Below, piece after piece: positions 1 to 64,000 of a stretch of DNA of 64,000 nucleotides. Below the pieces are notes generated by a model. The model was given only the letters and a program-made list of their open reading frames with translations. It was not told the origin of the DNA and made no database searches. Position 1 is the stretch's first letter, and the number at the start of each line of letters is the position of its first letter. The DNA is taken from the NCBI RefSeq assembly GCF_000147695.2, contig NC_015958.1, positions 2,100,001 to 2,164,000 on the forward strand. The letters are read 5' to 3'. The position numbers and the translations under genes are program-made. The stretch comes from Thermoanaerobacter wiegelii Rt8.B1 (GTDB lineage Bacteria > Bacillota > Thermoanaerobacteria > Thermoanaerobacterales > Thermoanaerobacteraceae).

Positions 1-1221
1 CACTGAAGAAGTCAGTACAGCTCCCAACAATCCTAATAAAATTAACACATATTCTCCAATTCCTAACATCTGTAAAAGCAACAAGCCACCAGCGATAACT
101 CCCAAACTTATGAGTATTTCTGTAAGTTTTGATTGATGAATTTGTTGAAGAGGTTTTGCAATGCCAGCTTTTAATCCAGCTTTTTTTATGTATTTTGTCA
201 TATCTTCAATCATAGATTGATTTTGTTGTATGTTGTAAGCTGCACTTTTGGAATTATCTATTTTTGCTCTCATATAAATAATTCTCACATTTCGCTCTAT
301 TATTCCTCTGTACCATCTATTTACTATTTCAGAAGTATCGTATTTTTGAGTTTCTGCTTCTGAAACTCCAAAGACTTTTATCCCCCTATAATCATCGAAC
401 TTAGCAAATTTATTCATTCCATCTTGAAGTTTTTTCCCCATAGGCACATCTATAATTCCTACGTTTATGCCATTTTTCTTAAATAAAGAAGCAGCATAAG
501 ATATTTTTTCCGGATTTCCTAAGACATCAGTACCATTAAAAATTACAGTTTTTACATCAAATTTCTTCAATATATCAACATAGTCTTTTATATCTTTATC
601 CTTTATCCCAGTAAAATTCTCAATTCGCGGTATCACATCAAAGCCTAAAGACTTTACCAGTTCTAAATCACTTTCATCAAATCCCAACCCCTTTGTTATA
701 AAAGCATCTTTGGGTTTATTGATAACAAAGGCATAGCTACCTCTCTTTTCAAGCACTTTTAATTCGTCTTCAGGTACTCTTCTTGTTAAAGCCTCTTTAA
801 GAAAATTGAATATCTTTACATCTTTTGTTGTAACAACTATGTAGTTTCCATACTGCTCCCTTTCCTTATCTGTAAGACTCTTTAAGTAGTCTTCCAATGC
901 TACATTCCCTAAGTTTGAAGACAACAAATAAAGATTTCCTACGTCTTTTAAAAGGCTCAAAGAAATTTTACCAGACTGTTGAAGGCTTTCAAGAGTAACC
1001 TCATTTACAGCAACACCTATAAGACCAGCTGATTTCATGTCAGAAAGTACAGAAACCAAATCTTTGCCTGTTGCAGAAGCAAGGTATTTGAAGCTTTTTA
1101 AATCTCCTACAATTTCTACTGTATCATAGTTGTTTTCTACTCTTATTCTGTTTATGTCTACGAAAATAGATACTACTAAAGAAATAGCAATAAATATTAC
1201 AAGTATTTTTCTTAGCTTCAA
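1..1221 (-). CDS. DUF5693-like membrane protein, C-terminus outside window
   Basis: An open frame of 407 codons runs off the left edge of the window. It starts at a TTG (1219-1221) with AGGAGAG five to six bases upstream. The N-terminus is a short basic stretch followed by a hydrophobic segment (residues about 4-20, likely membrane anchor). A long soluble domain follows, and near the window edge a hydrophobic stretch rich in Leu, Gly and Ile begins, suggesting several membrane helices at the C-terminus. The soluble region resembles the DUF5693 family of Firmicutes, often found next to polysaccharide-pyruvyl transferase csaB, but that neighbour would lie outside the window. Function is unknown. 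Family call is from memory of motifs, not from a search. Confidence 0.65.
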   Translation of the reverse strand, partial: MKLRKILVIFIAISLVVSIFVDINRIRVENNYDTVEIVGDLKSFKYLASATGKDLVSVLSDMKSAGLIGVAVNEVTLESLQQSGKISLSLLKDVGNLYLLSSNLGNVALEDYLKSLTDKEREQYGNYIVVTTKDVKIFNFLKEALTRRVPEDELKVLEKRGSYAFVINKPKDAFITKGLGFDESDLELVKSLGFDVIPRIENFTGIKDKDIKDYVDILKKFDVKTVIFNGTDVLGNPEKISYAASLFKKNGINVGIIDVPMGKKLQDGMNKFAKFDDYRGIKVFGVSEAETQKYDTSEIVNRWYRGIIERNVRIIYMRAKIDNSKSAAYNIQQNQSMIEDMTKYIKKAGLKAGIAKPLQQIHQSKLTEILISLGVIAGGLLLLQMLGIGEYVLILLGLLGAVLTSSV

Positions 1222-1310
1222 ATTAATCTCTCCTTTGCATTCGCTTTTGTAACACATCAACATTTAAGGTGGGTAACTATTCATATTATATCACAAAAAT
1301 TTCTTTAGAG

Positions 1311-1337
1311 CATAAAAAAACAGCGCAAAGCGCTGTT
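1311..1337 (-). terminator. Rho-independent terminator of the exported-protein gene
   Basis: Perfect 8-bp stem AACAGCGC/GCGCTGTT with an AAA loop (1319-1337), followed on the minus strand by a run of seven T. It overlaps the stop codon of the gene at 1336-1788 and separates it from the DUF5693 gene. Confidence 0.85.
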
Positions 1338-1788
1338 AATTTTTTGTATATTTCCCCATCACAACTATGTATGTGTGTTTTGTCGCTTTTATGCCTCTGC
1401 CATCAGAGCGTGGAAAAAGCAAAAGGTGATTAGCAGGTATAAGGTCATTATCTTTCAAATTTGTACCTGCAGTAAGGTCCGCTACTCCATCAGTTTTTGT
1501 AACAATTACTGCTGAATTTGCAATTCTAACTATCGCTTGGGTACCGCCCTCCATTGTCAAAACCTCTCCTGCATTTAGTTCAACTACTTCATAGCTTGCC
1601 CCTGTCTTTGCCTCTTTTAGCTTATCATCAACATAAGCTTTTACCTGATTATATTGCGAATCAACATAGCTTTTGCTGACAAGGGGGTCTTGCTGACTTC
1701 CTGGTTCAGGATTTTGATCAGCATAACCAACACTCAAAGCCACTAAAATCACAACAAAAACCAATATAAGCGCATAAGCTTTTTTCAT
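1336..1788 (-). CDS. Small exported protein of unknown function (150 aa)
   Basis: Residues 1-23 form a classical signal peptide: MKK, a hydrophobic core rich in Val, Leu and Ile, and a likely signal peptidase I site near GYA-DQ. After it comes a Pro/Gln-rich linker, then a helical, charged stretch (about residues 38-62, SYVDSQYNQVKAYVDDKLKE) that could be a short coiled coil. The rest is a compact beta-rich domain of about 85 residues with no catalytic motif I can name. The protein is probably secreted or cell-wall associated. The gene is monocistronic, ends in a strong terminator, and its upstream region is occupied by the 3' end of a group II intron, so its promoter must lie within about 65 bp or inside the intron. 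I do not recognise a characterised family. Confidence 0.7.
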   Translation of the reverse strand: MKKAYALILVFVVILVALSVGYADQNPEPGSQQDPLVSKSYVDSQYNQVKAYVDDKLKEAKTGASYEVVELNAGEVLTMEGGTQAIVRIANSAVIVTKTDGVADLTAGTNLKDNDLIPANHLLLFPRSDGRGIKATKHTYIVVMGKYTKN

Positions 1789-1852
1789 TTGTTCTTCCTC
1801 CTATAATTCCCCTCTTCCACCTCTATTTTATAAAAAAATAAATGATATTTCA

Positions 1853-2510
1853 ATCGAGTAGGAGCTGAATAATTATTTTATTCAGCGTCCTCTCACACCA
1901 CCGTACGTACCGTTCGGTATACGGCGGTTCATTAGGAATTATGTACAATTCTTAGTACATCGTTTCTTCCATCCCTTGACGCCGATGATATACTATGCAC
2001 TTCCGTTGTCTTTTGAAATTCCCTTTCTCTATCCAACGGATAGCCTCTTTGTTGAGTTGTCTGCAGTCTTCGCATATCTCTCGAGTTCATAAGATTTCCG
2101 AAACCTCCTAATGTTCAGTCCTTCCTTATCTATTCATGTCTAGATAAGTACTATGACCTCTGCTGACTTCTCAAGGTTCAGCCATACATCACTGTATGGG
2201 TTGTCACTTCATATTTTACTTCCATGACTTATCCTTGAGACCTCCTCGGGTAAGAACGATTGCTTTCATCTCATATATCTGCCAGATTTACTGTATGGGA
2301 TTCGGGTAGTGTTGGACTTTGTTTTGATGTGCAAACTCATCCATCCCAATTCAGCCTCTTATCTGGTTCTTGTTCATCAGACCGAGATTTTGCCTTAAGC
2401 TTCCTTCAGATTCCACCTCACGATGGACACCCTTGCTCTCGGCTAGTGGTTCCCACTACCAAGCCCACAGCGGACTTTCACCGCCTAGCTATCGCCCATG
2501 CCGGGCGCAC
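1853..2510 (-). mobile_element. Group IIC intron with most of its reverse-transcriptase gene deleted
   Basis: Read on the minus strand the segment opens with GTGCGCCCGGCATGGG (from 2510), contains the conserved stretches GATGAGTTTGCA and AAAACAAAGTCC (about 2310-2350) and TTCTTACCCG-GAGGTCT (about 2240-2255), and ends with a domain V of the form GAACCGCCGTATACCGAACG (1911-1930 region), GGTGGTGTGAGAGG and a domain VI hairpin before CTCCTACTCGAT (ending about 1853). These are the signatures of bacterial class C introns such as that of Oceanobacillus iheyensis. Full elements with an encoded protein are near 2 kb, so this 658-nt copy is an internal-deletion derivative. Its 5' end lies directly after the terminator of ndoA, which is the known preference of class C introns. 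Ends inferred from conserved terminal motifs. Confidence 0.88.
1932..2090 (-). pseudogene. Remnant of the intron-encoded reverse transcriptase/maturase
   Basis: A 52-codon frame lies in intron domain IV, with an AGGAGG about 13 bases upstream of the ATG. Its first 36 residues (MNSRDMRRLQTTQQRGYPLD, then a Glu/Gln-rich stretch) match the conserved N-terminus of class C intron reverse transcriptases. After that the sequence jumps to a short unrelated tail ending in a stop codon just before domain V. All RT palm motifs, including YADD, are absent, so it cannot be a functional maturase. Mobility would need a protein supplied by another intron copy. Confidence 0.75.
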
Positions 2511-2511
2511 A

Positions 2512-2545
2512 CAAAAAATAAGAACTTATCTTAAAATAAGTCCTT
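2512..2545 (-). terminator. Terminator of ndoA and likely target of the group IIC intron
   Basis: A 10-bp stem (2520-2529 with 2536-2545, one G-T pair) and 6-nt loop are followed on the minus strand by ATTTTTT. It overlaps the ndoA stop codon, and the intron's first base lies just after the T-run. Confidence 0.8.
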
Positions 2546-2894
2546 AAAAATCAATCAACCCTAAACTTATTTGCAAAGCTTCATTGACTTTCTCCATCAT
2601 TTCCTGGTCAAAATGGCCAATTTTTTCTCTTAAACGTTTTTTGTCAATAGTCCTGATTTGTTCTAACAATACTACAGAATCTTTGTTAAGTCCATATTCT
2701 GCCCCATTTATTTCAACATGAGTGGGCAATTTAGCTTTGTTGATCTGAGATGTAATTGCCGCTACTATTACTGTTGGACTATATTTATTACCAATATCAT
2801 TTTGAATTATAAGTACAGGCCGAATTCCACCCTGTTCAGAGCCTATTACAGGGCTTAAATCGGCATAAAAGATATCTCCTCTCTTTATCACCAT
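2544..2894 (-). CDS. ndoA: EndoA/MazF endoribonuclease toxin
   Basis: The product is a 116-residue toxin of the MazF/PemK family, an mRNA interferase cutting single-stranded RNA at a short sequence. It aligns almost end to end with Bacillus subtilis Ndo[20 protein letters not shown] at the start (conserved Arg and the SEQGG loop), RPVLIIQND, then AITSQ (catalytic Thr region) and [11 protein letters not shown] near the C-terminus. I chose the ATG at 2894, giving NdoA-like length; a TTG six bases upstream overlaps the antitoxin stop codon. It is co-transcribed with its antitoxin and ends in the terminator at 2512-2545. Confidence 0.93.
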
Positions 2895-2896
2895 AG

Positions 2897-3172
2897 TCAA
2901 TCACACTTTTTCAATTTCATTTCATATCCTGTAAAACATTCGTTTTCTGCGGTTAGGCCCATTTCCGCAAGTTCACTGTTGATTGCTGCCATCTCGAGAT
3001 ATCCTTTTTTCATGCTCTCGCGTATTTGAACTTTTTTCCTCTCGCGTATATATAATTTCATCGCTTCTCTTATAAATTCACTGCGATTTCTGTTTTCCAT
3101 AGCGGCAAGAACGTCGACCTCTTCTAATAAACTCTGAGGTAAGCTCACAAGTATTCGCTTTGTTTCGCCCAC
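2897..3172 (-). CDS. ndoAI: EndoAI antitoxin, ribbon-helix-helix
   Basis: A 91-residue protein with an N-terminal ribbon-helix-helix domain ([16 protein letters not shown], then [15 protein letters not shown]), followed by a basic and acidic helical tail expected to wrap NdoA. The family represses its own operon and neutralises the MazF-type toxin. The start is set by the ribosome-binding site: AAGGAGG at 3181-3188 lies eight bases upstream of a GTG at 3172, whereas the longer frame to 3193 would put that site inside the gene. The stop codon overlaps the toxin start region, so translation is coupled. The order alr-ndoAI-ndoA is the same as in B. subtilis. Confidence 0.9.
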
Positions 3173-3273
3173 TTTTAGGACCTCCTTACGCACTTATATA
3201 ATTTATTATATATTACTATATATAATGATGTCAATCATTTGTAAATTTTATACTATAAAAGTCAAATTTTTAA

Positions 3274-4428
3274 TTAATTTTTTACTTCAACTACCTCTCC
3301 TTTGTAAATATATATTCGAGGCACCCTTCTAGATATTCCACAATATACTTCATAAGGTATAGTATTTAATTTTTTAGCAATCTCCTCCGCTGTTATTTTT
3401 TCTCCCTCTTGATTTCCAAAAATAACTACATCATCACCTAGTTCTACTCCTTCTATATCGGTGACATCTATCATCGTTTGGTCCATACAAATTCTCCCAA
3501 TTACAGGAGCATATTTCCCTTTTACTAAGACATGATGATTATTAGAGAGTAATCTATTAAAACCATCAGCATATCCTACAGGCAATGTGGCAATTTTGCT
3601 TTTTCTTTTAGTTATAAATGTCCTTCCATAACTAATGGAAGTACCTTCAGGTACCTCTTTTATATGCACTATTTTAGTTTTAAAGCCCATAGTTTGTTTT
3701 AAATCCAATGGTCTTTCGACTTCTTCTGAAGGATAACTGCCGTATAAAACTATTCCTGGCCTTACCATGTCTAAATAAGTATATTTAAGGTCAATAATTG
3801 CTCCACTGTTAGCTATATGCTTTAAAGGAATATTTATCCCTTTTTCTTTTAACCTTTCCAACAATTTTTTGAACATATCAAACTGTTTTTCAGCATATGT
3901 TTTATTTTTTTCATCAGAAGTAGCAAAATGACTAAATATGCCTTCTACCTCTACCCCTTCCATTTCCATCATTTTTTCTATCTCTTTTTCAGCTACCTTT
4001 AAATCTGTATATCCTATCCGTCCCATACCTGTATCAATTTTTACATGAACTTTAGCCTTCTTACCCACATTTAAGGCAATTCTTTCTAAGTCTTTAACAT
4101 AGTTTATATCAAAAACAGTTTGAGTTATATTGTGCACAATTAATTCTTTGGCCTGAGTTAAAGGAGTATATCCAATAACGAGTATGGGAATATTAATTCC
4201 GCATTCCCTTAATTCTAACGCCTCTTCTATTGTAGCTACTGCCAAATAAGAAACCCCATTTTCTATTAAAACCTTTGCTACTTGACAAGCTCCATGACCA
4301 TAAGCATTGGCTTTCACTACCCCCATTATTTTTACTTTCTTGCCCACCCATCGCTTTACTTCACTTAAATTATGCACTATATTATCCAAATATATTTCTG
4401 CTCTTGTTGGCCTTATATTATCAAACAT
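3274..4428 (-). CDS. alr: Alanine racemase
   Basis: Converts L-alanine to D-alanine for peptidoglycan, using PLP in the cytoplasm. The PLP lysine is Lys39 in the motif VVKANAYGHG. The partner GYADG motif carrying the catalytic Tyr lies near residue 265, and GRICMDQTMIDVT follows. At 384 residues it is standard length. The ATG at 4428 has AAGGGGG eight bases upstream. It sits inside the acpS-nnrDE-lipoprotein-alr-ndoAI-ndoA run, all on one strand with short gaps. The 80-100 bp gap before ndoAI may hold a separate promoter for the toxin-antitoxin pair. Assignment is secure. Confidence 0.96.
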   Translation of the reverse strand: MFDNIRPTRAEIYLDNIVHNLSEVKRWVGKKVKIMGVVKANAYGHGACQVAKVLIENGVSYLAVATIEEALELRECGINIPILVIGYTPLTQAKELIVHNITQTVFDINYVKDLERIALNVGKKAKVHVKIDTGMGRIGYTDLKVAEKEIEKMMEMEGVEVEGIFSHFATSDEKNKTYAEKQFDMFKKLLERLKEKGINIPLKHIANSGAIIDLKYTYLDMVRPGIVLYGSYPSEEVERPLDLKQTMGFKTKIVHIKEVPEGTSISYGRTFITKRKSKIATLPVGYADGFNRLLSNNHHVLVKGKYAPVIGRICMDQTMIDVTDIEGVELGDDVVIFGNQEGEKITAEEIAKKLNTIPYEVYCGISRRVPRIYIYKGEVVEVKN

Positions 4429-4447
4429 TAAAAATCCCCCTTGTTTT

Positions 4448-5458
4448 TCACCTCAAGGATTTTATCACTTTAAGTATCTCCTCTTCATTCAAATCCCCGG
4501 TTACTGTAATTTTTACTTGCATACCATTTACCATCGTAGTATATTCCTTTTCCCCATTGTCTTTTTCTTTATAATACACTCCTTCGCTCAAAAGAAATCC
4601 TTTTTCATTAACTATTTCGTTTTGGTCAACCACAGTCTCAAAAATTTCTATCAACTCCCCACCCGAAGTATACACAAAAGTAACTCCATTATTTTCATTA
4701 ACATTCACTAATACATTTAAAAGTTTAAAGCCTTGTGGTAAATACACAGGCATTACAGGATTTATGCCGCAATATTTATAAACCTCTTTTGTATCTATTT
4801 CTATTACTGGAGAATCTAAAAGATTTCCCGCTAACGTCGTTACGCTATCCTTAGTAAACAACTTGTCATTTATTTCAGGGTTATATTTATAATCCTTATA
4901 AGTAATTTTTGAAAAAATTTCATTATTAATATCAAAAATTGTCAATTCTTTAGGTGTCAAATCCTCTTTAGAAAAAGCCATTTGTTCTTTGTACATGAAA
5001 ATATTTTTATCTAAAATAGGAACTGTTATTAAATAAAATTTATCCATCTCTCTTTTTTCTATCTCTCCACCTGAATTAATATAGTTTTTTATAAAAGAAG
5101 TAATCATCGAATACAAAGGAATCTCTTCTGTATTTTCTGCTACAAAAACTTGATTCACCTTTGCAAAATACACATAACTTCTTTTGCCGTCATATACAAT
5201 AATTTTATCCGGACTCCCACTTTCTTTTAAAACTTCTAATCGAAATTTACCTTTTTTGTAAAATTGCACAACTGCAAATTTGTTATCTATCTTGTTGTTA
5301 TAAAGCTCTACAATTGCTGTGGCAGTATAACTTTCTAATTTGTCTAATTGTTCTTTAATAGAAATAAAAGGATCTTTAACTTTTTTTGTTTTTACTCCAC
5401 ACCCTGAAAGAAGAAATATAAGCACAAAAACAATTACAAAAAAACTCTTTTTCAACAA
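4448..5458 (-). CDS. YdcC/GerS-like lipoprotein with LolA-type domain
   Basis: The first 20 residues are a lipoprotein signal peptide with the lipobox LLSGC (Cys20), so the protein is anchored outside the membrane. The following 200 residues have the look of a LolA-type lipoprotein-carrier fold (EQLDKLESYTATAIVEL, later repeats of short beta strands with YDGK and TPKEL). The C-terminal 110 residues (VYLPQGFKL... to the end) look like the DUF4367-type domain. In B. subtilis the gene between acpS and alr is ydcC, a sporulation-associated LolA-like protein, and Clostridioides GerS is related; position and fold agree. Start is a TTG after GAGGGTGAGAG. Exact role here is inferred, likely spore formation or germination. 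Confidence 0.75.
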   Translation of the reverse strand: MLKKSFFVIVFVLIFLLSGCGVKTKKVKDPFISIKEQLDKLESYTATAIVELYNNKIDNKFAVVQFYKKGKFRLEVLKESGSPDKIIVYDGKRSYVYFAKVNQVFVAENTEEIPLYSMITSFIKNYINSGGEIEKREMDKFYLITVPILDKNIFMYKEQMAFSKEDLTPKELTIFDINNEIFSKITYKDYKYNPEINDKLFTKDSVTTLAGNLLDSPVIEIDTKEVYKYCGINPVMPVYLPQGFKLLNVLVNVNENNGVTFVYTSGGELIEIFETVVDQNEIVNEKGFLLSEGVYYKEKDNGEKEYTTMVNGMQVKITVTGDLNEEEILKVIKSLR

Positions 5459-5469
5459 CTCTCACCCTC

Positions 5470-7002
5470 TTACAAACCACATTTAAGAGCCTCTGGAATG
5501 TTCTCAAGGATATCCATCGCTGTCATTCCATACTCTCCCACATATTCTTTAGCAATATCTCCTGCCTTCCCATGATAAAATACCCCATAAATTGCCGCTT
5601 TTTCTTCGCTAAACCCTTGAGCCAAAAAAGCTGTAATCATTCCTGTCAAAACATCTCCACTACCAGCAGTTGCCATCCCGGGATTGCCTGTGCTATTTAT
5701 ATATATGCTTCCTTCTTTTGTCGCTATTACAGTTTTAGCACCTTTAAGTACAAGTGTCACTTTGTACCTATCAATAAAAGTTTTTGCTACTTCAAAAAGA
5801 TTATTCTTAATCTCATCAATCTCTAGGCCTGTCAATCTTGACATTTCCCCATAATGGGGAGTTAGAATAATTTTTTTACCTTGTATAACTTCCAATCTTC
5901 CTACCAAAGCATTGAGAGCATCAGCATCTAAAACTACAGGCTTATCCGTATTTTTTACAATGTCATATACCAATTGTGAAATATCTCTATCATGAGTCAA
6001 TCCTGGTCCTATAGCAATAACATCACTTTCCTCTATTAACTCTAGTACACTACTTAAAGCATTATGGGATAAAATACCATTTTGTTCCTCTAATCCATAG
6101 GTTATAACCTCATAAAGTCCCCCCTGAATTACTGATTGCACACTTTGGGGAACTGCTAATTTCACCAATCCGCAACCTGCCTTAATAGCGCTTTTAGCAC
6201 ACAGATATGCTGCTCCTGTCATATTTTTAGAACCAGCTATAATCAAAGCTTTACCATAATCTCCTTTATGAGTATTTCCATGCCTTTTTGGAAGCTTTAC
6301 ATCCTCTGAAGTCACAAGGTTATAATTATAACCTACCTCTGCTGCTAACCGGTAAGGAATCCCTATTTCAGCAACACGAACTTCTCCTGCATAATCGGCA
6401 CCCGGATACACTAATAAGCCTGGCTTTAGAAATTGCATAGTAACTGTTTTAGTAGCCCTAACAGCGCATCCTTCTACTTTACCTGTATCAGCATTTAATC
6501 CAGAAGGAATATCGACAGATACCACAATTTTATTGGCTTGGTTTATCATTTCTATAATCTCTTTTGTTATGCCGCTTATTTCTCCTTTAAGCCCAATTCC
6601 GTAAATTGCGTCCACAATCACATCGCTGTCTTTAATAGTTTTTTCCAAAAATTTTAGATGTTCTCTTTGAGTAATTTCCGCTACATAAATCCCCATATTT
6701 AGGATTGCATCTAAATTTACTTTTGCATCCCCTGAAATAGCACCTAAACTTGTAGTTAAAAATACTTTTACATCGACTCCCCAATTATGAAGATTTCTAG
6801 CCACTACATAGCCATCTCCACCATTATTCCCTTTTCCAGATATGACTATTACAGAGTTTAAATTCTCTTCCTCTAAAATCTTTTTCACCTCTAGCGCTGT
6901 TTCTCTTCCCGCATTCTCCATTAAACCTATAGAAGGAATTCCTATTTTTTCTATAGCTATTTTTTCAACTCCTCTCATCTGTTTTGATGTCAGCACTATC
7001 AT
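5470..7002 (-). CDS. nnrDE: Bifunctional NAD(P)H-hydrate epimerase / ADP-dependent dehydratase
   Basis: Repairs hydrated NAD(P)H. Residues 1-210 form the YjeF N-terminal epimerase (NAGRETALEV, SGKGNNGGDGYVVARNL, SVDIPSGLNADTG). Residues 225-510 form the ribokinase-like dehydratase (KRHGNTHKGDYGKALIIAGS, AIGPGL, PVVLDADALN, LTPHYGEMSRL, NPGMATAGSGDVLTG). The two-domain 510-residue length is normal. Start ATG 7002 is set by GGAGGTG at 7009-7015; a longer GTG start would swallow it. The gene overlaps the 3' end of acpS by 38 nt, indicating coupling. Confidence 0.94.
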   Translation of the reverse strand: MIVLTSKQMRGVEKIAIEKIGIPSIGLMENAGRETALEVKKILEEENLNSVIVISGKGNNGGDGYVVARNLHNWGVDVKVFLTTSLGAISGDAKVNLDAILNMGIYVAEITQREHLKFLEKTIKDSDVIVDAIYGIGLKGEISGITKEIIEMINQANKIVVSVDIPSGLNADTGKVEGCAVRATKTVTMQFLKPGLLVYPGADYAGEVRVAEIGIPYRLAAEVGYNYNLVTSEDVKLPKRHGNTHKGDYGKALIIAGSKNMTGAAYLCAKSAIKAGCGLVKLAVPQSVQSVIQGGLYEVITYGLEEQNGILSHNALSSVLELIEESDVIAIGPGLTHDRDISQLVYDIVKNTDKPVVLDADALNALVGRLEVIQGKKIILTPHYGEMSRLTGLEIDEIKNNLFEVAKTFIDRYKVTLVLKGAKTVIATKEGSIYINSTGNPGMATAGSGDVLTGMITAFLAQGFSEEKAAIYGVFYHGKAGDIAKEYVGEYGMTAMDILENIPEALKCGL

Positions 7003-7381
7003 TTTTTTCACCTCCAATAGCAATAGCACAGCTTATAGCATAGGTCTTCGTATGAGAAATAGACAGCTTTATATCCCTTATTCCCTTTTTGTCTGCAATA
7101 TTTTTAGCCTTCCCCTTTAAAATTACGGCAGGGGCTCCTTTTTCATCGTGACATATTTCAATATCTTTCCAGCTAAAACCACTGATACCTGTTCCTAAGA
7201 CTTTTGATATGCTTTCTTTTGCTGAAAAAAAACCCGCTATATGAGGTAATTTCATCCTTTTACTGTTAAAATACTCTATCTCTTTTTGAGTAAATAACCG
7301 TTCCAAAAATTTAGAATTTGCATCAAAAGCTTTTTTTATCCTTTCAACTTCTACAATATCCGTTCCCACAAACAGTTCCAT
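6965..7381 (-). CDS. acpS: Holo-[acyl-carrier-protein] synthase
   Basis: Transfers 4'-phosphopantetheine from CoA to acyl carrier protein. Key motifs are present: GTDIVEVERIKKA (metal-binding Asp8 region), F-T-Q-KEIEYFNSK, AGFFSAKESISKVLGTG (conserved Glu-Ser), and a C-terminal LSISHTKTYAISCAIA. The last 15 or so residues, overlapping the start of nnrDE, extend beyond the usual 120-125 residues. The ATG at 7381 follows GGAGGA. First gene of the operon leading to alr. Confidence 0.94.
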   Translation of the reverse strand: MELFVGTDIVEVERIKKAFDANSKFLERLFTQKEIEYFNSKRMKLPHIAGFFSAKESISKVLGTGISGFSWKDIEICHDEKGAPAVILKGKAKNIADKKGIRDIKLSISHTKTYAISCAIAIGGEKNDSADIKTDERS

Positions 7382-7447
7382 ATATACAGTTCCTCCAATT
7401 ATCCTAATTACATTATATTATTTCTCTATTAATTCACAAAATCCTTC

Positions 7448-7478
7448 AAAAAAATAAAAGAAGGCATGACACCTTCTT
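7448..7478 (-). terminator. Rho-independent terminator
   Basis: Stem AAGAAGG/CCTTCTT (7458-7464 and 7472-7478), 7-nt loop, then TTTTATTTTTTTT on the minus strand. It overlaps the stop codon of the gene at 7477-7842. Confidence 0.8.
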
Positions 7479-7842
7479 AAATAGCAACCTTACACAATTT
7501 AGCTTGTCTATCATAGTCACTTATATAATCTTCACACATATCGTCAATTACTTCATACAGATGAACAGGCGATACCGTCATTTCTTTAAAGAATTGTGCT
7601 AGCTTGTCCACTTTTTCAAAGTAAGGACTTATATTTGTCACTTTTTCTTCTATTATTTCAATTTTCTCCTTTTCTCCATCAAAAATTTCTTGAAGAATTT
7701 TGATCCCATACGACGGCAATTTTACTTCCTCTTTTCCGTTAAAAACACTTATTTCTGACATGACCACTGTGTAGTGAGTAGTTATGTTTCTCCTTTCTTC
7801 CTCCCTTGTCGATATGTACTCGCTCACTTTCCTGTAATACAT
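7477..7842 (-). CDS. Small conserved protein, DUF6514-like (121 aa)
   Basis: A cytoplasmic, acidic 121-residue protein with no signal peptide or membrane segment. The pattern (YYRKVSEYIST... TTHYTVVMSEI... VKLPSYGIKI... KVDKLAQFFKEMTVSPVHLYEVIDDM) resembles the clostridial DUF6514 family, in which a short beta domain is followed by a conserved V-x-P-x-x-L-x-x-I/V-D helix. Function is unknown in the family. Start ATG 7842 with TTGGAGGGGA upstream. Single gene ending in its own terminator. Family call is from pattern memory. Confidence 0.65.
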   Translation of the reverse strand: MYYRKVSEYISTREEERRNITTHYTVVMSEISVFNGKEEVKLPSYGIKILQEIFDGEKEKIEIIEEKVTNISPYFEKVDKLAQFFKEMTVSPVHLYEVIDDMCEDYISDYDRQAKLCKVAI

Positions 7843-8140
7843 CTTACTATCCCCTCCAATTTATTTTTTAAGATTAATTATTAACTTACAATACATATTA
7901 ATATATTCTATTTTTTTCTAAAAAATCCTTTATTTTTTTGAAAATTTTTTATCGACAGAAAAGACACTTTTTTTACTTTAACAAACATTTAACAAGTCTA
8001 TGTAAAACTATTTGGTGTTTTTTGCGATATCGAAAATTGTAAATTATTCTGTCTATGTTCAATATTAGAACTATAATTGTCGAAAAAAATTTATAAAAAA
8101 TTTCTATCAAAAAAATTTCACAAAATACGAAAACTCTTTT
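7843..8140. other. AT-rich spacer, no gene seen
   Basis: About 300 bp of very AT-rich DNA between the DUF6514-like gene and the small XRE regulator, both on the minus strand. Short repeats of the type ATTGTCGAAA and ATCGAAAATTGT occur but I could not assign an operator. It must contain the promoter of the downstream gene. No convincing ORF. Confidence 0.5.
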
Positions 8141-8326
8141 TTAAAGTTTTAATATCTCCTTTATTTTATCCATATATTTTTTCCCTGACCTTTCACCATG
8201 TAAAATCATGCTTAAATATGGCTCACTGGTACCTATCAATCGCGACAATTCTTTTTGTGTCATATTCAGTTCCGCCAATCTGTCATTCACTAATTTCCCA
8301 AAATCTGTTAACTTTCTTTTCTTCAT
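8141..8326 (-). CDS. Small XRE-family HTH regulator (61 aa)
   Basis: A minimal Cro/CI-type helix-turn-helix: FGKLVNDRLAELNMTQKELSRLIGTSEPYLSMILHGERS, with the TQKELSRLIGTSEPYLS helix pair diagnostic, and almost nothing else. The ATG at 8326 follows GGGGGTGC by six bases; a longer frame lacks a ribosome-binding site. It is divergently arranged with a second XRE gene at 8505, with an inverted repeat between, the layout of a phage-type or ICE-type genetic switch. No other phage gene is adjacent. Confidence 0.8.
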   Translation of the reverse strand: MKKRKLTDFGKLVNDRLAELNMTQKELSRLIGTSEPYLSMILHGERSGKKYMDKIKEILKL

Positions 8327-8444
8327 CAAAGCACCCCCTTGTTTTTTCCTACAAACAAAAGTTAGCATATTTATTCAGTAGGAATAATAAAATATTTGTG
8401 TTAAAATAGATAATGATTAAAAATTAACTATTTTAAATATATAT

Positions 8445-8483
8445 CTGAATTACGAAAATGTCAATACTAATATCGTAATTCAG
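8445..8483. promoter_or_regulatory. Inverted-repeat operator upstream of XRE regulator
   Basis: Perfect 11-bp inverted repeat CTGAATTACGA (8445-8455) / TCGTAATTCAG (8473-8483) with 17-nt spacer, ending 22 bp before the ATG of the XRE gene at 8505. Placement suggests an autoregulatory operator in the divergent promoter region. Confidence 0.6.
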
Positions 8484-8504
8484 AAAAAACAAAGGAGGAG
8501 TGTT

Positions 8505-8903
8505 ATGGATACAGTTGGCGAACGCATAAAATATGCTCGTAAAAAAAATAATTTGACTATAACAGCTTTGAGCAAACTCACAGGATTATCTGTTGGAAAT
8601 TTAAGTGACCTTGAAAACAACAAATCAATGCCTTCTTCCAATGCTTTGATAAAGTTAAAAAACGCCCTTAATGTTTCAATAGATTGGCTTCTTACTGGCC
8701 AACAAATAGAATATGTAAAAGAAGAAGAGGAAAAATACTTATCGAGAGAAGAGTTTGAAAGCATCAGTGAAAAGGATAAAATAATTTTTAAAGCCTTTGA
8801 AACATTGCCTGAGGAAAGAAAGAGAGATATAGAAGGATACATAAAAGTGAGTTTGAATACTACTGATTTAGAAGAGTTCATTAAAAAAGAAAAGAAAGTA
8901 TAA
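8505..8903 (+). CDS. XRE-family transcriptional regulator (132 aa)
   Basis: Residues 4-65 are a Cro/CI-type HTH (GERIKYARKKNNLTITALSK, then GLSVGNLSDLENNKSMPSS and ALNVSIDWLL). The INWLL-type end of the HTH domain is typical of Firmicutes phage or ImmR/SinR-like repressors. The C-terminal 65 residues are strongly charged and probably helical, a dimerisation tail rather than a peptidase domain. Strong AAAGGAGGAG precedes the ATG. Divergent to the small XRE gene at 8141-8326, with a perfect inverted repeat between. Followed by two hairpins. Target genes cannot be told from the window. Confidence 0.85.
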   Translation: MDTVGERIKYARKKNNLTITALSKLTGLSVGNLSDLENNKSMPSSNALIKLKNALNVSIDWLLTGQQIEYVKEEEEKYLSREEFESISEKDKIIFKAFETLPEERKRDIEGYIKVSLNTTDLEEFIKKEKKV

Positions 8904-8910
8904 TTTTAAC

Positions 8911-8975
8911 CATTATGATTAATTATTAATCATAATGACAAAAGATTACGGCTGCATTTTGCAGCCGTAATCTTT
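8911..8975. terminator. Double-hairpin bidirectional terminator
   Basis: Two perfect hairpins in tandem between convergent genes: a 13-bp stem with a 1-nt loop (8911-8937) and a 16-bp stem with a TTT loop (8941-8956 with 8960-8975). The second touches the hcp stop codon. Confidence 0.8.
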
Positions 8976-10617
8976 ACTCACCCATGAACATTTTCATATC
9001 ATCTTCTACGTTTGTGATACCACCAATGCCAAATTTGTCAACTAATACTTTTGTGACATTTGGTGATAAGAAAGCAGGAAGCGTAGGTCCTAAATGAATA
9101 TTTTTTACTCCGAGGTATAAAAGTGCCAAAAGCACTATAACAGCCTTCTGTTCATACCACGCAATGTTGTAAGAAATAGGAAGCTTGTTTATGTCATTTA
9201 AACCAAAGACTTCTTTAAGCTTCATGGCTATCACAGCTAATGAGTAAGAGTCATTGCACTGTCCTGCGTCTAAAACTCTTGGAATTCCGTTTATGTCTCC
9301 AAGGTTTAACTTGTTGTACCTGTATTTTGCACAGCCTGCAGTTAAAATGACTGTATCTTTAGGAAGAGCTTTAGCAAATTCGGTATAATAGGTTCTGCTC
9401 TTCATTCTGCCATCACAGCCTGCCATTACGAAAAATCTCTTTATAGCTCCTGTCTTTACCGCTTCTACAATTTTATCCGCCAGCTCTAAAACTTGGTTGT
9501 GAGCAAAACCACCAATTATTTCCCCTCTTTCAATCTCCACAGGTGGCTTGCATCTCTTTGCATGTTCAATTATTTCTGAAAAGTCCTTCTTTCCGTCGGG
9601 ACCTTCTGGAATGTATTTTACTCCCTCAAAGCCTACAACACCTGTAGTGTAAACTCTATCCTTGTAGGAATCCTTTGGAGGCACAAGGCAGTTTGTAGTC
9701 ATTAAAATTGGTCCGTTAAATAGCTCAAACTCTCTATCTTGCTGCCACCATGCATTTCCATAGTTACCAACAAAATGCGGATATTTCTTAAAAGCTGGAT
9801 AATAATGAGCAGGAAGCATTTCTCCATGTGTATAAACATCTACACCTGTACCAGCAGTTTGCTCTAACAATTGCTCTAAGTCTTTCAAATCATGACCGCT
9901 TATCAATATTCCAGGATTATTTCTCACACCGATATTAACTTTTGTTATCTCAGGATGGCCATAAGTCGAGGTATTTGCTTTGTCAAGGAGCGCCATTGTA
10001 TCAACACCATATTTTCCTGCCTCGAGTGCAAGAGCCACATAATCATCTGCAGTTAAGCTGTCATCTAAAACTTTAGCTAAAGCCTTTTCCATAAACCTAA
10101 ATATATTATCATCTTTGTATCCTAGCTGATATGCGTGATATGCATAAGCCGCCATACCTTTTACACCATAAGTGATAAGCTCTCTCAAAGACCTTATATC
10201 TTCGTCTTTCGTAGATAAAACTCCTACTTCAGCTGCTATTGCTTCTATATCTTCATCTGTATCATAAACCCAGCTTATTGCCTCACAGGATTCGTCTACT
10301 TCAATTCCTGCCTTTTTGAGGTCTTCTTTTATTTCTTCTCTTAATGCAACAGCTTCTTTTATTTTGTTAATAAAGAAGTTTCTGTCAAAATTAACGTTAG
10401 TTATTGTGGAAAATAATCCCTCAAAAAGGAATCTGTCCGTCTTCTCTTTATTTACTCCTGCCTCTCTTGCTTTTAAATTTAAAAAAGATATGCCTTTTAA
10501 TGTAAAAATCAACAAATCTTGCAGATTTGCAACGTCGTCTGTCTTACCGCATACACCTCTCACTGTACACCCTATGCCCTGAGAGGCTTCTTGACATTGA
10601 TAACAAAACATACTCAT
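8974..10617 (-). CDS. hcp: Hydroxylamine reductase (hybrid-cluster protein)
   Basis: Hybrid Fe-S-O cluster enzyme involved in nitric oxide/hydroxylamine stress in anaerobes. The N-terminal cysteine motif is C5-x2-C8-x8-C17-x5-C23, ligating the first cluster. Hybrid-cluster residues follow: [16 protein letters not shown], a TTNCLVPP cysteine, [28 protein letters not shown] and [14 protein letters not shown]. At 547 residues it is a standard length. ATG 10617 is chosen because GGAGGA lies just upstream at 10621-10626. A CRP/FNR-type palindrome stands about 66 bp upstream of the start codon, so regulation by an HcpR-like activator is likely. Confidence 0.95.
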
Positions 10618-10682
10618 TTTACTTCCTCCTTTTTCTAAGTTTTTGCCCACAAATTATGATAAGCTAAAAACTCAAAAGAATC

Positions 10683-10698
10683 TGTGATAAAAATCACA
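10683..10698 (-). promoter_or_regulatory. CRP/FNR-family palindrome upstream of hcp
   Basis: Perfect 16-bp palindrome TGTGAT-N4-ATCACA. A possible -10 (CATAAT or TATCAT on the minus strand, 10653-10661) places the site centre about 40 bp upstream of transcription start, the position used by activating CRP/FNR-family proteins such as HcpR. Also sits just behind the terminator of the upstream gene. Confidence 0.6.
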
Positions 10699-10700
10699 AA

Positions 10701-10733
10701 ATAAAAGCTCCAAATGAGCATATTCATTTGGAG
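10701..10733 (-). terminator. Terminator after DUF503 gene
   Basis: 10-bp perfect stem CTCCAAATGA/TCATTTGGAG (10708-10717, 10724-10733), followed by CTTTTAT on the minus strand. Confidence 0.8.
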
Positions 10734-11021
10734 TCACACATTTATTGTATCCATTTCTATATTTTCTATATAAGCATCTGTATTTTCTTCAATATAATCT
10801 ACAACCTCTTGAACTATTTTATTTGTTAAAACAGCATCACTGCCACACACCGAAAAACCTATGACAATTGATTTGTGTAAATCTTGATTTTCTATTTCGC
10901 ATATAGAAACATTATAATGACTTTTTACTTTACCTACAATACTTCTTACAATCATTCTTTTTTCTTTTAAAGAATGAACCCAATTTGCACGTAAATATAT
11001 TTTACAATAAGATACAATCAT
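10734..11021 (-). CDS. DUF503 family protein (YlxP-like)
   Basis: A 95-residue protein of the DUF503 family: MIVSYCKIYLRANWVHSLKEKRMIVRSIVGK at the start is the family hallmark (S-L-K-E-K-R), and it continues with the small alpha-beta fold. In other Firmicutes the family (YlxP) is often near infB/rbfA and implicated loosely in ribosome or RNA function; here it is downstream of a DUF218 gene instead. ATG 11021 follows AAGGGGA. Function not established. Confidence 0.85.
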   Translation of the reverse strand: MIVSYCKIYLRANWVHSLKEKRMIVRSIVGKVKSHYNVSICEIENQDLHKSIVIGFSVCGSDAVLTNKIVQEVVDYIEENTDAYIENIEMDTINV

Positions 11022-11031
11022 ATATATCCCC

Positions 11032-11607
11032 TTACCTTTTTAAATATATATACCAAAGCGCAACTACTTCACGTAAAAAACCATAAATTTCTTCATTTAT
11101 ATACCTTCTTACAAATACTCCTGAGAAACTTGCTTCTATTCCAACTCTTTTTGCTATTACACTTGCTCTTTTTAAATGAAATTTATTTGATATGATTACT
11201 GCCCTCTTTAAAGATTTTTTATCCATAATTTCCTTGGAAAACTGCAAATTTTCATAAGTAGAAAAAGATTTGTCATCAATGAGTATAGCTTTTTCAGGTA
11301 TACCCTTTTTCAAAAGATATCCTTTCCCTGCCTCCGCTTCAGAAATATTTTCTCCTGGTCCTTTCCCACCAGAGACTATTATATATCTACCATATCCTTC
11401 ATTATAAAGCCTTAAGGCTTCCTCAAGCCTTGCTTTAAAAAAAGGGCTTGGTATGTCTCCATATACAGCACAACCTAAAACTATAATTACATCCGATTTT
11501 TTTGGCTTTTCATTATATGCAAAAGAAATAATCTGCCATTCCAATATTATACCTATGATTATAAAAAGCACTAGTAAAAGCCACACAATTTTTAAAATCA
11601 TTTTCAC
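11032..11607 (-). CDS. DUF218/YdcF-SanA-like membrane-anchored protein
   Basis: One N-terminal membrane helix (about residues 3-25) is followed by a DUF218 domain: DVIIVLGCAVYGDIPSPFF, a conserved RLEEALRLYNEG, YIIVSGGKG, E-A-x-x-G-x-x-YLLKKGIP, and ILIDDKSFSTYENLQFSKEI with the S-x-x-T-x-E-N motif. The family includes SanA and ElyC, envelope-biogenesis proteins; the enzymatic function is not known. Start: I prefer the GTG at 11607 (GGAGG eight bases upstream); a TTG at 11622 would place that site inside the gene. Four codons after the stop lies the DUF503 gene, so the two are likely co-transcribed. Confidence 0.8.
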   Translation of the reverse strand: MKMILKIVWLLLVLFIIIGIILEWQIISFAYNEKPKKSDVIIVLGCAVYGDIPSPFFKARLEEALRLYNEGYGRYIIVSGGKGPGENISEAEAGKGYLLKKGIPEKAILIDDKSFSTYENLQFSKEIMDKKSLKRAVIISNKFHLKRASVIAKRVGIEASFSGVFVRRYINEEIYGFLREVVALWYIYLKR

Positions 11608-11878
11608 ATTAATTTCCTCCAAGTTCTCATCCTTACAAATTTAATTAATCTCCACTGTTTTCAACCTTTAAAAACTTCACTTTTTATTATTCAACACGAT
11701 TATACACTATATCTATTTTTATGCAAGTAGTTGCAATTGTCAATCTTTTAAAAATAATAATCTAATCTTGGTCTATTAAATCATAATTTTCATAAAATAC
11801 ATATCCAATTTTTGATAAAATAAAATCATGAACTTTTTAGTTTTCGATACGTTAAATTTGCAGAAGGGTGGGCAGGTG

Positions 11879-12409
11879 ATGGAAGAAAAAGAATTAATAC
11901 AAAAAGCTAAAAATGGCAATAAACAGGCTCTAAATGAATTACTGGTACAAAACTATAATATATTAGTGGGATATTGTATTAAAATGACAGGCAATCCAGC
12001 ACTTGCCCAAGACATGGCACACGACACAATACTTAAAGCCATTTTGAATATAAGCAAATTTAATCCTGAAGTAAAATTTTCTACGTGGCTTTTAAAAATC
12101 GCAACTAACAACTACAAAGACTATTTAAGAAAATACAAAAACATTGATTTTATTGAAGAAATAATTGCAAATAAAGAGGAAGATATAGAAAAAACAGCTA
12201 TTACAAATATTCAATACAGCGAAGTAATGGATATTTTAATGAAATTGTCTTATGAAAAACGAGCAGTATTTATTTTGAAACACTATTATGGCTACAAATA
12301 TCAAGAAATTGCAAAAATAATGAATTGTCCTGTGGGAACAGTACGTTCACGATTGCATAACGCCATAAAAGAAATTATGTCAGAATTAGAAAGAAGGAAT
12401 GCGTTTTGA
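11879..12409 (+). CDS. sigY: ECF sigma factor, SigY-like
   Basis: RNA polymerase sigma-70 family, extracytoplasmic function type, 176 residues. Region 2 is GYCIKMTGNPALAQDMAHDT and FSTWLLKIATNNYKDYLRK; region 4 is RAVFILKHYYGYKYQEIAKI, followed by PVGTVRSRLHNA. The ATG at 11879 has an AGGTG just upstream; the longer frame from 11828 lacks support. It begins a six-gene run that mirrors B. subtilis sigY-yxlCDEFG in order and type (sigma, zinc anti-sigma, two small membrane proteins, ABC ATPase, permease). That synteny is the main ground for the symbol. Probably autoregulated. TGA overlaps the TTG of the next gene. Confidence 0.82.
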   Translation: MEEKELIQKAKNGNKQALNELLVQNYNILVGYCIKMTGNPALAQDMAHDTILKAILNISKFNPEVKFSTWLLKIATNNYKDYLRKYKNIDFIEEIIANKEEDIEKTAITNIQYSEVMDILMKLSYEKRAVFILKHYYGYKYQEIAKIMNCPVGTVRSRLHNAIKEIMSELERRNAF

Positions 12410-12825
12410 AAAGGGAATGTAGTCAAATCAAAAATAAAATAATTGATATGTATTATAACGAATTTACCGATGACAATGCAACACTAAATTCCCATATTCA
12501 AAATTGTTCTGCTTGCAGTACTTTCAGGAAAAAATTAGAGCTATCTTTAAATTACATGGATACCTTGGATACTATATCTGATATACGTGAATTACAAATA
12601 AATATTACTGAACTAATAGAAAGGGCAAATGAACTAAAAAACAAACGCAAAAACAAACTTGAACTCCTTCTATTTATAACTACTTCATTAATATTTTCCT
12701 TATCCTCAATATTATTTGTTGTAAATCTAGACATTAAATTATTAGTATATATACAAATTTTTCTCTATTTTAATTTGCCATTGGTTTTAATACCACTTTA
12801 TAAATTAAGACTTTCAAGGAGATGA
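12406..12825 (+). CDS. yxlC: YxlC-like membrane anti-sigma factor
   Basis: 139 residues. The N-terminal cytoplasmic part carries the zinc-anti-sigma signature His-x3-Cys-x2-Cys (HIQNCSACS, residues 30-38) of ZAS anti-sigma factors, after a helical stretch that would bind the sigma factor. The C-terminal 55 residues form two membrane helices (LELLLFITTSLIFSLSSILF and the ILVYIQIFLYFNLPLVLIPL-like segment). TTG start at 12406 overlaps the sigma stop codon (TTGA), with AAGGA upstream, so translation is coupled. Function as sequestering SigY at the membrane is inferred from motif and position. Confidence 0.78.
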   Translation: MKRECSQIKNKIIDMYYNEFTDDNATLNSHIQNCSACSTFRKKLELSLNYMDTLDTISDIRELQINITELIERANELKNKRKNKLELLLFITTSLIFSLSSILFVVNLDIKLLVYIQIFLYFNLPLVLIPLYKLRLSRR

Positions 12826-12829
12826 TAAA

Positions 12830-13168
12830 ATGTCAAAAATAGCACAAAGCTTAATAGTTGTAATACCTCTTCTACTTCTTCAAGCAACTTGGATTTTTAC
12901 GGATGCAAGAAAAAGAGGCGAAAAATATTATTGGGCATGGGGACTTCTTGGACTCCTAAATTTCCCCACCTCTCTAATCATATACCTTATTGTAACAAGG
13001 CATGGATATCTGAAATGCCCAAACTGCGGCAAAACAGTAAAAAATAATTATAAATATTGTCCTTATTGTGGTAATGCTTTAAAAAAAATATGTCCAACTT
13101 GCGGTGTAGAAATAGAAGAAGATTGGAGATATTGCCCGGAATGTTCAAGAAAATTAAAAGAATTTTAG
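12830..13168 (+). CDS. Membrane protein with PLDc_N-like helices and two zinc ribbons (YxlD position)
   Basis: 112 residues. The first 58 residues form two membrane helices with the spacing and W-x-x-x-D-A-x-x-R-G motif (WIFTDARKRGEKYYWAWGLL) of PLDc_N-type domains found in YxlD. The C-terminal half is two CxxC-x(10-11)-CxxC zinc ribbons: CPNC/CPYC (residues 63-80) and CPTC/CPEC (88-106). B. subtilis YxlD, at the same place in the operon, is a negative regulator of SigY; a zinc-ribbon tail on it is unusual. Five-base gap after the previous gene; AAGGAGA ribosome-binding site. Confidence 0.72.
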   Translation: MSKIAQSLIVVIPLLLLQATWIFTDARKRGEKYYWAWGLLGLLNFPTSLIIYLIVTRHGYLKCPNCGKTVKNNYKYCPYCGNALKKICPTCGVEIEEDWRYCPECSRKLKEF

Positions 13169-13181
13169 GGGGAATTAAATT

Positions 13182-13388
13182 ATGGTTGATAAATTAAGTG
13201 CTTTTGAATTCATCAAACTACTTTTTCCTTTAATTATAATTCAATTGGGGCTTGTTGTTTTTTCAATTTACAGGCTTTCAAAGGATAAAGTTAAATATTT
13301 TCCCAAATGGGTATGGTTTTTAATTATAGTTTTTGGAGAAATACTCGGATGCTTAATATTTTTAATAATAGGTAGAGAGAGGGAATAA
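13182..13388 (+). CDS. yxlE: YxlE-like small membrane protein (PLDc_N domain)
   Basis: 68 residues with two membrane helices (LLFPLIIIQLGLVVFSIY and WVWFLIIVFGEILGCLIFLIIG) separated by a basic loop SKDKVKYFPK, the pattern of PLDc_N domain proteins. In the sigY operon of B. subtilis YxlD and YxlE together keep SigY inactive. AGGGGG precedes the ATG; the next gene begins three bases after the stop. Assignment rests on size, topology and operon position. Confidence 0.7.
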   Translation: MVDKLSAFEFIKLLFPLIIIQLGLVVFSIYRLSKDKVKYFPKWVWFLIIVFGEILGCLIFLIIGRERE

Positions 13389-13391
13389 ATC

Positions 13392-14318
13392 ATGATAAAA
13401 GTTATTAATTTAACAAAAAAATATGGTAACCACGAAGTTTTGAAAGTAATAAGCTTTGAAGTTAGAAAAAGCGTAATTTACGGATTGTTAGGACGAAATG
13501 GAGCAGGTAAAACTACGACAATGAATATTCTAACAGGACTTATCGATTATGATGAGGGTGAAATATACATTGATGGAAAAATGCTAAAGAGAAATAATAG
13601 AAAAACATTGAATAAGATAGGATATCTTCCAGAAAACCCTTCTTTTTATAACTACATGACCGCATATGAATATCTTTATTTTATAGGGGAAATAAGTGGC
13701 ATACCCTATAAAAAAGTCAAAATGCGGGTAGAAGAGCTTCTTGAAACGGTAAGATTAAGAGATTATGCAAAGAAAAAAATTAAAGAATATTCAAGAGGAA
13801 TGAAACAAAAGTTAGGACTTGCAGTAGCACTTTTTAATAATCCTGAAATAATCTTTTTAGATGAACCTACATCTGCTCTCGACCCGGAAAGTAGACATGA
13901 TATACTTAATTTAATTTTAGATATGAAGAAAAATGGGAAAACCATTTTTTTATCCACCCATATCTTGAGCGATGCTGAGAGAGTTTGTGATTATATAGGT
14001 ATACTTGATAACGGTATAATCATCTTTTCAGGAGAACTTAGAGAATTAAAACAAAAATATATTCAACCAATATACGATATTACTTTTGAGACATTTCCCC
14101 AAAATATCAAAGAAAAATTTAATAACATAGAATGGATCGAAGGTATTAAAATATACAATGATAAGGTGAGTATTTATGTTAATGACATTGAGGTAGCAAA
14201 AAGAAATATTATTGATGAAATATCAAAACTTAAAATACCAGTAATATCATTTCAAATAAGAGAAAGCAATCTTGAAGACATATTTATAAGGATGGTGAAA
14301 GAAAATGGAAACATTTAA
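13392..14318 (+). CDS. yxlF: ABC transporter ATP-binding protein (YxlF-like)
   Basis: 308-residue ABC ATPase. Walker A GRNGAGKTT (about residues 36-44), Q-loop region YLPENPSFYNYMT, signature YSRGMKQKL, Walker B EIIFLDEPTSALDP, and H-loop FLSTHILSDAE. The C-terminal 90 residues are the extension typical of antibiotic/drug-exporter or Nos-type ATPases. It overlaps the permease gene by 14 bp. In B. subtilis YxlFG, controlled by SigY, is a two-component ABC exporter of unknown substrate. Confidence 0.88.
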   Translation: MIKVINLTKKYGNHEVLKVISFEVRKSVIYGLLGRNGAGKTTTMNILTGLIDYDEGEIYIDGKMLKRNNRKTLNKIGYLPENPSFYNYMTAYEYLYFIGEISGIPYKKVKMRVEELLETVRLRDYAKKKIKEYSRGMKQKLGLAVALFNNPEIIFLDEPTSALDPESRHDILNLILDMKKNGKTIFLSTHILSDAERVCDYIGILDNGIIIFSGELRELKQKYIQPIYDITFETFPQNIKEKFNNIEWIEGIKIYNDKVSIYVNDIEVAKRNIIDEISKLKIPVISFQIRESNLEDIFIRMVKENGNI

Positions 14319-15063
14319 AGCATACTTGAAAAAAGAAGTTATAGAATCAGTAAGACAATACAAATATTTAATCATGTTAATCGGAATTATTTTATTTTCT
14401 ATACTTGACCCTGTAATACTTAAATTGTTGCCGGAGATACTTAAAAATAAGATACCCGGCGATTTGAATTTACTTATACAGATTGACATGAAAACAGCTG
14501 TACAAAATTATATAAAAGATTTAAGTCAAATATCGTTGTTAATAGTAATTCTCACTCTCATGGGTACTTTAAGTGATGAAATATCATCACAAAAATTAAT
14601 TTTTCCCTATTCTAAAGGATGTAATCTTTCTGCAGTCGTTATTTCAAAAATCCTTCATCATTCGGCCGTTTTGTCAATTTTTATAATAAGCGGATTTTCT
14701 ATTAATTACTATTATGCAACAACCCTTTTTAATAAAAATGTCATAACATTTGACAAAATATTAATATCTTCATTGCTCATGTCACTTTATTTCGCTTTTA
14801 TAGTAACATTACTTATATTTTTCAGCAGTATTTTTAAAAAAGGAATAATAGCTGCAATATCATCAGTAGTATTTCACGTAGTCTTGACAATATTGATGAA
14901 TGTTGTTAGCATGTCTAAATTTATTCCATATAATTTAATATTAACCGCAAATTCGTTTAACACAGATGATATAATTAGCACAGTTTTATCAGTGGTATTA
15001 TACTGCATAATATTATCCATACTCACTGTAAAAATGATAAATAAAAGTGAACTTATATATTAA
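14305..15063 (+). CDS. yxlG: ABC-2 type transporter permease (YxlG-like)
   Basis: 252 residues with about six membrane helices in the ABC-2 pattern: an N-terminal basic segment with KKEVIESVRQYKYLIMLIG, then a large extracytoplasmic loop (residues 35-75), and helix pairs across the remainder. Partner of the ATPase at 13392, with overlapping genes. A terminator follows directly. Substrate unknown. Confidence 0.82.
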   Translation: METFKAYLKKEVIESVRQYKYLIMLIGIILFSILDPVILKLLPEILKNKIPGDLNLLIQIDMKTAVQNYIKDLSQISLLIVILTLMGTLSDEISSQKLIFPYSKGCNLSAVVISKILHHSAVLSIFIISGFSINYYYATTLFNKNVITFDKILISSLLMSLYFAFIVTLLIFFSSIFKKGIIAAISSVVFHVVLTILMNVVSMSKFIPYNLILTANSFNTDDIISTVLSVVLYCIILSILTVKMINKSELIY

Positions 15064-15070
15064 TTGTATG

Positions 15071-15096
15071 GACTACCTAAAAGGTGGTCTTTTTTT
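15071..15096 (+). terminator. Terminator of sigY-like operon
   Basis: Stem GACTACCT/AGGTGGTC with one G-T pair and AAA loop (15071-15089), followed by seven T. Confidence 0.85.
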
Positions 15097-15169
15097 ATCA
15101 ACTTCCTATGAATCACATCTTCTCTATCTATTGCGTACTATAAAGGTAGATAGAGAGGAGTGTGAACAT

Positions 15170-15799
15170 ATGAAATGGCTAATCATCCTGGGTTTTGCAA
15201 TATCATCAAGCATAGATAATTTTGGAGTAGGCATCTCCTATGGTATACGAAATATACGAATAAGTATTTTTTCCAATGCAATCATCGCAGTAATCTCTTT
15301 TTTATTTAGCATATCTGGGATATTTTTTGGTAAATGGTTAAATAAAATCCTGCCAGGATCATTACCTATAATTGTAGGAGCATTTCTGCTTTTTATAATA
15401 GGACTTAGAATTATTTTACTGGCTGTTCCTCGTAAATCTTCTTCCAAAAATATACAACAAGTATCATCAAAGACTACTTCTATAAAAGAAATTTTGGAAA
15501 ATCCTGAAATTGTAGATTTGGACAAATCCGGAGAAATCAATTTATGGGAAGCAATCCTTTTGGGAATAGCCCTTTCAGCAAATGCTCTGACAAACGGACT
15601 AGGAGCAGGGCTTTTGGGATTTTCTCCCTTTGCTATATCTTTCACTACATCAATTGGAAGCTTTGTTTCTGTATGGGCAGGAGTACAATTAGGAACAAAA
15701 GTTGCTAATATACGAATAGGCTCTTTTACCATCGGACAATTTGGCACAATTATAAGCGGAGTTATTTTACTTATAATAGCTTATAAAGCTTTGTTCTAA
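15170..15799 (+). CDS. ytaF: Sporulation membrane protein YtaF (MntP-like fold)
   Basis: 209 residues, six predicted membrane helices in two repeats of three, as in the MntP manganese-efflux family. Each repeat starts with the intramembrane Asp/Asn signature: GFAISSSIDNFGVGISYG near residue 7 and GIALSANALTNGLGAGLLG near 133. A central soluble loop (80-120, with DLDKSGEINLWEA) separates them. YtaF belongs to this family and is expressed in sporulation; a metal-transport role is inferred. ATG 15170 follows GAGAGGAG; an in-frame longer start at 15047 would overlap the previous operon and its terminator. Confidence 0.82.
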   Translation: MKWLIILGFAISSSIDNFGVGISYGIRNIRISIFSNAIIAVISFLFSISGIFFGKWLNKILPGSLPIIVGAFLLFIIGLRIILLAVPRKSSSKNIQQVSSKTTSIKEILENPEIVDLDKSGEINLWEAILLGIALSANALTNGLGAGLLGFSPFAISFTTSIGSFVSVWAGVQLGTKVANIRIGSFTIGQFGTIISGVILLIIAYKALF

Positions 15800-15871
15800 C
15801 CTTTAAATCTATAACACTTGTCATAATCCTTGAATATAATGAATTGAAAGTAAAAACTAAGAGGTGATTTT

Positions 15872-16537
15872 ATGGAAACAGAAGCAGTGGAAAGTATCCC
15901 AAGAACTTGCCTCCCTCAAATAGGAGCACCTGCTCCAGATTTTAAAGCTAATAGCACTTTTGGACCTATAAAATTATCAGATTATAGAGGTAAATGGGTA
16001 GTACTTTTTTCGCATCCAGGAGACTTCACTCCTGTCTGTACTACTGAATTTATAGCATTTACACAAGTTTACACAAGCTTCGTAGAAAGAAATGTCCAAT
16101 TGATAGGATTAAGTATAGACAGTAATCCTTCCCATTTAGCTTGGGTACAAAATATATACAAAAATACTGGTATAGAAATTCCTTTCCCTATAATAGAAGA
16201 TAAAGATATGAAAATAGCAAAATTGTACGGAATGATATCCCCCGCAGAAAGTTCTACAAGTACTGTTAGAGCTGTATTTGTAATTGATGACAAACAGATA
16301 CTTCGCCTTATACTGTATTATCCTCTCGAAATAGGTAGAAACATCCAAGAAATAATACGAATTATTGATGCACTGCAAACAGTAGATAAATACAAGGTTT
16401 TGGCACCCGCCAACTGGTATCCGGGTATGCCTGTCATCGTTCCACCTCCAAAAACTTATGCCGAACTTAAAGAAAGAGTTAAAAACATTGAAGGATATAA
16501 TTGTACTGACTGGTATTTATGTTATAAAAAAGTTTAA
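15872..16537 (+). CDS. Peroxiredoxin, 1-Cys (Prx6) type
   Basis: Thiol peroxidase reducing hydrogen peroxide and organic peroxides. Peroxidatic Cys56 sits in SHPGDFTPVCTTEF, the active-site motif P-x-x-x-T/S-x-x-C, with the conserved Arg in the STVRAVFVID stretch. The long C-terminal arm (NWYPGMPVIVPPP, then YAELKERV) is that of archaeal/thermophile Prx6-type enzymes, 215-220 residues. Two further Cys near the C-terminus (NCTDWYLC) could provide resolving thiols. Monocistronic, AGAGGTGA site, strong terminator. Confidence 0.92.
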   Translation: METEAVESIPRTCLPQIGAPAPDFKANSTFGPIKLSDYRGKWVVLFSHPGDFTPVCTTEFIAFTQVYTSFVERNVQLIGLSIDSNPSHLAWVQNIYKNTGIEIPFPIIEDKDMKIAKLYGMISPAESSTSTVRAVFVIDDKQILRLILYYPLEIGRNIQEIIRIIDALQTVDKYKVLAPANWYPGMPVIVPPPKTYAELKERVKNIEGYNCTDWYLCYKKV

Positions 16538-16559
16538 GCCGGAATTTTCCGGCTTAAAC
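16532..16559. terminator. Terminator after peroxiredoxin
   Basis: 13-bp perfect stem with TT loop (16532-16544, 16547-16559) that spans the stop codon. It can serve both strands; TTTT follows on the plus side. Confidence 0.8.
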
Positions 16560-16561
16560 TT

Positions 16562-16783
16562 TTACCTGCTTTGGAAATCGTACACCATCTTTGATATTTG
16601 CCTTATTACAGTATATGCATAAGAATCATCTGACCCATCTACATTGTTTGCCAAGACCGTCAAGATATAAGGCTTTGTGGGATGAAAAACTATTGCAGTG
16701 TCATTTACAACATTTGAAAGGTTGCCTATTTTGTGTGCTACTTCTATTTCATCAGGTATTGGATAAGATATTCTGTCGTCCAC
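16562..16783 (-). pseudogene. Class A beta-lactamase/serine hydrolase C-terminal fragment
   Basis: Seventy-odd codons encode the final third of a class A beta-lactamase-like domain: DDRISYPIPDEIEVAHKIG, where AHKIG replaces the usual K-T/S-G triad element, then NVVNDTAIVFHPTKPYILTVL. The SxxK and SDN motifs that should lie upstream are missing, and the frame meets a stop about 60 bases further upstream. There is no ribosome-binding site at the apparent GTG start. It is a truncated remnant next to the insertion-sequence graveyard. Confidence 0.7.
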
Positions 16784-17089
16784 TTTTGCTCTTGTTTTTT
16801 GCAGTGCTCTTAAATGGCTTATTTTCTAGTATCATAGCCTTTACTTCCATTTTTTGCTTTGAGTTTTTTAAACCTTTTTTGGTGTCTTTGGGCACCATTT
16901 GGGCACCAAAATGGCACCAAGCTTACATTAAATGGTATTAGAGTAACACCAAATTTTGAGCATCAAAGGAATGATAGTCGGAGGACATCCTAAATATAGC
17001 ATTATTAACCCATATAGACTCCCATGCCGCAAATGCGGCACCAGCAGAGGATGAAAATGTCCTTTTTTGATGATATAATCAGTACAGCG
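16784..17089. other. Non-coding stretch before IS110 element
   Basis: No convincing gene. It contains a short perfect hairpin TGCCGCA-AA-TGCGGCA (17025-17040) and a stretch with repeated GGCACCA-type motifs (16890-16920). The outer end of the IS110 element probably lies in here, but IS110 elements have no clear terminal repeats and I could not place it. Confidence 0.4.
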
Positions 17090-17233
17090 GCTGGTGAAGA
17101 AAGGTCGTTCTTACTTTGGTGCTTTGAGCCCGACTTATAGACAGACTCCAACGACCAGGTGCACCACAGATTGTTGCTCCCTTTACGGGAAGCACGCAGG
17201 ATAGAATAACCCCTTATGGTTGTTGCACCAGCT
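17090..17233 (+). ncRNA. Candidate bridge RNA of the IS110 element
   Basis: Upstream of the IS110 transposase, this 144-nt segment can fold into a closed structure. GCTGGTG (17090-17096) pairs with CACCAGC (17227-17233). Inside it, GGTCGTT (17103-17109) pairs with AACGACC (17150-17156) around a 40-nt loop, and TGCTCCC (17175-17181) pairs with GGGAAGCA (17187-17194) with one bulge. IS110-group elements are known to encode a structured bridge RNA in this position, with target- and donor-binding loops. Structure found by eye; homology not tested. Confidence 0.5.
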
Positions 17234-17287
17234 CTTCAATTTTACAGTCGCTATCGTTCAAATTTTAAAAAAGGAGTTGGTTCTTTC

Positions 17288-18507
17288 ATGGATTTAGTTT
17301 ACTCTCACGTTGCGGATTAGATGTCCATAAAAAGAATGTCGTAGCTTGTATAATAACACCAGAAGGTAAGGAAATCCGTACTTTTTCAACTATGACCGAT
17401 GACCTTATTGCATTAAAAGAATTTATTAAAGCTAAAGGTTGTTCTGTTGTTGCTATGGAAAGCACCGGCTCTTACTGGAAACCTATTTACAATCTCCTTG
17501 AGCTTGAGAATATTAAAATCCTACTCGTCAATGCTAAGCATATTAAAAATGTCCCTGGTAGAAAAACCGATGTAAAAGATGCTGAGTGGATAGCAAGTCT
17601 CTTGCAACATGGCCTTTTGCAAGGCAGCTTTGTGCCAGATCGTGAACAAAGAGAACTTCGCGAGCTTGTTCGCTATAGAAAAAGCCTCATTGAAGAAAAA
17701 TCAAGAGAACTTAATCGCATACAAAAGGTTTTAGAAGGAGCTAATATCAAAACTGTCTTCCGTAGTCTCTGATATCAACGGGGCATCCAGTCGTTCTATA
17801 CTTGAGGCTATTATAAATGGTGAAGAAAATCCCGAAACCCTGGCTGAGCTTTCTCAAGGCAAGCTAAAAATAAAATGGATGAACTAAAACGCGCTTTAAA
17901 AGGCTTGATCAATCATCACCAAAGGATGCTTCTGGAAATACAGCTTAGACACATTGATTACCTTGATGAAGAAATAGCAAAATTAGACGAAGAAATTAAA
18001 AATCGAATGCTCCCTTTTGAAAAAGACCTGGCACTGCTGGATACAATCCCTGGAGTCGGAAGAAGAACTGCAGAACAAATAATAGCCGAAATCGGCACGA
18101 ATATGGAACAGTTCCCCTCTGCTGCCCATTTGTGTTCTTGGGCAGGGTTGTGTCCAGGTCATAATGAAAGTGCTGGTAAACAAAAGTCTGCAAGAACTCG
18201 AAAAGGTAACCAAAAATTGCGAAGCTCTCTTATTGAAGCTGCCAGAGCTGCCTCAAGGGCAAAAGATACTTATCTCTCAAGTCAGTACCACCGCATCGCT
18301 GCTCGAAGAGGAGCAAACCGTGCAGCAGTTGCAGTGGCACATAGCATTTTAATTATAGTTTATCATATTCTCAAGCGAAAGCAACCATATATTGAATTAG
18401 GTCCTACTTATTATGAAGAGAAAAAGCGTAATATGATTATTCGTCAATCTTTAAAAAAGCTAGAGCCTTTAGGCCTTAAGGTCACGGTCGAATCTGCAGT
18501 GTCTTAA
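17288..18507 (+). pseudogene. IS110-family transposase, three frameshifts
   Basis: Read across three shifts, the product is a near-complete IS110 recombinase of about 405 residues. Start ATG 17288 (MDLVYSHVA), a missing G near 17317 (GCGG then ATTAGATG), an extra A near 17753, and a missing A near 17867 (CTAAAAA). DEDD residues are visible: GLDVHKKNV, VAMESTGSYWKP and [13 protein letters not shown]. The C-terminal transposase-20 domain has [17 protein letters not shown] and the catalytic serine region [16 protein letters not shown]. The remaining sequence is well conserved, so inactivation is recent. Confidence 0.85.
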
Positions 18508-18598
18508 TTTTTAATTTAACTTTATTAACCATTCATTTATCCCATATTTTTACATCGGTATGGGTTTAGTTTTTTATTGCCTTTTTGAGAGACACCAT

Positions 18599-18703
18599 TT
18601 TCAGGATAGAGAATTAGTGGAAAATCTCATCAAAAATAGAGAAGATATTGAACAAATATGTACAAATAATCTTAATGAATTAGATAAATTATTGCATAGG
18701 TAG
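18599..18703 (+). pseudogene. C-terminal tail of an IS21-type transposase (istA) remnant
   Basis: A frame of 34 codons (QDRELVENLIKNREDIEQI and on to DKLLHR, stop) ends nine bases before the GTG of an istB-like gene, with AGGTGA in between. Position suggests the last residues of istA, cut by the IS110 element upstream. Too short for certainty. Confidence 0.4.
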
Positions 18704-18711
18704 GTGAAAAT

Positions 18712-19305
18712 GTGAGTAACTATATTAAGCTATTAAACAATTTAGAAGAGCTCGGATTAAATAACATAAAAAATAATAGAGATATGTACTTAAACCTGAT
18801 TAAATCAGGAGAAAAAAGTGTTATAGATGCTCTATATGAATTAAGCAATTTAGAAATAAAATCAAAACAAGAAAAAGCAATACTTGCATGTGTTAAAGTA
18901 GCAAACTTCCCTTTTTTAAAAGAACTTGATGATTTTGATTTTGAGTTTCAACCAAGCATAAACAAACAAGAAATTCTTGATTTAAAAAGCTTAAGATTTG
19001 TAGAAAATAACGAAAATATATTGTTTGTAGGAACCCCCGGGGTAGGCAAGACACATCTTGCCACCGCCATAGGGATAGAATGTGCTAAGCACAGATATCC
19101 TACATATTTTATTCATTTTCAAGAATTAATGTCTTAATTAAAAAAGGCATTAGCAGAAAACCGTTTAGAGATCCGATTAAAACATTTTTCAAAGTATAAA
19201 GTGTTAATAATAGACGAAGTAGGGTATTTACCAATAGACACAGATGCTTCAAATATATTTTTTCAGCTAATATCTTAAAGGTATGAAAAGCATAGTACTA
19301 TTATT
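18712..19305 (+). pseudogene. IS21-family helper ATPase (istB), broken
   Basis: AAA ATPase that assists IstA. Walker A GTPGVGKTHLA near residue 106 and Walker B VLIIDEVGYLPID downstream are intact, but the frame has a TAA after QELMS (19135-19137) and another TAA at about 19276, and it ends abruptly at about 19305 where the next element begins. GTG start at 18712 has AGGTGAAA upstream. Normal IstB is about 250 residues; the C-terminal 60 or so are missing here. Disrupted by insertion of the IS256-type element. Confidence 0.82.
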
Positions 19306-19399
19306 ACAGAGACTGTAAAAAATTTTGTGTAAACTGATTAAAAACCTCTTTCTTGGTAAGAATTAGAACATATACTAAACCAAGAAGGAGGTTTTAAAA

Positions 19400-20617
19400 A
19401 TGTCACTATTGACAAAAGAACAATTAAGAAATTTCATTAGTGAAAACAATATTCAATCTATTCCAGACCTTTATACATCATTAAAAAACCTTTTTAAAGA
19501 TACTATTCAAGAAATGCTTGAAGCAGAACTTTCAACAGAACTTGGCTACGAAAGATATGACAAAAAAGACAAAGATACTCAAAATTCAAGAAATGGCTAT
19601 ACTCAAAAGACAGTAAAAACGCAATTTGGTGAGATGGAAATTGATATTCCAAGAGACAGACAAGGAGAATTTGAACCCAAAATAGTTCCAAAATACAAAA
19701 GAGACATATCATGAATTGAAGAAAAAGTAATAGCTCTATATGCAAGAGGAATGTCAACAAGAGATATTCATGACCAGATAAAAGACCTGTATGGAATAGA
19801 ATTATCTGCAGAAATTGTAAGTAAAATAACCGAAAGAATAGTACCGGAAATAAAAGAATGGCAATCAAGACCATTAGAAAAGATATACACTTTCATATTT
19901 ATGGATGCCATCCATTACAAAGTAAGAACAGATGGCCATATTATCAATAGAGCAGCTTATGTAGTATTAGGGGTAACGATAGAGGGTATAAAAGATGTAT
20001 TAGGGATTTGGATTGGAGAAAATGAGAGTTCAAGATTCTGGCTTGGAGTATTAAATGAGTTAAAGAACAGAGGAGTAGAAGATGTTTTAGTATTTTCTGT
20101 AGATGGATTAACAGGGATAAAAGAAGCAATACAAGCAGCATTTCCAAAATCAGAGATACAAAGATGTATAATACATCAATTAAGGAACTGTTTCAAATAT
20201 GTGTCATATAAACACCTTAAAGAATTCAGTAAAGACTTTAAAGCAGTATATCAAGCAGCTAATGAAGAAATAGCAAGAGATGAATTTGAGAAATTAAAAA
20301 ACAAATGGCAGAATCTATATCCTTATGCCATAAAGAGTTGGGAAAATAACTGGGATGTATTAAGTCCATTTTACAAATTCCCTGAAGAAATAAGGAAAAT
20401 AATGTATACAACAAACATAATTGAAGGATTCCATAGGCAGTTAAGAAAAGTTACAAAATCAAAAACAATATTTCCATCTGATGAAGCATTAGAAAAAATG
20501 CTATACTTAGTAACAATGAATGTATTAAAGAAATGGACAGTGAGGTATAAAAACTGGGATATAGTATTAAATCAATTAATCATAATGTATCCCGGCAGAC
20601 TTGAAAAATACTTATAA
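19400..20617 (+). pseudogene. IS256-family transposase with one in-frame TGA
   Basis: Mutator-type DDE transposase of about 405 codons. The reading frame is intact from the ATG at 19400 (AGGAGG upstream) to 20617 except for a single TGA at 19712-19714, between YKRDIS and IEEKVIALYARGMSTRDIH. Family motifs are present: FMDAIHYKVRTDG (first Asp), SVDGLTGIKEAIQAAFP (second Asp), QRCIIHQLRN, and TTNIIEGFHRQLRKVTK with the catalytic Glu. A single base change (for example GGA or CGA to TGA) accounts for the stop. Confidence 0.85.
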
Positions 20618-20637
20618 TGGCGAAGCCCGAAAAAATT

Positions 20638-20687
20638 TTTTCTTTAGAACCCTTGAATTCCTAGGGATTCAAGGGTTCTAAAGAAAA
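20638..20687. repeat. Long perfect hairpin at right end of IS256-type element
   Basis: 21-bp perfect stem (20638-20658 with 20667-20687) and 8-nt loop, placed between transposase stop and the element's right end. Such a structure would act as a terminator or a shield against transcription into or out of the element. Confidence 0.75.
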
Positions 20688-20786
20688 GCTTACAGAATCC
20701 CTAATTAAATATTTTAACCAAAATTATTCACTTTCATGCATAAGATATAGAAAAAAGGTCATACTAAAGATAGAACAGATAAAAAT

Positions 20787-20953
20787 GTTAACTGATTCTT
20801 GCTGAGAAAGAGGATAAAATTAATCTAAATACACAAAATCTTTTTCACTCCCAATAAAAATCTAAAATTGCATTTTTCAATGGTAACTAATTAATTCTTG
20901 CCAAGAAAGAGTATGAAATTAATCTAAATACACAGAATCTTTTTCACTTCCAA
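20787..20953. repeat. Imperfect 68-nt direct duplication
   Basis: Copy 1 at 20787-20854 and copy 2 at 20883-20953 share TTAATCTAAATACACA, ATCTTTTTCACT and CCAA with a few substitutions and small indels. Copy 2 runs ten bases into the 3' end of the kinase gene at 20944, so the copied block includes the end of a coding region. Otherwise this 326-nt spacer has no gene. Confidence 0.7.
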
Positions 20954-21888
20954 ATTTTCTCATATATAGTTACTATAACTTTATTTTTTAAATATTCTAC
21001 GTCTTCAATCGTCAAATATCCTGTCTTGTAATACATGGCATTTGCCGCACCGCATGCAGTTGCTAATATCGCAGCATCAACAATATCAAGTCCTTTTTTT
21101 ATGCCTACTGCCATACCTGCAACATATGAGTCCCCTGAGCCCACAGGACTTGCTACTTTTATTTGAGGTGGTATAAGTCTAAATACTCCCTCCTCACATG
21201 CAACAATAGAACCTTCACTGCCTAAAGATATTGACACAATAGTTATTCCAAACTGTTTGAGCTCTAAAGCCGCTTTTTTGATTTCTTCAGTATCTCCCAA
21301 TTCTTTATTGAGTAGTTTTTCTACTTCTTCTTTGTTAGGTTTAATCATAAATGGTTTTGCTCTAATGGCTTTTGATAGGTATGCACCGCTTGTATCTAAA
21401 ATTAGTTTTGCACCATTTTTCTTTGAGATATTTATTAGTTCTACATAGATATCTTCAGGAACACCAGAAGGTGCACTTCCAGAGGCTGTTATGATATTGC
21501 AGCTCTTTGATAGTTCATTAAAATTGTCTAAAAACTTTTCTATATGCTCTTGAGATATATAAGGTCCTTTTTCTAAAATTTCCGTCTGAGTTTTTGACAC
21601 AGGGTCCAAAATTGCTATGCAGGTACGAGTCTCTCCATCTATTTTGATAAAGCTACATTTGACACCTATTTTGTTAAGCTCTTCTTCTATGAATTCTCCT
21701 GATTTGCCGCCTAAAAATCCTGTTGCTGTTACCTCTTCTCCCAATGTTTTTATAACCTTTGTTACATTGATTCCCTTGCCACCTGCCACGCTGTTTTCTT
21801 CCTGTGCTCTGAAAATTTTGCCCACTTGAAAATTGTCCACTCTGTAACTTCTGTCAACTGAGGGATTTAAAGTGACTGTCAGTATCAT
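20944..21888 (-). CDS. 1-phosphofructokinase / tagatose-6-phosphate kinase family
   Basis: PfkB-family kinase of the LacC/FruK subgroup, 314 residues, phosphorylating a ketohexose phosphate to a 1,6-bisphosphate. Motifs: LTVTLNPSVDRSYRV at the N-terminus, SVAGGKGINVTKVIKTLG, and the catalytic GSGDSYVAGMAVG near residue 255, in place of the usual GAGD. Start ATG overlaps the aldolase stop codon (ATGA), so the two are coupled: the kinase product is the aldolase substrate. Last gene of the sugar operon. FruK and LacC cannot be separated by eye; an ABC transporter instead of a PTS favours tagatose-6-P or fructose-6-P. Confidence 0.85.
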   Translation of the reverse strand: MILTVTLNPSVDRSYRVDNFQVGKIFRAQEENSVAGGKGINVTKVIKTLGEEVTATGFLGGKSGEFIEEELNKIGVKCSFIKIDGETRTCIAILDPVSKTQTEILEKGPYISQEHIEKFLDNFNELSKSCNIITASGSAPSGVPEDIYVELINISKKNGAKLILDTSGAYLSKAIRAKPFMIKPNKEEVEKLLNKELGDTEEIKKAALELKQFGITIVSISLGSEGSIVACEEGVFRLIPPQIKVASPVGSGDSYVAGMAVGIKKGLDIVDAAILATACGAANAMYYKTGYLTIEDVEYLKNKVIVTIYEKIWK

Positions 21889-22739
21889 GCCCTTCCCCCG
21901 CAGCCAAAAAGTTTTATTTTTTCTTTTACGACTTCTTCTATCGCTTTTTCTCCAGGTGCAAGGAATTTTCTTGGATCGCTCTCATCTGGGTTATTTTTAA
22001 ATACTTCTTTTATTGCATTTGTAAAAGGAATTTTTAATTCTGTGGCAATGTTTAATTTGCATATGCCTAGTGCTATAGCTTTTTTTACCAACTCATCAGG
22101 AACTCCTGATGCACCATGAAGTACCAATGGAATGTCTACTAAGCTCGCTATTTCTTTTAGCCTTTCAAAGTCAAGTTTTACTTCTCCTTTGTACATCCCA
22201 TGTGCTGTACCAATTGCTATAGCTAATGAGTCAACTCCTGTTTTCTCTACAAAATCTACTGCCATTTTGGGATCTGTAAATGCACTTTTATCTTCTTTTA
22301 CGTACATATCGTCTTCAACGCCTACTATATTCCCAAGTTCTGCTTCCACGGTTACACCTGCTGCATGAGCCACCTCTACAACCTTTTTTGTAAGTTCCAC
22401 ATTTTCTTCATAGGGAAGCATTGACCCATCAATCATTACTGAAGTGTAACCTGCTCTTATGCATTTTACAACGAGGTCAAAGGAATTTCCGTGGTCTAAA
22501 TGTAGTGCTATTGGTATGTCATATTTTTCTGATGCGACTTCTGCCATTGCCGCTATATAGTCTTCTCCTGCATGCTTTATTGTGCCAGGTGTTGTCTGTA
22601 AAATTAAAGGTGATTCCATCTCAGCTGCAGTTTTTACAACCGCTTTTAATGTTTCAAGGTTGTGTATGTTAAAGGCTCCTACTGCATATTTGTTTTTCTT
22701 TGCATCTTGCAACATTTGTTTAGTGTTAACTAATGACAT
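21885..22739 (-). CDS. Class II tagatose-/fructose-bisphosphate aldolase (GatY/KbaY-like)
   Basis: Zinc aldolase cleaving a ketose-1,6-bisphosphate to DHAP and glyceraldehyde-3-P. 284 residues, the length of GatY/KbaY. NTKQMLQDAKKNKYAVGAFN starts the barrel; zinc ligands lie in ALHLDHGNSFD, AELGNIVG, AIGTAHGMYKG and PLVLHGASGVPDE. ATG 22739 with GGGGGT upstream; the longer frame to 22790 has no site. The combination of kinase, aldolase and second kinase gives a complete route for a ketohexose. Confidence 0.9.
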   Translation of the reverse strand: MSLVNTKQMLQDAKKNKYAVGAFNIHNLETLKAVVKTAAEMESPLILQTTPGTIKHAGEDYIAAMAEVASEKYDIPIALHLDHGNSFDLVVKCIRAGYTSVMIDGSMLPYEENVELTKKVVEVAHAAGVTVEAELGNIVGVEDDMYVKEDKSAFTDPKMAVDFVEKTGVDSLAIAIGTAHGMYKGEVKLDFERLKEIASLVDIPLVLHGASGVPDELVKKAIALGICKLNIATELKIPFTNAIKEVFKNNPDESDPRKFLAPGEKAIEEVVKEKIKLFGCGGRA

Positions 22740-22786
22740 CCCATTAACCCCCAGAATCATTGAATTTTTTATAGAATTTTTTATCC

Positions 22787-23731
22787 TCAAATATTTGACT
22801 GGCTTTTTAAAAATTCCTCAACTTCCCGAAGAGTAGAAGTCCCTTCCATTGGCCCTTTACGCGTAACAGCTATTGCACCTGCCGCATTTGCATATAATGC
22901 CGCAGTCTTGACATCAAAGCCTTTATCTAAAAAAGAAATAAACGTGCCATCAAAACAATCTCCTGCTCCTGTTGGATCAATCTCTTCTACTTTTATTGGG
23001 GCAAATGTAACTTTATTATTTTTATCATAAACAGTACATCCTTTCTTACCACGTTTTACAACAATATACTCTATCCCTTTATCCAAAAGAAAGTGTATAG
23101 AAGTCTCTTCATCTTCTATTCCTGTAATTAATTTTAGTTCTTCTTCACTTGGCAGGAAAATATGGCATTCTTCTAATATATAGTTAATAAAATTTTTATA
23201 ACTTTCATCTTGCAAGATTTCTTTTCTAAGGTTAGGATCAAATGATATTTTAATATTATTCTTTTTAGCAATTGAAATTGCTTTTTCCACGGCATTTCGT
23301 ATATTATCATTAAATAACGAAGAACCCATTATATGATAAAAGTTACAATCGTCAAAATATTCCTCATGGATATCATCTATGTTAAGAAAACCCGTGGCAG
23401 AATTTTTTAAATGAAAAATAAAATCTCTATCACCATTATTCTTGTAACTTACAAAAGCGACGCCTGTTGCACCCTCATTTGTAAAAGAAAAATACTTAAC
23501 ATCTACCCCATCTGACTTCAATCTATCATAATTTAATTTACCAAAATCATCAAATCCAACTTTGGAAATAATGCCACCACTGGTTCCCAATTTTGCAACC
23601 TGATCAATAAAAATGGCAGGTGCACCACTGGGATATGGCCCCGTGAATTCTCCTGTAATATAAAATTTTTGATCTATATTTTTCGCCATAAATTCTACAA
23701 GAACTTCACCTATAGTAATTACATGCGGCAT
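22787..23731 (-). CDS. PfkB-family sugar kinase
   Basis: 314-residue ribokinase-like kinase. N-terminal ITIGEVLVEFMA, the substrate lid GPYPSGAPAIFIDQVAKLG, nucleotide region IEYIVVKRGKKGCTVYD and the catalytic DPTGAGDCFDGTFISFL (general base Asp). Likely phosphorylates the free sugar delivered by the ABC importer; fructokinase, tagatose kinase or 2-dehydro-3-deoxygluconokinase are close relatives. Given the following bisphosphate aldolase, a ketohexose is most likely. ATG 23731 preceded by AGGAGGAGG. Confidence 0.85.
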   Translation of the reverse strand: MPHVITIGEVLVEFMAKNIDQKFYITGEFTGPYPSGAPAIFIDQVAKLGTSGGIISKVGFDDFGKLNYDRLKSDGVDVKYFSFTNEGATGVAFVSYKNNGDRDFIFHLKNSATGFLNIDDIHEEYFDDCNFYHIMGSSLFNDNIRNAVEKAISIAKKNNIKISFDPNLRKEILQDESYKNFINYILEECHIFLPSEEELKLITGIEDEETSIHFLLDKGIEYIVVKRGKKGCTVYDKNNKVTFAPIKVEEIDPTGAGDCFDGTFISFLDKGFDVKTAALYANAAGAIAVTRKGPMEGTSTLREVEEFLKSQSNI

Positions 23732-23829
23732 CTTAAAATCCTCCTCCTATGATATTTTATAAATCAGCTTGTTTTTTCTTCCAATTTGTCAGGACATTTT
23801 ATAAAAATTTTATTACCAAAATATTGTAA

Positions 23830-24774
23830 TTATAATAGTTTTCTCTTATTTTGAACATCTATAAACACCGCAATAAGTATTACTATTCCTTTAACAATTA
23901 ATTGATAAAAATACGACATATTTAATAAATTCATGCCATTGTTTATAACACCCATAATCATAGCACCAATAAATGTTCCCGTTATTGTTCCATATCCACC
24001 ACTAAGACTTGTGCCTCCTAAAACTGCAGCGGCTATTGCATCAAGCTCATAACCACTACCAGCATTAGGCTGAGCAGAATAAAGCCTTGAAGCGAGGATA
24101 ATGCCACTCACTGTAGCCATTAAACTTGTTATCATATAAATACGCATTTGTACATTCTCGACGTCTATACCTGCATACCTTGCTGCTTCTTCATTACCTC
24201 CGATTACGTATGCATGTCTGCCAAACCTAGTTTTCCCAAGCAAAATTTGCATAAATATAAAAAGTATAATTAGTATTACTACAGGGAACGGAATCATGCC
24301 TAATGACCCATTACCTATATACAAAAATGCTTTATTGTCTATACTAATCGGAACACCACCTGTTAGTAAATATGTAATTCCCCTAAATATACCCATAGTA
24401 GCAACAGTAACTATAAACGCAGGAATATGTGCTTTGGCAATAAGTGTACCATTAAAAGCCCCGCATATAATTCCTACAATAAGTGTACCAAGTAGAGCAA
24501 TCGTTAATGGCATACCTTTTTGTATTAAAATTGCTATAATAGTTCCTGCTAAAGCTATCGTTGAACCTATTGATAAATCAATTCCTCCAATAATTAGAGC
24601 AAAAGTCATTCCAAAAGAAGATATAGCTATTATTGATGATTGAAGTAATATATTCATAAAATTACCTATTTCAAAAAATTTTGGTGATGTTACAGAAAAA
24701 ACAATAATCAATGCAAGAAGCCCTAATAAAATACCAAAATAAGGTTTTAAAGAGTTTTTTATAAAATTATCCAT
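23830..24774 (-). CDS. Sugar ABC transporter permease (RbsC type)
   Basis: 314 residues with eight to ten membrane helices and the BPD_transp_2 hallmarks: SSFGMTFALIIGGIDLSIGS near residue 55, NGTLIAKAHIPAFIVTVATM, and EEAARYAGIDVENVQMRIY. Member of the ribose/xylose/allose permease family. Start ATG 24774 has AGGAGG six bases upstream and overlaps the ATPase stop. Partner of the frameshifted ATPase and the lipoprotein binding protein. Confidence 0.9.
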   Translation of the reverse strand: MDNFIKNSLKPYFGILLGLLALIIVFSVTSPKFFEIGNFMNILLQSSIIAISSFGMTFALIIGGIDLSIGSTIALAGTIIAILIQKGMPLTIALLGTLIVGIICGAFNGTLIAKAHIPAFIVTVATMGIFRGITYLLTGGVPISIDNKAFLYIGNGSLGMIPFPVVILIILFIFMQILLGKTRFGRHAYVIGGNEEAARYAGIDVENVQMRIYMITSLMATVSGIILASRLYSAQPNAGSGYELDAIAAAVLGGTSLSGGYGTITGTFIGAMIMGVINNGMNLLNMSYFYQLIVKGIVILIAVFIDVQNKRKLL

Positions 24775-26280
24775 TATTATTACCTCCTGTTGCATACATT
24801 ATTATTTCTTCTTGGGAAGTATCTCCTGTTTTAAATTCTCTAACTATTTTTCCATCCCTCATAACAATAATTCTGTCGCTCATTCCAAGAACCTCAGGTA
24901 GTTCTGATGAAATTAGTATTATACCTATACCTTGTTCAGAAAGCCTTCTTATAATCTGATAAATTTCATATTTTGCTCCAACATCAATTCCTCTTGTGGG
25001 TTCATCTAAGATCAATATTTTGGGTCTTATTTCAAGCCATTTTGCTAATACTACTTTTTGCTGATTACCTCCACTTAACTTATTAACTTTCTGGTCAATA
25101 CTCGTAACCTTTATGCGCAATTTTGTAACAGCATTGTTAGCTATGTTATTTTCTTTTTCAGCATTTAAAAAACCAAGTTTTGTTATAATATTAGCTAAAC
25201 TTACCATTGTTATATTTACTTTTACTGAATTTATAAGTACAAGACCTTCCTTTCTTCTATCTTCTGTTACAAACGCTATGCCGTTTTTTATTGCATCATG
25301 TGGACAATTTATTTCAACCCTACGATCATCTATTTCAATATCACCACTATTTTTTTTCATTATACCAAAAATAGTTTTTGCAACTTCAGATCTACCAGCA
25401 CCAACCATTCCAAATATTCCTAAAATTTCTCCTTTTTTAAGTTCTAAATTAACATCTTCAAAATAACCTTTGCATGAAAGATTTCTAACCCTAAAATAAA
25501 CATCATTACTTATATTTCTAACTCTTGGAGGATATATATCCTTAAACTCTCGTCCTGTCATCATCTTAATTAATTGATCAATTTTAGCATCCTTAGCCAA
25601 AACTGTCCCAATATACTTGCCGTCTCTTAAAACTGTTATTTCATCTGATATCTTAAAAATTTCGTCCATTCTGTGAGAAATATATAAAATAGATACTCCT
25701 TTTTCTTTAAGTTTCCTAATTATATTAAATAATCTTTCAGTCTCTGCTTCACTAAGTGCAGATGTAGGCTCGTCCATAATCAAAATATTAGAATTTTGAG
25801 AAAGAGCCTTTGCAATTTCAACAAGTTGCTGTTGAGATATAGTTAAATTTCTTACACTTTCATTTACATTAATCCTAGAATCTAATTCATTTAAGATGAC
25901 TTCCGCCTTTTTAAACATTGCAGCTTCGTCTAAAAAAACTTATTTTTTATCTGTTCCCTATTAGCAAATATATTAGCAGCAACTGAAAGATTAGGACATA
26001 AGCTAAGTTCTTGATATATAACACTTATTCCTTTTTTTTGAGAATCCAACGGATTTTTAAATGTTACCTTTTCACCATTTATATATATTTCTCCTTCATC
26101 TGGTTGATATACTCCCGCTAGTATTTTCATCAACGTTGATTTTCCTGCTCCATTTTCACCAAGTATTGTATGAACATGACCTTTTTTTAAAGCTAGGTTG
26201 ACACCTGATAGTGCAGTAATACCACTAAAAGATTTTGATATATTTTTCATTTCTAATATTATATTTGCATCTAGTAACAT
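24767..26280 (-). pseudogene. Sugar ABC transporter ATPase (RbsA type), frameshifted
   Basis: Two frames together encode a standard 500-residue, two-cassette RbsA ATPase. The first (26280-25930) holds Walker A LGENGAGKST and the Q-loop VIYQELSLCPNLS. The second (from about 25935 to 24767) has TISQQQLVEIAKAL, LIMDEPTSALSE, the second cassette with MVGAGRSEVAKTIFG, TEDRRKEGL and SGGNQQKVVLAKWL. They meet at a run of seven T on the coding strand (25931-25937): eight would restore the frame. Start ATG 26280 follows GAGGTG. This may be a true mutation, slippage-controlled expression or a sequence error. All other operon genes look intact. Confidence 0.85.
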
Positions 26281-26511
26281 TTTGAACACCTCAATTTATA
26301 ATTGTTATAGACTAGTTGTATAAATCCTAAAAATGTTCGTTTTAAGTTACTTTTAAGAGTGGTTTTTATTCTCCTAAGTCTTTTTATCCTAAAATATACA
26401 ACAATAATAAAATTTTTTGTTTTTTTTATGAACTAAATTGTACTATCTATTTTTATCTGTTTTATTTTTATCTGTTTTGCTTTTTATTTTAAAATAAAAT
26501 GAAAGTATATA

Positions 26512-26548
26512 TTAGAGTATGTAAAGGTCTTCCCTTTACATACTCTAA
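26512..26548 (-). terminator. Intra-operon hairpin between binding-protein and ATPase genes
   Basis: Perfect 16-bp stem TTAGAGTATGTAAAGG / CCTTTACATACTCTAA with a 5-nt loop, 8 bases after the binding-protein stop. No strong T-run follows, so it may be an RNA-stabilising or partial-termination hairpin giving more binding protein than transporter. The 230 bp downstream of it up to the ATPase start have no gene. Confidence 0.65.
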
Positions 26549-26555
26549 CAAAATT

Positions 26556-27515
26556 TTATTCTATATTTATGTCCTTATGTTCTCCGTTTTTATCAAAATA
26601 CCCCGGTTTTATAGGTATTTTTGAATCAACCTTCTCACCTTTTATCACTTTAACAGCTGTTTGAACAGCTATTTTACCCATCTCATCAGGATATTGTGTC
26701 ACCACACCTACAAAACATTTCTCATCTTGAACTGCTTTTCTCGCTTCTGGCATACCGTCAAAACCTATTACTTTTATTTGATTTTCTTTGTTAGCAGCTT
26801 TTACTGCCGCAACAGCTGCAAGCGCTGCATCATCGCCAAACCCAAATATACCATCGATATCTGGATGTGCCTGAATAATATTTTGTGCTGTTGTTAATGC
26901 TTCTGCCCTTGTAATACCTGGCTGGATAGCTACAATCTTTATATCAGGATATTTAGCAATTACTTCTTTAAATCCATTTACTCTATCTATTACAGATTGG
27001 ACTGTGGGATAATCTATTATAGCAACTTTACCTTTACCATTTAATACTTTTGCCATTTCTTCTCCTGCTATCTTCCCACCTGTATAGTTATCAGTTCCTA
27101 CAAAAGATACTGTCTCAGCACCAGTAGCAGGTATATCAACTGCTATAACAGGAATATTTGCTGCCTTCGCTTTGTTTATTGCTGCAGCTACCCCTTTAGA
27201 ATCAACAGGGCTTATAATTATTGCATCAACCTTTTGAGTAATAAAATCTTCAACGTCCGATATTTGTTTATTTAAATCTTGATTAGCTATTGATACTATT
27301 AAATCAACATTTTCGGCTTTTGCTTCCTCTTCTAATGCATTTTTAAGTTGAACATAAAATGGATGTTGTTGTGTTAATAAAGAAGCACCAATTGTAATCT
27401 TTTTATTTCCATTATTTGCTGATGTGGTGGTTGAGGATTTACTTTGGCATCCATTTAAAGAAATGATTGATAAAGAAAACATGATAATTGTGATAATACT
27501 AATTAATTTTCTCAT
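26556..27515 (-). CDS. Sugar-binding lipoprotein (periplasmic-binding family 4 / RbsB type)
   Basis: 319 residues. Lipoprotein signal peptide with lipobox LNGC (Cys23). The mature part is a two-lobe sugar-binding fold of the RbsB/ALSB type: IGASLLTQQHPFYVQLKNAL, VDAIIISPVDSKGVAAAINKA, IPVIAVDIPATGAETVSFVGTDNYTGGKIAGE, and GFGDDAALAAVAAVKAA. Captures the sugar for the importer. AAGGAGGG precedes the ATG. Followed by an intra-operon hairpin. Confidence 0.92.
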   Translation of the reverse strand: MRKLISIITIIMFSLSIISLNGCQSKSSTTTSANNGNKKITIGASLLTQQHPFYVQLKNALEEEAKAENVDLIVSIANQDLNKQISDVEDFITQKVDAIIISPVDSKGVAAAINKAKAANIPVIAVDIPATGAETVSFVGTDNYTGGKIAGEEMAKVLNGKGKVAIIDYPTVQSVIDRVNGFKEVIAKYPDIKIVAIQPGITRAEALTTAQNIIQAHPDIDGIFGFGDDAALAAVAAVKAANKENQIKVIGFDGMPEARKAVQDEKCFVGVVTQYPDEMGKIAVQTAVKVIKGEKVDSKIPIKPGYFDKNGEHKDINIE

Positions 27516-27676
27516 TTATAACCCTCCTTTTCCAACTCTAATTTAAACTATTAGTTTACAATAAATCATCTCTAAAGATAATTTCAAACTCACCCCCTCT
27601 CTTTTGTTAGGAATATTAATTCTATAAACTATATTAATTTTTTAAAAGTTTTAATTTTAACTACGCATTAAAATAA

Positions 27677-28696
27677 TCATTCTATTTTTGTGTCAATTAA
27701 ATTTTTTATTGAATCTGTTACTACAATACTAGTCTTTAATCGTTTAATTAACGGAAAAAATGACATATCACCATTCATACGTTTTACTAAAAGTTCAGCA
27801 GCGTCCTTCCCAATTTCATTCATAGGTTGAACTACTACTGATAAAGGCGGCGTTAACATTTGAAATAATTCAGTTTGATCATATCCAAAAAAAGAAATAT
27901 CTTCTCCTATCGAAATCCCCATATTCTTAAAAAAAATTATTCCAGTTAGAGTAGTTTCATAATTTGTAGCAAAAATTGCTGAAGGTCTATCTTTTAAATT
28001 TAAAAGTCTTTCATAGGCTTCGTATCCAGCTCCTTTTTTGTATTCGCTATAAACTATAAACGATTCATTAATTTCAATATTGTAATCATTTAATGCTCTT
28101 CTATAGCCTTCTAATCTTTCTTTTGCTGTATATATATTTTGAGGACCAGCTATAATTCCAATTTTGCGGTGCCCTCTCCTTATTATGTTTTCTACAGCTT
28201 CGTAAGCACCATTTACATTGTCACAAACAATGGTATCACAGCTTAAATTTTCTATTAACCTATCTATAAGTACTACCGGCATTCCACTATTTTGAATCAA
28301 TTTTATATGCTCACCATTGTTACTTACAGGCATAATAATAATTCCATCAACTCGCTTTGCCATCAAAAATTTAACTTTTTCTATTTCATTTTCTAATTTA
28401 TTTCTTGTATCACAGATAATAATACTATAGTTATATTTATCAAAAGTTTCTTGCATACCTTCGATTACTTGTGTACAAAAGATATCAGTTATACTTGGAA
28501 TTAAAACTCCTACTGAGAAAGTTTTATTTGTTCTTAATCCTTTTGCCATAGGATTAAATTTAAAGTCAAGTTCTTTAATAGCCAATTCTATCTTTTTCTT
28601 ATTCTCTTCTTTAACATTGTATCCATTTAAATAACGTGAAACTGTACCAATGGATACATTTGCTAACTTTGCTACATCTTTTATGGTTGGCATCAC
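27677..28696 (-). CDS. LacI-family transcriptional regulator
   Basis: 339 residues. N-terminal LacI HTH: TIKDVAKLANVSIGTVSRYLNG followed by the hinge helix NPMAKGLR. The rest is the periplasmic-binding-like effector domain (SVGVLIPSITDIFCTQVIEG, GIIIMPVS, DNVNGAYEAVENIIRRGH, IFATNYETTLTG). First gene of the sugar operon and its probable repressor; effector likely the sugar or its phosphate. GTG 28696 sits eight bases from AAGGGG; an ATG three bases downstream is the alternative. Two putative operators lie just upstream. Confidence 0.9.
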   Translation of the reverse strand: MMPTIKDVAKLANVSIGTVSRYLNGYNVKEENKKKIELAIKELDFKFNPMAKGLRTNKTFSVGVLIPSITDIFCTQVIEGMQETFDKYNYSIIICDTRNKLENEIEKVKFLMAKRVDGIIIMPVSNNGEHIKLIQNSGMPVVLIDRLIENLSCDTIVCDNVNGAYEAVENIIRRGHRKIGIIAGPQNIYTAKERLEGYRRALNDYNIEINESFIVYSEYKKGAGYEAYERLLNLKDRPSAIFATNYETTLTGIIFFKNMGISIGEDISFFGYDQTELFQMLTPPLSVVVQPMNEIGKDAAELLVKRMNGDMSFFPLIKRLKTSIVVTDSIKNLIDTKIE

Positions 28697-28720
28697 TCTA
28701 TTAACCCCTTTTAAATAATT

Positions 28721-28766
28721 TGAAACGTTTTAACTATTAACTATATAAATGATTGAAACGTTCTAA
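28721..28766. promoter_or_regulatory. Twin LacI-type operators
   Basis: Two copies of TGAAACGTT(T/C)TAA (28721-28732 and 28754-28766), centred 33 bp apart, about three helical turns, 25 and 58 bp upstream of the LacI start codon. The central CG within an AT-rich half-palindrome is typical of LacI-family sites; likely autoregulation or catabolite control. Confidence 0.6.
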
Positions 28767-28874
28767 TTTTAGCATATACCAAATTGTTAATTTTGTCAAT
28801 ATGTTTTAGATTAAAAATTTTTTGCTTTGTACCCCCTAGTTCCCTAGTTTTGCAGCAAATTTTGAATTAATGTA

Positions 28875-28909
28875 ACCCGAAACCATTTATATTACTAATG
28901 ATTTCGGGT
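28875..28909 (+). terminator. Terminator-like hairpin near left end of IS
   Basis: 13-bp stem with one mismatch (28875-28887, 28897-28909), then AAAATTTTTTT. It would block transcripts entering the element from the left. Confidence 0.6.
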
Positions 28910-29058
28910 AAAATTTTTTTAAATTTTCGTCACAGAGATTTCGCAGATTAAAAAACAAACAGTGCTTAGCCCATGATATGACAAGGATTAGATGAATAAT
29001 AATTGAAGCATGTAAATTCCGATTTTTACTGGAAAAAAATTTAGTGTTTAAAAATAAA

Positions 29059-29108
29059 AACATCCTTTCTATAATGAATCTTGTAACCAATTCAATAGAA
29101 AGGATGTT
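29059..29108 (+). promoter_or_regulatory. Hairpin sequestering transposase ribosome-binding site
   Basis: AACATCCTTTCTAT (29059-29072) pairs perfectly with ATAGAAAGGATGTT (29095-29108), plus inner TGAAT/ATTCA. The AAAGGATG Shine-Dalgarno of the transposase lies in the 3' arm, so long read-through transcripts would be poorly translated. Confidence 0.65.
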
Positions 29109-29111
29109 AAG

Positions 29112-30362
29112 ATGAACAAGTGCTATTTAAAACAAATGCTCACCTACTTCTCTAAGGTATACCATCTTGGAGAAAAAATCAAGGGGTTAAAAGATGGAAG
29201 ATTAAATCCTCAAATTGAGACTTCAACTATTTCTTTTATAGTCTTGCTTACATTTATCTGTAGACTTAAAAGTTTTAATAGACTTGAACATTGGCTTAAA
29301 AAAAGAAGATTTAAAAATTTATTTCCAAAGAAAACAAGATTGCCCCATATTGATGCTGTTAGACGTTCCTTAAGTAGTTTTGATATAAACGGTTTGAATA
29401 TTTTGCATGATCATATAATAAGCACTATATTCAAAAATAAGGTATTTAGAAATGGTACAATAGATGGAATAAAGGTTGCTGCTATTGATGGAGTTGAGAT
29501 ATTTGAAAGTACAAAAAAGAGGTGTGAAAAATGCCTTACCCGTGTTGATAAACAAGGAATAACTCATTACTTCCACAGAGCAGTTGTTTGTGCAACTGTG
29601 GGTTCTGATCCCCATATTGTATTAGGCTATGAGATGTTAGAACCTAAAAAAGACCTTTCAAATAAAGATGAAGGTGAAATTACTGGAGGTAAAAGACTTA
29701 TTAGAAAGCTTTATAAAAAATTTCATCATTTTGCAGATGTTATAGTTGCGGATGCTTTGTATTGCAAAGCATCATGGATTATGGAAGTTCTAGCAATTGG
29801 AATGGATGCAGTTATCAGAGTAAAAGATGAAAGGCTTCATATTGTTAAAGACGCATTAGGACTGTTTCAAAGACGTGAAGCTGACAAACAATGGATAGTG
29901 CGTGAAGGAAACACAAAGAAGATTATCGTTAGTGCTTGGGATGATGATGGATTTGAAATGAGGGGTATGGATATTAAGGTGAGATTTATAAGATTTTTAG
30001 AGAATATTCAAGAAGGTGATAAGAAAGAGTTAAAAGAAGTCTGGATTGTAACCACCAACAAAAATATTTGTGTTGAGACTTTATGGAAGATAATACATAA
30101 AAGATGGGATATTGAAAATAATGTATTTCACCAATTGAAAACAGAGTGTCATTTTGATCATTGCTATTTGCATAGCCCTAGGGGCGTAGAGGCTATAGTT
30201 GGATTCATGATGATAGCCTTTAACTTGACCCAATTATACTTTTTTAGAAACATTAGGGGATTTAGAGGGAAAAGACATTTGCAGATAAATATAATAGAAG
30301 ATCTGAAAGATGAAATGTTGATAATTATGAATTGGATTAATCCAATTTTTAACACTACATAG
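29112..30362 (+). CDS. IS4-type DDE transposase
   Basis: 416 residues, one of the few uninterrupted transposase genes here. An N-terminal region with PHIDAVRRSLSSFDINGLN is followed by an RNase H-like DDE core: AAIDGVEIFES (first Asp), HHFADVIVADALYCKASWI (second Asp) and HKRWDIENNVFHQLKTECHFDH (catalytic Glu with the W-x-I-E-x-x-F-x-x-L-K pattern seen in IS4-type enzymes). A Cys pair KKRCEKCLTR could bind metal. ATG 29112 has AAAGGATG upstream within a hairpin. Group within the IS4 superfamily not determined. Confidence 0.82.
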   Translation: MNKCYLKQMLTYFSKVYHLGEKIKGLKDGRLNPQIETSTISFIVLLTFICRLKSFNRLEHWLKKRRFKNLFPKKTRLPHIDAVRRSLSSFDINGLNILHDHIISTIFKNKVFRNGTIDGIKVAAIDGVEIFESTKKRCEKCLTRVDKQGITHYFHRAVVCATVGSDPHIVLGYEMLEPKKDLSNKDEGEITGGKRLIRKLYKKFHHFADVIVADALYCKASWIMEVLAIGMDAVIRVKDERLHIVKDALGLFQRREADKQWIVREGNTKKIIVSAWDDDGFEMRGMDIKVRFIRFLENIQEGDKKELKEVWIVTTNKNICVETLWKIIHKRWDIENNVFHQLKTECHFDHCYLHSPRGVEAIVGFMMIAFNLTQLYFFRNIRGFRGKRHLQINIIEDLKDEMLIIMNWINPIFNTT

Positions 30363-30622
30363 TTGATAATAAAATTGGAAGTATATCTTTTCGATATAAT
30401 GGGGAGGGGGAAAGTGTATCTATATACACGGCCTACGGCCTTTTCAAATTCCAAAATTTCAACAAAATAGAATACGTCTGATTTCCTGTCAAGAAAAAAG
30501 TTTTATTGGAAATTAGATGCGAAATCTCTGTTTTTCGTCAAATTTTACTAGCGTTTTCTGGCGAATTGTGGTATAATAAAAATATAATCCTTCGTATTAC
30601 AAGATTGTTGAGGTGTTTAAAC

Positions 30623-32342
30623 TTGTATCTTAAAAAAAGTACGAACCGTAAAACAGGCAGAACTTATTTGTCAATTGTTAATAGTTATTATGATAAGCAA
30701 ACTAAGCAATCTCGTACGTCCACAGTCCGCTCTCTTGGTTATCTGGATGAACTTCTAAAAGAATATGATGATCCAATTGCTTTTTTTTACTGAAGAAGTT
30801 CGTAAGATGAATGAGAAGAATAATAATGAGAAGCTTTCTATTAATCTCCAGCTTTCTTTAAATGAATCTATGGATTCTAATTATAATGCTCGCAAGAATT
30901 TTGGCTATACTGCTTTGAGTAAAATTTATCATGAACTTGGAATAGATAAATTTATAAGAAACAGGCAACGACATTCAAATGAAAAATATGATGCAAATGC
31001 CATCATGAAACTACTGGTATTCTCCCGCTTGCTTTATCCTGCTTCTAAGAAAAAAACTTATGAAAACAAAGATATGTTCTTTGAAAAATTTGATTTTTCT
31101 TTGGATGATATATTATAGAAGCCTTTCTCTGTTTAGTAAACACAGTGATGCTCTTCAGCTTTGGCTTCATGAACGTATTAAATCTTTGTATAATCGCAAT
31201 ACGGAGCTTGTTTATTATGATGTTACAAATTATTATTTTGAAATTGATGAGCAGGATGACCTTAGGAAAAAAGGTGTTTCAAAAGAACATCATCCTGACC
31301 CTATTGTACAGATGGGATTATTTATGGACACAAATGGTATACCCATTACATATAAGCTTTTTCCTGGGAATGCTCCGGATAAAACTACTTTGATTCCCGC
31401 CTTAAGTAGAATTCAACGTGAGTATTCTTTAGGCAGAATTATTGTAGTAGCAGACAAAGGGTTAACTACTGGAGATAATATTTGGTACATTCTATCAGCT
31501 AAAAATGGTTATGTATTAAGCTATTCTATTCGTAGTGCAGACAAGGATTTTCAAGACTATGTTCTTGATGAAAATGGATATATCGACAAAGGTGATGGTT
31601 TTAAAATTAAATCAAGGCTTTATCCAAGAGAAATACAAGTAACTGCAACAAACGGGAAAAAGATAAAAAAGGTAGTGGATGAAAGACAGGTTATTTTCTA
31701 TAGTCCTAAATATGCAGCAAAAGCTAAGCAAGATCGTGAAGCTGCATTAATTAAAGCGATGGATTTGATTAAAAATCCTTATAAATACAATAAATCAACA
31801 GCATATGGTGCTGCCAAATACGTAAAAAACCTTACATTTGACCCTAACACCGTTGAAATATTGGAGAGTGTTCATGAGCATTTAGTTTTCGATGAAGAAA
31901 GATTACGTGAAGAGGAAAAGTTTGACGGTTACTATCCTATTGTTACCAGTGAATACAAAGAACCCCTGAGAAAACCATTGAAATGTACCGTGGGCTTTGG
32001 AAGATAGAAGAATCTTTCAAGGTAACGAAAAGTGATTTTGAGAGTAGACCGGTTTATTTATCATTAAAGGATCACATTGATGCTCATTTTCTGACATGTT
32101 TTATATCACTTGTAATTGCAAGGATACTGGAGCATAGATTAAAGGGAAAATATTCTGTATCAGAGATACTTGAGAGCTTGAGAAGAGCATCTTGTAGTCA
32201 TATTAAGGAGAATTATTATCTTTTTGATTTTTATAATGATGTTCTTGAGGATATAGGTAAAGAGTTAAGTATTGATTTTAGTAAAAAATTTATGAGGCTG
32301 GGAGAGATTAAAAAAATTTTAGGACAAACGAAAAAAAGTTAA
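30623..32342 (+). pseudogene. IS1634-family transposase, three frameshifts
   Basis: Concatenated frames give a near-complete 570-residue DDE transposase of the IS1634 type. TTG start at 30623 after GAGGTG. Shifts occur at a T-run near 30785 (one T too many, before TEEVRKM), near 31105 (extra T, between SLDDI and YRSLSLFSKHSD), and near 31965 (one base missing in CCCC, before EKTIEMYRGLWKIEESFK). Motifs: LVYYDVTNYYFE, IPITYKLFPGNAPDKTTL, IIVVADKGLTTGDNI, and YRGLWKIEESFKVTKSD carrying the catalytic Glu. No longer functional as read. Confidence 0.85.
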
Positions 32343-32370
32343 TTTTCACTACAACCTTATGACAAAATTA

Positions 32371-32412
32371 AAATGCCCTAAACCCTTTATTTTAAAGGAG
32401 TTGAGGGCATTT
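32371..32412 (+). terminator. Terminator after IS1634-type gene
   Basis: AAATGCCCT (32371-32379) pairs with AGGGCATTT (32404-32412), with CCTTTA/TAAAGG nested inside, followed by TTTT. Confidence 0.75.
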
Positions 32413-32464
32413 TTTATCCTTTTCTGCTGCAAAAGTCAGGTTAAAAAATTAAAACACAAAAAAT

Positions 32465-32511
32465 ATCGCTTTTTCAGAAATAAAAACCAATATCCTTTCT
32501 GAAAAAGCGAT
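32465..32511. repeat. 16-bp perfect inverted repeat
   Basis: ATCGCTTTTTCAGAAA (32465-32480) and TTTCTGAAAAAGCGAT (32496-32511) with a 15-nt spacer. It lies between the IS1634-type remnant and the small-peptide/toxin-antitoxin block and could terminate the latter's minus-strand transcript or mark an IS end. Confidence 0.55.
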
Positions 32512-32580
32512 TATTTTCTTTTTATGGAAACAAATGGTAGCATCGAATCGCTCTCAATTATGAACGTACTTTATAATACC

Positions 32581-32712
32581 TCAATTTTTCTTTTCTTCCG
32601 TTTCTAGAGAAATTTTTAAAAAGCTATATTTGTATTCAAAATTAATATTAAAAAGCATGCAAAATGCAATAAACCACATAAGTACAGCCATAATAGTCAA
32701 AAATATTGTCAA
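32581..32712 (-). CDS. Possible small membrane peptide (43 aa)
   Basis: TTG-started frame with AGGGGG ten or so bases upstream. The sequence begins MTIFLTIMAVLMWFIAFCML, a single hydrophobic helix, followed by NINFEYKYSF and a charged tail ending EEKKN. It lies directly downstream of the toxin-antitoxin pair at 32759-33495. Its first 30 bases and leader recur at 33652-33686. No known family recognised; type I-toxin-like size and build, but purely inferred. No homology evidence. Confidence 0.4.
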   Translation of the reverse strand: MTIFLTIMAVLMWFIAFCMLFNINFEYKYSFLKISLETEEKKN

Positions 32713-32732
32713 TATTCTTTATTCCCCCTCTT
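32699..32732. repeat. Repeat shared with 33652-33686
   Basis: Both segments contain AAAATATTGTCAATATT and ATTCCCCCTCTT with a small variation between. On the minus strand this is a Shine-Dalgarno plus the first codons of a small membrane peptide; the second copy is cut short by a stop after about 12 codons. Suggests a partial duplication. Confidence 0.6.
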
Positions 32733-32758
32733 TTTCTTTTAATTTTTTTTAAGTAAAA

Positions 32759-33124
32759 TCAGTCACTTTCCAATTTCTCAAACTCGCTTGTTAATAGCTC
32801 AGGTCCGTATTTTCTTTTTCTCTTCTCTGCTACTGAGTAACAATAATCATCATCTCTTGGAGAAACAGCTATTATATTCATAAGTTTTTTATCTCTAACA
32901 AGTGTATACACTACTCTTATTCCTATATTTTTGTACTTTATCTTAAAAAAACCTGTCAGGTTATTACCATGTTTGTTACCTAGAGGTTTCCCATAGCCAC
33001 CTTCGCTTTGGGGAAGAGGATTAGAGCTTACTTTTTCAATACCTGCGTATACAATAGTCCTGATATTTTTATCTAACTTATACAAATCTTTCTTCGCTTC
33101 AGGTATAAAAGAAATGTCCCACAT
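32759..33124 (-). CDS. RelE/YafQ-type toxin
   Basis: 121 residues of the RelE/ParE superfamily, ribosome-dependent mRNA nucleases. WDISFIPEAKKDLYKLDKNI gives the N-terminal strand-helix; GKPLGNKHGNNLTGFFKIKY, GIRVVYTLVRDK and IIAVSPRDDDYCY the core, with basic residues (Lys, Arg) and Tyr as expected for the active site. The C-terminal 25 residues are a longer charged tail than usual. ATG 33124 begins two bases after the stop of the antitoxin, so they are coupled. Confidence 0.85.
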   Translation of the reverse strand: MWDISFIPEAKKDLYKLDKNIRTIVYAGIEKVSSNPLPQSEGGYGKPLGNKHGNNLTGFFKIKYKNIGIRVVYTLVRDKKLMNIIAVSPRDDDYCYSVAEKRKRKYGPELLTSEFEKLESD

Positions 33125-33126
33125 AA

Positions 33127-33495
33127 TTATTCAATCTCCACCATATCAATATACTTTTTCAATTCTTCTCTAGTTAGCCCATCTTCTTTAAGAATTTCTT
33201 CAAAAGGTATATGATCTTCTTCTTTTAAGTTCTTTGTTCTTTCAATTGCAAGCTGCAAAAGTTCCAAATTTTCCTGTGCTTCCATAAGTTCGTCATACTG
33301 CTCAATAGGTATAATTACTGCCTGTGGTTTATTGTTTTTTATAACTATATAATGCTCCTTTTTCTTAGCAACTTCCTCTATAATCTTAGATGCTTTTCCT
33401 CTTCCTAAGTCGCTTACAGAAATCATATACGAAACCAGATTTTTAAGGTTGGAAAATTTTCTCTTACTCATAACTACATCACCCGCTTTTAACAA
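33127..33495 (-). CDS. Phd/YefM-type antitoxin
   Basis: 122 residues. The central HTH-like Phd fold is recognised by SVSDLGRGKASKIIEEVAKKKEHYIVIKNNKPQAVIIPIEQYDEL, where KNNKPQAVIIPIEQYDEL is diagnostic. The acidic, helical C-terminus (about 75-122) should bind the toxin. TTG at 33495 has GGAGG eight bases upstream; the ATG at 33471 is the alternative. Order antitoxin-toxin, own promoter upstream. Confidence 0.87.
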   Translation of the reverse strand: MLKAGDVVMSKRKFSNLKNLVSYMISVSDLGRGKASKIIEEVAKKKEHYIVIKNNKPQAVIIPIEQYDELMEAQENLELLQLAIERTKNLKEEDHIPFEEILKEDGLTREELKKYIDMVEIE

Positions 33496-33689
33496 TGTAT
33501 ATCCCTCCTTCCTATTTTATCCTTTGCTTAATTAAATTATACTACTAGTATAACAAATTTTCAATTAAAAATTAATGAAAATTTTAATGAAGTATTAAGC
33601 CTAATTTAATACTTTCTACTACTTGTTAGAATTTTAAAGATATTGAAGCTAAAAATATTGTCAATATTATTTTTATTCCCCCTCTTCTC

Positions 33690-33958
33690 TCTTCTCTTCT
33701 TTAAAACAAATTTAAACCAAATTGATCTCTTTCCATTTTTCCAAAGCTCATATTCACTCAAATCTATTTCACTATTCTAACTCACACCATACCCACCAGC
33801 ATCAACTTTTACCGCTCTGAAAAAGGCTTTGTTTTTTAATAACTCAAATGGCCACTCGTTAAGCTTTGGTTTCATCTCGTATTCCTTTACAATTCCTTAT
33901 CAAAAGTAGCAAACAGTTTATAATCATCTGTTGTTTTCACGCTCACAACTTTATGCAT
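33690..33958 (-). pseudogene. DUF2442 protein, broken
   Basis: Minus-strand codons give MHKVVSVKTTDDYKLFATFD, then after a one-base deletion VKEYEMKPKLNEWPFELL and KVDAGGYGVS, a TAG in place of the conserved Trp, then SEIDLSEYELWKNG. This is the full DUF2442 pattern, a small protein often paired with toxin-antitoxin genes. One frameshift and one nonsense codon make it inactive. Confidence 0.75.
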
Positions 33959-34105
33959 ACTTTATCACTCTATTCCAGGCAATTTTCGAAACACTTGAGT
34001 TTCCCACATTTCCAGCAGTCCTCATTGATAGAGGAATACCTTCTCCTATATATTTTAGAAAATTTCCTTCATAATTAATTATATAGTCACATGGTACAAT
34101 ATGAG

Positions 34106-34463
34106 TTATATCTTTTTACCTCTTTCCCTTATTTTCAACTGTTCTTTTAAAGCATACTGAAGTACTTGTGAGAAATTTATATTAGCTTTCTCTGCTGCTT
34201 CATTTAACCACCGTGGAAGTGTAACTGTCTTTTTTACACTTTTATTTGCCATTTCATCTCTCACAGGAGGCATATAAACTTCAATGAGAGTAATGAAAGT
34301 AACGAAAGCCCCCTCAGGAACTTTTATTTTTTCTGGAGCCGTTGGAGCTGGGATTGCTTCCTTATTTCTTCTAAATTGTATATAAAAAGCTCTAAAGCTT
34401 TTTTAGCCATATATAGTGCTTCCTCAAGTGTATCTCCTTCAGTTATGCATACTCCCTAAATCT
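34106..34463 (-). pseudogene. HicB-type antitoxin, truncated and frameshifted
   Basis: The reading gives EGDTLEEALYMAKKALELFI, NKEAIPAPTAPEKIKVPEGA and, in a second frame, KSVKKTVTLPRWLNEAAEKA and NFSQVLQYALKEQL, the partial RNase H-like plus ribbon-helix-helix layout of HicB. There are one-base shifts near 34366 and 34452, and the N-terminal 25 or so residues are lost where an IS110 fragment begins. No hicA is visible. Confidence 0.75.
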
Positions 34464-34469
34464 TGTTCT

Positions 34470-35068
34470 GTAGATTTTAGATACCTTGCTCTAAAGAGGC
34501 TTACTCGCCATCGCTTTCACATTGTTAATAGTATTGTTAGAGAAAAAAATTATTTACTCAGCAATTTGTTCCTTAAGTTTAGTGGTTTGTGCCAAAATAA
34601 AGTCTTTAGTAATAATTTTGCTAAAGCTGCTACTGAAATATTTAATGAGTTTTTCACCCTTGATGATATTGCGGCTCGACCGCTTGATGAACTTGCCAGC
34701 TTTTTGGTTGATAAGAGTAAAGATCGTTTTGATGATCCAGAAGCTACAGCTAAATTGCTTCAAGAGGCTGTTCGCAAGTCTTATAGAATTAATGCTACTG
34801 ATTTTAAAGCGGAGAACACATATCTCAAGCGTACTGGTAATGAGTATCTCAGATATTATTTTATTCAAGCAGCTTTAAGCTCAGGAAGCATTTACCTGAG
34901 TTCTTACAATACTATAATACTCGCAAATTTAAAGAAAGCAAAACTCACAAGCATAAACGTGCTCTTGTATTGACTGCACGTAAAACTGTAAGGTTAGTCT
35001 TCGCTCTGCTGCGCGAAGAAAAACTTTATAAATCCCCAATAATGAAAGGAGATGATTGTATAAGTTAA
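34470..35068 (+). pseudogene. IS110-family transposase fragment
   Basis: Middle part LKRLTRHRFHIVNSIVREKN, then DDIAARPLDELASFLVDKSK and QEAVRKSYRI of an IS110 transposase fused by an internal deletion to C-terminal pieces (YLKRTGNEYLRYYFIQAA, then out of frame HKRALVLTARKTVRLVFALLR). Both the DEDD N-terminus and the central section are missing. Different subtype from the IS110 element at 17.3 kb. Confidence 0.75.
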
Positions 35069-35813
35069 CATATTATCCCATAACCATATTTTACATTAAT
35101 TTTCATCAGCTTGTTGCGTGATGGTTAGCTTTGCTATGCCCTTTTTTCTCTTATTTTAATTTTATTAAATTTTTTCTTTGATTTTTTTATCACCCTCTTG
35201 ACATATTACCGAAATACTTTATCAAATATAGGTTTCATAACTCACCTCCATTCCTAATTCCAGTTTTGAAAATCTCATAAAAAAACGTACTTTTATATTT
35301 ATTTTCTCTTCATATTTTCTTCAAAAGTAAGTTTTAAAATAAAGATGAAAAAAGTTAACAATTTTTTGATAATATAGTTTTTAATACTTTGTGTGCGACC
35401 CTGCCATTCTTATGGCTCTGTCCTCTTCATCCTACAATGACTTTCCCCTGCTTAGAACTCAAATATATCTACCGTCTTTTGTCTTTTTTGTTTTGATTTT
35501 GTATTCGCATAAATAAAATGTGTTTTTTCCTCAAAATGATTACATAGATTATTGAGGACTGTTTTAACATCTCTGGGATAAATCTATACAGGTGGAAACA
35601 ACATATTTGTTTCTTTCATCATCGCAAATAATACTGTTATACCACATAATATAAATTTGTTTGCCGCCTTTCAAAACAAGGTCGTTGCAGCAAACAGATT
35701 AATAATTTATCTGCTTCACACTTGATTTGGAAAACAGCTAAATACTTACTCATTTTAAGTCCCTTAATTTAAATATCTTCTTCTAAAATTTACAAACAAT
35801 AGTTACTTATATT
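35069..35813. other. No intact gene; possible decayed minus-strand ORF
   Basis: About 745 bp, AT-rich. On the minus strand between about 35440 and 35800 short open stretches in shifting frames (MSKYLAVFQIKCEADKLLIC; IYIMWYNSIICDDERNKYVV) suggest a decayed protein I do not recognise. An ATPase gene that often follows the adjacent transposase type would be expected here but is not seen. Confidence 0.4.
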
Positions 35814-37172
35814 CTAATACAAAATTATAGGGCGGGCATTCAGAAAAATACCCACCCCAACTATTGACAAAGAGCCAAAAGAGATTACTTTATGCTTGGT
35901 AAAATCACTTATTTCTTCATTTTCGTTTACGTCATTTTTGCCTTTTATATACGCAGCAGGAATTTTAGCATTCTCATGAAAGTTCACTTTATACGCTTCC
36001 CCCACTTTTTTGCCCTCATAATAAAGTAGAAGCGGTGTATTATCCTTAAGCCACTCAGGGTCATATCTGACTTCTAAGTGCATATTTTTAAACTTTTCTT
36101 CTGTTTCATAAAGTATATTTTCCACTTTAAGTGTAGCATCCTTATTTACCTTACGATTTACTCTTATGAGAAAACATTCATTCAACATATCTATGTTACA
36201 CATATTTATTCTTGATACTTGTGACATGAAAAAATCTAAAGGACTCATGCCAATACTGCTATGTTCTTTTCTGTTGTAATCATCCTCCAGCCATTTAAAA
36301 AACATCATGTTGAGTTCATCTATACTCTTTACGGAGGTAGGATCTATTGTGCTTAAGAATCTCATTCTCACCGTATGAAAGAATCTTTCTATTTTTCCTT
36401 TTGAATGAGGTGAAAAAGGCTCAGCGTGAATAAGAGACGTGCCTAGTGAAGCACAGATATATTCCAATTGAGTGCTTCTATATATCTTTCCGTTGTCAGT
36501 GTAAAGCATTTTGGGTATCCCCCTTCTTAGCACCGCCTCTTTAAATGAGTCTCTTAAAGCTAAAAAATTCTGGGTATAGTAAAAGCGAGCATAGGTACAA
36601 AGCCTTGAAGCATCATCTATATATGCAATAAGGTACGTTTGTCTTTTTGTTTTACCTTCTTTAATATATGGCCCATACATGACATCAGTTTGCCACAGTT
36701 CATTGATGTATTCATGGGAAAACCTCTTTGTTTTACCCTCTTTTTCTTTATCTAGAGATTTTACAGGAATGTTTTTCAAAAACCTATAGAATGTCGAAAG
36801 GGATACTTTATCCGGTGATATTATTCCTTCTCCTATCAATGTCTCATAAAGAAGTTTGTTGGGCATTTCAGAATGTTCAAGCTTCTTTTGCTTTATTTTC
36901 TCTGAAAGTTCAAAGTCTATCTTTCTGTATTTGCCTCTGTCACTTCGATAACCCGGCTTTAACGCTTCTATACCACCTCTTAAATACTGATACAGCCACC
37001 CTCTAAGTGTCTTGGGAGTATATCTTCTCATTCCAAGATAAGGTATCTCAATAGGTTTATCGGAAAGAGCATCAAAATATTCTTTCTGATTTTTTACCTG
37101 TCCGTTTAACACCGGACTTATCAGTGAAAATCTCTTTAATGCTATAGCTTCTCTCGCTTTTTCATCAAGCAT
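35814..37172 (-). CDS. Mu/IS481-like transposase with rve integrase core
   Basis: 452 residues. N-terminal helix-turn-helix (TPKTLRGWLYQYLRGGIEAL), then the retroviral-type integrase core: ELWQTDVMYGPYI (first Asp), PKMLYTDNGKIYRS (second Asp) and PFSPHSKGKIERFFHTVR (Glu), and a Mu-transposase C-like beta-barrel after residue 320. The final 30 residues look atypical (hydrophobic, ending ARPIILY), so the C-terminus may be altered by rearrangement. Together with the DUF6431 gene upstream it forms an element; start ATG at 37172 lacks a clear strong ribosome site beyond GGGGGA. Confidence 0.8.
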   Translation of the reverse strand: MLDEKAREAIALKRFSLISPVLNGQVKNQKEYFDALSDKPIEIPYLGMRRYTPKTLRGWLYQYLRGGIEALKPGYRSDRGKYRKIDFELSEKIKQKKLEHSEMPNKLLYETLIGEGIISPDKVSLSTFYRFLKNIPVKSLDKEKEGKTKRFSHEYINELWQTDVMYGPYIKEGKTKRQTYLIAYIDDASRLCTYARFYYTQNFLALRDSFKEAVLRRGIPKMLYTDNGKIYRSTQLEYICASLGTSLIHAEPFSPHSKGKIERFFHTVRMRFLSTIDPTSVKSIDELNMMFFKWLEDDYNRKEHSSIGMSPLDFFMSQVSRINMCNIDMLNECFLIRVNRKVNKDATLKVENILYETEEKFKNMHLEVRYDPEWLKDNTPLLLYYEGKKVGEAYKVNFHENAKIPAAYIKGKNDVNENEEISDFTKHKVISFGSLSIVGVGIFLNARPIILY

Positions 37173-37296
37173 TTATATGTTCCCCCTTCACTTTTTTGAT
37201 TTCTTAATCGTAATTTTAGCTCATATCTGGGGGACATTAAAGGAAAAAGCTATGTTGCTAAGAAAAAATCAAAATTTTTATTTAAATCTTTCATGT

Positions 37297-37316
37297 TTAA
37301 TGCTAAAATTATGTGA
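37297..37316. repeat. Element repeat motif, internal copy
   Basis: TTAATGCTAAAATTATGTGA, 17 of 20 matching the motif at 37915-37934. It lies between the DUF6431 and transposase genes; candidate transposase-binding or regulatory site. Confidence 0.5.
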
Positions 37317-37890
37317 GAGGGGCCAGAAATGATTTTTGGCAATGGGCATAAAACTGTTGGGAAAAGAGTGGTACAATGTTTATTATGTCCAAAATCTCTC
37401 TGGCCCTCTCTCTTTGAGAACTAACCTCGAATAACTTTATGTAAGGGTCTATTTGCCTTAATCCATATATGATAAAACTTAAATTATTCATTATCCTTTT
37501 GGTGTAAAAATATATATGCTGTCTTGAAAATAGTATGGTAGGGAAGTTTCTTTTTAAGTCATTTATGAAAGAACTGAGAGTTTTTTCTCTTGTAAGTGTC
37601 TCTTTTAAAGACTTTACAATCATATTGAAAGAATACTGAAAATGAGGAATACAGAAATCAGGGAGGTAGGAAAGAGTCCTTTTGCACACAGGGCATATAT
37701 ACCTTCTTATGGCTATTTTTACACAGTTAGGTCCATCTAAATAGTAACGGTAGTAAAAACCGTGCTTTTTTAGTTTTACTCTGCACTTGCAGTCAGAATG
37801 AGGGCATCTGTCTGGTGGGTCAGGAAAATTGTAATCTTTACTTCTTTGCAAATATTCTTCAATGTTATCAACATGAAAAATTATTTGCAT
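37309..37890 (-). CDS. DUF6431 zinc-finger protein of transposable element
   Basis: 193 residues. The N-terminal part has a Cys-rich domain: CPHSDCKCRVKLKKHGFYYR and RRYICPVCKRTLSYLPDFCIPH, two zinc-binding Cys sets of the transposase-associated DUF6431 type. The rest is helical (FNMIVKSLKETLTREKTLSS). Proteins of this kind are found upstream of Mu/IS481-like transposases in clostridia, presumably as DNA-binding accessory. ATG 37890, GGAGATG upstream. The final residues may be affected by the overlap with the repeat at 37297. Confidence 0.7.
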   Translation of the reverse strand: MQIIFHVDNIEEYLQRSKDYNFPDPPDRCPHSDCKCRVKLKKHGFYYRYYLDGPNCVKIAIRRYICPVCKRTLSYLPDFCIPHFQYSFNMIVKSLKETLTREKTLSSFINDLKRNFPTILFSRQHIYFYTKRIMNNLSFIIYGLRQIDPYIKLFEVSSQRERAREILDIINIVPLFSQQFYAHCQKSFLAPLT

Positions 37891-37914
37891 AAAACAACAT
37901 CTCCAATTAAAAAA

Positions 37915-37964
37915 TTAATGCTAAAAGAATGTGATGAATTTTTTTCACATTCCTTTAGCATTAA
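37915..37964. repeat. Inverted pair of 20-nt motifs at element end
   Basis: TTAATGCTAAAAGAATGTGA (37915-37934) and its near-perfect inverse TCACATTCCTTTAGCATTAA (37945-37964). Together with 37297-37316 they form a three-copy set bracketing the DUF6431 gene, as expected for transposase-binding ends or a promoter-operator of the element. Confidence 0.65.
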
Positions 37965-38020
37965 TTTTATCACAAGATTATTTAATCTGAAAAATTTTAT
38001 CGGTTTTGGGCTGAATTAAT

Positions 38021-38575
38021 TTGAGAAATGACACTTATGAATTGTCTTCTACCTTTGGCTTTATGTTTATAGTTTTAGTTGCATTATGGTTAAGAACTCA
38101 CAACGTGAGAAACTCAATCAAAATACGATTAGACAATGGTGCAGAGTTTTGTGGAGGTAGTCAAAAAAAGCTTGAGGAGTGGAATAGTATGTTATACTAT
38201 CTTGGAGTAGAACTTAATCCCATTCCTCCTAGGGCAAAGCATCTAATGGGCATAATTGAAAATTCCCACAGAGCAGATGACGAATATTTTTTGATAATTC
38301 ATGCAGAAAGATGTAAAACAAAAGAAGAATTTATGGTAAGAGCTCAAAAGTGGCAAGATACATGGAACTTTTTTAGACCTCACAATGGGAAGGGAATGAA
38401 TGGGAGGACTCCTTTTGAAAAGTTTAAGGATTCCAAAGTGCTGGTTTCCTCCCATGTTTTCCTATTCCCCACCTTATTGCTTGAAGAAATTCTAAGAAAA
38501 GTAAATACCTTCTATACCCTCCTACGGAATAAATTAGGTAGTAAATATGTCTTCACCACGTACCGGATTTTTTGG
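38021..38575 (+). pseudogene. Integrase-type (rve) transposase, C-terminal fragment
   Basis: Frame covers the second half of an rve transposase: RNSIKIRLDNGAEFCGGSQ (second Asp), PPRAKHLMGIIENSHRADDE (catalytic Glu in IENSHRADDE), WQDTWNFFRPHNGKGMNGRT (terminal motif). The first catalytic Asp and the DNA-binding N-terminus are missing, cut by the DUF6431 element upstream. The tail after about 38575 is random. Confidence 0.75.
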
Positions 38576-41079
38576 TTAATTTTTGAAATACATTGCATAC
38601 ATAAACTCTTCTTGAAATGATGGCATACTTGATAATTCTATATACTTTATCATCTTTTTAATTTCTTCTGTCTTTTTTAGTTCATCCTCCGATAGTAAAG
38701 CCATCACTGCTCCTGTCCCTGCTGCATTTCCTATTTGTTCTACTCTGTCTTTTAGTTCTTTTGGTATTAACCCAATTGTAGCAGCACTTTCTACACTTAT
38801 ATAGTTACCAAATCCACCTGCAAAATACATTTTTTTGATGTCTTTCGCCTTTATCCCCATTTCTTTTATTAGTACCTTTATCCCCGCATATATTGCTCCT
38901 TTTGCTAGTTGTATTTGCCTTATATCTTTTTGTGTTAAATATATTCCATTTTCTTCATCAAGTTGAAAAGCTTTTTCGTCTTTGTATTCTTTTATTTTTT
39001 TATTTTTTCTATGATATCCAGTGGTATATCTTTATTCGCAATTTCTTCTCTTGAAAGTATTCTTCCTGTCATATCTACTATTCCTAGTTTTACAAGCTCA
39101 GCTATAGCGTCTACTACTCCTGAACCACAAATTCCTTTTGGCTCTGCATTCCCTATTGTTGTGTAGATGGGTCTTTTACTTAACTCTACATGATCAATTG
39201 CTCCCACAACTCCACCTATCCCAAATGTGATTCCTGCTCCTTCAAATGCTGGACCTGCAGCAGTTGAACAAGCAACAAGCTTTTCTCTATTTCCTAGAAC
39301 TATTTCTCCATTTGTCCCTATATCAACAAGCAGGCTTATTTCTTCTTTTTCATACATGCGGCTTGCTAATACAGCAGCAATTGTGTCTGCTCCTACATAG
39401 GAAGCTACCATTGGCAGTGTTATTATATACCCTTCTGGATTTATATTTATATTAAGCTCTCTTGCTTTTATCTCCATTTTGGAGGTAAAAGCAGGTATAA
39501 AAGGTGCATTTGCAATGTTTTTTGCAGGTACATTTAAAACAAAATGGATCATTGTAGTGTTTCCTACTAATATGACTTCATATATTCTTTGCCTACTTAT
39601 TTTATTTCTTTTGCAAAAGTTATTAATTATGTTGTTCATTTCTTCAATTATTTTCTCGTGCATTTTCTGAAGTCCATCTTCTTCTGTGATTGTGTAATCT
39701 ATTCTTGATATGATATCTGCCCCAAAGGTTTTTTGAGGGTTCAATGTGGAAATTACATCAATTTTTTCTCCAGTTTGTATGTTGTAAAGATACGCAGCAA
39801 TTGTTGTTGTACCTATGTCAATAGCTATGCCATATGTTTGGTTAAAACTTTCCAAGTTTTCTAACGAGATTATTTCATTATTTCGTATTACTGAGACAAT
39901 TTGATAATTATGTTTTTCTAAAATATCTGGCAATTTATTGAGGATTTTAAAAGGAATTTTTGTTTCTTTACCTAAAATATCAGTAATTCTTTCATAGTCC
40001 CCTCTTTGGTCTTCTAATGAAGGTTTGGAAAGGTCTAGAAATTTTTTCATTACTCTTGGCTTAAGTGATTTAAGTGATATTCCTTTGTTATCTGTCAGTA
40101 TTACTGCTTCCCCTTTTGTATCTGGTATGGTTATATTTAAATTTCTGTCCACATTTAAAAAGCAAGCAAGTCTTATATTTGATTTTATTTCTTCTTCTGT
40201 GAGAAACTTTTTTTCTACTTCGTTTATATCTGCATCCGAATCTACTATTATTTTGCATTTACCACATATATGATGTCCTCCACAATCGCTTGGAATGTTT
40301 ATGCTATTCTTAATTAGCGCTCTAAAAAGGTTTTCTCCTTTTTCAGCAAGTATTGTTTTCCTTTGTCCCATGTATTCTACATTTAATACATGCTTCGTCT
40401 TTTTTGATGTGTGTCGATAAATGCAGTTTACAAGGTCGCAATCTTCACACTCGTGGTCAATTAGTGATGTTTTAATATTCTTACCTATTCCATATATCAT
40501 AGAAGTTGATTTTGTAGGAGTCATCATGTAGTTTTCATTTAGAGATACCCCTATTGTTGAAGCATCAAGATTCTTAAAAATTATTCGCTGGTCTTTTATA
40601 TCCCATCTGCTATCCCCTGGACATAATCTATGTGTAATGCCAAGACCTTGCTTTGACACATCTTTCATCAGGTCTTGCCAAAACTTTTTGCTTAAATAGT
40701 CTAATGCAGCTACTCCAATAGACTCATATATCATGCCTTTCATGTAATCACCATTGTTAAAATAATAGGAAATTTTATCGTCTATTTCTTTGCCTAATGT
40801 CATAATTGCCATTATTATGTAGTCAGCGTCTTTTATATTCTTTACAGTATATTCATCTTTAAAAATACTTCCATCAGGTAAAATAATTTGTTTTTTGCTT
40901 TCATCATACTGTATTTTAAATTCGTCATAGCAGATTTTAGCATCTATTATTTGAGAAGATTCTTTAATAGCAATGTCTATTTCCTTTGAAATATCCTCTG
41001 GAACTTTTTTGTCTTTGTATCCAAGGTATTTTATTACAGATTCTTTATCAATTTCTATAGGATAGGCTTTTACTTTCAT
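38576..41079 (-). pseudogene. RamA-like corrinoid-protein reductive activase, copy 1, frameshifted
   Basis: ATP-dependent activase that re-reduces Co(II) corrinoid proteins. The two frames (41079-38992 and about 38990-38576) form an 830-residue protein. An N-terminal domain of about 230 residues resembles the MetH activation fold (IIMAIMTLGKEIDDKISYYF, GMIYESIGVAALDYL). A 2Fe-2S domain follows (CGGHHICGKCKI). Then an ASKHA ATPase domain (GIAIDIGTTTIAAYLYN, GADIISRIDYT, LVGNTTMIHFVL, LLVDIGTNGEIVLG, GICGSGVVDAIAEL, and in the last part YFAGGFGNYI). The break is at a run of seven A on the coding strand near 39000. Ends adjacent to a transposase remnant. Confidence 0.85.
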
Positions 41080-41133
41080 TTTTATCTTCCTTTTCGCATA
41101 TCATTTTTGTTATTGACATTAAGGCATTTAAAC

Positions 41134-42060
41134 TTATATTCTCCCTCTCGCTACATCAAACATTAATTGTATGTTTTCAAGATCTGCATCTCCTGGTATG
41201 TCACAGCCTGATGAGAGTACAAAGTGTTTTTTGTCTTTCATATCCTCTATTAACCGCCTTATTTCTTTTTCTACTTGTTCTCTTTTGCCATAGGCTACTG
41301 TTGAAACTGGGTTTAGGTTTCCTATTATAAGTACCCCATCTGGTATTTGAAATTTTACATCTCTTAGGCTTACATCGGAATCAAGGCTTAATCCATCACA
41401 TCCTGTTTTGACCATACTCGGTATTAGATGAGTGGTATTACCGCATATGTGTAGTATAGTAGGGTAATTCCAATATTTTTTTAACTGCTTTACATAGTTA
41501 CCTGAAAATTCTTCAAACATCGCAGGAGATAATACTGTAGCTGTTGGTTCTAATATGCACAAGGCATCAGCTCCTGCTTCTATTAGGGCATCTCCATACC
41601 TTTTTATGACTTCTACTGCAAAGTTTAATTCTTCGTGTACAAATTCAACTTCCATCATAGAATTTATAACGGTGTTCTCTGCTCCTGTCATCAGTCCTAC
41701 AAGTGTATATGGCCCTATCACATATGCTATTTTAGGTACATCAGGAAATTCTTTTGCCATCTTTTTTGTTACCTCTACGAATAAAGGCATTCTACCATCT
41801 TTTAAAGGGTTAGGGATTTTTAATTTTCTTAATTCCTCTATATTTGTTATTGGATGTTCTGAAACTGTATAGGATTCGTTTTCAGGCTTGTTTATTTTTA
41901 ACCCTAAGGCTTCTGCTTCAACAGAAAGGTCCATCATATATAAAACCGCATCGGGATTAAACTTCTCTTTTAATGCTTTTATAGTTTTAAATTGTGTTTG
42001 TGCATCTTCTAAGTTTTGTTTTATTGTTGTGTTTGTCAACTGAATACCTGGAAAACCCAT
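41134..42060 (-). CDS. URO-D family corrinoid methyltransferase (MtaA/MtbA-like)
   Basis: TIM-barrel methyltransferase, 308 residues from the first ATG. It moves a methyl group between a corrinoid protein and a thiol or other acceptor. Zinc ligands are recognisable: YPTILHICGNTTHLI (His-x-Cys) and FVLSSGCDIPG (Cys). Homology extends upstream of the ATG: the frame remains open for 18 codons to an ATA at 42112-42114 directly after AGGAGGGG, and reads DLLNALFKENKLPVVPLMGF, the family N-terminus. So the native start seems to be an ATA (possibly a mutated ATG). Fourth gene in the cluster activase-regulator-corrinoid protein-methyltransferase-activase. Confidence 0.85.
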   Translation of the reverse strand: MGFPGIQLTNTTIKQNLEDAQTQFKTIKALKEKFNPDAVLYMMDLSVEAEALGLKINKPENESYTVSEHPITNIEELRKLKIPNPLKDGRMPLFVEVTKKMAKEFPDVPKIAYVIGPYTLVGLMTGAENTVINSMMEVEFVHEELNFAVEVIKRYGDALIEAGADALCILEPTATVLSPAMFEEFSGNYVKQLKKYWNYPTILHICGNTTHLIPSMVKTGCDGLSLDSDVSLRDVKFQIPDGVLIIGNLNPVSTVAYGKREQVEKEIRRLIEDMKDKKHFVLSSGCDIPGDADLENIQLMFDVARGRI

Positions 42061-42200
42061 TAAAGGTACTACTGGTAGTTTGTTTTCTTTGAATAAGGCA
42101 TTAAGAAGGTCTATTTTTAACCCCTCCTATTTCATTTTTGTTTTATTTGAACATATTTTACAAAAGATACCATGTTTGGTATTCTTCTGCGTAACTTTTG

Positions 42201-42836
42201 CTATGCTACAACATATGTTTTTGCTAGTTCTGCGGCTTCTGCCGCATCCTTCGCATAACCATCTGCTCCTATTTCTTTTGCAAAATTTGCTGTTACAGGT
42301 GCACCTCCTACCATCACTTTAACTTTATCTCTTAAACCCGCATTTTTAAGCGCTTCAATTACATTTTTCATTTGTATCATCGTTGTCGTGAGTAAAGCTG
42401 ACATTGCAACAATATTAGGATTATACTCATTGACTGCTTCTATAAATTTCTCGGCAGATACATCTACTCCTAGGTCAATTACCTCAAAGCCTGCTCCCTG
42501 CATCATCATTTTTACTAGGTTCTTACCTATATCGTGTAGGTCACCTTGAACTGTACCTATCACCACTTTGCCAATAGGTTCTACACCAGATGCAGTAAGA
42601 AGTGGCTTTAACACGTCCATGCCTGCCTGCATAGCCCTCGCTGCAATCAATACCTCTGGTACATAAATCTCGTTGTTTTTAAATTTAACACCTACAATAC
42701 TCATTCCCTCAATAAGTCCATTATTCAAAATATCATTGGGCCTTATGCCATCATCCAAAGCTTTTTGAACCAACTCTTTAACTTTTTTAGCATTTCCTAC
42801 CTGTAATGCTTCTGAAATTTCCTTCAAAATTTCCAT
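42201..42836 (-). CDS. Corrinoid (B12-binding) protein, MtaC/MtbC type
   Basis: 211 residues. Residues 1-85 form the four-helix cap (KEISEALQVGNAKKVKELVQ, DILNNGLIEGMSIVGVKF, VPEVLIAARAMQAGMDVL), then the Rossmann-like B12 domain with DLHDIG at 99-104 providing cobalt-ligand His101, SALLTTTMIQMK and VGGAPVTANFAKEIGADGYA. Carries the methyl group between methyltransferases. ATG 42836 with GAGGAGG. A 42114 methyltransferase and two activases flank it. Confidence 0.92.
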   Translation of the reverse strand: MEILKEISEALQVGNAKKVKELVQKALDDGIRPNDILNNGLIEGMSIVGVKFKNNEIYVPEVLIAARAMQAGMDVLKPLLTASGVEPIGKVVIGTVQGDLHDIGKNLVKMMMQGAGFEVIDLGVDVSAEKFIEAVNEYNPNIVAMSALLTTTMIQMKNVIEALKNAGLRDKVKVMVGGAPVTANFAKEIGADGYAKDAAEAAELAKTYVVA

Positions 42837-42867
42837 AAAGCAAATCCTCCTCACTAAATTTAGTTTT

Positions 42868-44106
42868 TTATATATTGCCCCAGCTCATTTTTCTAAATTG
42901 ACCTGGGGATATTCCCTCATACTTTTTGAATACTCTAGTAAAATAACTCTGATCTTGAAATCCTACCATTAGTGCCACGTCGAGAATATTTAGATCCAAT
43001 CGCATCAGGTATTTCTTACTTTCTTCTACCCTTAATTTATTGAGGTAATCTGTATAGCTCATTCCCACCTCCTCTTTAAACAACTTTGAAAAATAATTAG
43101 GACTTAAATACACATACCTAGCAACCTCTTCAAGGGTCAGGCCTTTTTTATAATTCTTTTTTATATAATCAATAGCTTTATAAATTATTGTATTTTTAGA
43201 CTGGCCGATATTATATATACTCTCTGTAAACTTATCCAGGACTTTTACAAGCCAGTAGCACAGTTCATCAACATCAGATATGGCACCAACATCTTGAAAA
43301 TATTTTAAATTAAGGTCAAAAATCATTTCAAGGTCGGCACCACCTTCTACTGCTGCTCTTGACAGAATCACAACTAACTCCAAAGCCCTGGCTTTCATGT
43401 ATTCAAAATTGCCACCACTTTTAAAAAATATATGACCTAGCAGTTCATTTAACAAGGCCTTCGCCGCAATCTTTTCACCTGATTTTACTAGTCTTACCAG
43501 TTGCCTTTCTTTTTCAAAGGGATAATAGAAAAATGTGTTTTCATACTTTATCTCCTGTATCTCTTCGGCAATTCTGGCCTGCGACTCATAAAATTCTCTT
43601 TTGGCTTTTAACTGAAACATCTCTTCAGAACTTATGTGTTCTGACACCATAAGCAAAAGTTCTGATAGATAGCGAATGCGTTCTGGTATAAATACAGGTA
43701 TGCTTTTAAGAAATTGCTTTAATAAATCAAGCTGCTGACTATTTAAACCATATTTTTTTGCCATATCATCCAACATGATGTCATCAGGTTGAATCATCAA
43801 TACAGGTCCTGCCACTAAAATGGCAACCATCACCTTATTAATCACTACAGGCGCAGACCAATGTACAAGACCACCAAAGCAAGAAAATATATACGATTCT
43901 CCAAAGCTTTCGGCTCTATAACCTGACTCAATTTGGAGTTTTCTACAATAATTATCACCTACCAATTTCTTGAAATAACGGCAGAATTCATAGTTGTAAC
44001 TAGTTTGGTACAACACATCTCCCACAGGATTTATCGCGTATACGTCTATGCCAGTGGAATTTTTGTACGCATCCATACTCTTCTGCAGCACTTCCTTAGA
44101 TATCAT
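42868..44106 (-). CDS. PocR-AraC transcriptional regulator
   Basis: About 412 residues. The N-terminal 170 residues match the PocR sensory domain: INPVGDVLYQTSYNYEFCRYF with Cys and YCRKLQIESGYRAES, FSCFGGLVHWSAPVV, and VAGPVLMIQ. The C-terminal 100 residues are an AraC-type double HTH (LTLEEVARYVYLSPNYFSKLFK; ILDVALMVGFQDQSYFTRVF). PocR domains sense small molecules such as 1,3-propanediol and occur with corrinoid pathways. Start ATG 44106 follows AGGGG; TTG at 44115 would leave no spacing. Four bases from the stop of activase copy 2. Confidence 0.85.
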   Translation of the reverse strand: MISKEVLQKSMDAYKNSTGIDVYAINPVGDVLYQTSYNYEFCRYFKKLVGDNYCRKLQIESGYRAESFGESYIFSCFGGLVHWSAPVVINKVMVAILVAGPVLMIQPDDIMLDDMAKKYGLNSQQLDLLKQFLKSIPVFIPERIRYLSELLLMVSEHISSEEMFQLKAKREFYESQARIAEEIQEIKYENTFFYYPFEKERQLVRLVKSGEKIAAKALLNELLGHIFFKSGGNFEYMKARALELVVILSRAAVEGGADLEMIFDLNLKYFQDVGAISDVDELCYWLVKVLDKFTESIYNIGQSKNTIIYKAIDYIKKNYKKGLTLEEVARYVYLSPNYFSKLFKEEVGMSYTDYLNKLRVEESKKYLMRLDLNILDVALMVGFQDQSYFTRVFKKYEGISPGQFRKMSWGNI

Positions 44107-44118
44107 AGGAAACAACCC

Positions 44119-46616
44119 CTAAAAATACATTGCATTCATAAATTCTATTTGAAATTCTGGTATAGCAAAAAGTTCTATATATTTTACTTTATTCTTTATT
44201 TCTAATGCTAATTTTAAATAATCATTTGAAAGCAGAGCCATCTTAGCTCCTACTCCTGCTGCATTTCCTATTTGTATAATCCTATCTTTTAAAATCTTGG
44301 GAATAAGTCCAATATTTATAGCACTTTCTATTCTTATGTAGTTACCAAAACCTCCTGCAAAATAAACTTTCTGTATGTCTTCTGCTTCTATACCTAACTC
44401 ATTTATTAGTATGTTTATGCCAGCTGCTATAGCTCCCTTTGCTAACTGAAATTCCCTTATATCTTTCTGAGTTAATACAATTCCCGTTGAATCATCAAGT
44501 ACAAATGCAACCTGTCCGTTATATTCCACTAACCTTTTTAAAAGTCTGGGTTCCAATAAGTCTTCCAGTTCTTCAGCTTTGTGCATTTTTCCTGCCTCAT
44601 CAACTATACCTTTTTTAATAAGCTCAGAAACGGTATCTACGATACCCGAGCCGCAAATCCCTATAGGAGGTCTTTTGTCACCTATGGTTTTATAAATACT
44701 ATCGCTGTTAAGATCTACATAACTTATAGCGCCAGCTACACCAACTGTCCCAAAAGTTATTTCAGCACCTTCAAAAGCAGGACCTGCAGCTGCAGAACAG
44801 GATACCATCTTATCTTTATTACCGAGTACTATTTCGCCGTTTGTACCAATATCTCCTAGTAAACTCATCTCTTTACTCTCATACATGCCACTAGCGATAA
44901 TCGCTGCAATGGTATCTGCTCCTACGTATCCAGATACCATAGGCAGCATTACTATATAACCGTTAGGATTTATATTTATACCTATTTCACTCGCTTTAAA
45001 TTCCAATTCTTTAGTATATGCAGGTATGTAAGGAGCATTGGCGATATTGACACAAGGTATCCCTGCAAATATATGCATCATGGTGGTATTACCTACTACT
45101 ACAATTTCATATATGTCATTGCTGTTTATGCCATTCTTTTGGTAAAAATAAGCTAGGATATTGTTAACTTCATCTATTATTGAATTGTGAAGGTCCTCTA
45201 ACCCTTTTGGGTTTGTAATAGTGTAGTTTATCCTTGTTATCACATCGGCTCCATAAGGCTTTTGAGGATTGAGGTTTGAATAAACATCAAGTTGTTTTCC
45301 TGTATTTAAATCTATGAGATATGCAACAATTGTCGTCGTGCCTATGTCCATCGCTATACCATAAAGACTTTTGTTGTTTGGAGATACTACGTCTAAAAGT
45401 TCTCCATTTCTTATTACAACATTTATGTTAAATTCGTTTTGTCTTAAAACATTAGGTAACTTTCGTATAACATTGGGAACTGATTTTATTCTTCCAATAT
45501 TATATTCCAATCGCTTGAGGTCATCCCTTTGATCATCTAATTCTGGTCTTTTCATTATAACATTTATTTTTTTCACTCTAAGCTTTAACTCTATTTCTTT
45601 TTCATCACCTACTGATAATATTTTCGCATCTTTGTTTACTTCTGGTACTATAACTTCCATATCTTGATCAATAAAAATAGTGCACGCTAATCTATAGCCT
45701 TTTTGGGTATCTTGTAGAGATATAAATTTCTTTTCTGCTGGAGTTAATTGATTAAATTGTTTCACAGGGTGCATTATAACCCTGCATTCTCCACATGTTC
45801 CATGCCCACCACAAGAACTCTGTACGGGTATTTTGTTTTCCATAAGCAAGTCCCATAAGCGTTTACCTCTCTACTTCTACCGTTAGCTTGTTATTTCCAT
45901 TAATTATATCTACTTTATACCTTTCTTTTAATCTTGGTGTAATTCTAAAAGAACAATCCTTTATTTCGCAGTCTGCACAGTCATGATCCACAACAGCTAT
46001 AGGTATGTTTTTACCCATTCCATAAACCACAGATATAGATTTAATAGGCTTCATCATAAAGTTTTCCGATAATTCTACACCTATAGAACTACCATCAAGG
46101 ATGCTAAATATCATTTTTTGAGCCTTTAAATCCCAATCCTTATTACCCGGGCTTAATCCCCGTGTTATACCAACGCCTTCATTTTTCGCTTTATTCACTA
46201 GGTCAAGCCAGAATTTTCTCATAAGGTTGATCAATGCCGCGGTACCTATGGCATCATAAATCATTCCTTTTAAGTAATGTCCTTGGCTAAAATATTTATC
46301 ACACATTTCATCAATGCCTGGGCCTATAGTAGCTATAGCTATAACCATGGAATCAGCTTCTTTTATATTTTTTTATGAGATAGTCACTTTTAAATTGATA
46401 CTTGCCGTCAATTAAAACAACTTTTTCTTGTTCATTTACTTCAAAAGGCAATCTTTCATAAACCACCATAGGTTTTATAAGCGACATGGAATGAGATATA
46501 GTTTCATCCACTTCATTTAATATATCCTGTGGTATATTGTTAAGTTCATTATATCCTAAGTTTTTGAAAACAATATTTTTATCTATAAACACCTCTCTAT
46601 TTTTTTCAATTGGCAT
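44119..46616 (-). pseudogene. RamA-like activase, copy 2, two frameshifts
   Basis: Same architecture as copy 1: N-terminal activation-like domain (46616 inward, MPIEKNREVFIDKN), 2Fe-2S motif SCGGHGTCGECRV and ASKHA domain (IAMDIGTTTIVAYLID, GADVITRINYT, VVGNTTMMHIFA, GDIGTNGEIVLG, GSGIVDTVSEL, YFAGGFGNYI). Frame changes at a run of seven A on the coding strand near 46366 and by one missing base near 45852 (VEVERG, then KRLWDLL). ATG 46616 follows AAGGGGA. The sequence between is well conserved. Paralogue of 38576-41079, first gene of this cluster. Confidence 0.83.
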
Positions 46617-46664
46617 ACGAAACTTCCCCTTTTTTATACTATAGTACCACGCAGGAATATACAT

Positions 46665-47168
46665 ATCTTTTAATTTGCTATGATTTTTTTAAATTTTATA
46701 TGCTAATGTTATACCAAAAATGTTACACAAAACAACATCAAACCCTCTTACACAAGTCCAAACTCATGGTAAGTATCTTTAACTTGAGTTCGGCAAGTGG
46801 CAAACAGAATAAAAAGAGAGTTGTTTTTATTTCATTATTGCCTTTTTTATCCATAGCTTTAACTGTAGGCCTCTACCTTTTATACCTCATATTTTTCTAG
46901 AGTACTTATAGATAAGGTGATTATAAGGAGGCACTTTTAACTCACATACTGGCAATTTTTATTATCTATAAGTGCCATAAGAGGATTATATTGATATTGA
47001 TATAGCTATGCTCATATTAGCTGGAAATGGTCTCAGAAAACACTGTACTCGATTTAAAATACAATCTGTTTAAGCCCATACAGGCAATGCTTTTTAAATT
47101 TTTGACGACATAAAGATACGTGAATTGATGTCGAGGATGACCAATGACCTCCACAACATCAAAGCTGT
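46665..47168. other. No clear gene; inverted repeats
   Basis: Plus-strand 44-codon frame at about 46767-46901 ends in a membrane-helix-like stretch but has no ribosome-binding site. An IR, ACTTATAGATAA (46904-46915) / TTATCTATAAGT (46972-46983), overlaps GGCACTT (46930-46936) / AAGTGCC (46980-46986), two alternative pairings. Promoter of the activase cluster should lie at the left end. Confidence 0.4.
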
Positions 47169-47735
47169 CATGGCTTAGCTCCAGATACAAAAGCAGCAAG
47201 AATGCTACTAAATCAAGTACGAAATGAGTATAAAACTAAAACTGCTAAGACCCTGGATGTATTAGAAACTGGTTTTGAGGATGCTATAACCGTATTAAAG
47301 CTTCCTGATCGTTATCGAAAAAGGCCTCAATACTACTAATAGCCTAGAACGGCTAAATGAAGAAATCACCAGCGTGAAAGAATAATCAGGATATTTCCCA
47401 ACTAGCAATCGGCTGAAAATTACTAATGGAACAGTATGAAAAATGGGCTTCTACTAAAAAGTACTCGATATAGCCGAGTACTTTGAATAGCAGAAAGAAG
47501 ACCTCTAAAAAATCAAAGGAAAAGGTAGTTTCAATAAGATAGCCATAACTGTTAATAACCGCCGGAAGCCCTTCTGGTCAAGAACCGACAAAAGCTAGTG
47601 GCAGCGTATCCTTGACCCCTAAGGGCTAGAGGCAGTATTCTCGACAAATGGTGGTAATTAGATCACTTGATTTTAACCAGAGTGAATTTTACACAAACAA
47701 ATGGCTTTGATCTCTTTTACCATTATGGCGCTTAG
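47169..47735 (+). pseudogene. IS256-type transposase, heavily decayed fragment
   Basis: Readable pieces in shifting frames: TKAARMLLNQVRNEYKTKTA and DVLETGFEDAITVLKLPDRY, then LNTTNSLERLNEEI (mutator-family C-terminal signature with the catalytic Glu), and LDIAEYFE. The end at about 47690-47735 reads NFTQTNGFDLFYHYGA before a stop. Many stops and shifts; older decay than the IS256-type element at 19.3 kb. Confidence 0.7.
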
Positions 47736-47792
47736 AAATGTCAAATATAGTTTGTTATGGTAAGAGAAGCCTTTAAACAAGGATTCACATCT

Positions 47793-48905
47793 TTAATATT
47801 TCCCATATTCCATAGCTGTTTTATACATAGCAACAATTGCTTCCGGTTTTACGTCTGGCCCAATATGATTTGCTGGTGCAACAATATATCCACCACCATC
47901 TCCAAGCTCTTTTATGCGTGTTTTTACTTCCTTTTTTGTAGCTTCTACTCCCGAAGGCAATGCACTTTGTATATCAACTGCACCTAAAAATGTAACATAT
48001 TTTCCGTATTCTTTCTTTATAGCAGTGTTATCCATTCCTGTATTTGGTTGAAGTGGATGTATTATATCTATTCCAGCATCGATGAATTCAGGTATAAATG
48101 GTGTTATAAAACCATCACTGTGTGCAAGTACATAAACATTAGGTGACATTCCTTTCACGAGTTCAACGATTTTTTTGTACCACGGTTTAAAATATTTATT
48201 AAAAAGGTCTACTGATATTAGGGGACCTGCCTGCGAACCATAATCATCGCCAGGAAGCTCATATATATCTATAAAATCTTTGACATTTTCTAAATATACC
48301 TTAGTGAGATTTAATATTGTATTTCCAACATGGTCCACAATACATTTCGCAATACTTTCATCTATCATCATATCTACTAAAAATTGCTCCGAACCTCTTA
48401 GATGTTCAGATTGCTCCATAAATCCATATGAGCATACAGATCGAGCAACTACTGCATACCCAGCTTCTTTATATTGTTTCGCTTTTTCAATAACATCAGG
48501 GCTTATCTTATAATCATCAGCATTTGGCCATGCATAATTCTCTATATCCTTTATTGTAGCATCCGCAAGTGTTGCGCTTGTATGTAAAAATTCGCCCGAT
48601 TTCTCTATTGTTTGTCCCCAGCCATTGCGGAAAATCCCTCCATCCTTTTTCACAAGGTCAGGTGTTGGCATATAAATATACCTAAAATCAATATTTAATA
48701 CGGATAAAACTCTTTCATCAAGATAATTACTTGTTTTAAATCCATCATTTCTAAATGGCTTCCAATCATCTGATAAACCAAGATATCTAATTAAATTTTT
48801 ATATGCAATATCATTAATATTATATGCACTTCCACCAAGTGCAAGCGGCACTCTATCTGGTACCTCATGTTTTAATGTTCTTAATACCCTTTCTCTGCTA
48901 TTCAT
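47793..48905 (-). CDS. URO-D family protein linked to PTS operon
   Basis: 370 residues of the uroporphyrinogen decarboxylase/methyltransferase superfamily. Motifs: MNSRERVLRTLKHEVPDRVP at the start, IDIYELPGDDYGSQAGPLIS, YVLAHSDGFITPFIPEFIDA and FLGAVDIQSALPSG. Where zinc methyltransferases have His-x-Cys, this one has His-Ser-Asp, and the later Cys is replaced by Ala in GGYIVAPANHIG, so it may not be a zinc methyltransferase. ATG overlaps the EIIA stop (ATGA), so it is translationally coupled to a PTS subunit. Last gene of the PTS operon. Substrate unknown. Confidence 0.85.
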   Translation of the reverse strand: MNSRERVLRTLKHEVPDRVPLALGGSAYNINDIAYKNLIRYLGLSDDWKPFRNDGFKTSNYLDERVLSVLNIDFRYIYMPTPDLVKKDGGIFRNGWGQTIEKSGEFLHTSATLADATIKDIENYAWPNADDYKISPDVIEKAKQYKEAGYAVVARSVCSYGFMEQSEHLRGSEQFLVDMMIDESIAKCIVDHVGNTILNLTKVYLENVKDFIDIYELPGDDYGSQAGPLISVDLFNKYFKPWYKKIVELVKGMSPNVYVLAHSDGFITPFIPEFIDAGIDIIHPLQPNTGMDNTAIKKEYGKYVTFLGAVDIQSALPSGVEATKKEVKTRIKELGDGGGYIVAPANHIGPDVKPEAIVAMYKTAMEYGKY

Positions 48906-49315
48906 AATACAACACCTCCAATGTCTTCAGATTTATATACCTTTATGCCATCAATACCCCAAGTTACTATTTGATTTGCAAGATTATTAAGGTTTTCTAC
49001 TTTTCTCTGAACAAATGTCTCTAAAAGCATAGGTAAATTTATACCTGTTACCATTGCAACATTTTTACGATAGCACACTATTTCTGCCGCTATATTTGCA
49101 GGACTTCCCCCAGGTATATCTGTTAAAATCAGAACGCCGTCTCCCTCGTCAAGCTCTTTTGCATACTTATAAGCCTTTTTGCGAAAATCATCAATATTAT
49201 CACCCGATTTTAGACCAACACTTGCAGTTAGCTCTTGCTTGCCAAGCACCATATTTACCACATCAATCATTGCGTCAGCCAATACTCCATGTGTTAGTAA
49301 TAAAATTCCTACCAC
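48902..49315 (-). CDS. PTS mannose-family EIIA subunit
   Basis: 137 residues. Phosphorylatable His9 in GILLLTHGVLADAM, then GDGVLILTDIPGGSPANIA and VAMVTGINLPMLLE, the EIIA-Man pattern. Passes phosphate from HPr to EIIB. GTG start with AGGAGG nine bases upstream. It is separated from EIID by about 310 bp, unusual in an operon of this type. Confidence 0.92.
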   Translation of the reverse strand: MVGILLLTHGVLADAMIDVVNMVLGKQELTASVGLKSGDNIDDFRKKAYKYAKELDEGDGVLILTDIPGGSPANIAAEIVCYRKNVAMVTGINLPMLLETFVQRKVENLNNLANQIVTWGIDGIKVYKSEDIGGVVL

Positions 49316-49627
49316 AGTTGTAGCCTCCTATCTCAATATTTTGTGATTAACTCAATTAAGCTCGTATAAAATAATGATTTAGATTAAATTTATCAATTAA
49401 TCAAAAAAAGATTTTTGATTCTTGATAATATGCGTACTTTTATGAAAATTAATTTAGGTTAAGCTGCGAGCAGTACTCCTAACACCTCCTGTAGCCTGGA
49501 ATAACCGGCAACTATTCGAAAAAGGGAGAGACCCTTACAGTGTGGTACAATTTTTATGTGTGAGCTGAGCTAGCAAGCCATCTAGCCTCTTCATAGCAAG
49601 AATTAGCCCGAATAAACCGGGCTAAAA
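49316..49627. other. Structured spacer inside PTS operon, no gene
   Basis: The minus-strand RNA between EIID and EIIA has several stems: TTAGCCCG/CGGGCTAA (49603-49625), GCTAG/CTAGC (49569-49586), AAGGG/CCCTT (49522-49536), and is GC-richer than its flanks around 49450-49600. No recognised riboswitch or intron. Could be an insertion scar or an RNA element. Confidence 0.45.
49603..49625 (-). terminator. Hairpin after EIID gene
   Basis: 8-bp stem TTAGCCCG/CGGGCTAA with a 7-nt loop, three bases beyond the EIID stop. No strong T-run follows on the minus strand, so possibly a processing or partial-termination site. Confidence 0.55.
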
Positions 49628-50467
49628 CTAAAAAATATGCAGTAAAGATCCTAACAGGCCTATTATAACTGTAAAACCTAATAGTTTCATGACAGACCAG
49701 TTTTTATATTGATGTAAATACCATATCAACCCTATCCATAATAAAGGTAACACCTTAGGCATCATACTATCAAGTATAGACTGCAGTGTTGTTTCTTTAT
49801 TTTGAACAATCCATTTAAGCGGTGTTGTAAGATTTACAAAGTTTGCACTTAATGCACCAACAACAACCAATCCAAGAATACTTAAGCTTATTGTTACTTT
49901 GTTTATTGTTTCGGGCGTAAGGAACTCTGAATTAATAAGGTTTACGCCCATACGATATCCTATATTAATACCTAATTTTGTCACATACCATGCTAATGTA
50001 GCCCACGCAGCAACGAATAATATCGGGCCAAATATATTACCCTGCATCGCGAGTCCCATTGCAAAGCTTAATAATATAGCATTTATAGCACTACTCCATA
50101 GAGAATCACCTATTGCAGCGAAGGGCCCCATAAGACCACTCTTTATTGCATTTACAGTATCATCTGGTATGTCTTCACCCGCTGCCTTCTCTTTTTCTAT
50201 TGCTGCGACTGCACCAATTATAGGACTACCTATAACCATTTCAGTATTGAAGAATACCATATGACGTTTTAATGCTTTTCCAAGGTCGTCTTTATTTTTA
50301 TAGAGTTTTCTCAAAACAGGTAAGAGGCTCCAAGCGAATGCGATATGCTGCATACGTTCCCAATTCCATGCTGATGTGTTAAAGAAAAGCCATCTTAATG
50401 CTACTTTGGTTAAATCTTTTTTTGTTATTTCTTCACTTTTACTAACAATACCTGATTTCTCGTTCAT
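49628..50467 (-). CDS. PTS mannose-family EIID subunit
   Basis: 279 residues, membrane component. Motifs: NTSAWNWERMQHIAFAWSLLP, FFNTEMVIGSPIIGAVAAIE, GLMGPFAAIGDSLWSSAINA, and a C-terminal membrane helix pair. ATG overlaps the EIIC stop (ATGA), AGAGGAGG upstream. Together with EIIC it forms the sugar channel. Confidence 0.94.
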   Translation of the reverse strand: MNEKSGIVSKSEEITKKDLTKVALRWLFFNTSAWNWERMQHIAFAWSLLPVLRKLYKNKDDLGKALKRHMVFFNTEMVIGSPIIGAVAAIEKEKAAGEDIPDDTVNAIKSGLMGPFAAIGDSLWSSAINAILLSFAMGLAMQGNIFGPILFVAAWATLAWYVTKLGINIGYRMGVNLINSEFLTPETINKVTISLSILGLVVVGALSANFVNLTTPLKWIVQNKETTLQSILDSMMPKVLPLLWIGLIWYLHQYKNWSVMKLLGFTVIIGLLGSLLHIF

Positions 50468-51237
50468 AATGAAGCCTCCTCTGGCTTTTTATTGTTAATA
50501 TAAATCAAATTGATTAATACAAGGGCTATACCTATTACAGATGCTGGGAGAATCTGAATTTTTAATGTTGCCACCATTATAAAACCCAAGAGGAAAAATC
50601 CTATATATTTTACATCTTTTATTAGCATCTTTAAGAGTACAGCCATTCCTAATGCTGGTAATAAACCACCAATAACTGTCAGTGCATTTGTGAGCCATGC
50701 GGGTATAAGGTTTGCCATGTTTTGCGCAATAGGGGCACCAAAATATAAAACTAAAAATGCAGGTACAAACCTCAAAATGAAAGCAAAAATTTGTGGTAAA
50801 CCCATAACCATAAATGTTAAACCCTTTGTATTTCCTTCTTCAGCATATTTATCTGCTATATGGGCAAAAAATACGCCGACTGTTGCAAAAAGCTGCCATG
50901 TAAATGTCCCAACAAGACCAAGTGGAACTGCAAGTGTAATAGCGACTTCTGGTTTAACATGTGATATCATCGCTAATGCTGTTCCGACATAGCCTGCGAA
51001 ATTCAGATCTGCCGCCATAGCTCCACCTGGTGTTATTGCGCCTATATACATAGCATTGATTGTTGCACCTATTATCATGCCAGTCTTTACATCACCAAGT
51101 ATCAATCCAACAATTGTACCCGCAATAAGCGGACGACCAAATGCCTGATAACCAATTGTCTGCCCACCAAGCCACGGTGTAGCAATCCATGCAAGATATG
51201 CAAAAAATGCTATCGCAATTGCCTGCCACAACGCCAT
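50464..51237 (-). CDS. PTS mannose-family EIIC subunit
   Basis: About 257 residues, multi-helix membrane subunit. Motifs: GRPLIAGTIVGLILGDVKTG, GAITPGGAMAADLNFAGYVGT and the alternating hydrophobic helices with PALGMAVLLKMLI. ATG 51237 is preferred (AGGAG eight bases upstream); the ATG at 51246 would directly abut that site. Substrate class not determined by sequence. Confidence 0.93.
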   Translation of the reverse strand: MALWQAIAIAFFAYLAWIATPWLGGQTIGYQAFGRPLIAGTIVGLILGDVKTGMIIGATINAMYIGAITPGGAMAADLNFAGYVGTALAMISHVKPEVAITLAVPLGLVGTFTWQLFATVGVFFAHIADKYAEEGNTKGLTFMVMGLPQIFAFILRFVPAFLVLYFGAPIAQNMANLIPAWLTNALTVIGGLLPALGMAVLLKMLIKDVKYIGFFLLGFIMVATLKIQILPASVIGIALVLINLIYINNKKPEEASL

Positions 51238-51249
51238 AAATACCATCTC

Positions 51250-51735
51250 CTATTCTTTTATTACTTTTTCCCATGTATATTTTGTATCATCAGGAACCAT
51301 TTGAAAATAAATATTGAAGCCTTTCGCTTTTATTGATTTTAAATCTGCTATTTCATTTTCACTTAGATAAACATTTGATGTAATCTTCTCCCTCTCAGGA
51401 GTTTTGCCGGAATTTCCTACATTAATTTCAGCAGGAAATATATCTTTATCACATGAATCTATTAGCTCCTTAGCAGTTTTTGTAGTTTTAACAATAATCA
51501 TGATATTGTCAATCTGACTATTTTTTAGCATATCTGCTGCATTTTTGATTGTAACAACCTTTACTTGAACTCCTTGTGGTGCTGCCATTTTTAATACCTT
51601 TGATAATAAGAGATTATTTGCACTTTCGTCATCAACAACCAGTATGTTTTTCGCTTTAGTGTATCCAACCCATGCAGTAACAACTTGACCATGTATTAGC
51701 CTTTCATCGATGCGAAACAAAACTACTTTGCTCAT
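51250..51735 (-). CDS. PTS mannose-family EIIB subunit
   Basis: 161 residues. MSKVVLFRIDERLIHGQVVT with phospho-accepting His15; AAPQGVQVKVVTIKNAADML and NVGNSGKTPEREKI follow. ATG 51735 has AAAGGGGTGA upstream; a longer frame from 51789 has no site. First structural gene after the sigma-54 promoter. Confidence 0.93.
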   Translation of the reverse strand: MSKVVLFRIDERLIHGQVVTAWVGYTKAKNILVVDDESANNLLLSKVLKMAAPQGVQVKVVTIKNAADMLKNSQIDNIMIIVKTTKTAKELIDSCDKDIFPAEINVGNSGKTPEREKITSNVYLSENEIADLKSIKAKGFNIYFQMVPDDTKYTWEKVIKE

Positions 51736-51822
51736 TTTTAAAGTCACCCCTTTGTTATTATCCACCTTTTTGTTATTGTTTTCTTCCAATCACCACCTTT
51801 TTTTAATCTACCCTTTATATAA

Positions 51823-51838
51823 AGCAAATTTCATGCCA
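51823..51838 (-). promoter_or_regulatory. Sigma-54 (-24/-12) promoter of PTS operon
   Basis: TGGCATGAAATTTGCT: TGGCA and TTGC with canonical spacing, 88 bp upstream of the EIIB ATG and downstream of the LevR-type activator gene. Predicted target of that activator. Confidence 0.85.
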
Positions 51839-51871
51839 ACTCTATATTTTCAATAGTATAGAGTATGTGTT

Positions 51872-51888
51872 TAAAACACTATAAAACA
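51872..51888. repeat. 17-nt motif shared with the levR promoter (54616-54632)
   Basis: TAAAACACTATAAAACA occurs identically at 51872-51888 (upstream of the sigma-54 promoter) and 54616-54632 (upstream of the activator gene). Candidate binding site (UAS) of the LevR-type protein or another regulator. Confidence 0.55.
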
Positions 51889-51897
51889 AAAGGAGGC

Positions 51898-54600
51898 TTA
51901 TCCCTCCATCAAATACTGAACAATATATGCTACCTCGCTATCAGGTATCAGTATATTAAGTTCCCTTTCAATAATAGAAAGTGCTGAACTTACCGTATCC
52001 CATTCGTGTTTATACTCGCTTCTTATTTTTTCCTCTTTTGGCCATTTTCCAAAATCCTCACCAGAGATAATTCTTTCTACAAGACAGCTTAAATGAAGAG
52101 TAAGATTTATAATTTGATGCGTTTTTAATTTAAATCCAGATTCTTTTAACCTATTAATAATTGATGTACATAATTTATATATCTTTTTATTATCAAGAAA
52201 GCGAAGATAATATTTGAGAACATTCTCTATTTCCGTTGGTGTAATATCTATGTTTACATTTTCTAAATTTAATAATTTTGCAATTCTATTCTCCCCATCA
52301 CCAAAAAATAAATCTTCAAGTGATATAAATGGTACACCGGGTATTTTTAAATCTACACTACCAACTATAGCTACAGGCTTTTCCTTTTTCTTAAAATAAT
52401 CCGCTTTCAAACCAGATTCTATATCGATCCCATTTATGTTAAGCGTAACTAAGTTTATATCATCATCTTTTATTAAATCTCTTATCAATTCTTTTAAACG
52501 AGTCGCTGTACCTTTTCCTGTTATACATGTTAATATTAAAGTTTTACTTTTTTTATTTTCGTCAACAACCCAGTAGTCTGGATATTTATTAAAATTTTCA
52601 ATTTCTGCACTTAAATCTTCAAGTTTCATTCTTCTTGCTTTTCGAACCGCTTCAATAACCATAGATGTATTTACATTTTCAATAATATTAATCTTAATTC
52701 CGGTTTTCGCCGCTATTATTTCTCCCCATGACACAAATCTCTTTATATCTACTAAAAGCAGTACCCCATTCCCCTTATCAGCTCTGATCACTTCATTCAT
52801 AGCATACTCTAAATATTGTTTTGGATCAGAATCTACTGGAATATCTATTGGTATAGCAATATCAGAACCTATAATTTTATTTGCTGTCGCTACCATACTT
52901 GAAGCAGTGCTATCACCATAACACATAACAACTACACCTACAGGTTTCTCTATTGCATCTTCATTTTTTTCATTTGATCGAATTAGCATTGCTAAAAAGC
53001 TCGCTTCATCTGCAGGTATATCTAACTTGAGTCTCTCTTTCATTAATTCTACTATCATGTTAGCAACATTTAATTCTTCTGGATACTCTCTTTTTATTTT
53101 ATCGATATATGGATTCTCTATCCTTAGTCCAGACATAATTCGCTCACGGCAGGCATATATATGTAATGCCAGCGCAGGTAATATATTTTTATCTATTTCA
53201 ACTTTTAAATTCTGTTTTATTATTTTTACACATTCATTGGCTATAGATAAGACATCTTGCCCAATGATATTTGTTAAGTTTAAAATAACCCTATCTTTAT
53301 TTTGATAGATTTTATTTATATGATTTTTATAATAATTTTCTAAAAGACTTTTAGCCTTACTCCACTTTTTCTCCACCGTATTTTTATTTTTCTCTTTTTC
53401 ATTTAATAATGAATAAATTTCACCTATCACATCATCGTCATAAGCATCTTCTTTGTCAAAATTCCATTCTTCATCGAGCATAATATTAATTAATAAAAAA
53501 TCATCACATGAATTATCGTTTAATAGCACCTTTTTTACATGTGGTGGCAAATCTTCTCTTGTTATTTTAATCTCATACATTCCATTTTTTATAGCGTTTA
53601 ATAATGCTTTTGCACAGGTAACCTTTATATCATTAATTAGTTGTCCTATATTTCCTATACAATCATACATTATAAAACTTTTAATAACATCTGTTGCAAT
53701 TTTCAATGGTCTTCCGATCTTATGGGCTTCCTGTGTAAAAAATTGCTTTACCATTAATTTCTTTTCCGCAATTGGCCTCTCAGATAAAGATGGTATCCTT
53801 ATTACAACAGGAAAACGGCGATAAAAAGTATTTAATAAAGAGGAATGTGGATCCGCAGTTGTGGCACCAATTATCATTGTTTGGCATGTTCTAAATCCGT
53901 TTGTTTCCCCAAGGCGTCTATATTGCCCCGTATCCATTAAATAAAAAAGCATTTCCTGTCCTTCAGGTGGTAACCTGTGAATCTCATCAAGAAATAAAAT
54001 GCTATTATTCGCACTATCAACAAGGCCAGATTTCTCATTGTTTGCACCTGTAAAAGCACCTTTAATATGTCCGAATAAGTGGCTCATCAAAAGCTGTGGA
54101 TTATGAGCATAATCAGCGCAATTGAAAGCCACAAAATCTGATTTATCAGAAATTCTACCAATATTTTTTGCATATTCAAACATTTTTTTGGCAAAATAAG
54201 TTTTACCAGATCCAGTTGGTCCTATAAGTAGTGTATGGAGTCCAAATGGTGGATAATTTATCGCTGCTCTAGCTTCGTCTATCGCATCTCTTAAGCTCAT
54301 ATTCCATCCTATTATTGAAGAAAAAGGATCAACTTCGATTTTTAATGTATTTAAAGAATCATTACTTTTATAATATTGTTCATAATATTTCTTCGAAATA
54401 AACCTTACGGGTCTTCCATTAAATTTTATAACAATTCCCGCTTTTACAAGTGAATTTAAATCGCTACTGGCATTACACCGTGATATACCAGCTTCGCGTG
54501 CAACCTCTTCTGCAGTAAAACCAATTTCAAATTTAATTAATTCTTTGTTTTTCTCTGATAGTTTATTTAATGCAAGAAGTACTTTTTGTTTTCTCTCCAT
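51898..54600 (-). CDS. levR: LevR-type sigma-54 activator with PTS regulatory domains
   Basis: About 900 residues. HTH (EEVAREAGISRCNASSDL, residues 31-48), AAA+ domain with Walker A GPTGSGKT (127-134) and the sigma-54 loop GAFTGA (181-186), Walker B FLDEIHRL. Two PRDs flank an EIIA-Man-like domain and an EIIB-like region: PRD1 LALHIYACRERI, PRD2 LTLHLSCLVERI. In the EIIA-like domain the expected HGxSTASSM reads YGDSTASSM, so the phospho-His is Tyr. Start ATG 54600 with AGGGGG. Activates the PTS operon through the sigma-54 promoter; PTS phosphorylation tunes it. Confidence 0.92.
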   Translation of the reverse strand: MERKQKVLLALNKLSEKNKELIKFEIGFTAEEVAREAGISRCNASSDLNSLVKAGIVIKFNGRPVRFISKKYYEQYYKSNDSLNTLKIEVDPFSSIIGWNMSLRDAIDEARAAINYPPFGLHTLLIGPTGSGKTYFAKKMFEYAKNIGRISDKSDFVAFNCADYAHNPQLLMSHLFGHIKGAFTGANNEKSGLVDSANNSILFLDEIHRLPPEGQEMLFYLMDTGQYRRLGETNGFRTCQTMIIGATTADPHSSLLNTFYRRFPVVIRIPSLSERPIAEKKLMVKQFFTQEAHKIGRPLKIATDVIKSFIMYDCIGNIGQLINDIKVTCAKALLNAIKNGMYEIKITREDLPPHVKKVLLNDNSCDDFLLINIMLDEEWNFDKEDAYDDDVIGEIYSLLNEKEKNKNTVEKKWSKAKSLLENYYKNHINKIYQNKDRVILNLTNIIGQDVLSIANECVKIIKQNLKVEIDKNILPALALHIYACRERIMSGLRIENPYIDKIKREYPEELNVANMIVELMKERLKLDIPADEASFLAMLIRSNEKNEDAIEKPVGVVVMCYGDSTASSMVATANKIIGSDIAIPIDIPVDSDPKQYLEYAMNEVIRADKGNGVLLLVDIKRFVSWGEIIAAKTGIKINIIENVNTSMVIEAVRKARRMKLEDLSAEIENFNKYPDYWVVDENKKSKTLILTCITGKGTATRLKELIRDLIKDDDINLVTLNINGIDIESGLKADYFKKKEKPVAIVGSVDLKIPGVPFISLEDLFFGDGENRIAKLLNLENVNIDITPTEIENVLKYYLRFLDNKKIYKLCTSIINRLKESGFKLKTHQIINLTLHLSCLVERIISGEDFGKWPKEEKIRSEYKHEWDTVSSALSIIERELNILIPDSEVAYIVQYLMEG

Positions 54601-54615
54601 ACAATACCCCCTATC

Positions 54616-54632
54616 TAAAACACTATAAAACA
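54616..54632. repeat. 17-nt motif, second copy
   Basis: Identical to 51872-51888, 16 bp upstream of the levR ATG. Confidence 0.55.
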
Positions 54633-54784
54633 CTACAGAAATTATTATAAATCACAAAACAATAACTGTAAAGCTTATCATATGAAAAAGTCTGTGTCAA
54701 GTTTTCGTTATAAATTGCAATATTAAATGCAACACTTAATGAAAATCATGTAGATATAGGATTTGGGACAAATCATATATAACC

Positions 54785-56011
<1,227 letters not shown>

Positions 56012-56060
56012 TCTATTTTTTTATCTGTTGCATTTAATTATACAACTAACCAGCAAAAAT

Positions 56061-57250
56061 CTAACTTAGATTTTTAAAAAAATTGTCTTGACAAATGGGG
56101 GCATTATATGGTAGCCAATTCATATTCTCTTGTTTTGTGTCACCGTAAAACCGATGGTGATGTACAATTTCTCTATAATTCTCATCAAGTGGTATAACCT
56201 CGTAAGGTGTTATCTTGATTAATACTCGACTGTTAGCATATTTTGGAGCAGTAGAGTAAATATGCTTGCCACCATTCAGACTGAATTTCCCATAAGCATT
56301 GGTTTTAACTATTACATACTCTGCTACCTCAAAGGAGTTAGCAGGCAATTTGAGCAAGGCTTTTTTGTCTTCTCTGAAAAGTTCGGCGTGAGTTCCCACT
56401 TTCCTAGAGTGTTCCTGTTCCATATCCTCATCGCATAATCGTAAAAGTTCCACATTAAAATCCTCTAACTTTTCAAATCGAGGAGGTGGTACTAGAAAGT
56501 TACGCTTGTGATACCCTACTTTGTTTTCTGCGTTCCCTTTCTCATGCCCCGCATTTGGATTGCAAAATGTAACTTCAAAACCGTAATGCTTCCCAAACCT
56601 TAGAAATGCATCTGTAAGTTTTCTTTCACTATTTTTTAATAGCTTTACAATATTACTGGCATTATCAAACCACAGCTTATGCGGTACCCCACCGATATGT
56701 TCAAATATGTTCTTCAATCCCTGGAATAAACATTCCTGATTTTCTCCCTTGAAAAGCTGTGTATAACCTACATTGCTGGTAGGGGAATGATAGATTCAAA
56801 TAAAATCCATGATACAATGTTTCATTCTCATAAAAATCAGCTTCACCAAAATCTACTTGAGCCTCCCCTGGTATATGTTCTAATGGTAAACGGCATGAGT
56901 TGTTTTGATACAGCTCTTTTTCTCCATAGCCACATATCCTGCTACAGTGCGATAAGAACAATTAAATTTATCACCATATTCTTCGCACAGCCTATCATAA
57001 ACTCGTTTGGCAGTATGACTTTGTTTTCTTCGGGCTTTTTTGTCTTCTTCAAGCCACTTATCTATATCTTCTTTGAAAGGCTCAAGTTTTGGAAATACCT
57101 TTTTCGCTTTGGTGTCAATTGAAGCATCCCAGTATTCCTGGTAAACATATTTGCGCACCGTTTTCCGGTCAACTTTAAATTTCTTTGCTATTTCACTGAT
57201 ATTTAACCCCTTAAAAAGAACGCATTTCTGATATTATCTATTTGGGTCAT
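56061..57250 (-). pseudogene. IS21-family transposase istA, frameshifted and truncated
   Basis: Pieces on the minus strand: N-terminal HTH (ISEIAKKFKVDRKTVRKYVY), linker KARRKQSHTAKRVYDRLCEE, integrase core PGEAQVDFGEADFYENET, LWFDNASNIVKLL, NPNAGHEKGNAENKVGYHKR, and DEDMEQEHSRKVGTHAELF. At least three frame changes, and the C-terminal 60-80 residues are cut by IS30. No istB follows. Confidence 0.82.
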
Positions 57251-57411
57251 TGTGAGCATCCTCCATTCCTTCCTTGCAATTTAAGAGTTTCCCTAACTAC
57301 AGGAATAATGGTTTTTATGGGTGCCTGCAATGACCCTTTGCAAATCTGGGGATTTTTCTTTGCAACTTTGTCCATTTTTATTTTACAATAAACACCATAA
57401 ATTTTTCTCAT
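57251..57411. other. Spacer between istA remnant and DUF89 gene
   Basis: No gene. Contains the presumed IS21 outer end (a TGCAA-repeat-type stretch near 57325-57350). Confidence 0.4.
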
Positions 57412-58293
57412 CTATAGGTGTATGTTTAAAAAAGCAATATCAAGACTATTAAGCTGGATCTTTTTCATAATAACATCACATTTACACAAAAAAATAAAAT
57501 AGATATTACGTCCATAAATATCATTCAAAGTCTCAAAATTCCCTTGGCCTTTTGATATAATGATATCCGCTTTTTTAAACCACTTCATAAATTTATCAGA
57601 TACTTCTTCTAAATCTGTGCCCGGTATAGCAGTGCCATTATCAATAATGCAAGCAAATTTATCTATTCCTACCATATATGCATCTTCTTTTGTAACATCA
57701 TTTAATATATATCCTCCTCTTACTCCAAAAATTATTTTCACGTCAGGATTATAATTTTTTATCTCTTTTATTAAAAGCATATCGAGAACAACTTCTCCTG
57801 CATTGTCACCTAAATAAAGAATATACTCGGCTTTTTTTATGTCTTCTCTAAATTTATTATATACTTCCATAGAAAACTCTTTCTTTAAAGTTGGAACAAT
57901 TATTTTTTCCATTACATTTTCTTCAACATTATCAAAGATTCCAAAATCTATTATATTACCTGCCCCTGCAATTTTTATCGATGTTAAGAGTCTATCTTGT
58001 GAACTTTCTATAATATATTCTAGCTTTTTTGTTAAACTCAATAACTTTTTATTGAAATATTTTCTTTCTTTTGCATAAAAATCATAGTCTCCACTAATCC
58101 CTAAATATTTCTTTAGCAAATTATACGTGATGTGTGTAATATAGGGAGGACTTTTAGAGGAGGGTACCTCTACTACATTTTTCATCACTTCCTTCAAATA
58201 GAGTATTTTTTCATCCTCATTTTTAAAATATTTATTAGCTACTTTATATGCATGATTTATTACACAAGGTATACACTGTGCCTCTAATTTCAT
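57412..58293 (-). CDS. DUF89/ARMT1-like metal-dependent phosphatase
   Basis: About 293 residues, DUF89 family of damage-control phosphatases acting on sugar phosphates. The start KLEAQCIPCVINHAYKVANK carries the Cys-x2-Cys motif typical of the family's N-terminus; later motifs are AGAGNIIDFGIF, ILYLGDNAGEVVLDMLLI (metal-binding Asp-Asn) and ADIIISKGQGNFETL. ATG 58293 with GGGGTGA. Being the last gene of a sugar PTS/isomerase cluster suggests removal of a toxic or dead-end phosphate. Substrate unknown. Confidence 0.82.
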   Translation of the reverse strand: MKLEAQCIPCVINHAYKVANKYFKNEDEKILYLKEVMKNVVEVPSSKSPPYITHITYNLLKKYLGISGDYDFYAKERKYFNKKLLSLTKKLEYIIESSQDRLLTSIKIAGAGNIIDFGIFDNVEENVMEKIIVPTLKKEFSMEVYNKFREDIKKAEYILYLGDNAGEVVLDMLLIKEIKNYNPDVKIIFGVRGGYILNDVTKEDAYMVGIDKFACIIDNGTAIPGTDLEEVSDKFMKWFKKADIIISKGQGNFETLNDIYGRNIYFIFLCKCDVIMKKIQLNSLDIAFLNIHL

Positions 58294-58423
58294 TTTTTCA
58301 CCCCAAATTATGAATAATGTTAAATTCTTCATATTTCTTTAATTGAAATTAACACTTTTTAACTTCTATCTAGAATATTAAATAAAAAATAAACAAATAA
58401 ACACAATACCAAAGAAATGTTCT

Positions 58424-60181
58424 CTAACATCTAACATATGCCTTTATTGTTGCAATTGTTTTTCCTTTACTCTTTCCATAAGGTCTTATCGTATACTCGC
58501 CAACAGCAGCAGGTACTATAAATGTTTCTGCATAATGTACAATTAAAGGCTCAAATTTATTCTCCGGACTTTCAACAATAGCTTCTTCACCCTCCACAAG
58601 GCACAACACATTTACTATTCCATTCGTGTTATGTTTTACTGGTCCACTAAACCAATGTCTTCTCGTCTCTATAAATTCTAATTCATGTAATCCAGTTTTT
58701 TCTTCTCGGTAGTTTTCTCCTTCCTCTATGAGTTCTATTTTATTAATTAGATTTTTTTTCACCCATTCTGTAGTTCTTCCCCATTGGATAACTTTGACAC
58801 CATGATCTATATGCACAGGTCTTGGCAAACCATCAAGACCTACCCGTCCCCAATCCCATAATTTAAAAGTAAAAATATAAGGAGTAGCGCTTATTTCTAA
58901 AACCATGCAATTTTTACCTGAACAATGGACAGTACCTGCTGGGATTAAAAGATGATCGTGTTTTTTGACAGGGAATTTGTTTATATATTTTTCCGCATCA
59001 AATTCTAATTTCCCTTTTTCCGCTTCTTTAAGTTCAGTAATAAAACTTTCTTTGTCTATATTTTCTTTCAATCCTAAATACACATGTGCATCTTCCTTAG
59101 CATCTAAAATGTAATAACTTTCATCTTGTGTATAATGCATTCCAAAAGTTTCTTGAATATATTCGGTTGTGGGATGGACTTGAAGGCTGAGATTACCTCC
59201 ATCCATTGTATCCAAAAAATCAAATCTTATTGGAAATTCTGCACCAAATCGCGCATAGACTTTTTCACCTAAGAGTTCCTTGGGTCTGTATAATACCACA
59301 TTTAACGAGGGTATTTCTATTCTAACTTTTCCATACCTTAAATAAAGACTATTTTCCTCTGGGACACAGTTAAAACACCAAGCATAGTTTTCTTTTGTCT
59401 TATCAAGATCACATACTTCTTTCAGCCACTGACCTCCCCATACCCCAGGATCAAAATACGGTACCAATTCAAAAGGTCGTTTCGTTACCTCTATTAACCC
59501 AGCTCTAAAAGCGTTTCCAGTAATCATTTTGGGTTTATCATATATATTAGTATCAAGTAAATAATCTATTTCCTCATAAAGAGTTTTTTTATGTCTGTCA
59601 GCTATTCTCCATTCTATGAAAAAGGCTCTCTTATATTTTCGTAAAACATCTTCATCAAAATTATCTAGTTTAAAATTACCTAATTCGTTTCTTCTAAATC
59701 TTTGCTGTATTTCCCATCTAGCCAAATCTGCATATATAAGAATATCTCCTCTGTTTACAACACTAGCTGCAAAACCATAGATAAGAATTAATCCTTTTTC
59801 TACTTCCTCAACTGCCCTTTTAGCTTTTTGTAGTTTTTCAGTATCTATAAAATCATAGATTGTTCCGTAATACATAATACCAAAAACCCTATCATCGGTT
59901 AAATTTCTTTGCATCAGCTCAGTTAATTTGTTACATTCATAAAAAATGTCATCACTCTTTATTATTAATGTAGGTTTTAATCCATCTTTGAAAGCTGTTA
60001 AAACCTCACTTTCCCTAACTCCCAAATAGGTATCCACTGTAATAATGAATTTTTCTTTGTTTATTTTGCTTTTAATTTCCTTTAATATATCAGAATAACC
60101 TTCCCATGCACAATTGTCATACCCATGTATAACTACTTCAGGTTCCTTGTTGAAATTTGATATTGTTGCTCTGTACCTCAC
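58424..60181 (-). CDS. Class I mannose-6-phosphate isomerase-like protein with N-terminal extension
   Basis: 585 residues. The C-terminal 350 residues have the manA cupin pattern: RPFELVPYFDPGVWGGQWLK, NLSLQVHPTTEYI (zinc-site Gln-His), DAHVYLGLKENI, DHLLIPAGTVHCSGKNCMVLEI (His) and FKLWDWGRVGLDG. The first 210 residues form a separate domain (FIITVDTYLGVRESEVLTAF; ILIYGFAASVV), perhaps nucleoside-kinase-like, of unclear role. About twice the size of typical ManA. GTG start after AAGGAGG. Probably isomerises an imported sugar phosphate. Confidence 0.8.
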   Translation of the reverse strand: MRYRATISNFNKEPEVVIHGYDNCAWEGYSDILKEIKSKINKEKFIITVDTYLGVRESEVLTAFKDGLKPTLIIKSDDIFYECNKLTELMQRNLTDDRVFGIMYYGTIYDFIDTEKLQKAKRAVEEVEKGLILIYGFAASVVNRGDILIYADLARWEIQQRFRRNELGNFKLDNFDEDVLRKYKRAFFIEWRIADRHKKTLYEEIDYLLDTNIYDKPKMITGNAFRAGLIEVTKRPFELVPYFDPGVWGGQWLKEVCDLDKTKENYAWCFNCVPEENSLYLRYGKVRIEIPSLNVVLYRPKELLGEKVYARFGAEFPIRFDFLDTMDGGNLSLQVHPTTEYIQETFGMHYTQDESYYILDAKEDAHVYLGLKENIDKESFITELKEAEKGKLEFDAEKYINKFPVKKHDHLLIPAGTVHCSGKNCMVLEISATPYIFTFKLWDWGRVGLDGLPRPVHIDHGVKVIQWGRTTEWVKKNLINKIELIEEGENYREEKTGLHELEFIETRRHWFSGPVKHNTNGIVNVLCLVEGEEAIVESPENKFEPLIVHYAETFIVPAAVGEYTIRPYGKSKGKTIATIKAYVRC

Positions 60182-60211
60182 ATCGAAACCTCCTTAAACA
60201 TAAATATAATT

Positions 60212-60769
60212 TTATCTTTTAACAAACTCAATTTTGCCATTAATTTTATATACTCTATATGGAAATTCTCCTTTTCTGACAGCTTCATAATCATGACCTG
60301 CTGTTGTTGGCCAACAAGCTGCCACTTTAAAAACCGAATCTCCAGTATTAACTAATCTATGTGCATATTTACCATCAATGTAATGAATGGACCCAGGAAA
60401 TACTTTTTCCACATACATTTCTCTTTGCTCATTCATCAGTAATAACAATCCTTCACCTTCTATGCCAAAATAATATTCTGCACAATTTTTATCAACATGG
60501 AAATGTCCTTGCGTCATATTGCATTCATTTTTAATATAAACTGGATACATTACAGTAAGTCCATATAATAAATTTCCTTGTTTATCTTCATCGCCTTCTC
60601 CGTATGAATAAACTTCATACATTATAGTTTCATGATTATAAATAGAAACATCAGCATCTGCATATAAATGTAAAACATCTTTCAAATGTTTTTTGTAATG
60701 TTTTACATTTATTCCAACCAAAATATTTTTTACCCTGTCAAACTGTAGTTTTGGTTTTAATATATTCAT
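60212..60769 (-). CDS. Cupin-type phosphoglucose isomerase
   Basis: About 185 residues. Cupin PGI motif GHFHVDKNCAEYYFGIEGEG (His-x-His-x(n)-Glu metal ligands), then GSIHYIDGKYAHRLVNTGDS and CWPTTAGHDYEAV, the pattern of archaeal cPGI. Converts glucose-6-P and fructose-6-P. I favour the ATG at 60769 after AAGGGAG; an ATG at 60790 is possible. Adjacent to a larger cupin paralogue. Confidence 0.85.
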   Translation of the reverse strand: MNILKPKLQFDRVKNILVGINVKHYKKHLKDVLHLYADADVSIYNHETIMYEVYSYGEGDEDKQGNLLYGLTVMYPVYIKNECNMTQGHFHVDKNCAEYYFGIEGEGLLLLMNEQREMYVEKVFPGSIHYIDGKYAHRLVNTGDSVFKVAACWPTTAGHDYEAVRKGEFPYRVYKINGKIEFVKR

Positions 60770-60804
60770 CTTAAACATTTCTCCCTTCATTAACTATCCA
60801 GAAA

Positions 60805-61584
60805 CTATGGAATAAAATTATTCCACAGCCTTTGGACCATATTAGGATTTGAAACAAATTCAAATATGTCTGGATTTTTTTCAAATTGTTCATATAAAGG
60901 CACATTTTGTTTGATAGAAAATTCATCATAATTTCTTGGATCTTTTATTGTTAAATCATGTTCTTTATATCGATTGTTTTTTACCCACTCTATTTTGTCA
61001 TTATGTTCTAAAATTGGGTACCAAGCCAGTCCACCATAACTTCTTATTCTTTCATATTCAAAACCATAATCTCTCACACATAGTGCTAAGAATGTTAAAG
61101 GTTCTTTTGTATTAGCGCTTACAGTATAATGTGCCCAACCCGGGGGAACTATTACAATGTCTTTAGGTTTTGCGTATACTGCAAAACATCTATCAGGATT
61201 ATCCTCCACTTTTTCTTGCATATATATAACTGCTTCACCTGTCCAAATCTCAAATATTTCCGGCGTTGAACAATTACAATACCTTGACAAAGCATGGATA
61301 TGTCCTTGTGACCTTACAGGTTCTTTCCCCAACCTACCAGAAGCATAAGTTACTATACCAAATAGTAAGTTTTTCTTTATTAATACATTTTTATCTTTAC
61401 TTTTTCCTACATCCATTGCTATAGCATATACTATCTCTGGTCCTTCACACATAGGATCTAATAAACTTTTTCTGATATCTTCTAATCTTCTATACTCTAC
61501 TTCTGGCCCAAATACATTTTTACCATAAATAAAACCCAGAGGTTCTTTTGTCGGTATTATCTCAATTCCATAATATTGTCTCAT
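60805..61584 (-). CDS. Cupin phosphoglucose isomerase-like protein, second copy
   Basis: About 259 residues. Motifs: VRSQGHIHALSRYCNCSTPEIF with His-x-His and Glu, and IVIVPPGWAHYTVSANTKEP with the fourth His. Same family as 60212-60769 but longer, with a 60-residue C-terminal tail, and its spacing of metal ligands differs. Substrate may therefore differ. ATG 61584 with GGGAG upstream. Confidence 0.8.
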   Translation of the reverse strand: MRQYYGIEIIPTKEPLGFIYGKNVFGPEVEYRRLEDIRKSLLDPMCEGPEIVYAIAMDVGKSKDKNVLIKKNLLFGIVTYASGRLGKEPVRSQGHIHALSRYCNCSTPEIFEIWTGEAVIYMQEKVEDNPDRCFAVYAKPKDIVIVPPGWAHYTVSANTKEPLTFLALCVRDYGFEYERIRSYGGLAWYPILEHNDKIEWVKNNRYKEHDLTIKDPRNYDEFSIKQNVPLYEQFEKNPDIFEFVSNPNMVQRLWNNFIP

Positions 61585-61641
61585 TATTATACACACTCCC
61601 AATATTAATATAATTTAAAATATTATCAATATTCAATGCTA

Positions 61642-61661
61642 AACCGGGCAAAAGCCCGGTT
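61642..61661. terminator. Hairpin between EIID and cupin genes
   Basis: 8-bp stem AACCGGGC/GCCCGGTT with AAAA loop; T-run follows on the plus strand, poly-A before it. On the minus strand it may be a partial terminator or processing site in the operon. Confidence 0.6.
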
Positions 61662-61663
61662 TT

Positions 61664-62485
61664 TTAAAATATTCCAAGTAAAACTCCTACAATTGCTGTT
61701 ATAAGCAAGATTATCATCATTTTTAAAGCAGATACATTTTTTCTCGACATTAAATACCACGTTATTATAACTAGCAAAAAAGGTAATAAATGAGGGAAAA
61801 TATTATCAAGTAATTTTTGAAACTCAATGTTGACATTTCCACTTTTATAAACCAACTTAGTTGAAAGATTAACGTAGCTAGCTGCTATTCCTCCAATTAC
61901 AATCATTCCAAGTACTATAAACGATTCCGTTATCCTTTTAGCTTGTTCTCCTATTAAAATTTTTACAGAATCCAGACCTAAACTATATCCTTTCATGTAT
62001 AAATAATAGGTGCCTAAAACTATAATGAGATTATACGTCACTATATAAAATATAGGCCCTAAAACACTTCCTCCAGAAGCAAGCCCCATCCCTATACTTA
62101 ACAAGATTGGTATAAGCATACCAGGAATTAAAGAATCTCCTATTCCTGCTAAAGGACCCATTAATCCTACTTTAACACTTTGAATAGTTTCTTCATCAAC
62201 ATCCTCTCCATTTGCTTTTGCTTCTTCTAATCCAGCCACAATACCATTTACTATACTGCCAATTTGAGGTTCTGTATTGTAAAAAGCGGAGTGTCTTTTT
62301 AAAGCAGCTATTTGATCCTCTTTTTTGTCATATAATTTTTTTATGATTGGAATCATTGAATGACAAAATCCAAATGATTCTAATCTTTCAAAACTCATTG
62401 AAGACAAATTGAAGAAAAGCCATCTCCACCATCCCGCGATTAAATCTTTCTTTTCGAGTTTCTTTACATTTGCACTATTGCTCAT
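61664..62485 (-). CDS. PTS mannose-family EIID subunit, second operon
   Basis: About 273 residues. FFNLSSMSFERLESFGFCHS, FYNTEPQIGSIVNGIVAGLE, GLMGPLAGIGDSLIPGMLIP and a membrane C-terminus mark EIID-Man. ATG 62485 with AGGAGG, overlapping the EIIC 3' end by ten bases. Confidence 0.93.
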   Translation of the reverse strand: MSNSANVKKLEKKDLIAGWWRWLFFNLSSMSFERLESFGFCHSMIPIIKKLYDKKEDQIAALKRHSAFYNTEPQIGSIVNGIVAGLEEAKANGEDVDEETIQSVKVGLMGPLAGIGDSLIPGMLIPILLSIGMGLASGGSVLGPIFYIVTYNLIIVLGTYYLYMKGYSLGLDSVKILIGEQAKRITESFIVLGMIVIGGIAASYVNLSTKLVYKSGNVNIEFQKLLDNIFPHLLPFLLVIITWYLMSRKNVSALKMMIILLITAIVGVLLGIF

Positions 62486-63248
62486 TTTCAATTGCCTCCT
62501 TATTTGAGGAACTATATTTATAATGCATTACAGCAAAAGCAATACCTAACATAGCAAGTGCGACCATGTTCAATTTTAAGAAAACCACTGCTATAAAACC
62601 AACAGCAAAGAATGCTAGCAAGGAGACATCTTTAACAACCTGTTTTAATAAAATACCAATACCAACTGCAGGTAACATACCGCCAAGAACACTCATAATA
62701 TCAATAACAACTTTAGGTGTTGCAGTTACAAAATGCTGTATATATGGTGCTCCAAAATAAACCGCAATAAACGAAGGTATAAACCTCAAAAGAAAATTCG
62801 TTATCTGCGGATAAACTGCATTTACTAATACAATTCCTCTAAAGTCACCCTTTTCCACAAATCTATCACCCATATGGGCATATACAGAATTTAATACCAT
62901 CATGAAATTAAATACGATTGTTCCCGCAATACCAATTGTAGCAGCAAGTGTTACAGCAACTTTAGGGTCAGCACCTGATAATACACCAAGTGCAATTGCA
63001 GGATAAGCCACAAAATTAAGATCTGCCGGCATTGTACCTCCGGGTGTTATCAAAGCTATATATACTGCCTGTACAGCAACTCCTATTAAAATACCCTTTT
63101 GTACGTCTCCCAGTATTAGACCGACAATCATTCCCGAAACAAGAGGACGTGTTAGTGTATACCATCCGCCTGTTGTACCTAAGATCCACGGCGTACTCAA
63201 AGAACCAAGGTAGCAAAATATACCTATTAATATTGCCTTTAAAAGCAT
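62475..63248 (-). CDS. PTS mannose-family EIIC subunit, second operon
   Basis: 257 residues, multi-helix. RPLVSGMIVGLILGDVQKG, ITPGGTMPADLNFVAYPAIA and PAVGIGILLKQVVKDVS are the family motifs. GGGAGG upstream of the ATG. Confidence 0.93.
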   Translation of the reverse strand: MLLKAILIGIFCYLGSLSTPWILGTTGGWYTLTRPLVSGMIVGLILGDVQKGILIGVAVQAVYIALITPGGTMPADLNFVAYPAIALGVLSGADPKVAVTLAATIGIAGTIVFNFMMVLNSVYAHMGDRFVEKGDFRGIVLVNAVYPQITNFLLRFIPSFIAVYFGAPYIQHFVTATPKVVIDIMSVLGGMLPAVGIGILLKQVVKDVSLLAFFAVGFIAVVFLKLNMVALAMLGIAFAVMHYKYSSSNKEAIENEQ

Positions 63249-63277
63249 TTCAAATCCTCCCTTTTAATTTTTTAATT

Positions 63278-63772
63278 TTATTTTTTTACAAACTCTTCTC
63301 TTATGTCACTCCATCTATACATTTTGCTGTCAGGTACAAGTTGAAATGTTATGTCTACCCCCCAATTATGCAATTGTTCACACGCTTCTATTTCTTCATA
63401 CGTCAGAGATGCATTTGGAGCAACATTTACTGTGTTTGGCCTCGCACTTGAGGGCCCATAAATTACTTCTTTTATAAAATCACACCCCCCTTCAATTAGT
63501 TTAAGTAAAGTAATGGGAGTTTTTACAATAATAAAGTAATTTTTTTGGGAATCCCTTGCTTCAATAATTTTAGGAATTGCATCTTTGATAGTATAAATAC
63601 TAGATTTTATGCCAGGAGGAGCGGCATTTTTCATAACCATAGAAAGAACTTTATCTGATGCTATTTTATCATCCACAGCAATTATTTCGTCGCATTTTTT
63701 CTCTCTCGCCCACCTTGTTACAATTTGTCCATGAATAACTCTATCATCCACTCTGACAAGTGTTATTGGCAT
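63278..63772 (-). CDS. PTS mannose-family EIIB subunit, second operon
   Basis: 164 residues. MPITLVRVDDRVIHGQIVTR with His14; KNAAPPGIKSSIYTIKDAIP and a C-terminal WGVDITFQLVPDSKMYRWSD. GAGGGGG upstream of the ATG. Confidence 0.93.
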   Translation of the reverse strand: MPITLVRVDDRVIHGQIVTRWAREKKCDEIIAVDDKIASDKVLSMVMKNAAPPGIKSSIYTIKDAIPKIIEARDSQKNYFIIVKTPITLLKLIEGGCDFIKEVIYGPSSARPNTVNVAPNASLTYEEIEACEQLHNWGVDITFQLVPDSKMYRWSDIREEFVKK

Positions 63773-63807
63773 TTTAATAACCCCCTCAATTATTCTATTG
63801 GCAATTT

Positions 63808-64000
63808 TTATATTTCAGGAGCAAAAATGCTTTCTTTACCTGTTTGTATAGCTATATTAACAAGTTCCTCCAAATTAGCAGTGTCTCTCATTGCAATTAT
63901 TTCTAAAAACATTGGTAAATTTAAACCAGAAATTACTCGTATATTTTTATTTGAATATTTTTTAATTGCAAGTTCTAAACTCACATTATATGGGCTACCA
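63808..64000 (-). CDS. PTS mannose-family EIIA subunit, second operon, N-terminus outside window
   Basis: The last 63 codons: GSPYNVSLELAIKKYSNKN, RVISGLNLPMFLEIIAMRD and the tail ending FAPEI. GSPYN and GLNLPM-LE are the EIIA-Man signature. The active-site His lies beyond the right edge. Gene order A-B-C-D, whereas in the first PTS operon EIIA comes last. Confidence 0.88.
   Translation of the reverse strand, partial: GSPYNVSLELAIKKYSNKNIRVISGLNLPMFLEIIAMRDTANLEELVNIAIQTGKESIFAPEI

Follow-up and report, generated by a model that had tools for sequence, protein, structure and literature searches.

Corrinoid O-demethylases and methyltransferases of the UroD superfamily, such as MtvB, OdmB, VdmB and CdmB, act on aromatic methyl ethers and haloalkanes (PMC13222342); none of them is known to be connected with sugars or with a PTS. 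Another described group, the type 1 mlp clusters, is defined by the presence of Mlp2 and Mlp3 and is characterized by a His-Cys-Cys URO-D protein, one corrinoid protein, a Ram/RACE-type activase and no folate methyltransferase (Kountz & Balskus, PMC10418091). The LevR/DgaR-regulated sigma-54 mannose PTS operons (DagR, NF047795) are in turn recognized by the architecture of their activator, a -24/-12 promoter and separate EIIA, EIIB, EIIC and EIID genes. The corrinoid systems found in the open-access literature deal with aromatic ethers, quaternary amines, haloalkanes and methyl-Se/S compounds; in that literature, outside which most subscription papers fall, no description of a PTS-URO-D system or of a sugar-demethylating corrinoid system was found.

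The locus considered here lies in a window of 64,000 nucleotides, the whole stretch of DNA that was analysed, from the genome of Thermoanaerobacter wiegelii Rt8.B1. It shares with the LevR/DgaR-regulated operons the activator architecture, the promoter and the separate EII genes, but the PTS genes are followed by a URO-D protein of 370 aa (URO-D370) and not by a known sugar-phosphate enzyme. With MtvB, OdmB, VdmB and CdmB, URO-D370 shares the URO-D fold MT1 superfamily, and its relatives are likewise found beside genes for corrinoid proteins, pterin methyltransferases and activases, although it is very distant from those enzymes in sequence.

Organization and control region of the PTS operon

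The mannose-family PTS recognized in the initial annotation is present at 48902-51789, with genes for EIIB, EIIC, EIID and EIIA. On the minus strand the order is activator, palindrome, -24/-12 site, EIIB, EIIC, EIID, spacer, EIIA and URO-D370. The activator (51898..54633, minus strand, 911 aa) is of the LevR/DagR type, with Sigma54_activat, two PRD and an EIIA-man domain (Pfam, NCBIfam); it scores below the DagR cut-off of NF047795 (522 vs 1400), and an orthologue 51% identical occupies the same position in two of the relatives' loci (L072 and L073). The EIIB (51250..51789; PTSIIB_sorb, 155 bits), EIIC (50464..51246; orthologues 76-78% identical) and EIID (49628..50467; orthologues 74% identical) genes, all on the minus strand, belong to the mannose/sorbose family, the listed TTG start of EIIB being probably too far upstream. 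The EIIA of the mannose family (48902..49315, minus strand; EIIA-man, 84 bits) has its phospho-acceptor His in LLLTHG, and URO-D370 (47793..48905, minus strand; PF01208, 62 bits, over the cut-off) starts within the EIIA stop, the two genes sharing ATGA at 48902-48905 as first described. The PTS genes are followed by no enzyme gene other than that of URO-D370, and no other catabolic enzyme is encoded in the operon.

Control by sigma-54, also claimed initially, is borne out at the level of the sequence. The -24/-12 promoter TGGCATGAAATTTGCT (51823..51838, minus strand) is the only perfect match to TGGCAYN5TTGCW within the window, where 0.13 would be expected by chance, and RpoN is encoded in the genome. 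Moreover, a perfect palindrome, GTGTTTTAAACAC (51867..51879), lies upstream of the -24/-12 site, at 40 nt from start to start, and is a candidate operator. The palindrome and the 40-nt spacing are identical in the window and in the relatives' PTS loci L072, L073 and L100, the -24/-12 site is identical or nearly so in the window and the three relatives' operons, and GTGTTTTAAACAC has no further exact copy either in the window or among the 133 loci compared.

The EIID and EIIA genes are separated by 312 nt (49316..49627, minus strand), against some 60-70 nt in G132 and G423, two of the genomes discussed below. A repeat or a known RNA was considered for this spacer and rejected, since it has no match in Rfam or in the compared loci. 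It contains a terminator-like hairpin (49625-49603) and, given this hairpin and the greater length, co-transcription in this genome is not certain. Judged from its genes and predicted control elements, the PTS part is a self-contained operon under sigma-54/LevR control, in which URO-D370, last in order in this genome, is an integral and conserved gene.

Conservation of the PTS-URO-D pairing

Relatives were sought in 398 genomes of the phylum, and a family search added G423. The nearest relatives of URO-D370 found, 66% identical, come from G132, G242 and G423, three genomes that belong to a different, distant family within the phylum, and all of which carry LevR-EIIB-EIIC-EIID-EIIA-URO-D with the same ATGA overlap. 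Such a neighbourhood survey had been named beforehand, in the initial annotation, as one of the checks of the proposed coupling, which a lack of conservation would have refuted, and the pairing was found to be conserved. In these three operons an EI gene lies downstream of URO-D; in G132, for which Pfam was run, the two have an HPr gene between them. On sequence grounds, the PTS/URO-D pairing is real and the URO-D protein is a regular part of this type of PTS.

Across nine further Thermoanaerobacter genomes, one of them of the same species, no counterpart of URO-D370 and no URO-D gene of any kind was found; the 2.79-Mb single-contig genome studied here has only two such genes, and the window contains both. 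No PTS-type orthologue was found in the order to which genome G142 (see below) belongs. A plasmid collection yielded distant relatives of URO-D370 only, of which one stands within a cluster of sugar genes, and a scan of genome contigs gave one distant relative.

The neighbouring corrinoid cluster

Beside the PTS operon, on the same strand, lies a set of genes that was initially taken as a complete system for corrinoid methyl transfer. All the named genes are indeed present, but completeness did not hold: both activases are frameshifted, the URO-D protein of the set starts with ATA, and there is no pterin-type second methyltransferase (MT2). Two genes are intact: the PocR-AraC regulator (42868..44115; PocR, 97.6 bits, and HTH_AraC) and the corrinoid methyl-carrier protein (42201..42854; B12-binding_2 and B12-binding, with GDLHDIG and TIGR02370 over the cut-off). 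The MtaA/Mlp-like Zn-type URO-D protein (URO-D308; 41134..42114) has the ligands of the His-Cys-Cys Zn S/Se-methyltransferases, H204, C206 and C286 (HxC...C). Its expected start codon is ATA (42114-42112), TTG in the nearest relative, with a good Shine-Dalgarno sequence, and the first ATG comes 18 codons further in, at 42060.

The two activases are of the RACo/RamA type. In copy 1 (38576..41079), which has an N-terminal MetH-activation-like domain, the frame shifts once, at an A7 tract (~38992-39037); in copy 2 (44119..46664) it shifts twice, near 45865 and 46360, and the coding sequence is spread over three reading frames (ORFs of 103, 161 and 576 aa). The shifts were traced in alignments of the DNA with intact activases and with copy 1. 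Since three shifts occur in two genes while long neighbouring genes are intact, decay rather than assembly error is suggested. No other strain with the same cluster was found in which the frameshifts could be checked, and the second genome of the species has neither of the URO-D genes.

With frameshifted activases and no pterin-type MT2 except a probable MetH, the set falls short of a three-component O-demethylase system. Only two Pterin_bind genes occur in the whole genome, probably encoding dihydropteroate synthase (271-aa frame) and MetH (813-aa frame). As to the type 1 mlp clusters, the set shares with them the His-Cys-Cys URO-D protein, the single corrinoid protein, the Ram/RACE-type activase and the lack of a folate methyltransferase, but differs in its PocR-AraC regulator and damaged activases. 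Identity with these clusters, which requires both Mlp2 and Mlp3, was rejected because only one of the two URO-D genes of the genome is Mlp-like.

The local set may be either a fading partner of the PTS operon or an unrelated relic. The odds are about even that the cluster at 38576-46664 is a separate, decaying remnant of an Mlp-type methyl-sulfur/methyl-selenium cluster with no relation to the PTS operon. The link of the His-Cys-Cys site of URO-D308 to S/Se methyl transfer (PMC10418091) points in this direction, as do the damage to both activases and to the start codon, and the transposase remnant that stands between the cluster and the operon. Furthermore, no corrinoid genes were seen in the 18-20 kb covered around each of the PTS-URO-D operons of G132, G242 and G423, and the closest mapped corrinoid proteins of G132 and G242 are more than 100 kb away or on another contig. 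Against a relic, the PocR and corrinoid protein genes have remained intact, the absence of both URO-D genes from the nine other genomes of the genus fits a joint arrival, and in G181 a gene of the URO-D370 type stands beside PocR, a corrinoid protein, a URO-D308 homologue and an activase, that is, the same set as in the window. The relic reading covers the neighbouring cluster only, and is compatible with O-demethylation by the PTS operon itself.

Between copy 2 of the activase and URO-D370 there is a decayed spacer of about 1.1 kb (46665..47792) with no intact ORF and an IS256-like remnant on the plus strand. A decayed transposase had been reported at this place, and a remnant is found at ~47200-47400, weakly supported by a match of a 63-aa fragment to NF033543 (E=4e-4); its match to the window's own IS256-type transposase is also weak.

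Relatives of URO-D370 and their gene contexts

In a maximum-likelihood tree, the four URO-D proteins of the PTS operons group as a single clade (100/100), whose sister group (100/99) consists of four proteins from other loci (L074, L075, L076 and L077). All of these sister members are found among sugar genes: those of L074 and L076 are in operons of ABC sugar transporters with FucI-like isomerases, that of L075 has a SorC-type regulator on one side and an FGGY kinase on the other, and that of L077, from G142, is in the operon transaldolase-transketolase-URO-D-corrinoid protein-LacAB/RpiB-LacD. In this last locus (L077:4029-5871) the corrinoid protein gene directly follows URO-D, which makes it a good system in which to test sugar demethylation. 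A corrinoid protein gene is adjacent in this sister member, about 5 kb off behind the decayed spacer in the window, and distant in G132 and G242.

More distant members of the family (L086, L104, L107 and L112) adjoin genes for a corrinoid protein, a pterin methyltransferase or an activase, and the relative in G069 lies within a run of corrinoid protein, pterin methyltransferase and URO-D genes. A corrinoid protein of the local kind is found in 32/32 genomes with the URO-D370 type, compared with 170/398 overall (hypergeometric 2e-13), and in 24/24 when counted by genus (1e-9). Seven relatives lie within ~3 kb of a corrinoid protein, against an expectation of 0.4-0.8. All these tests are inflated by shared ancestry and by URO-D-rich genomes. 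These gene contexts support a link of the URO-D370 type to both corrinoid chemistry and sugar metabolism. Acetyl-CoA synthase is present in all seven genomes of the PTS and sister clades that were tested, and absent from the genome studied here.

The closest relatives of the local corrinoid protein (71-73%) occur in a run of aldolase II, GH106 rhamnosidase and corrinoid protein genes. This run is found by ABC sugar transporter genes in another family of the class (L124-L128, e.g. L124:8924-13280), and is a second hint of B12-dependent sugar handling.

Active site and fold of URO-D370

Membership of URO-D370 in the URO-D superfamily is indicated by the PF01208 match, and a weak fold model agrees: the structure predicted from two sequences (pLDDT 60, pTM 0.66) supports the URO-D fold only, the metal site not being placeable. 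A phmmer search with the single sequence against solved structures gave nothing real. The family profile, however, matched MtaA first and CdmB second, both corrinoid methyltransferases, ahead of true uroporphyrinogen decarboxylase.

The putative metal site of URO-D370 is H262-S-D264 ... N346-H347. In the PTS clade both Cys ligands are lost (HxD...N, then His), so that metal binding is not assured. The pattern in most relatives of URO-D370 is HxC...H or HxC...N. Neither the site His nor a conserved Asp varies. As HxD...N replaces HxC...C, URO-D370 was not filed with the His-Cys-Cys Zn S/Se-methyltransferases. The HxC...C soft site has been tied to S- and Se-methyl transfer, and in O-methyltransferases carboxylates or non-ligands replace one or both Cys (PMC10418091). 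Zinc is not used at all by some corrinoid MT1 enzymes, e.g. CdmB (PMC13222342). The HxD...N site would thus fit an oxygen substrate, a fit which is not a proof.

The same replacement can be read in another way, namely that this branch was recruited for corrinoid-independent chemistry on sugars or sugar phosphates, as an isomerase, a lyase or an aldolase-like enzyme, and that the association with corrinoid genes comes from further URO-D paralogues of the same genomes. Many relatives in sugar operons, with FucI-like isomerases, Gfo/Idh/MocA, DeoC or ROK genes, have no corrinoid gene nearby, and the Pfam score of 62 bits is modest. We consider this less likely than demethylation, in view of the sister-clade member that stands, in a sugar-phosphate operon, directly before the gene of a corrinoid protein, the co-occurrence with a corrinoid protein in all 32 genomes with this type, the corrinoid methyltransferase as best profile match in the structure library, and the invariance of the site His and the conserved Asp.

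Proposed function

O-methylated sugars are widespread components of the polysaccharides and glycolipids of plants, algae and bacteria. The reading that we prefer, with a probability of roughly 0.45, is that URO-D370 may be a corrinoid-dependent O-demethylase (MT1) acting on a methyl sugar imported and phosphorylated by the PTS. The substrate, the chemistry, the partner proteins and the role of the damaged corrinoid set that we infer would be as follows. EIIBCD and EIIA would import and phosphorylate an O-methylated hexose or a methyl hexoside; URO-D370, as substrate:corrinoid methyltransferase, would bind the ether or glycosidic oxygen at the His/Asp-type site and transfer the methyl group to a corrinoid protein in the Co(I) state. 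The demethylated product would be a plain hexose phosphate, passing straight to glycolysis, which would explain an operon without other catabolic enzymes. With a URO-D enzyme as the only candidate catabolic gene, the possible substrates are narrowed to sugars that a single step converts to a central hexose phosphate.

Where the operon occurs in acetogenic-type genomes, the methyl group could continue via a pterin methyltransferase and tetrahydrofolate to the Wood-Ljungdahl pathway. In the present genome, without acetyl-CoA synthase, the only visible exits for it would be the MtaA-like URO-D308, with a thiol-type acceptor, or the probable MetH. The initial annotation had proposed a pathway in which PTS uptake is coupled to URO-D chemistry on an imported sugar, perhaps O-methylated. 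Its pairing of the two has stood, and demethylation of an imported O-methyl sugar may be the chemistry concerned; the neighbouring set as a complete working partner is left unsupported, because of the apparently broken activases and start codon and of the decayed transposase that separates it from the PTS.

It is tentatively suggested that a PTS-coupled corrinoid O-demethylase of this kind could belong to a broader, as yet undescribed group of operons for the B12-dependent demethylation of sugars in the phylum. If true, PTS sugar uptake would be joined to C1/acetogenic metabolism, and the many 'uroporphyrinogen decarboxylase family' genes that stand in sugar operons would gain a suggested function.

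Insertion-sequence debris and other features of the window

That the EIIA/URO-D overlap is a functionless chance junction left by transposition, as the abundant insertion-sequence debris of the region might suggest, is so improbable that it was ruled out, the same gene order and junction (to the base), promoter and operator being found in three genomes of another family.

The debris, of the IS481, IS30 and IS21 types, is located on both flanks, at 34400-38620 and 54903-57158. Beyond it, at 57412-63772, there is a second mannose-family PTS (EIIB/C/D) with no EIIA gene seen nearby, accompanied by two GPI-type cupins, a damage-control phosphatase and a 585-aa protein, part of which weakly resembles phosphomannose isomerase; a gene for a GntR-UTRA regulator is found just outside the window. 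Three Rfam matches mark group II intron RNA domains at 1853-2427. Finally, a ribose-type ABC transporter is encoded at 20944-28696 together with tagatose-kinase-like, tagatose/fructose-bisphosphate aldolase and 1-phosphofructokinase-like genes, likely a pathway for tagatose or a related ketose.
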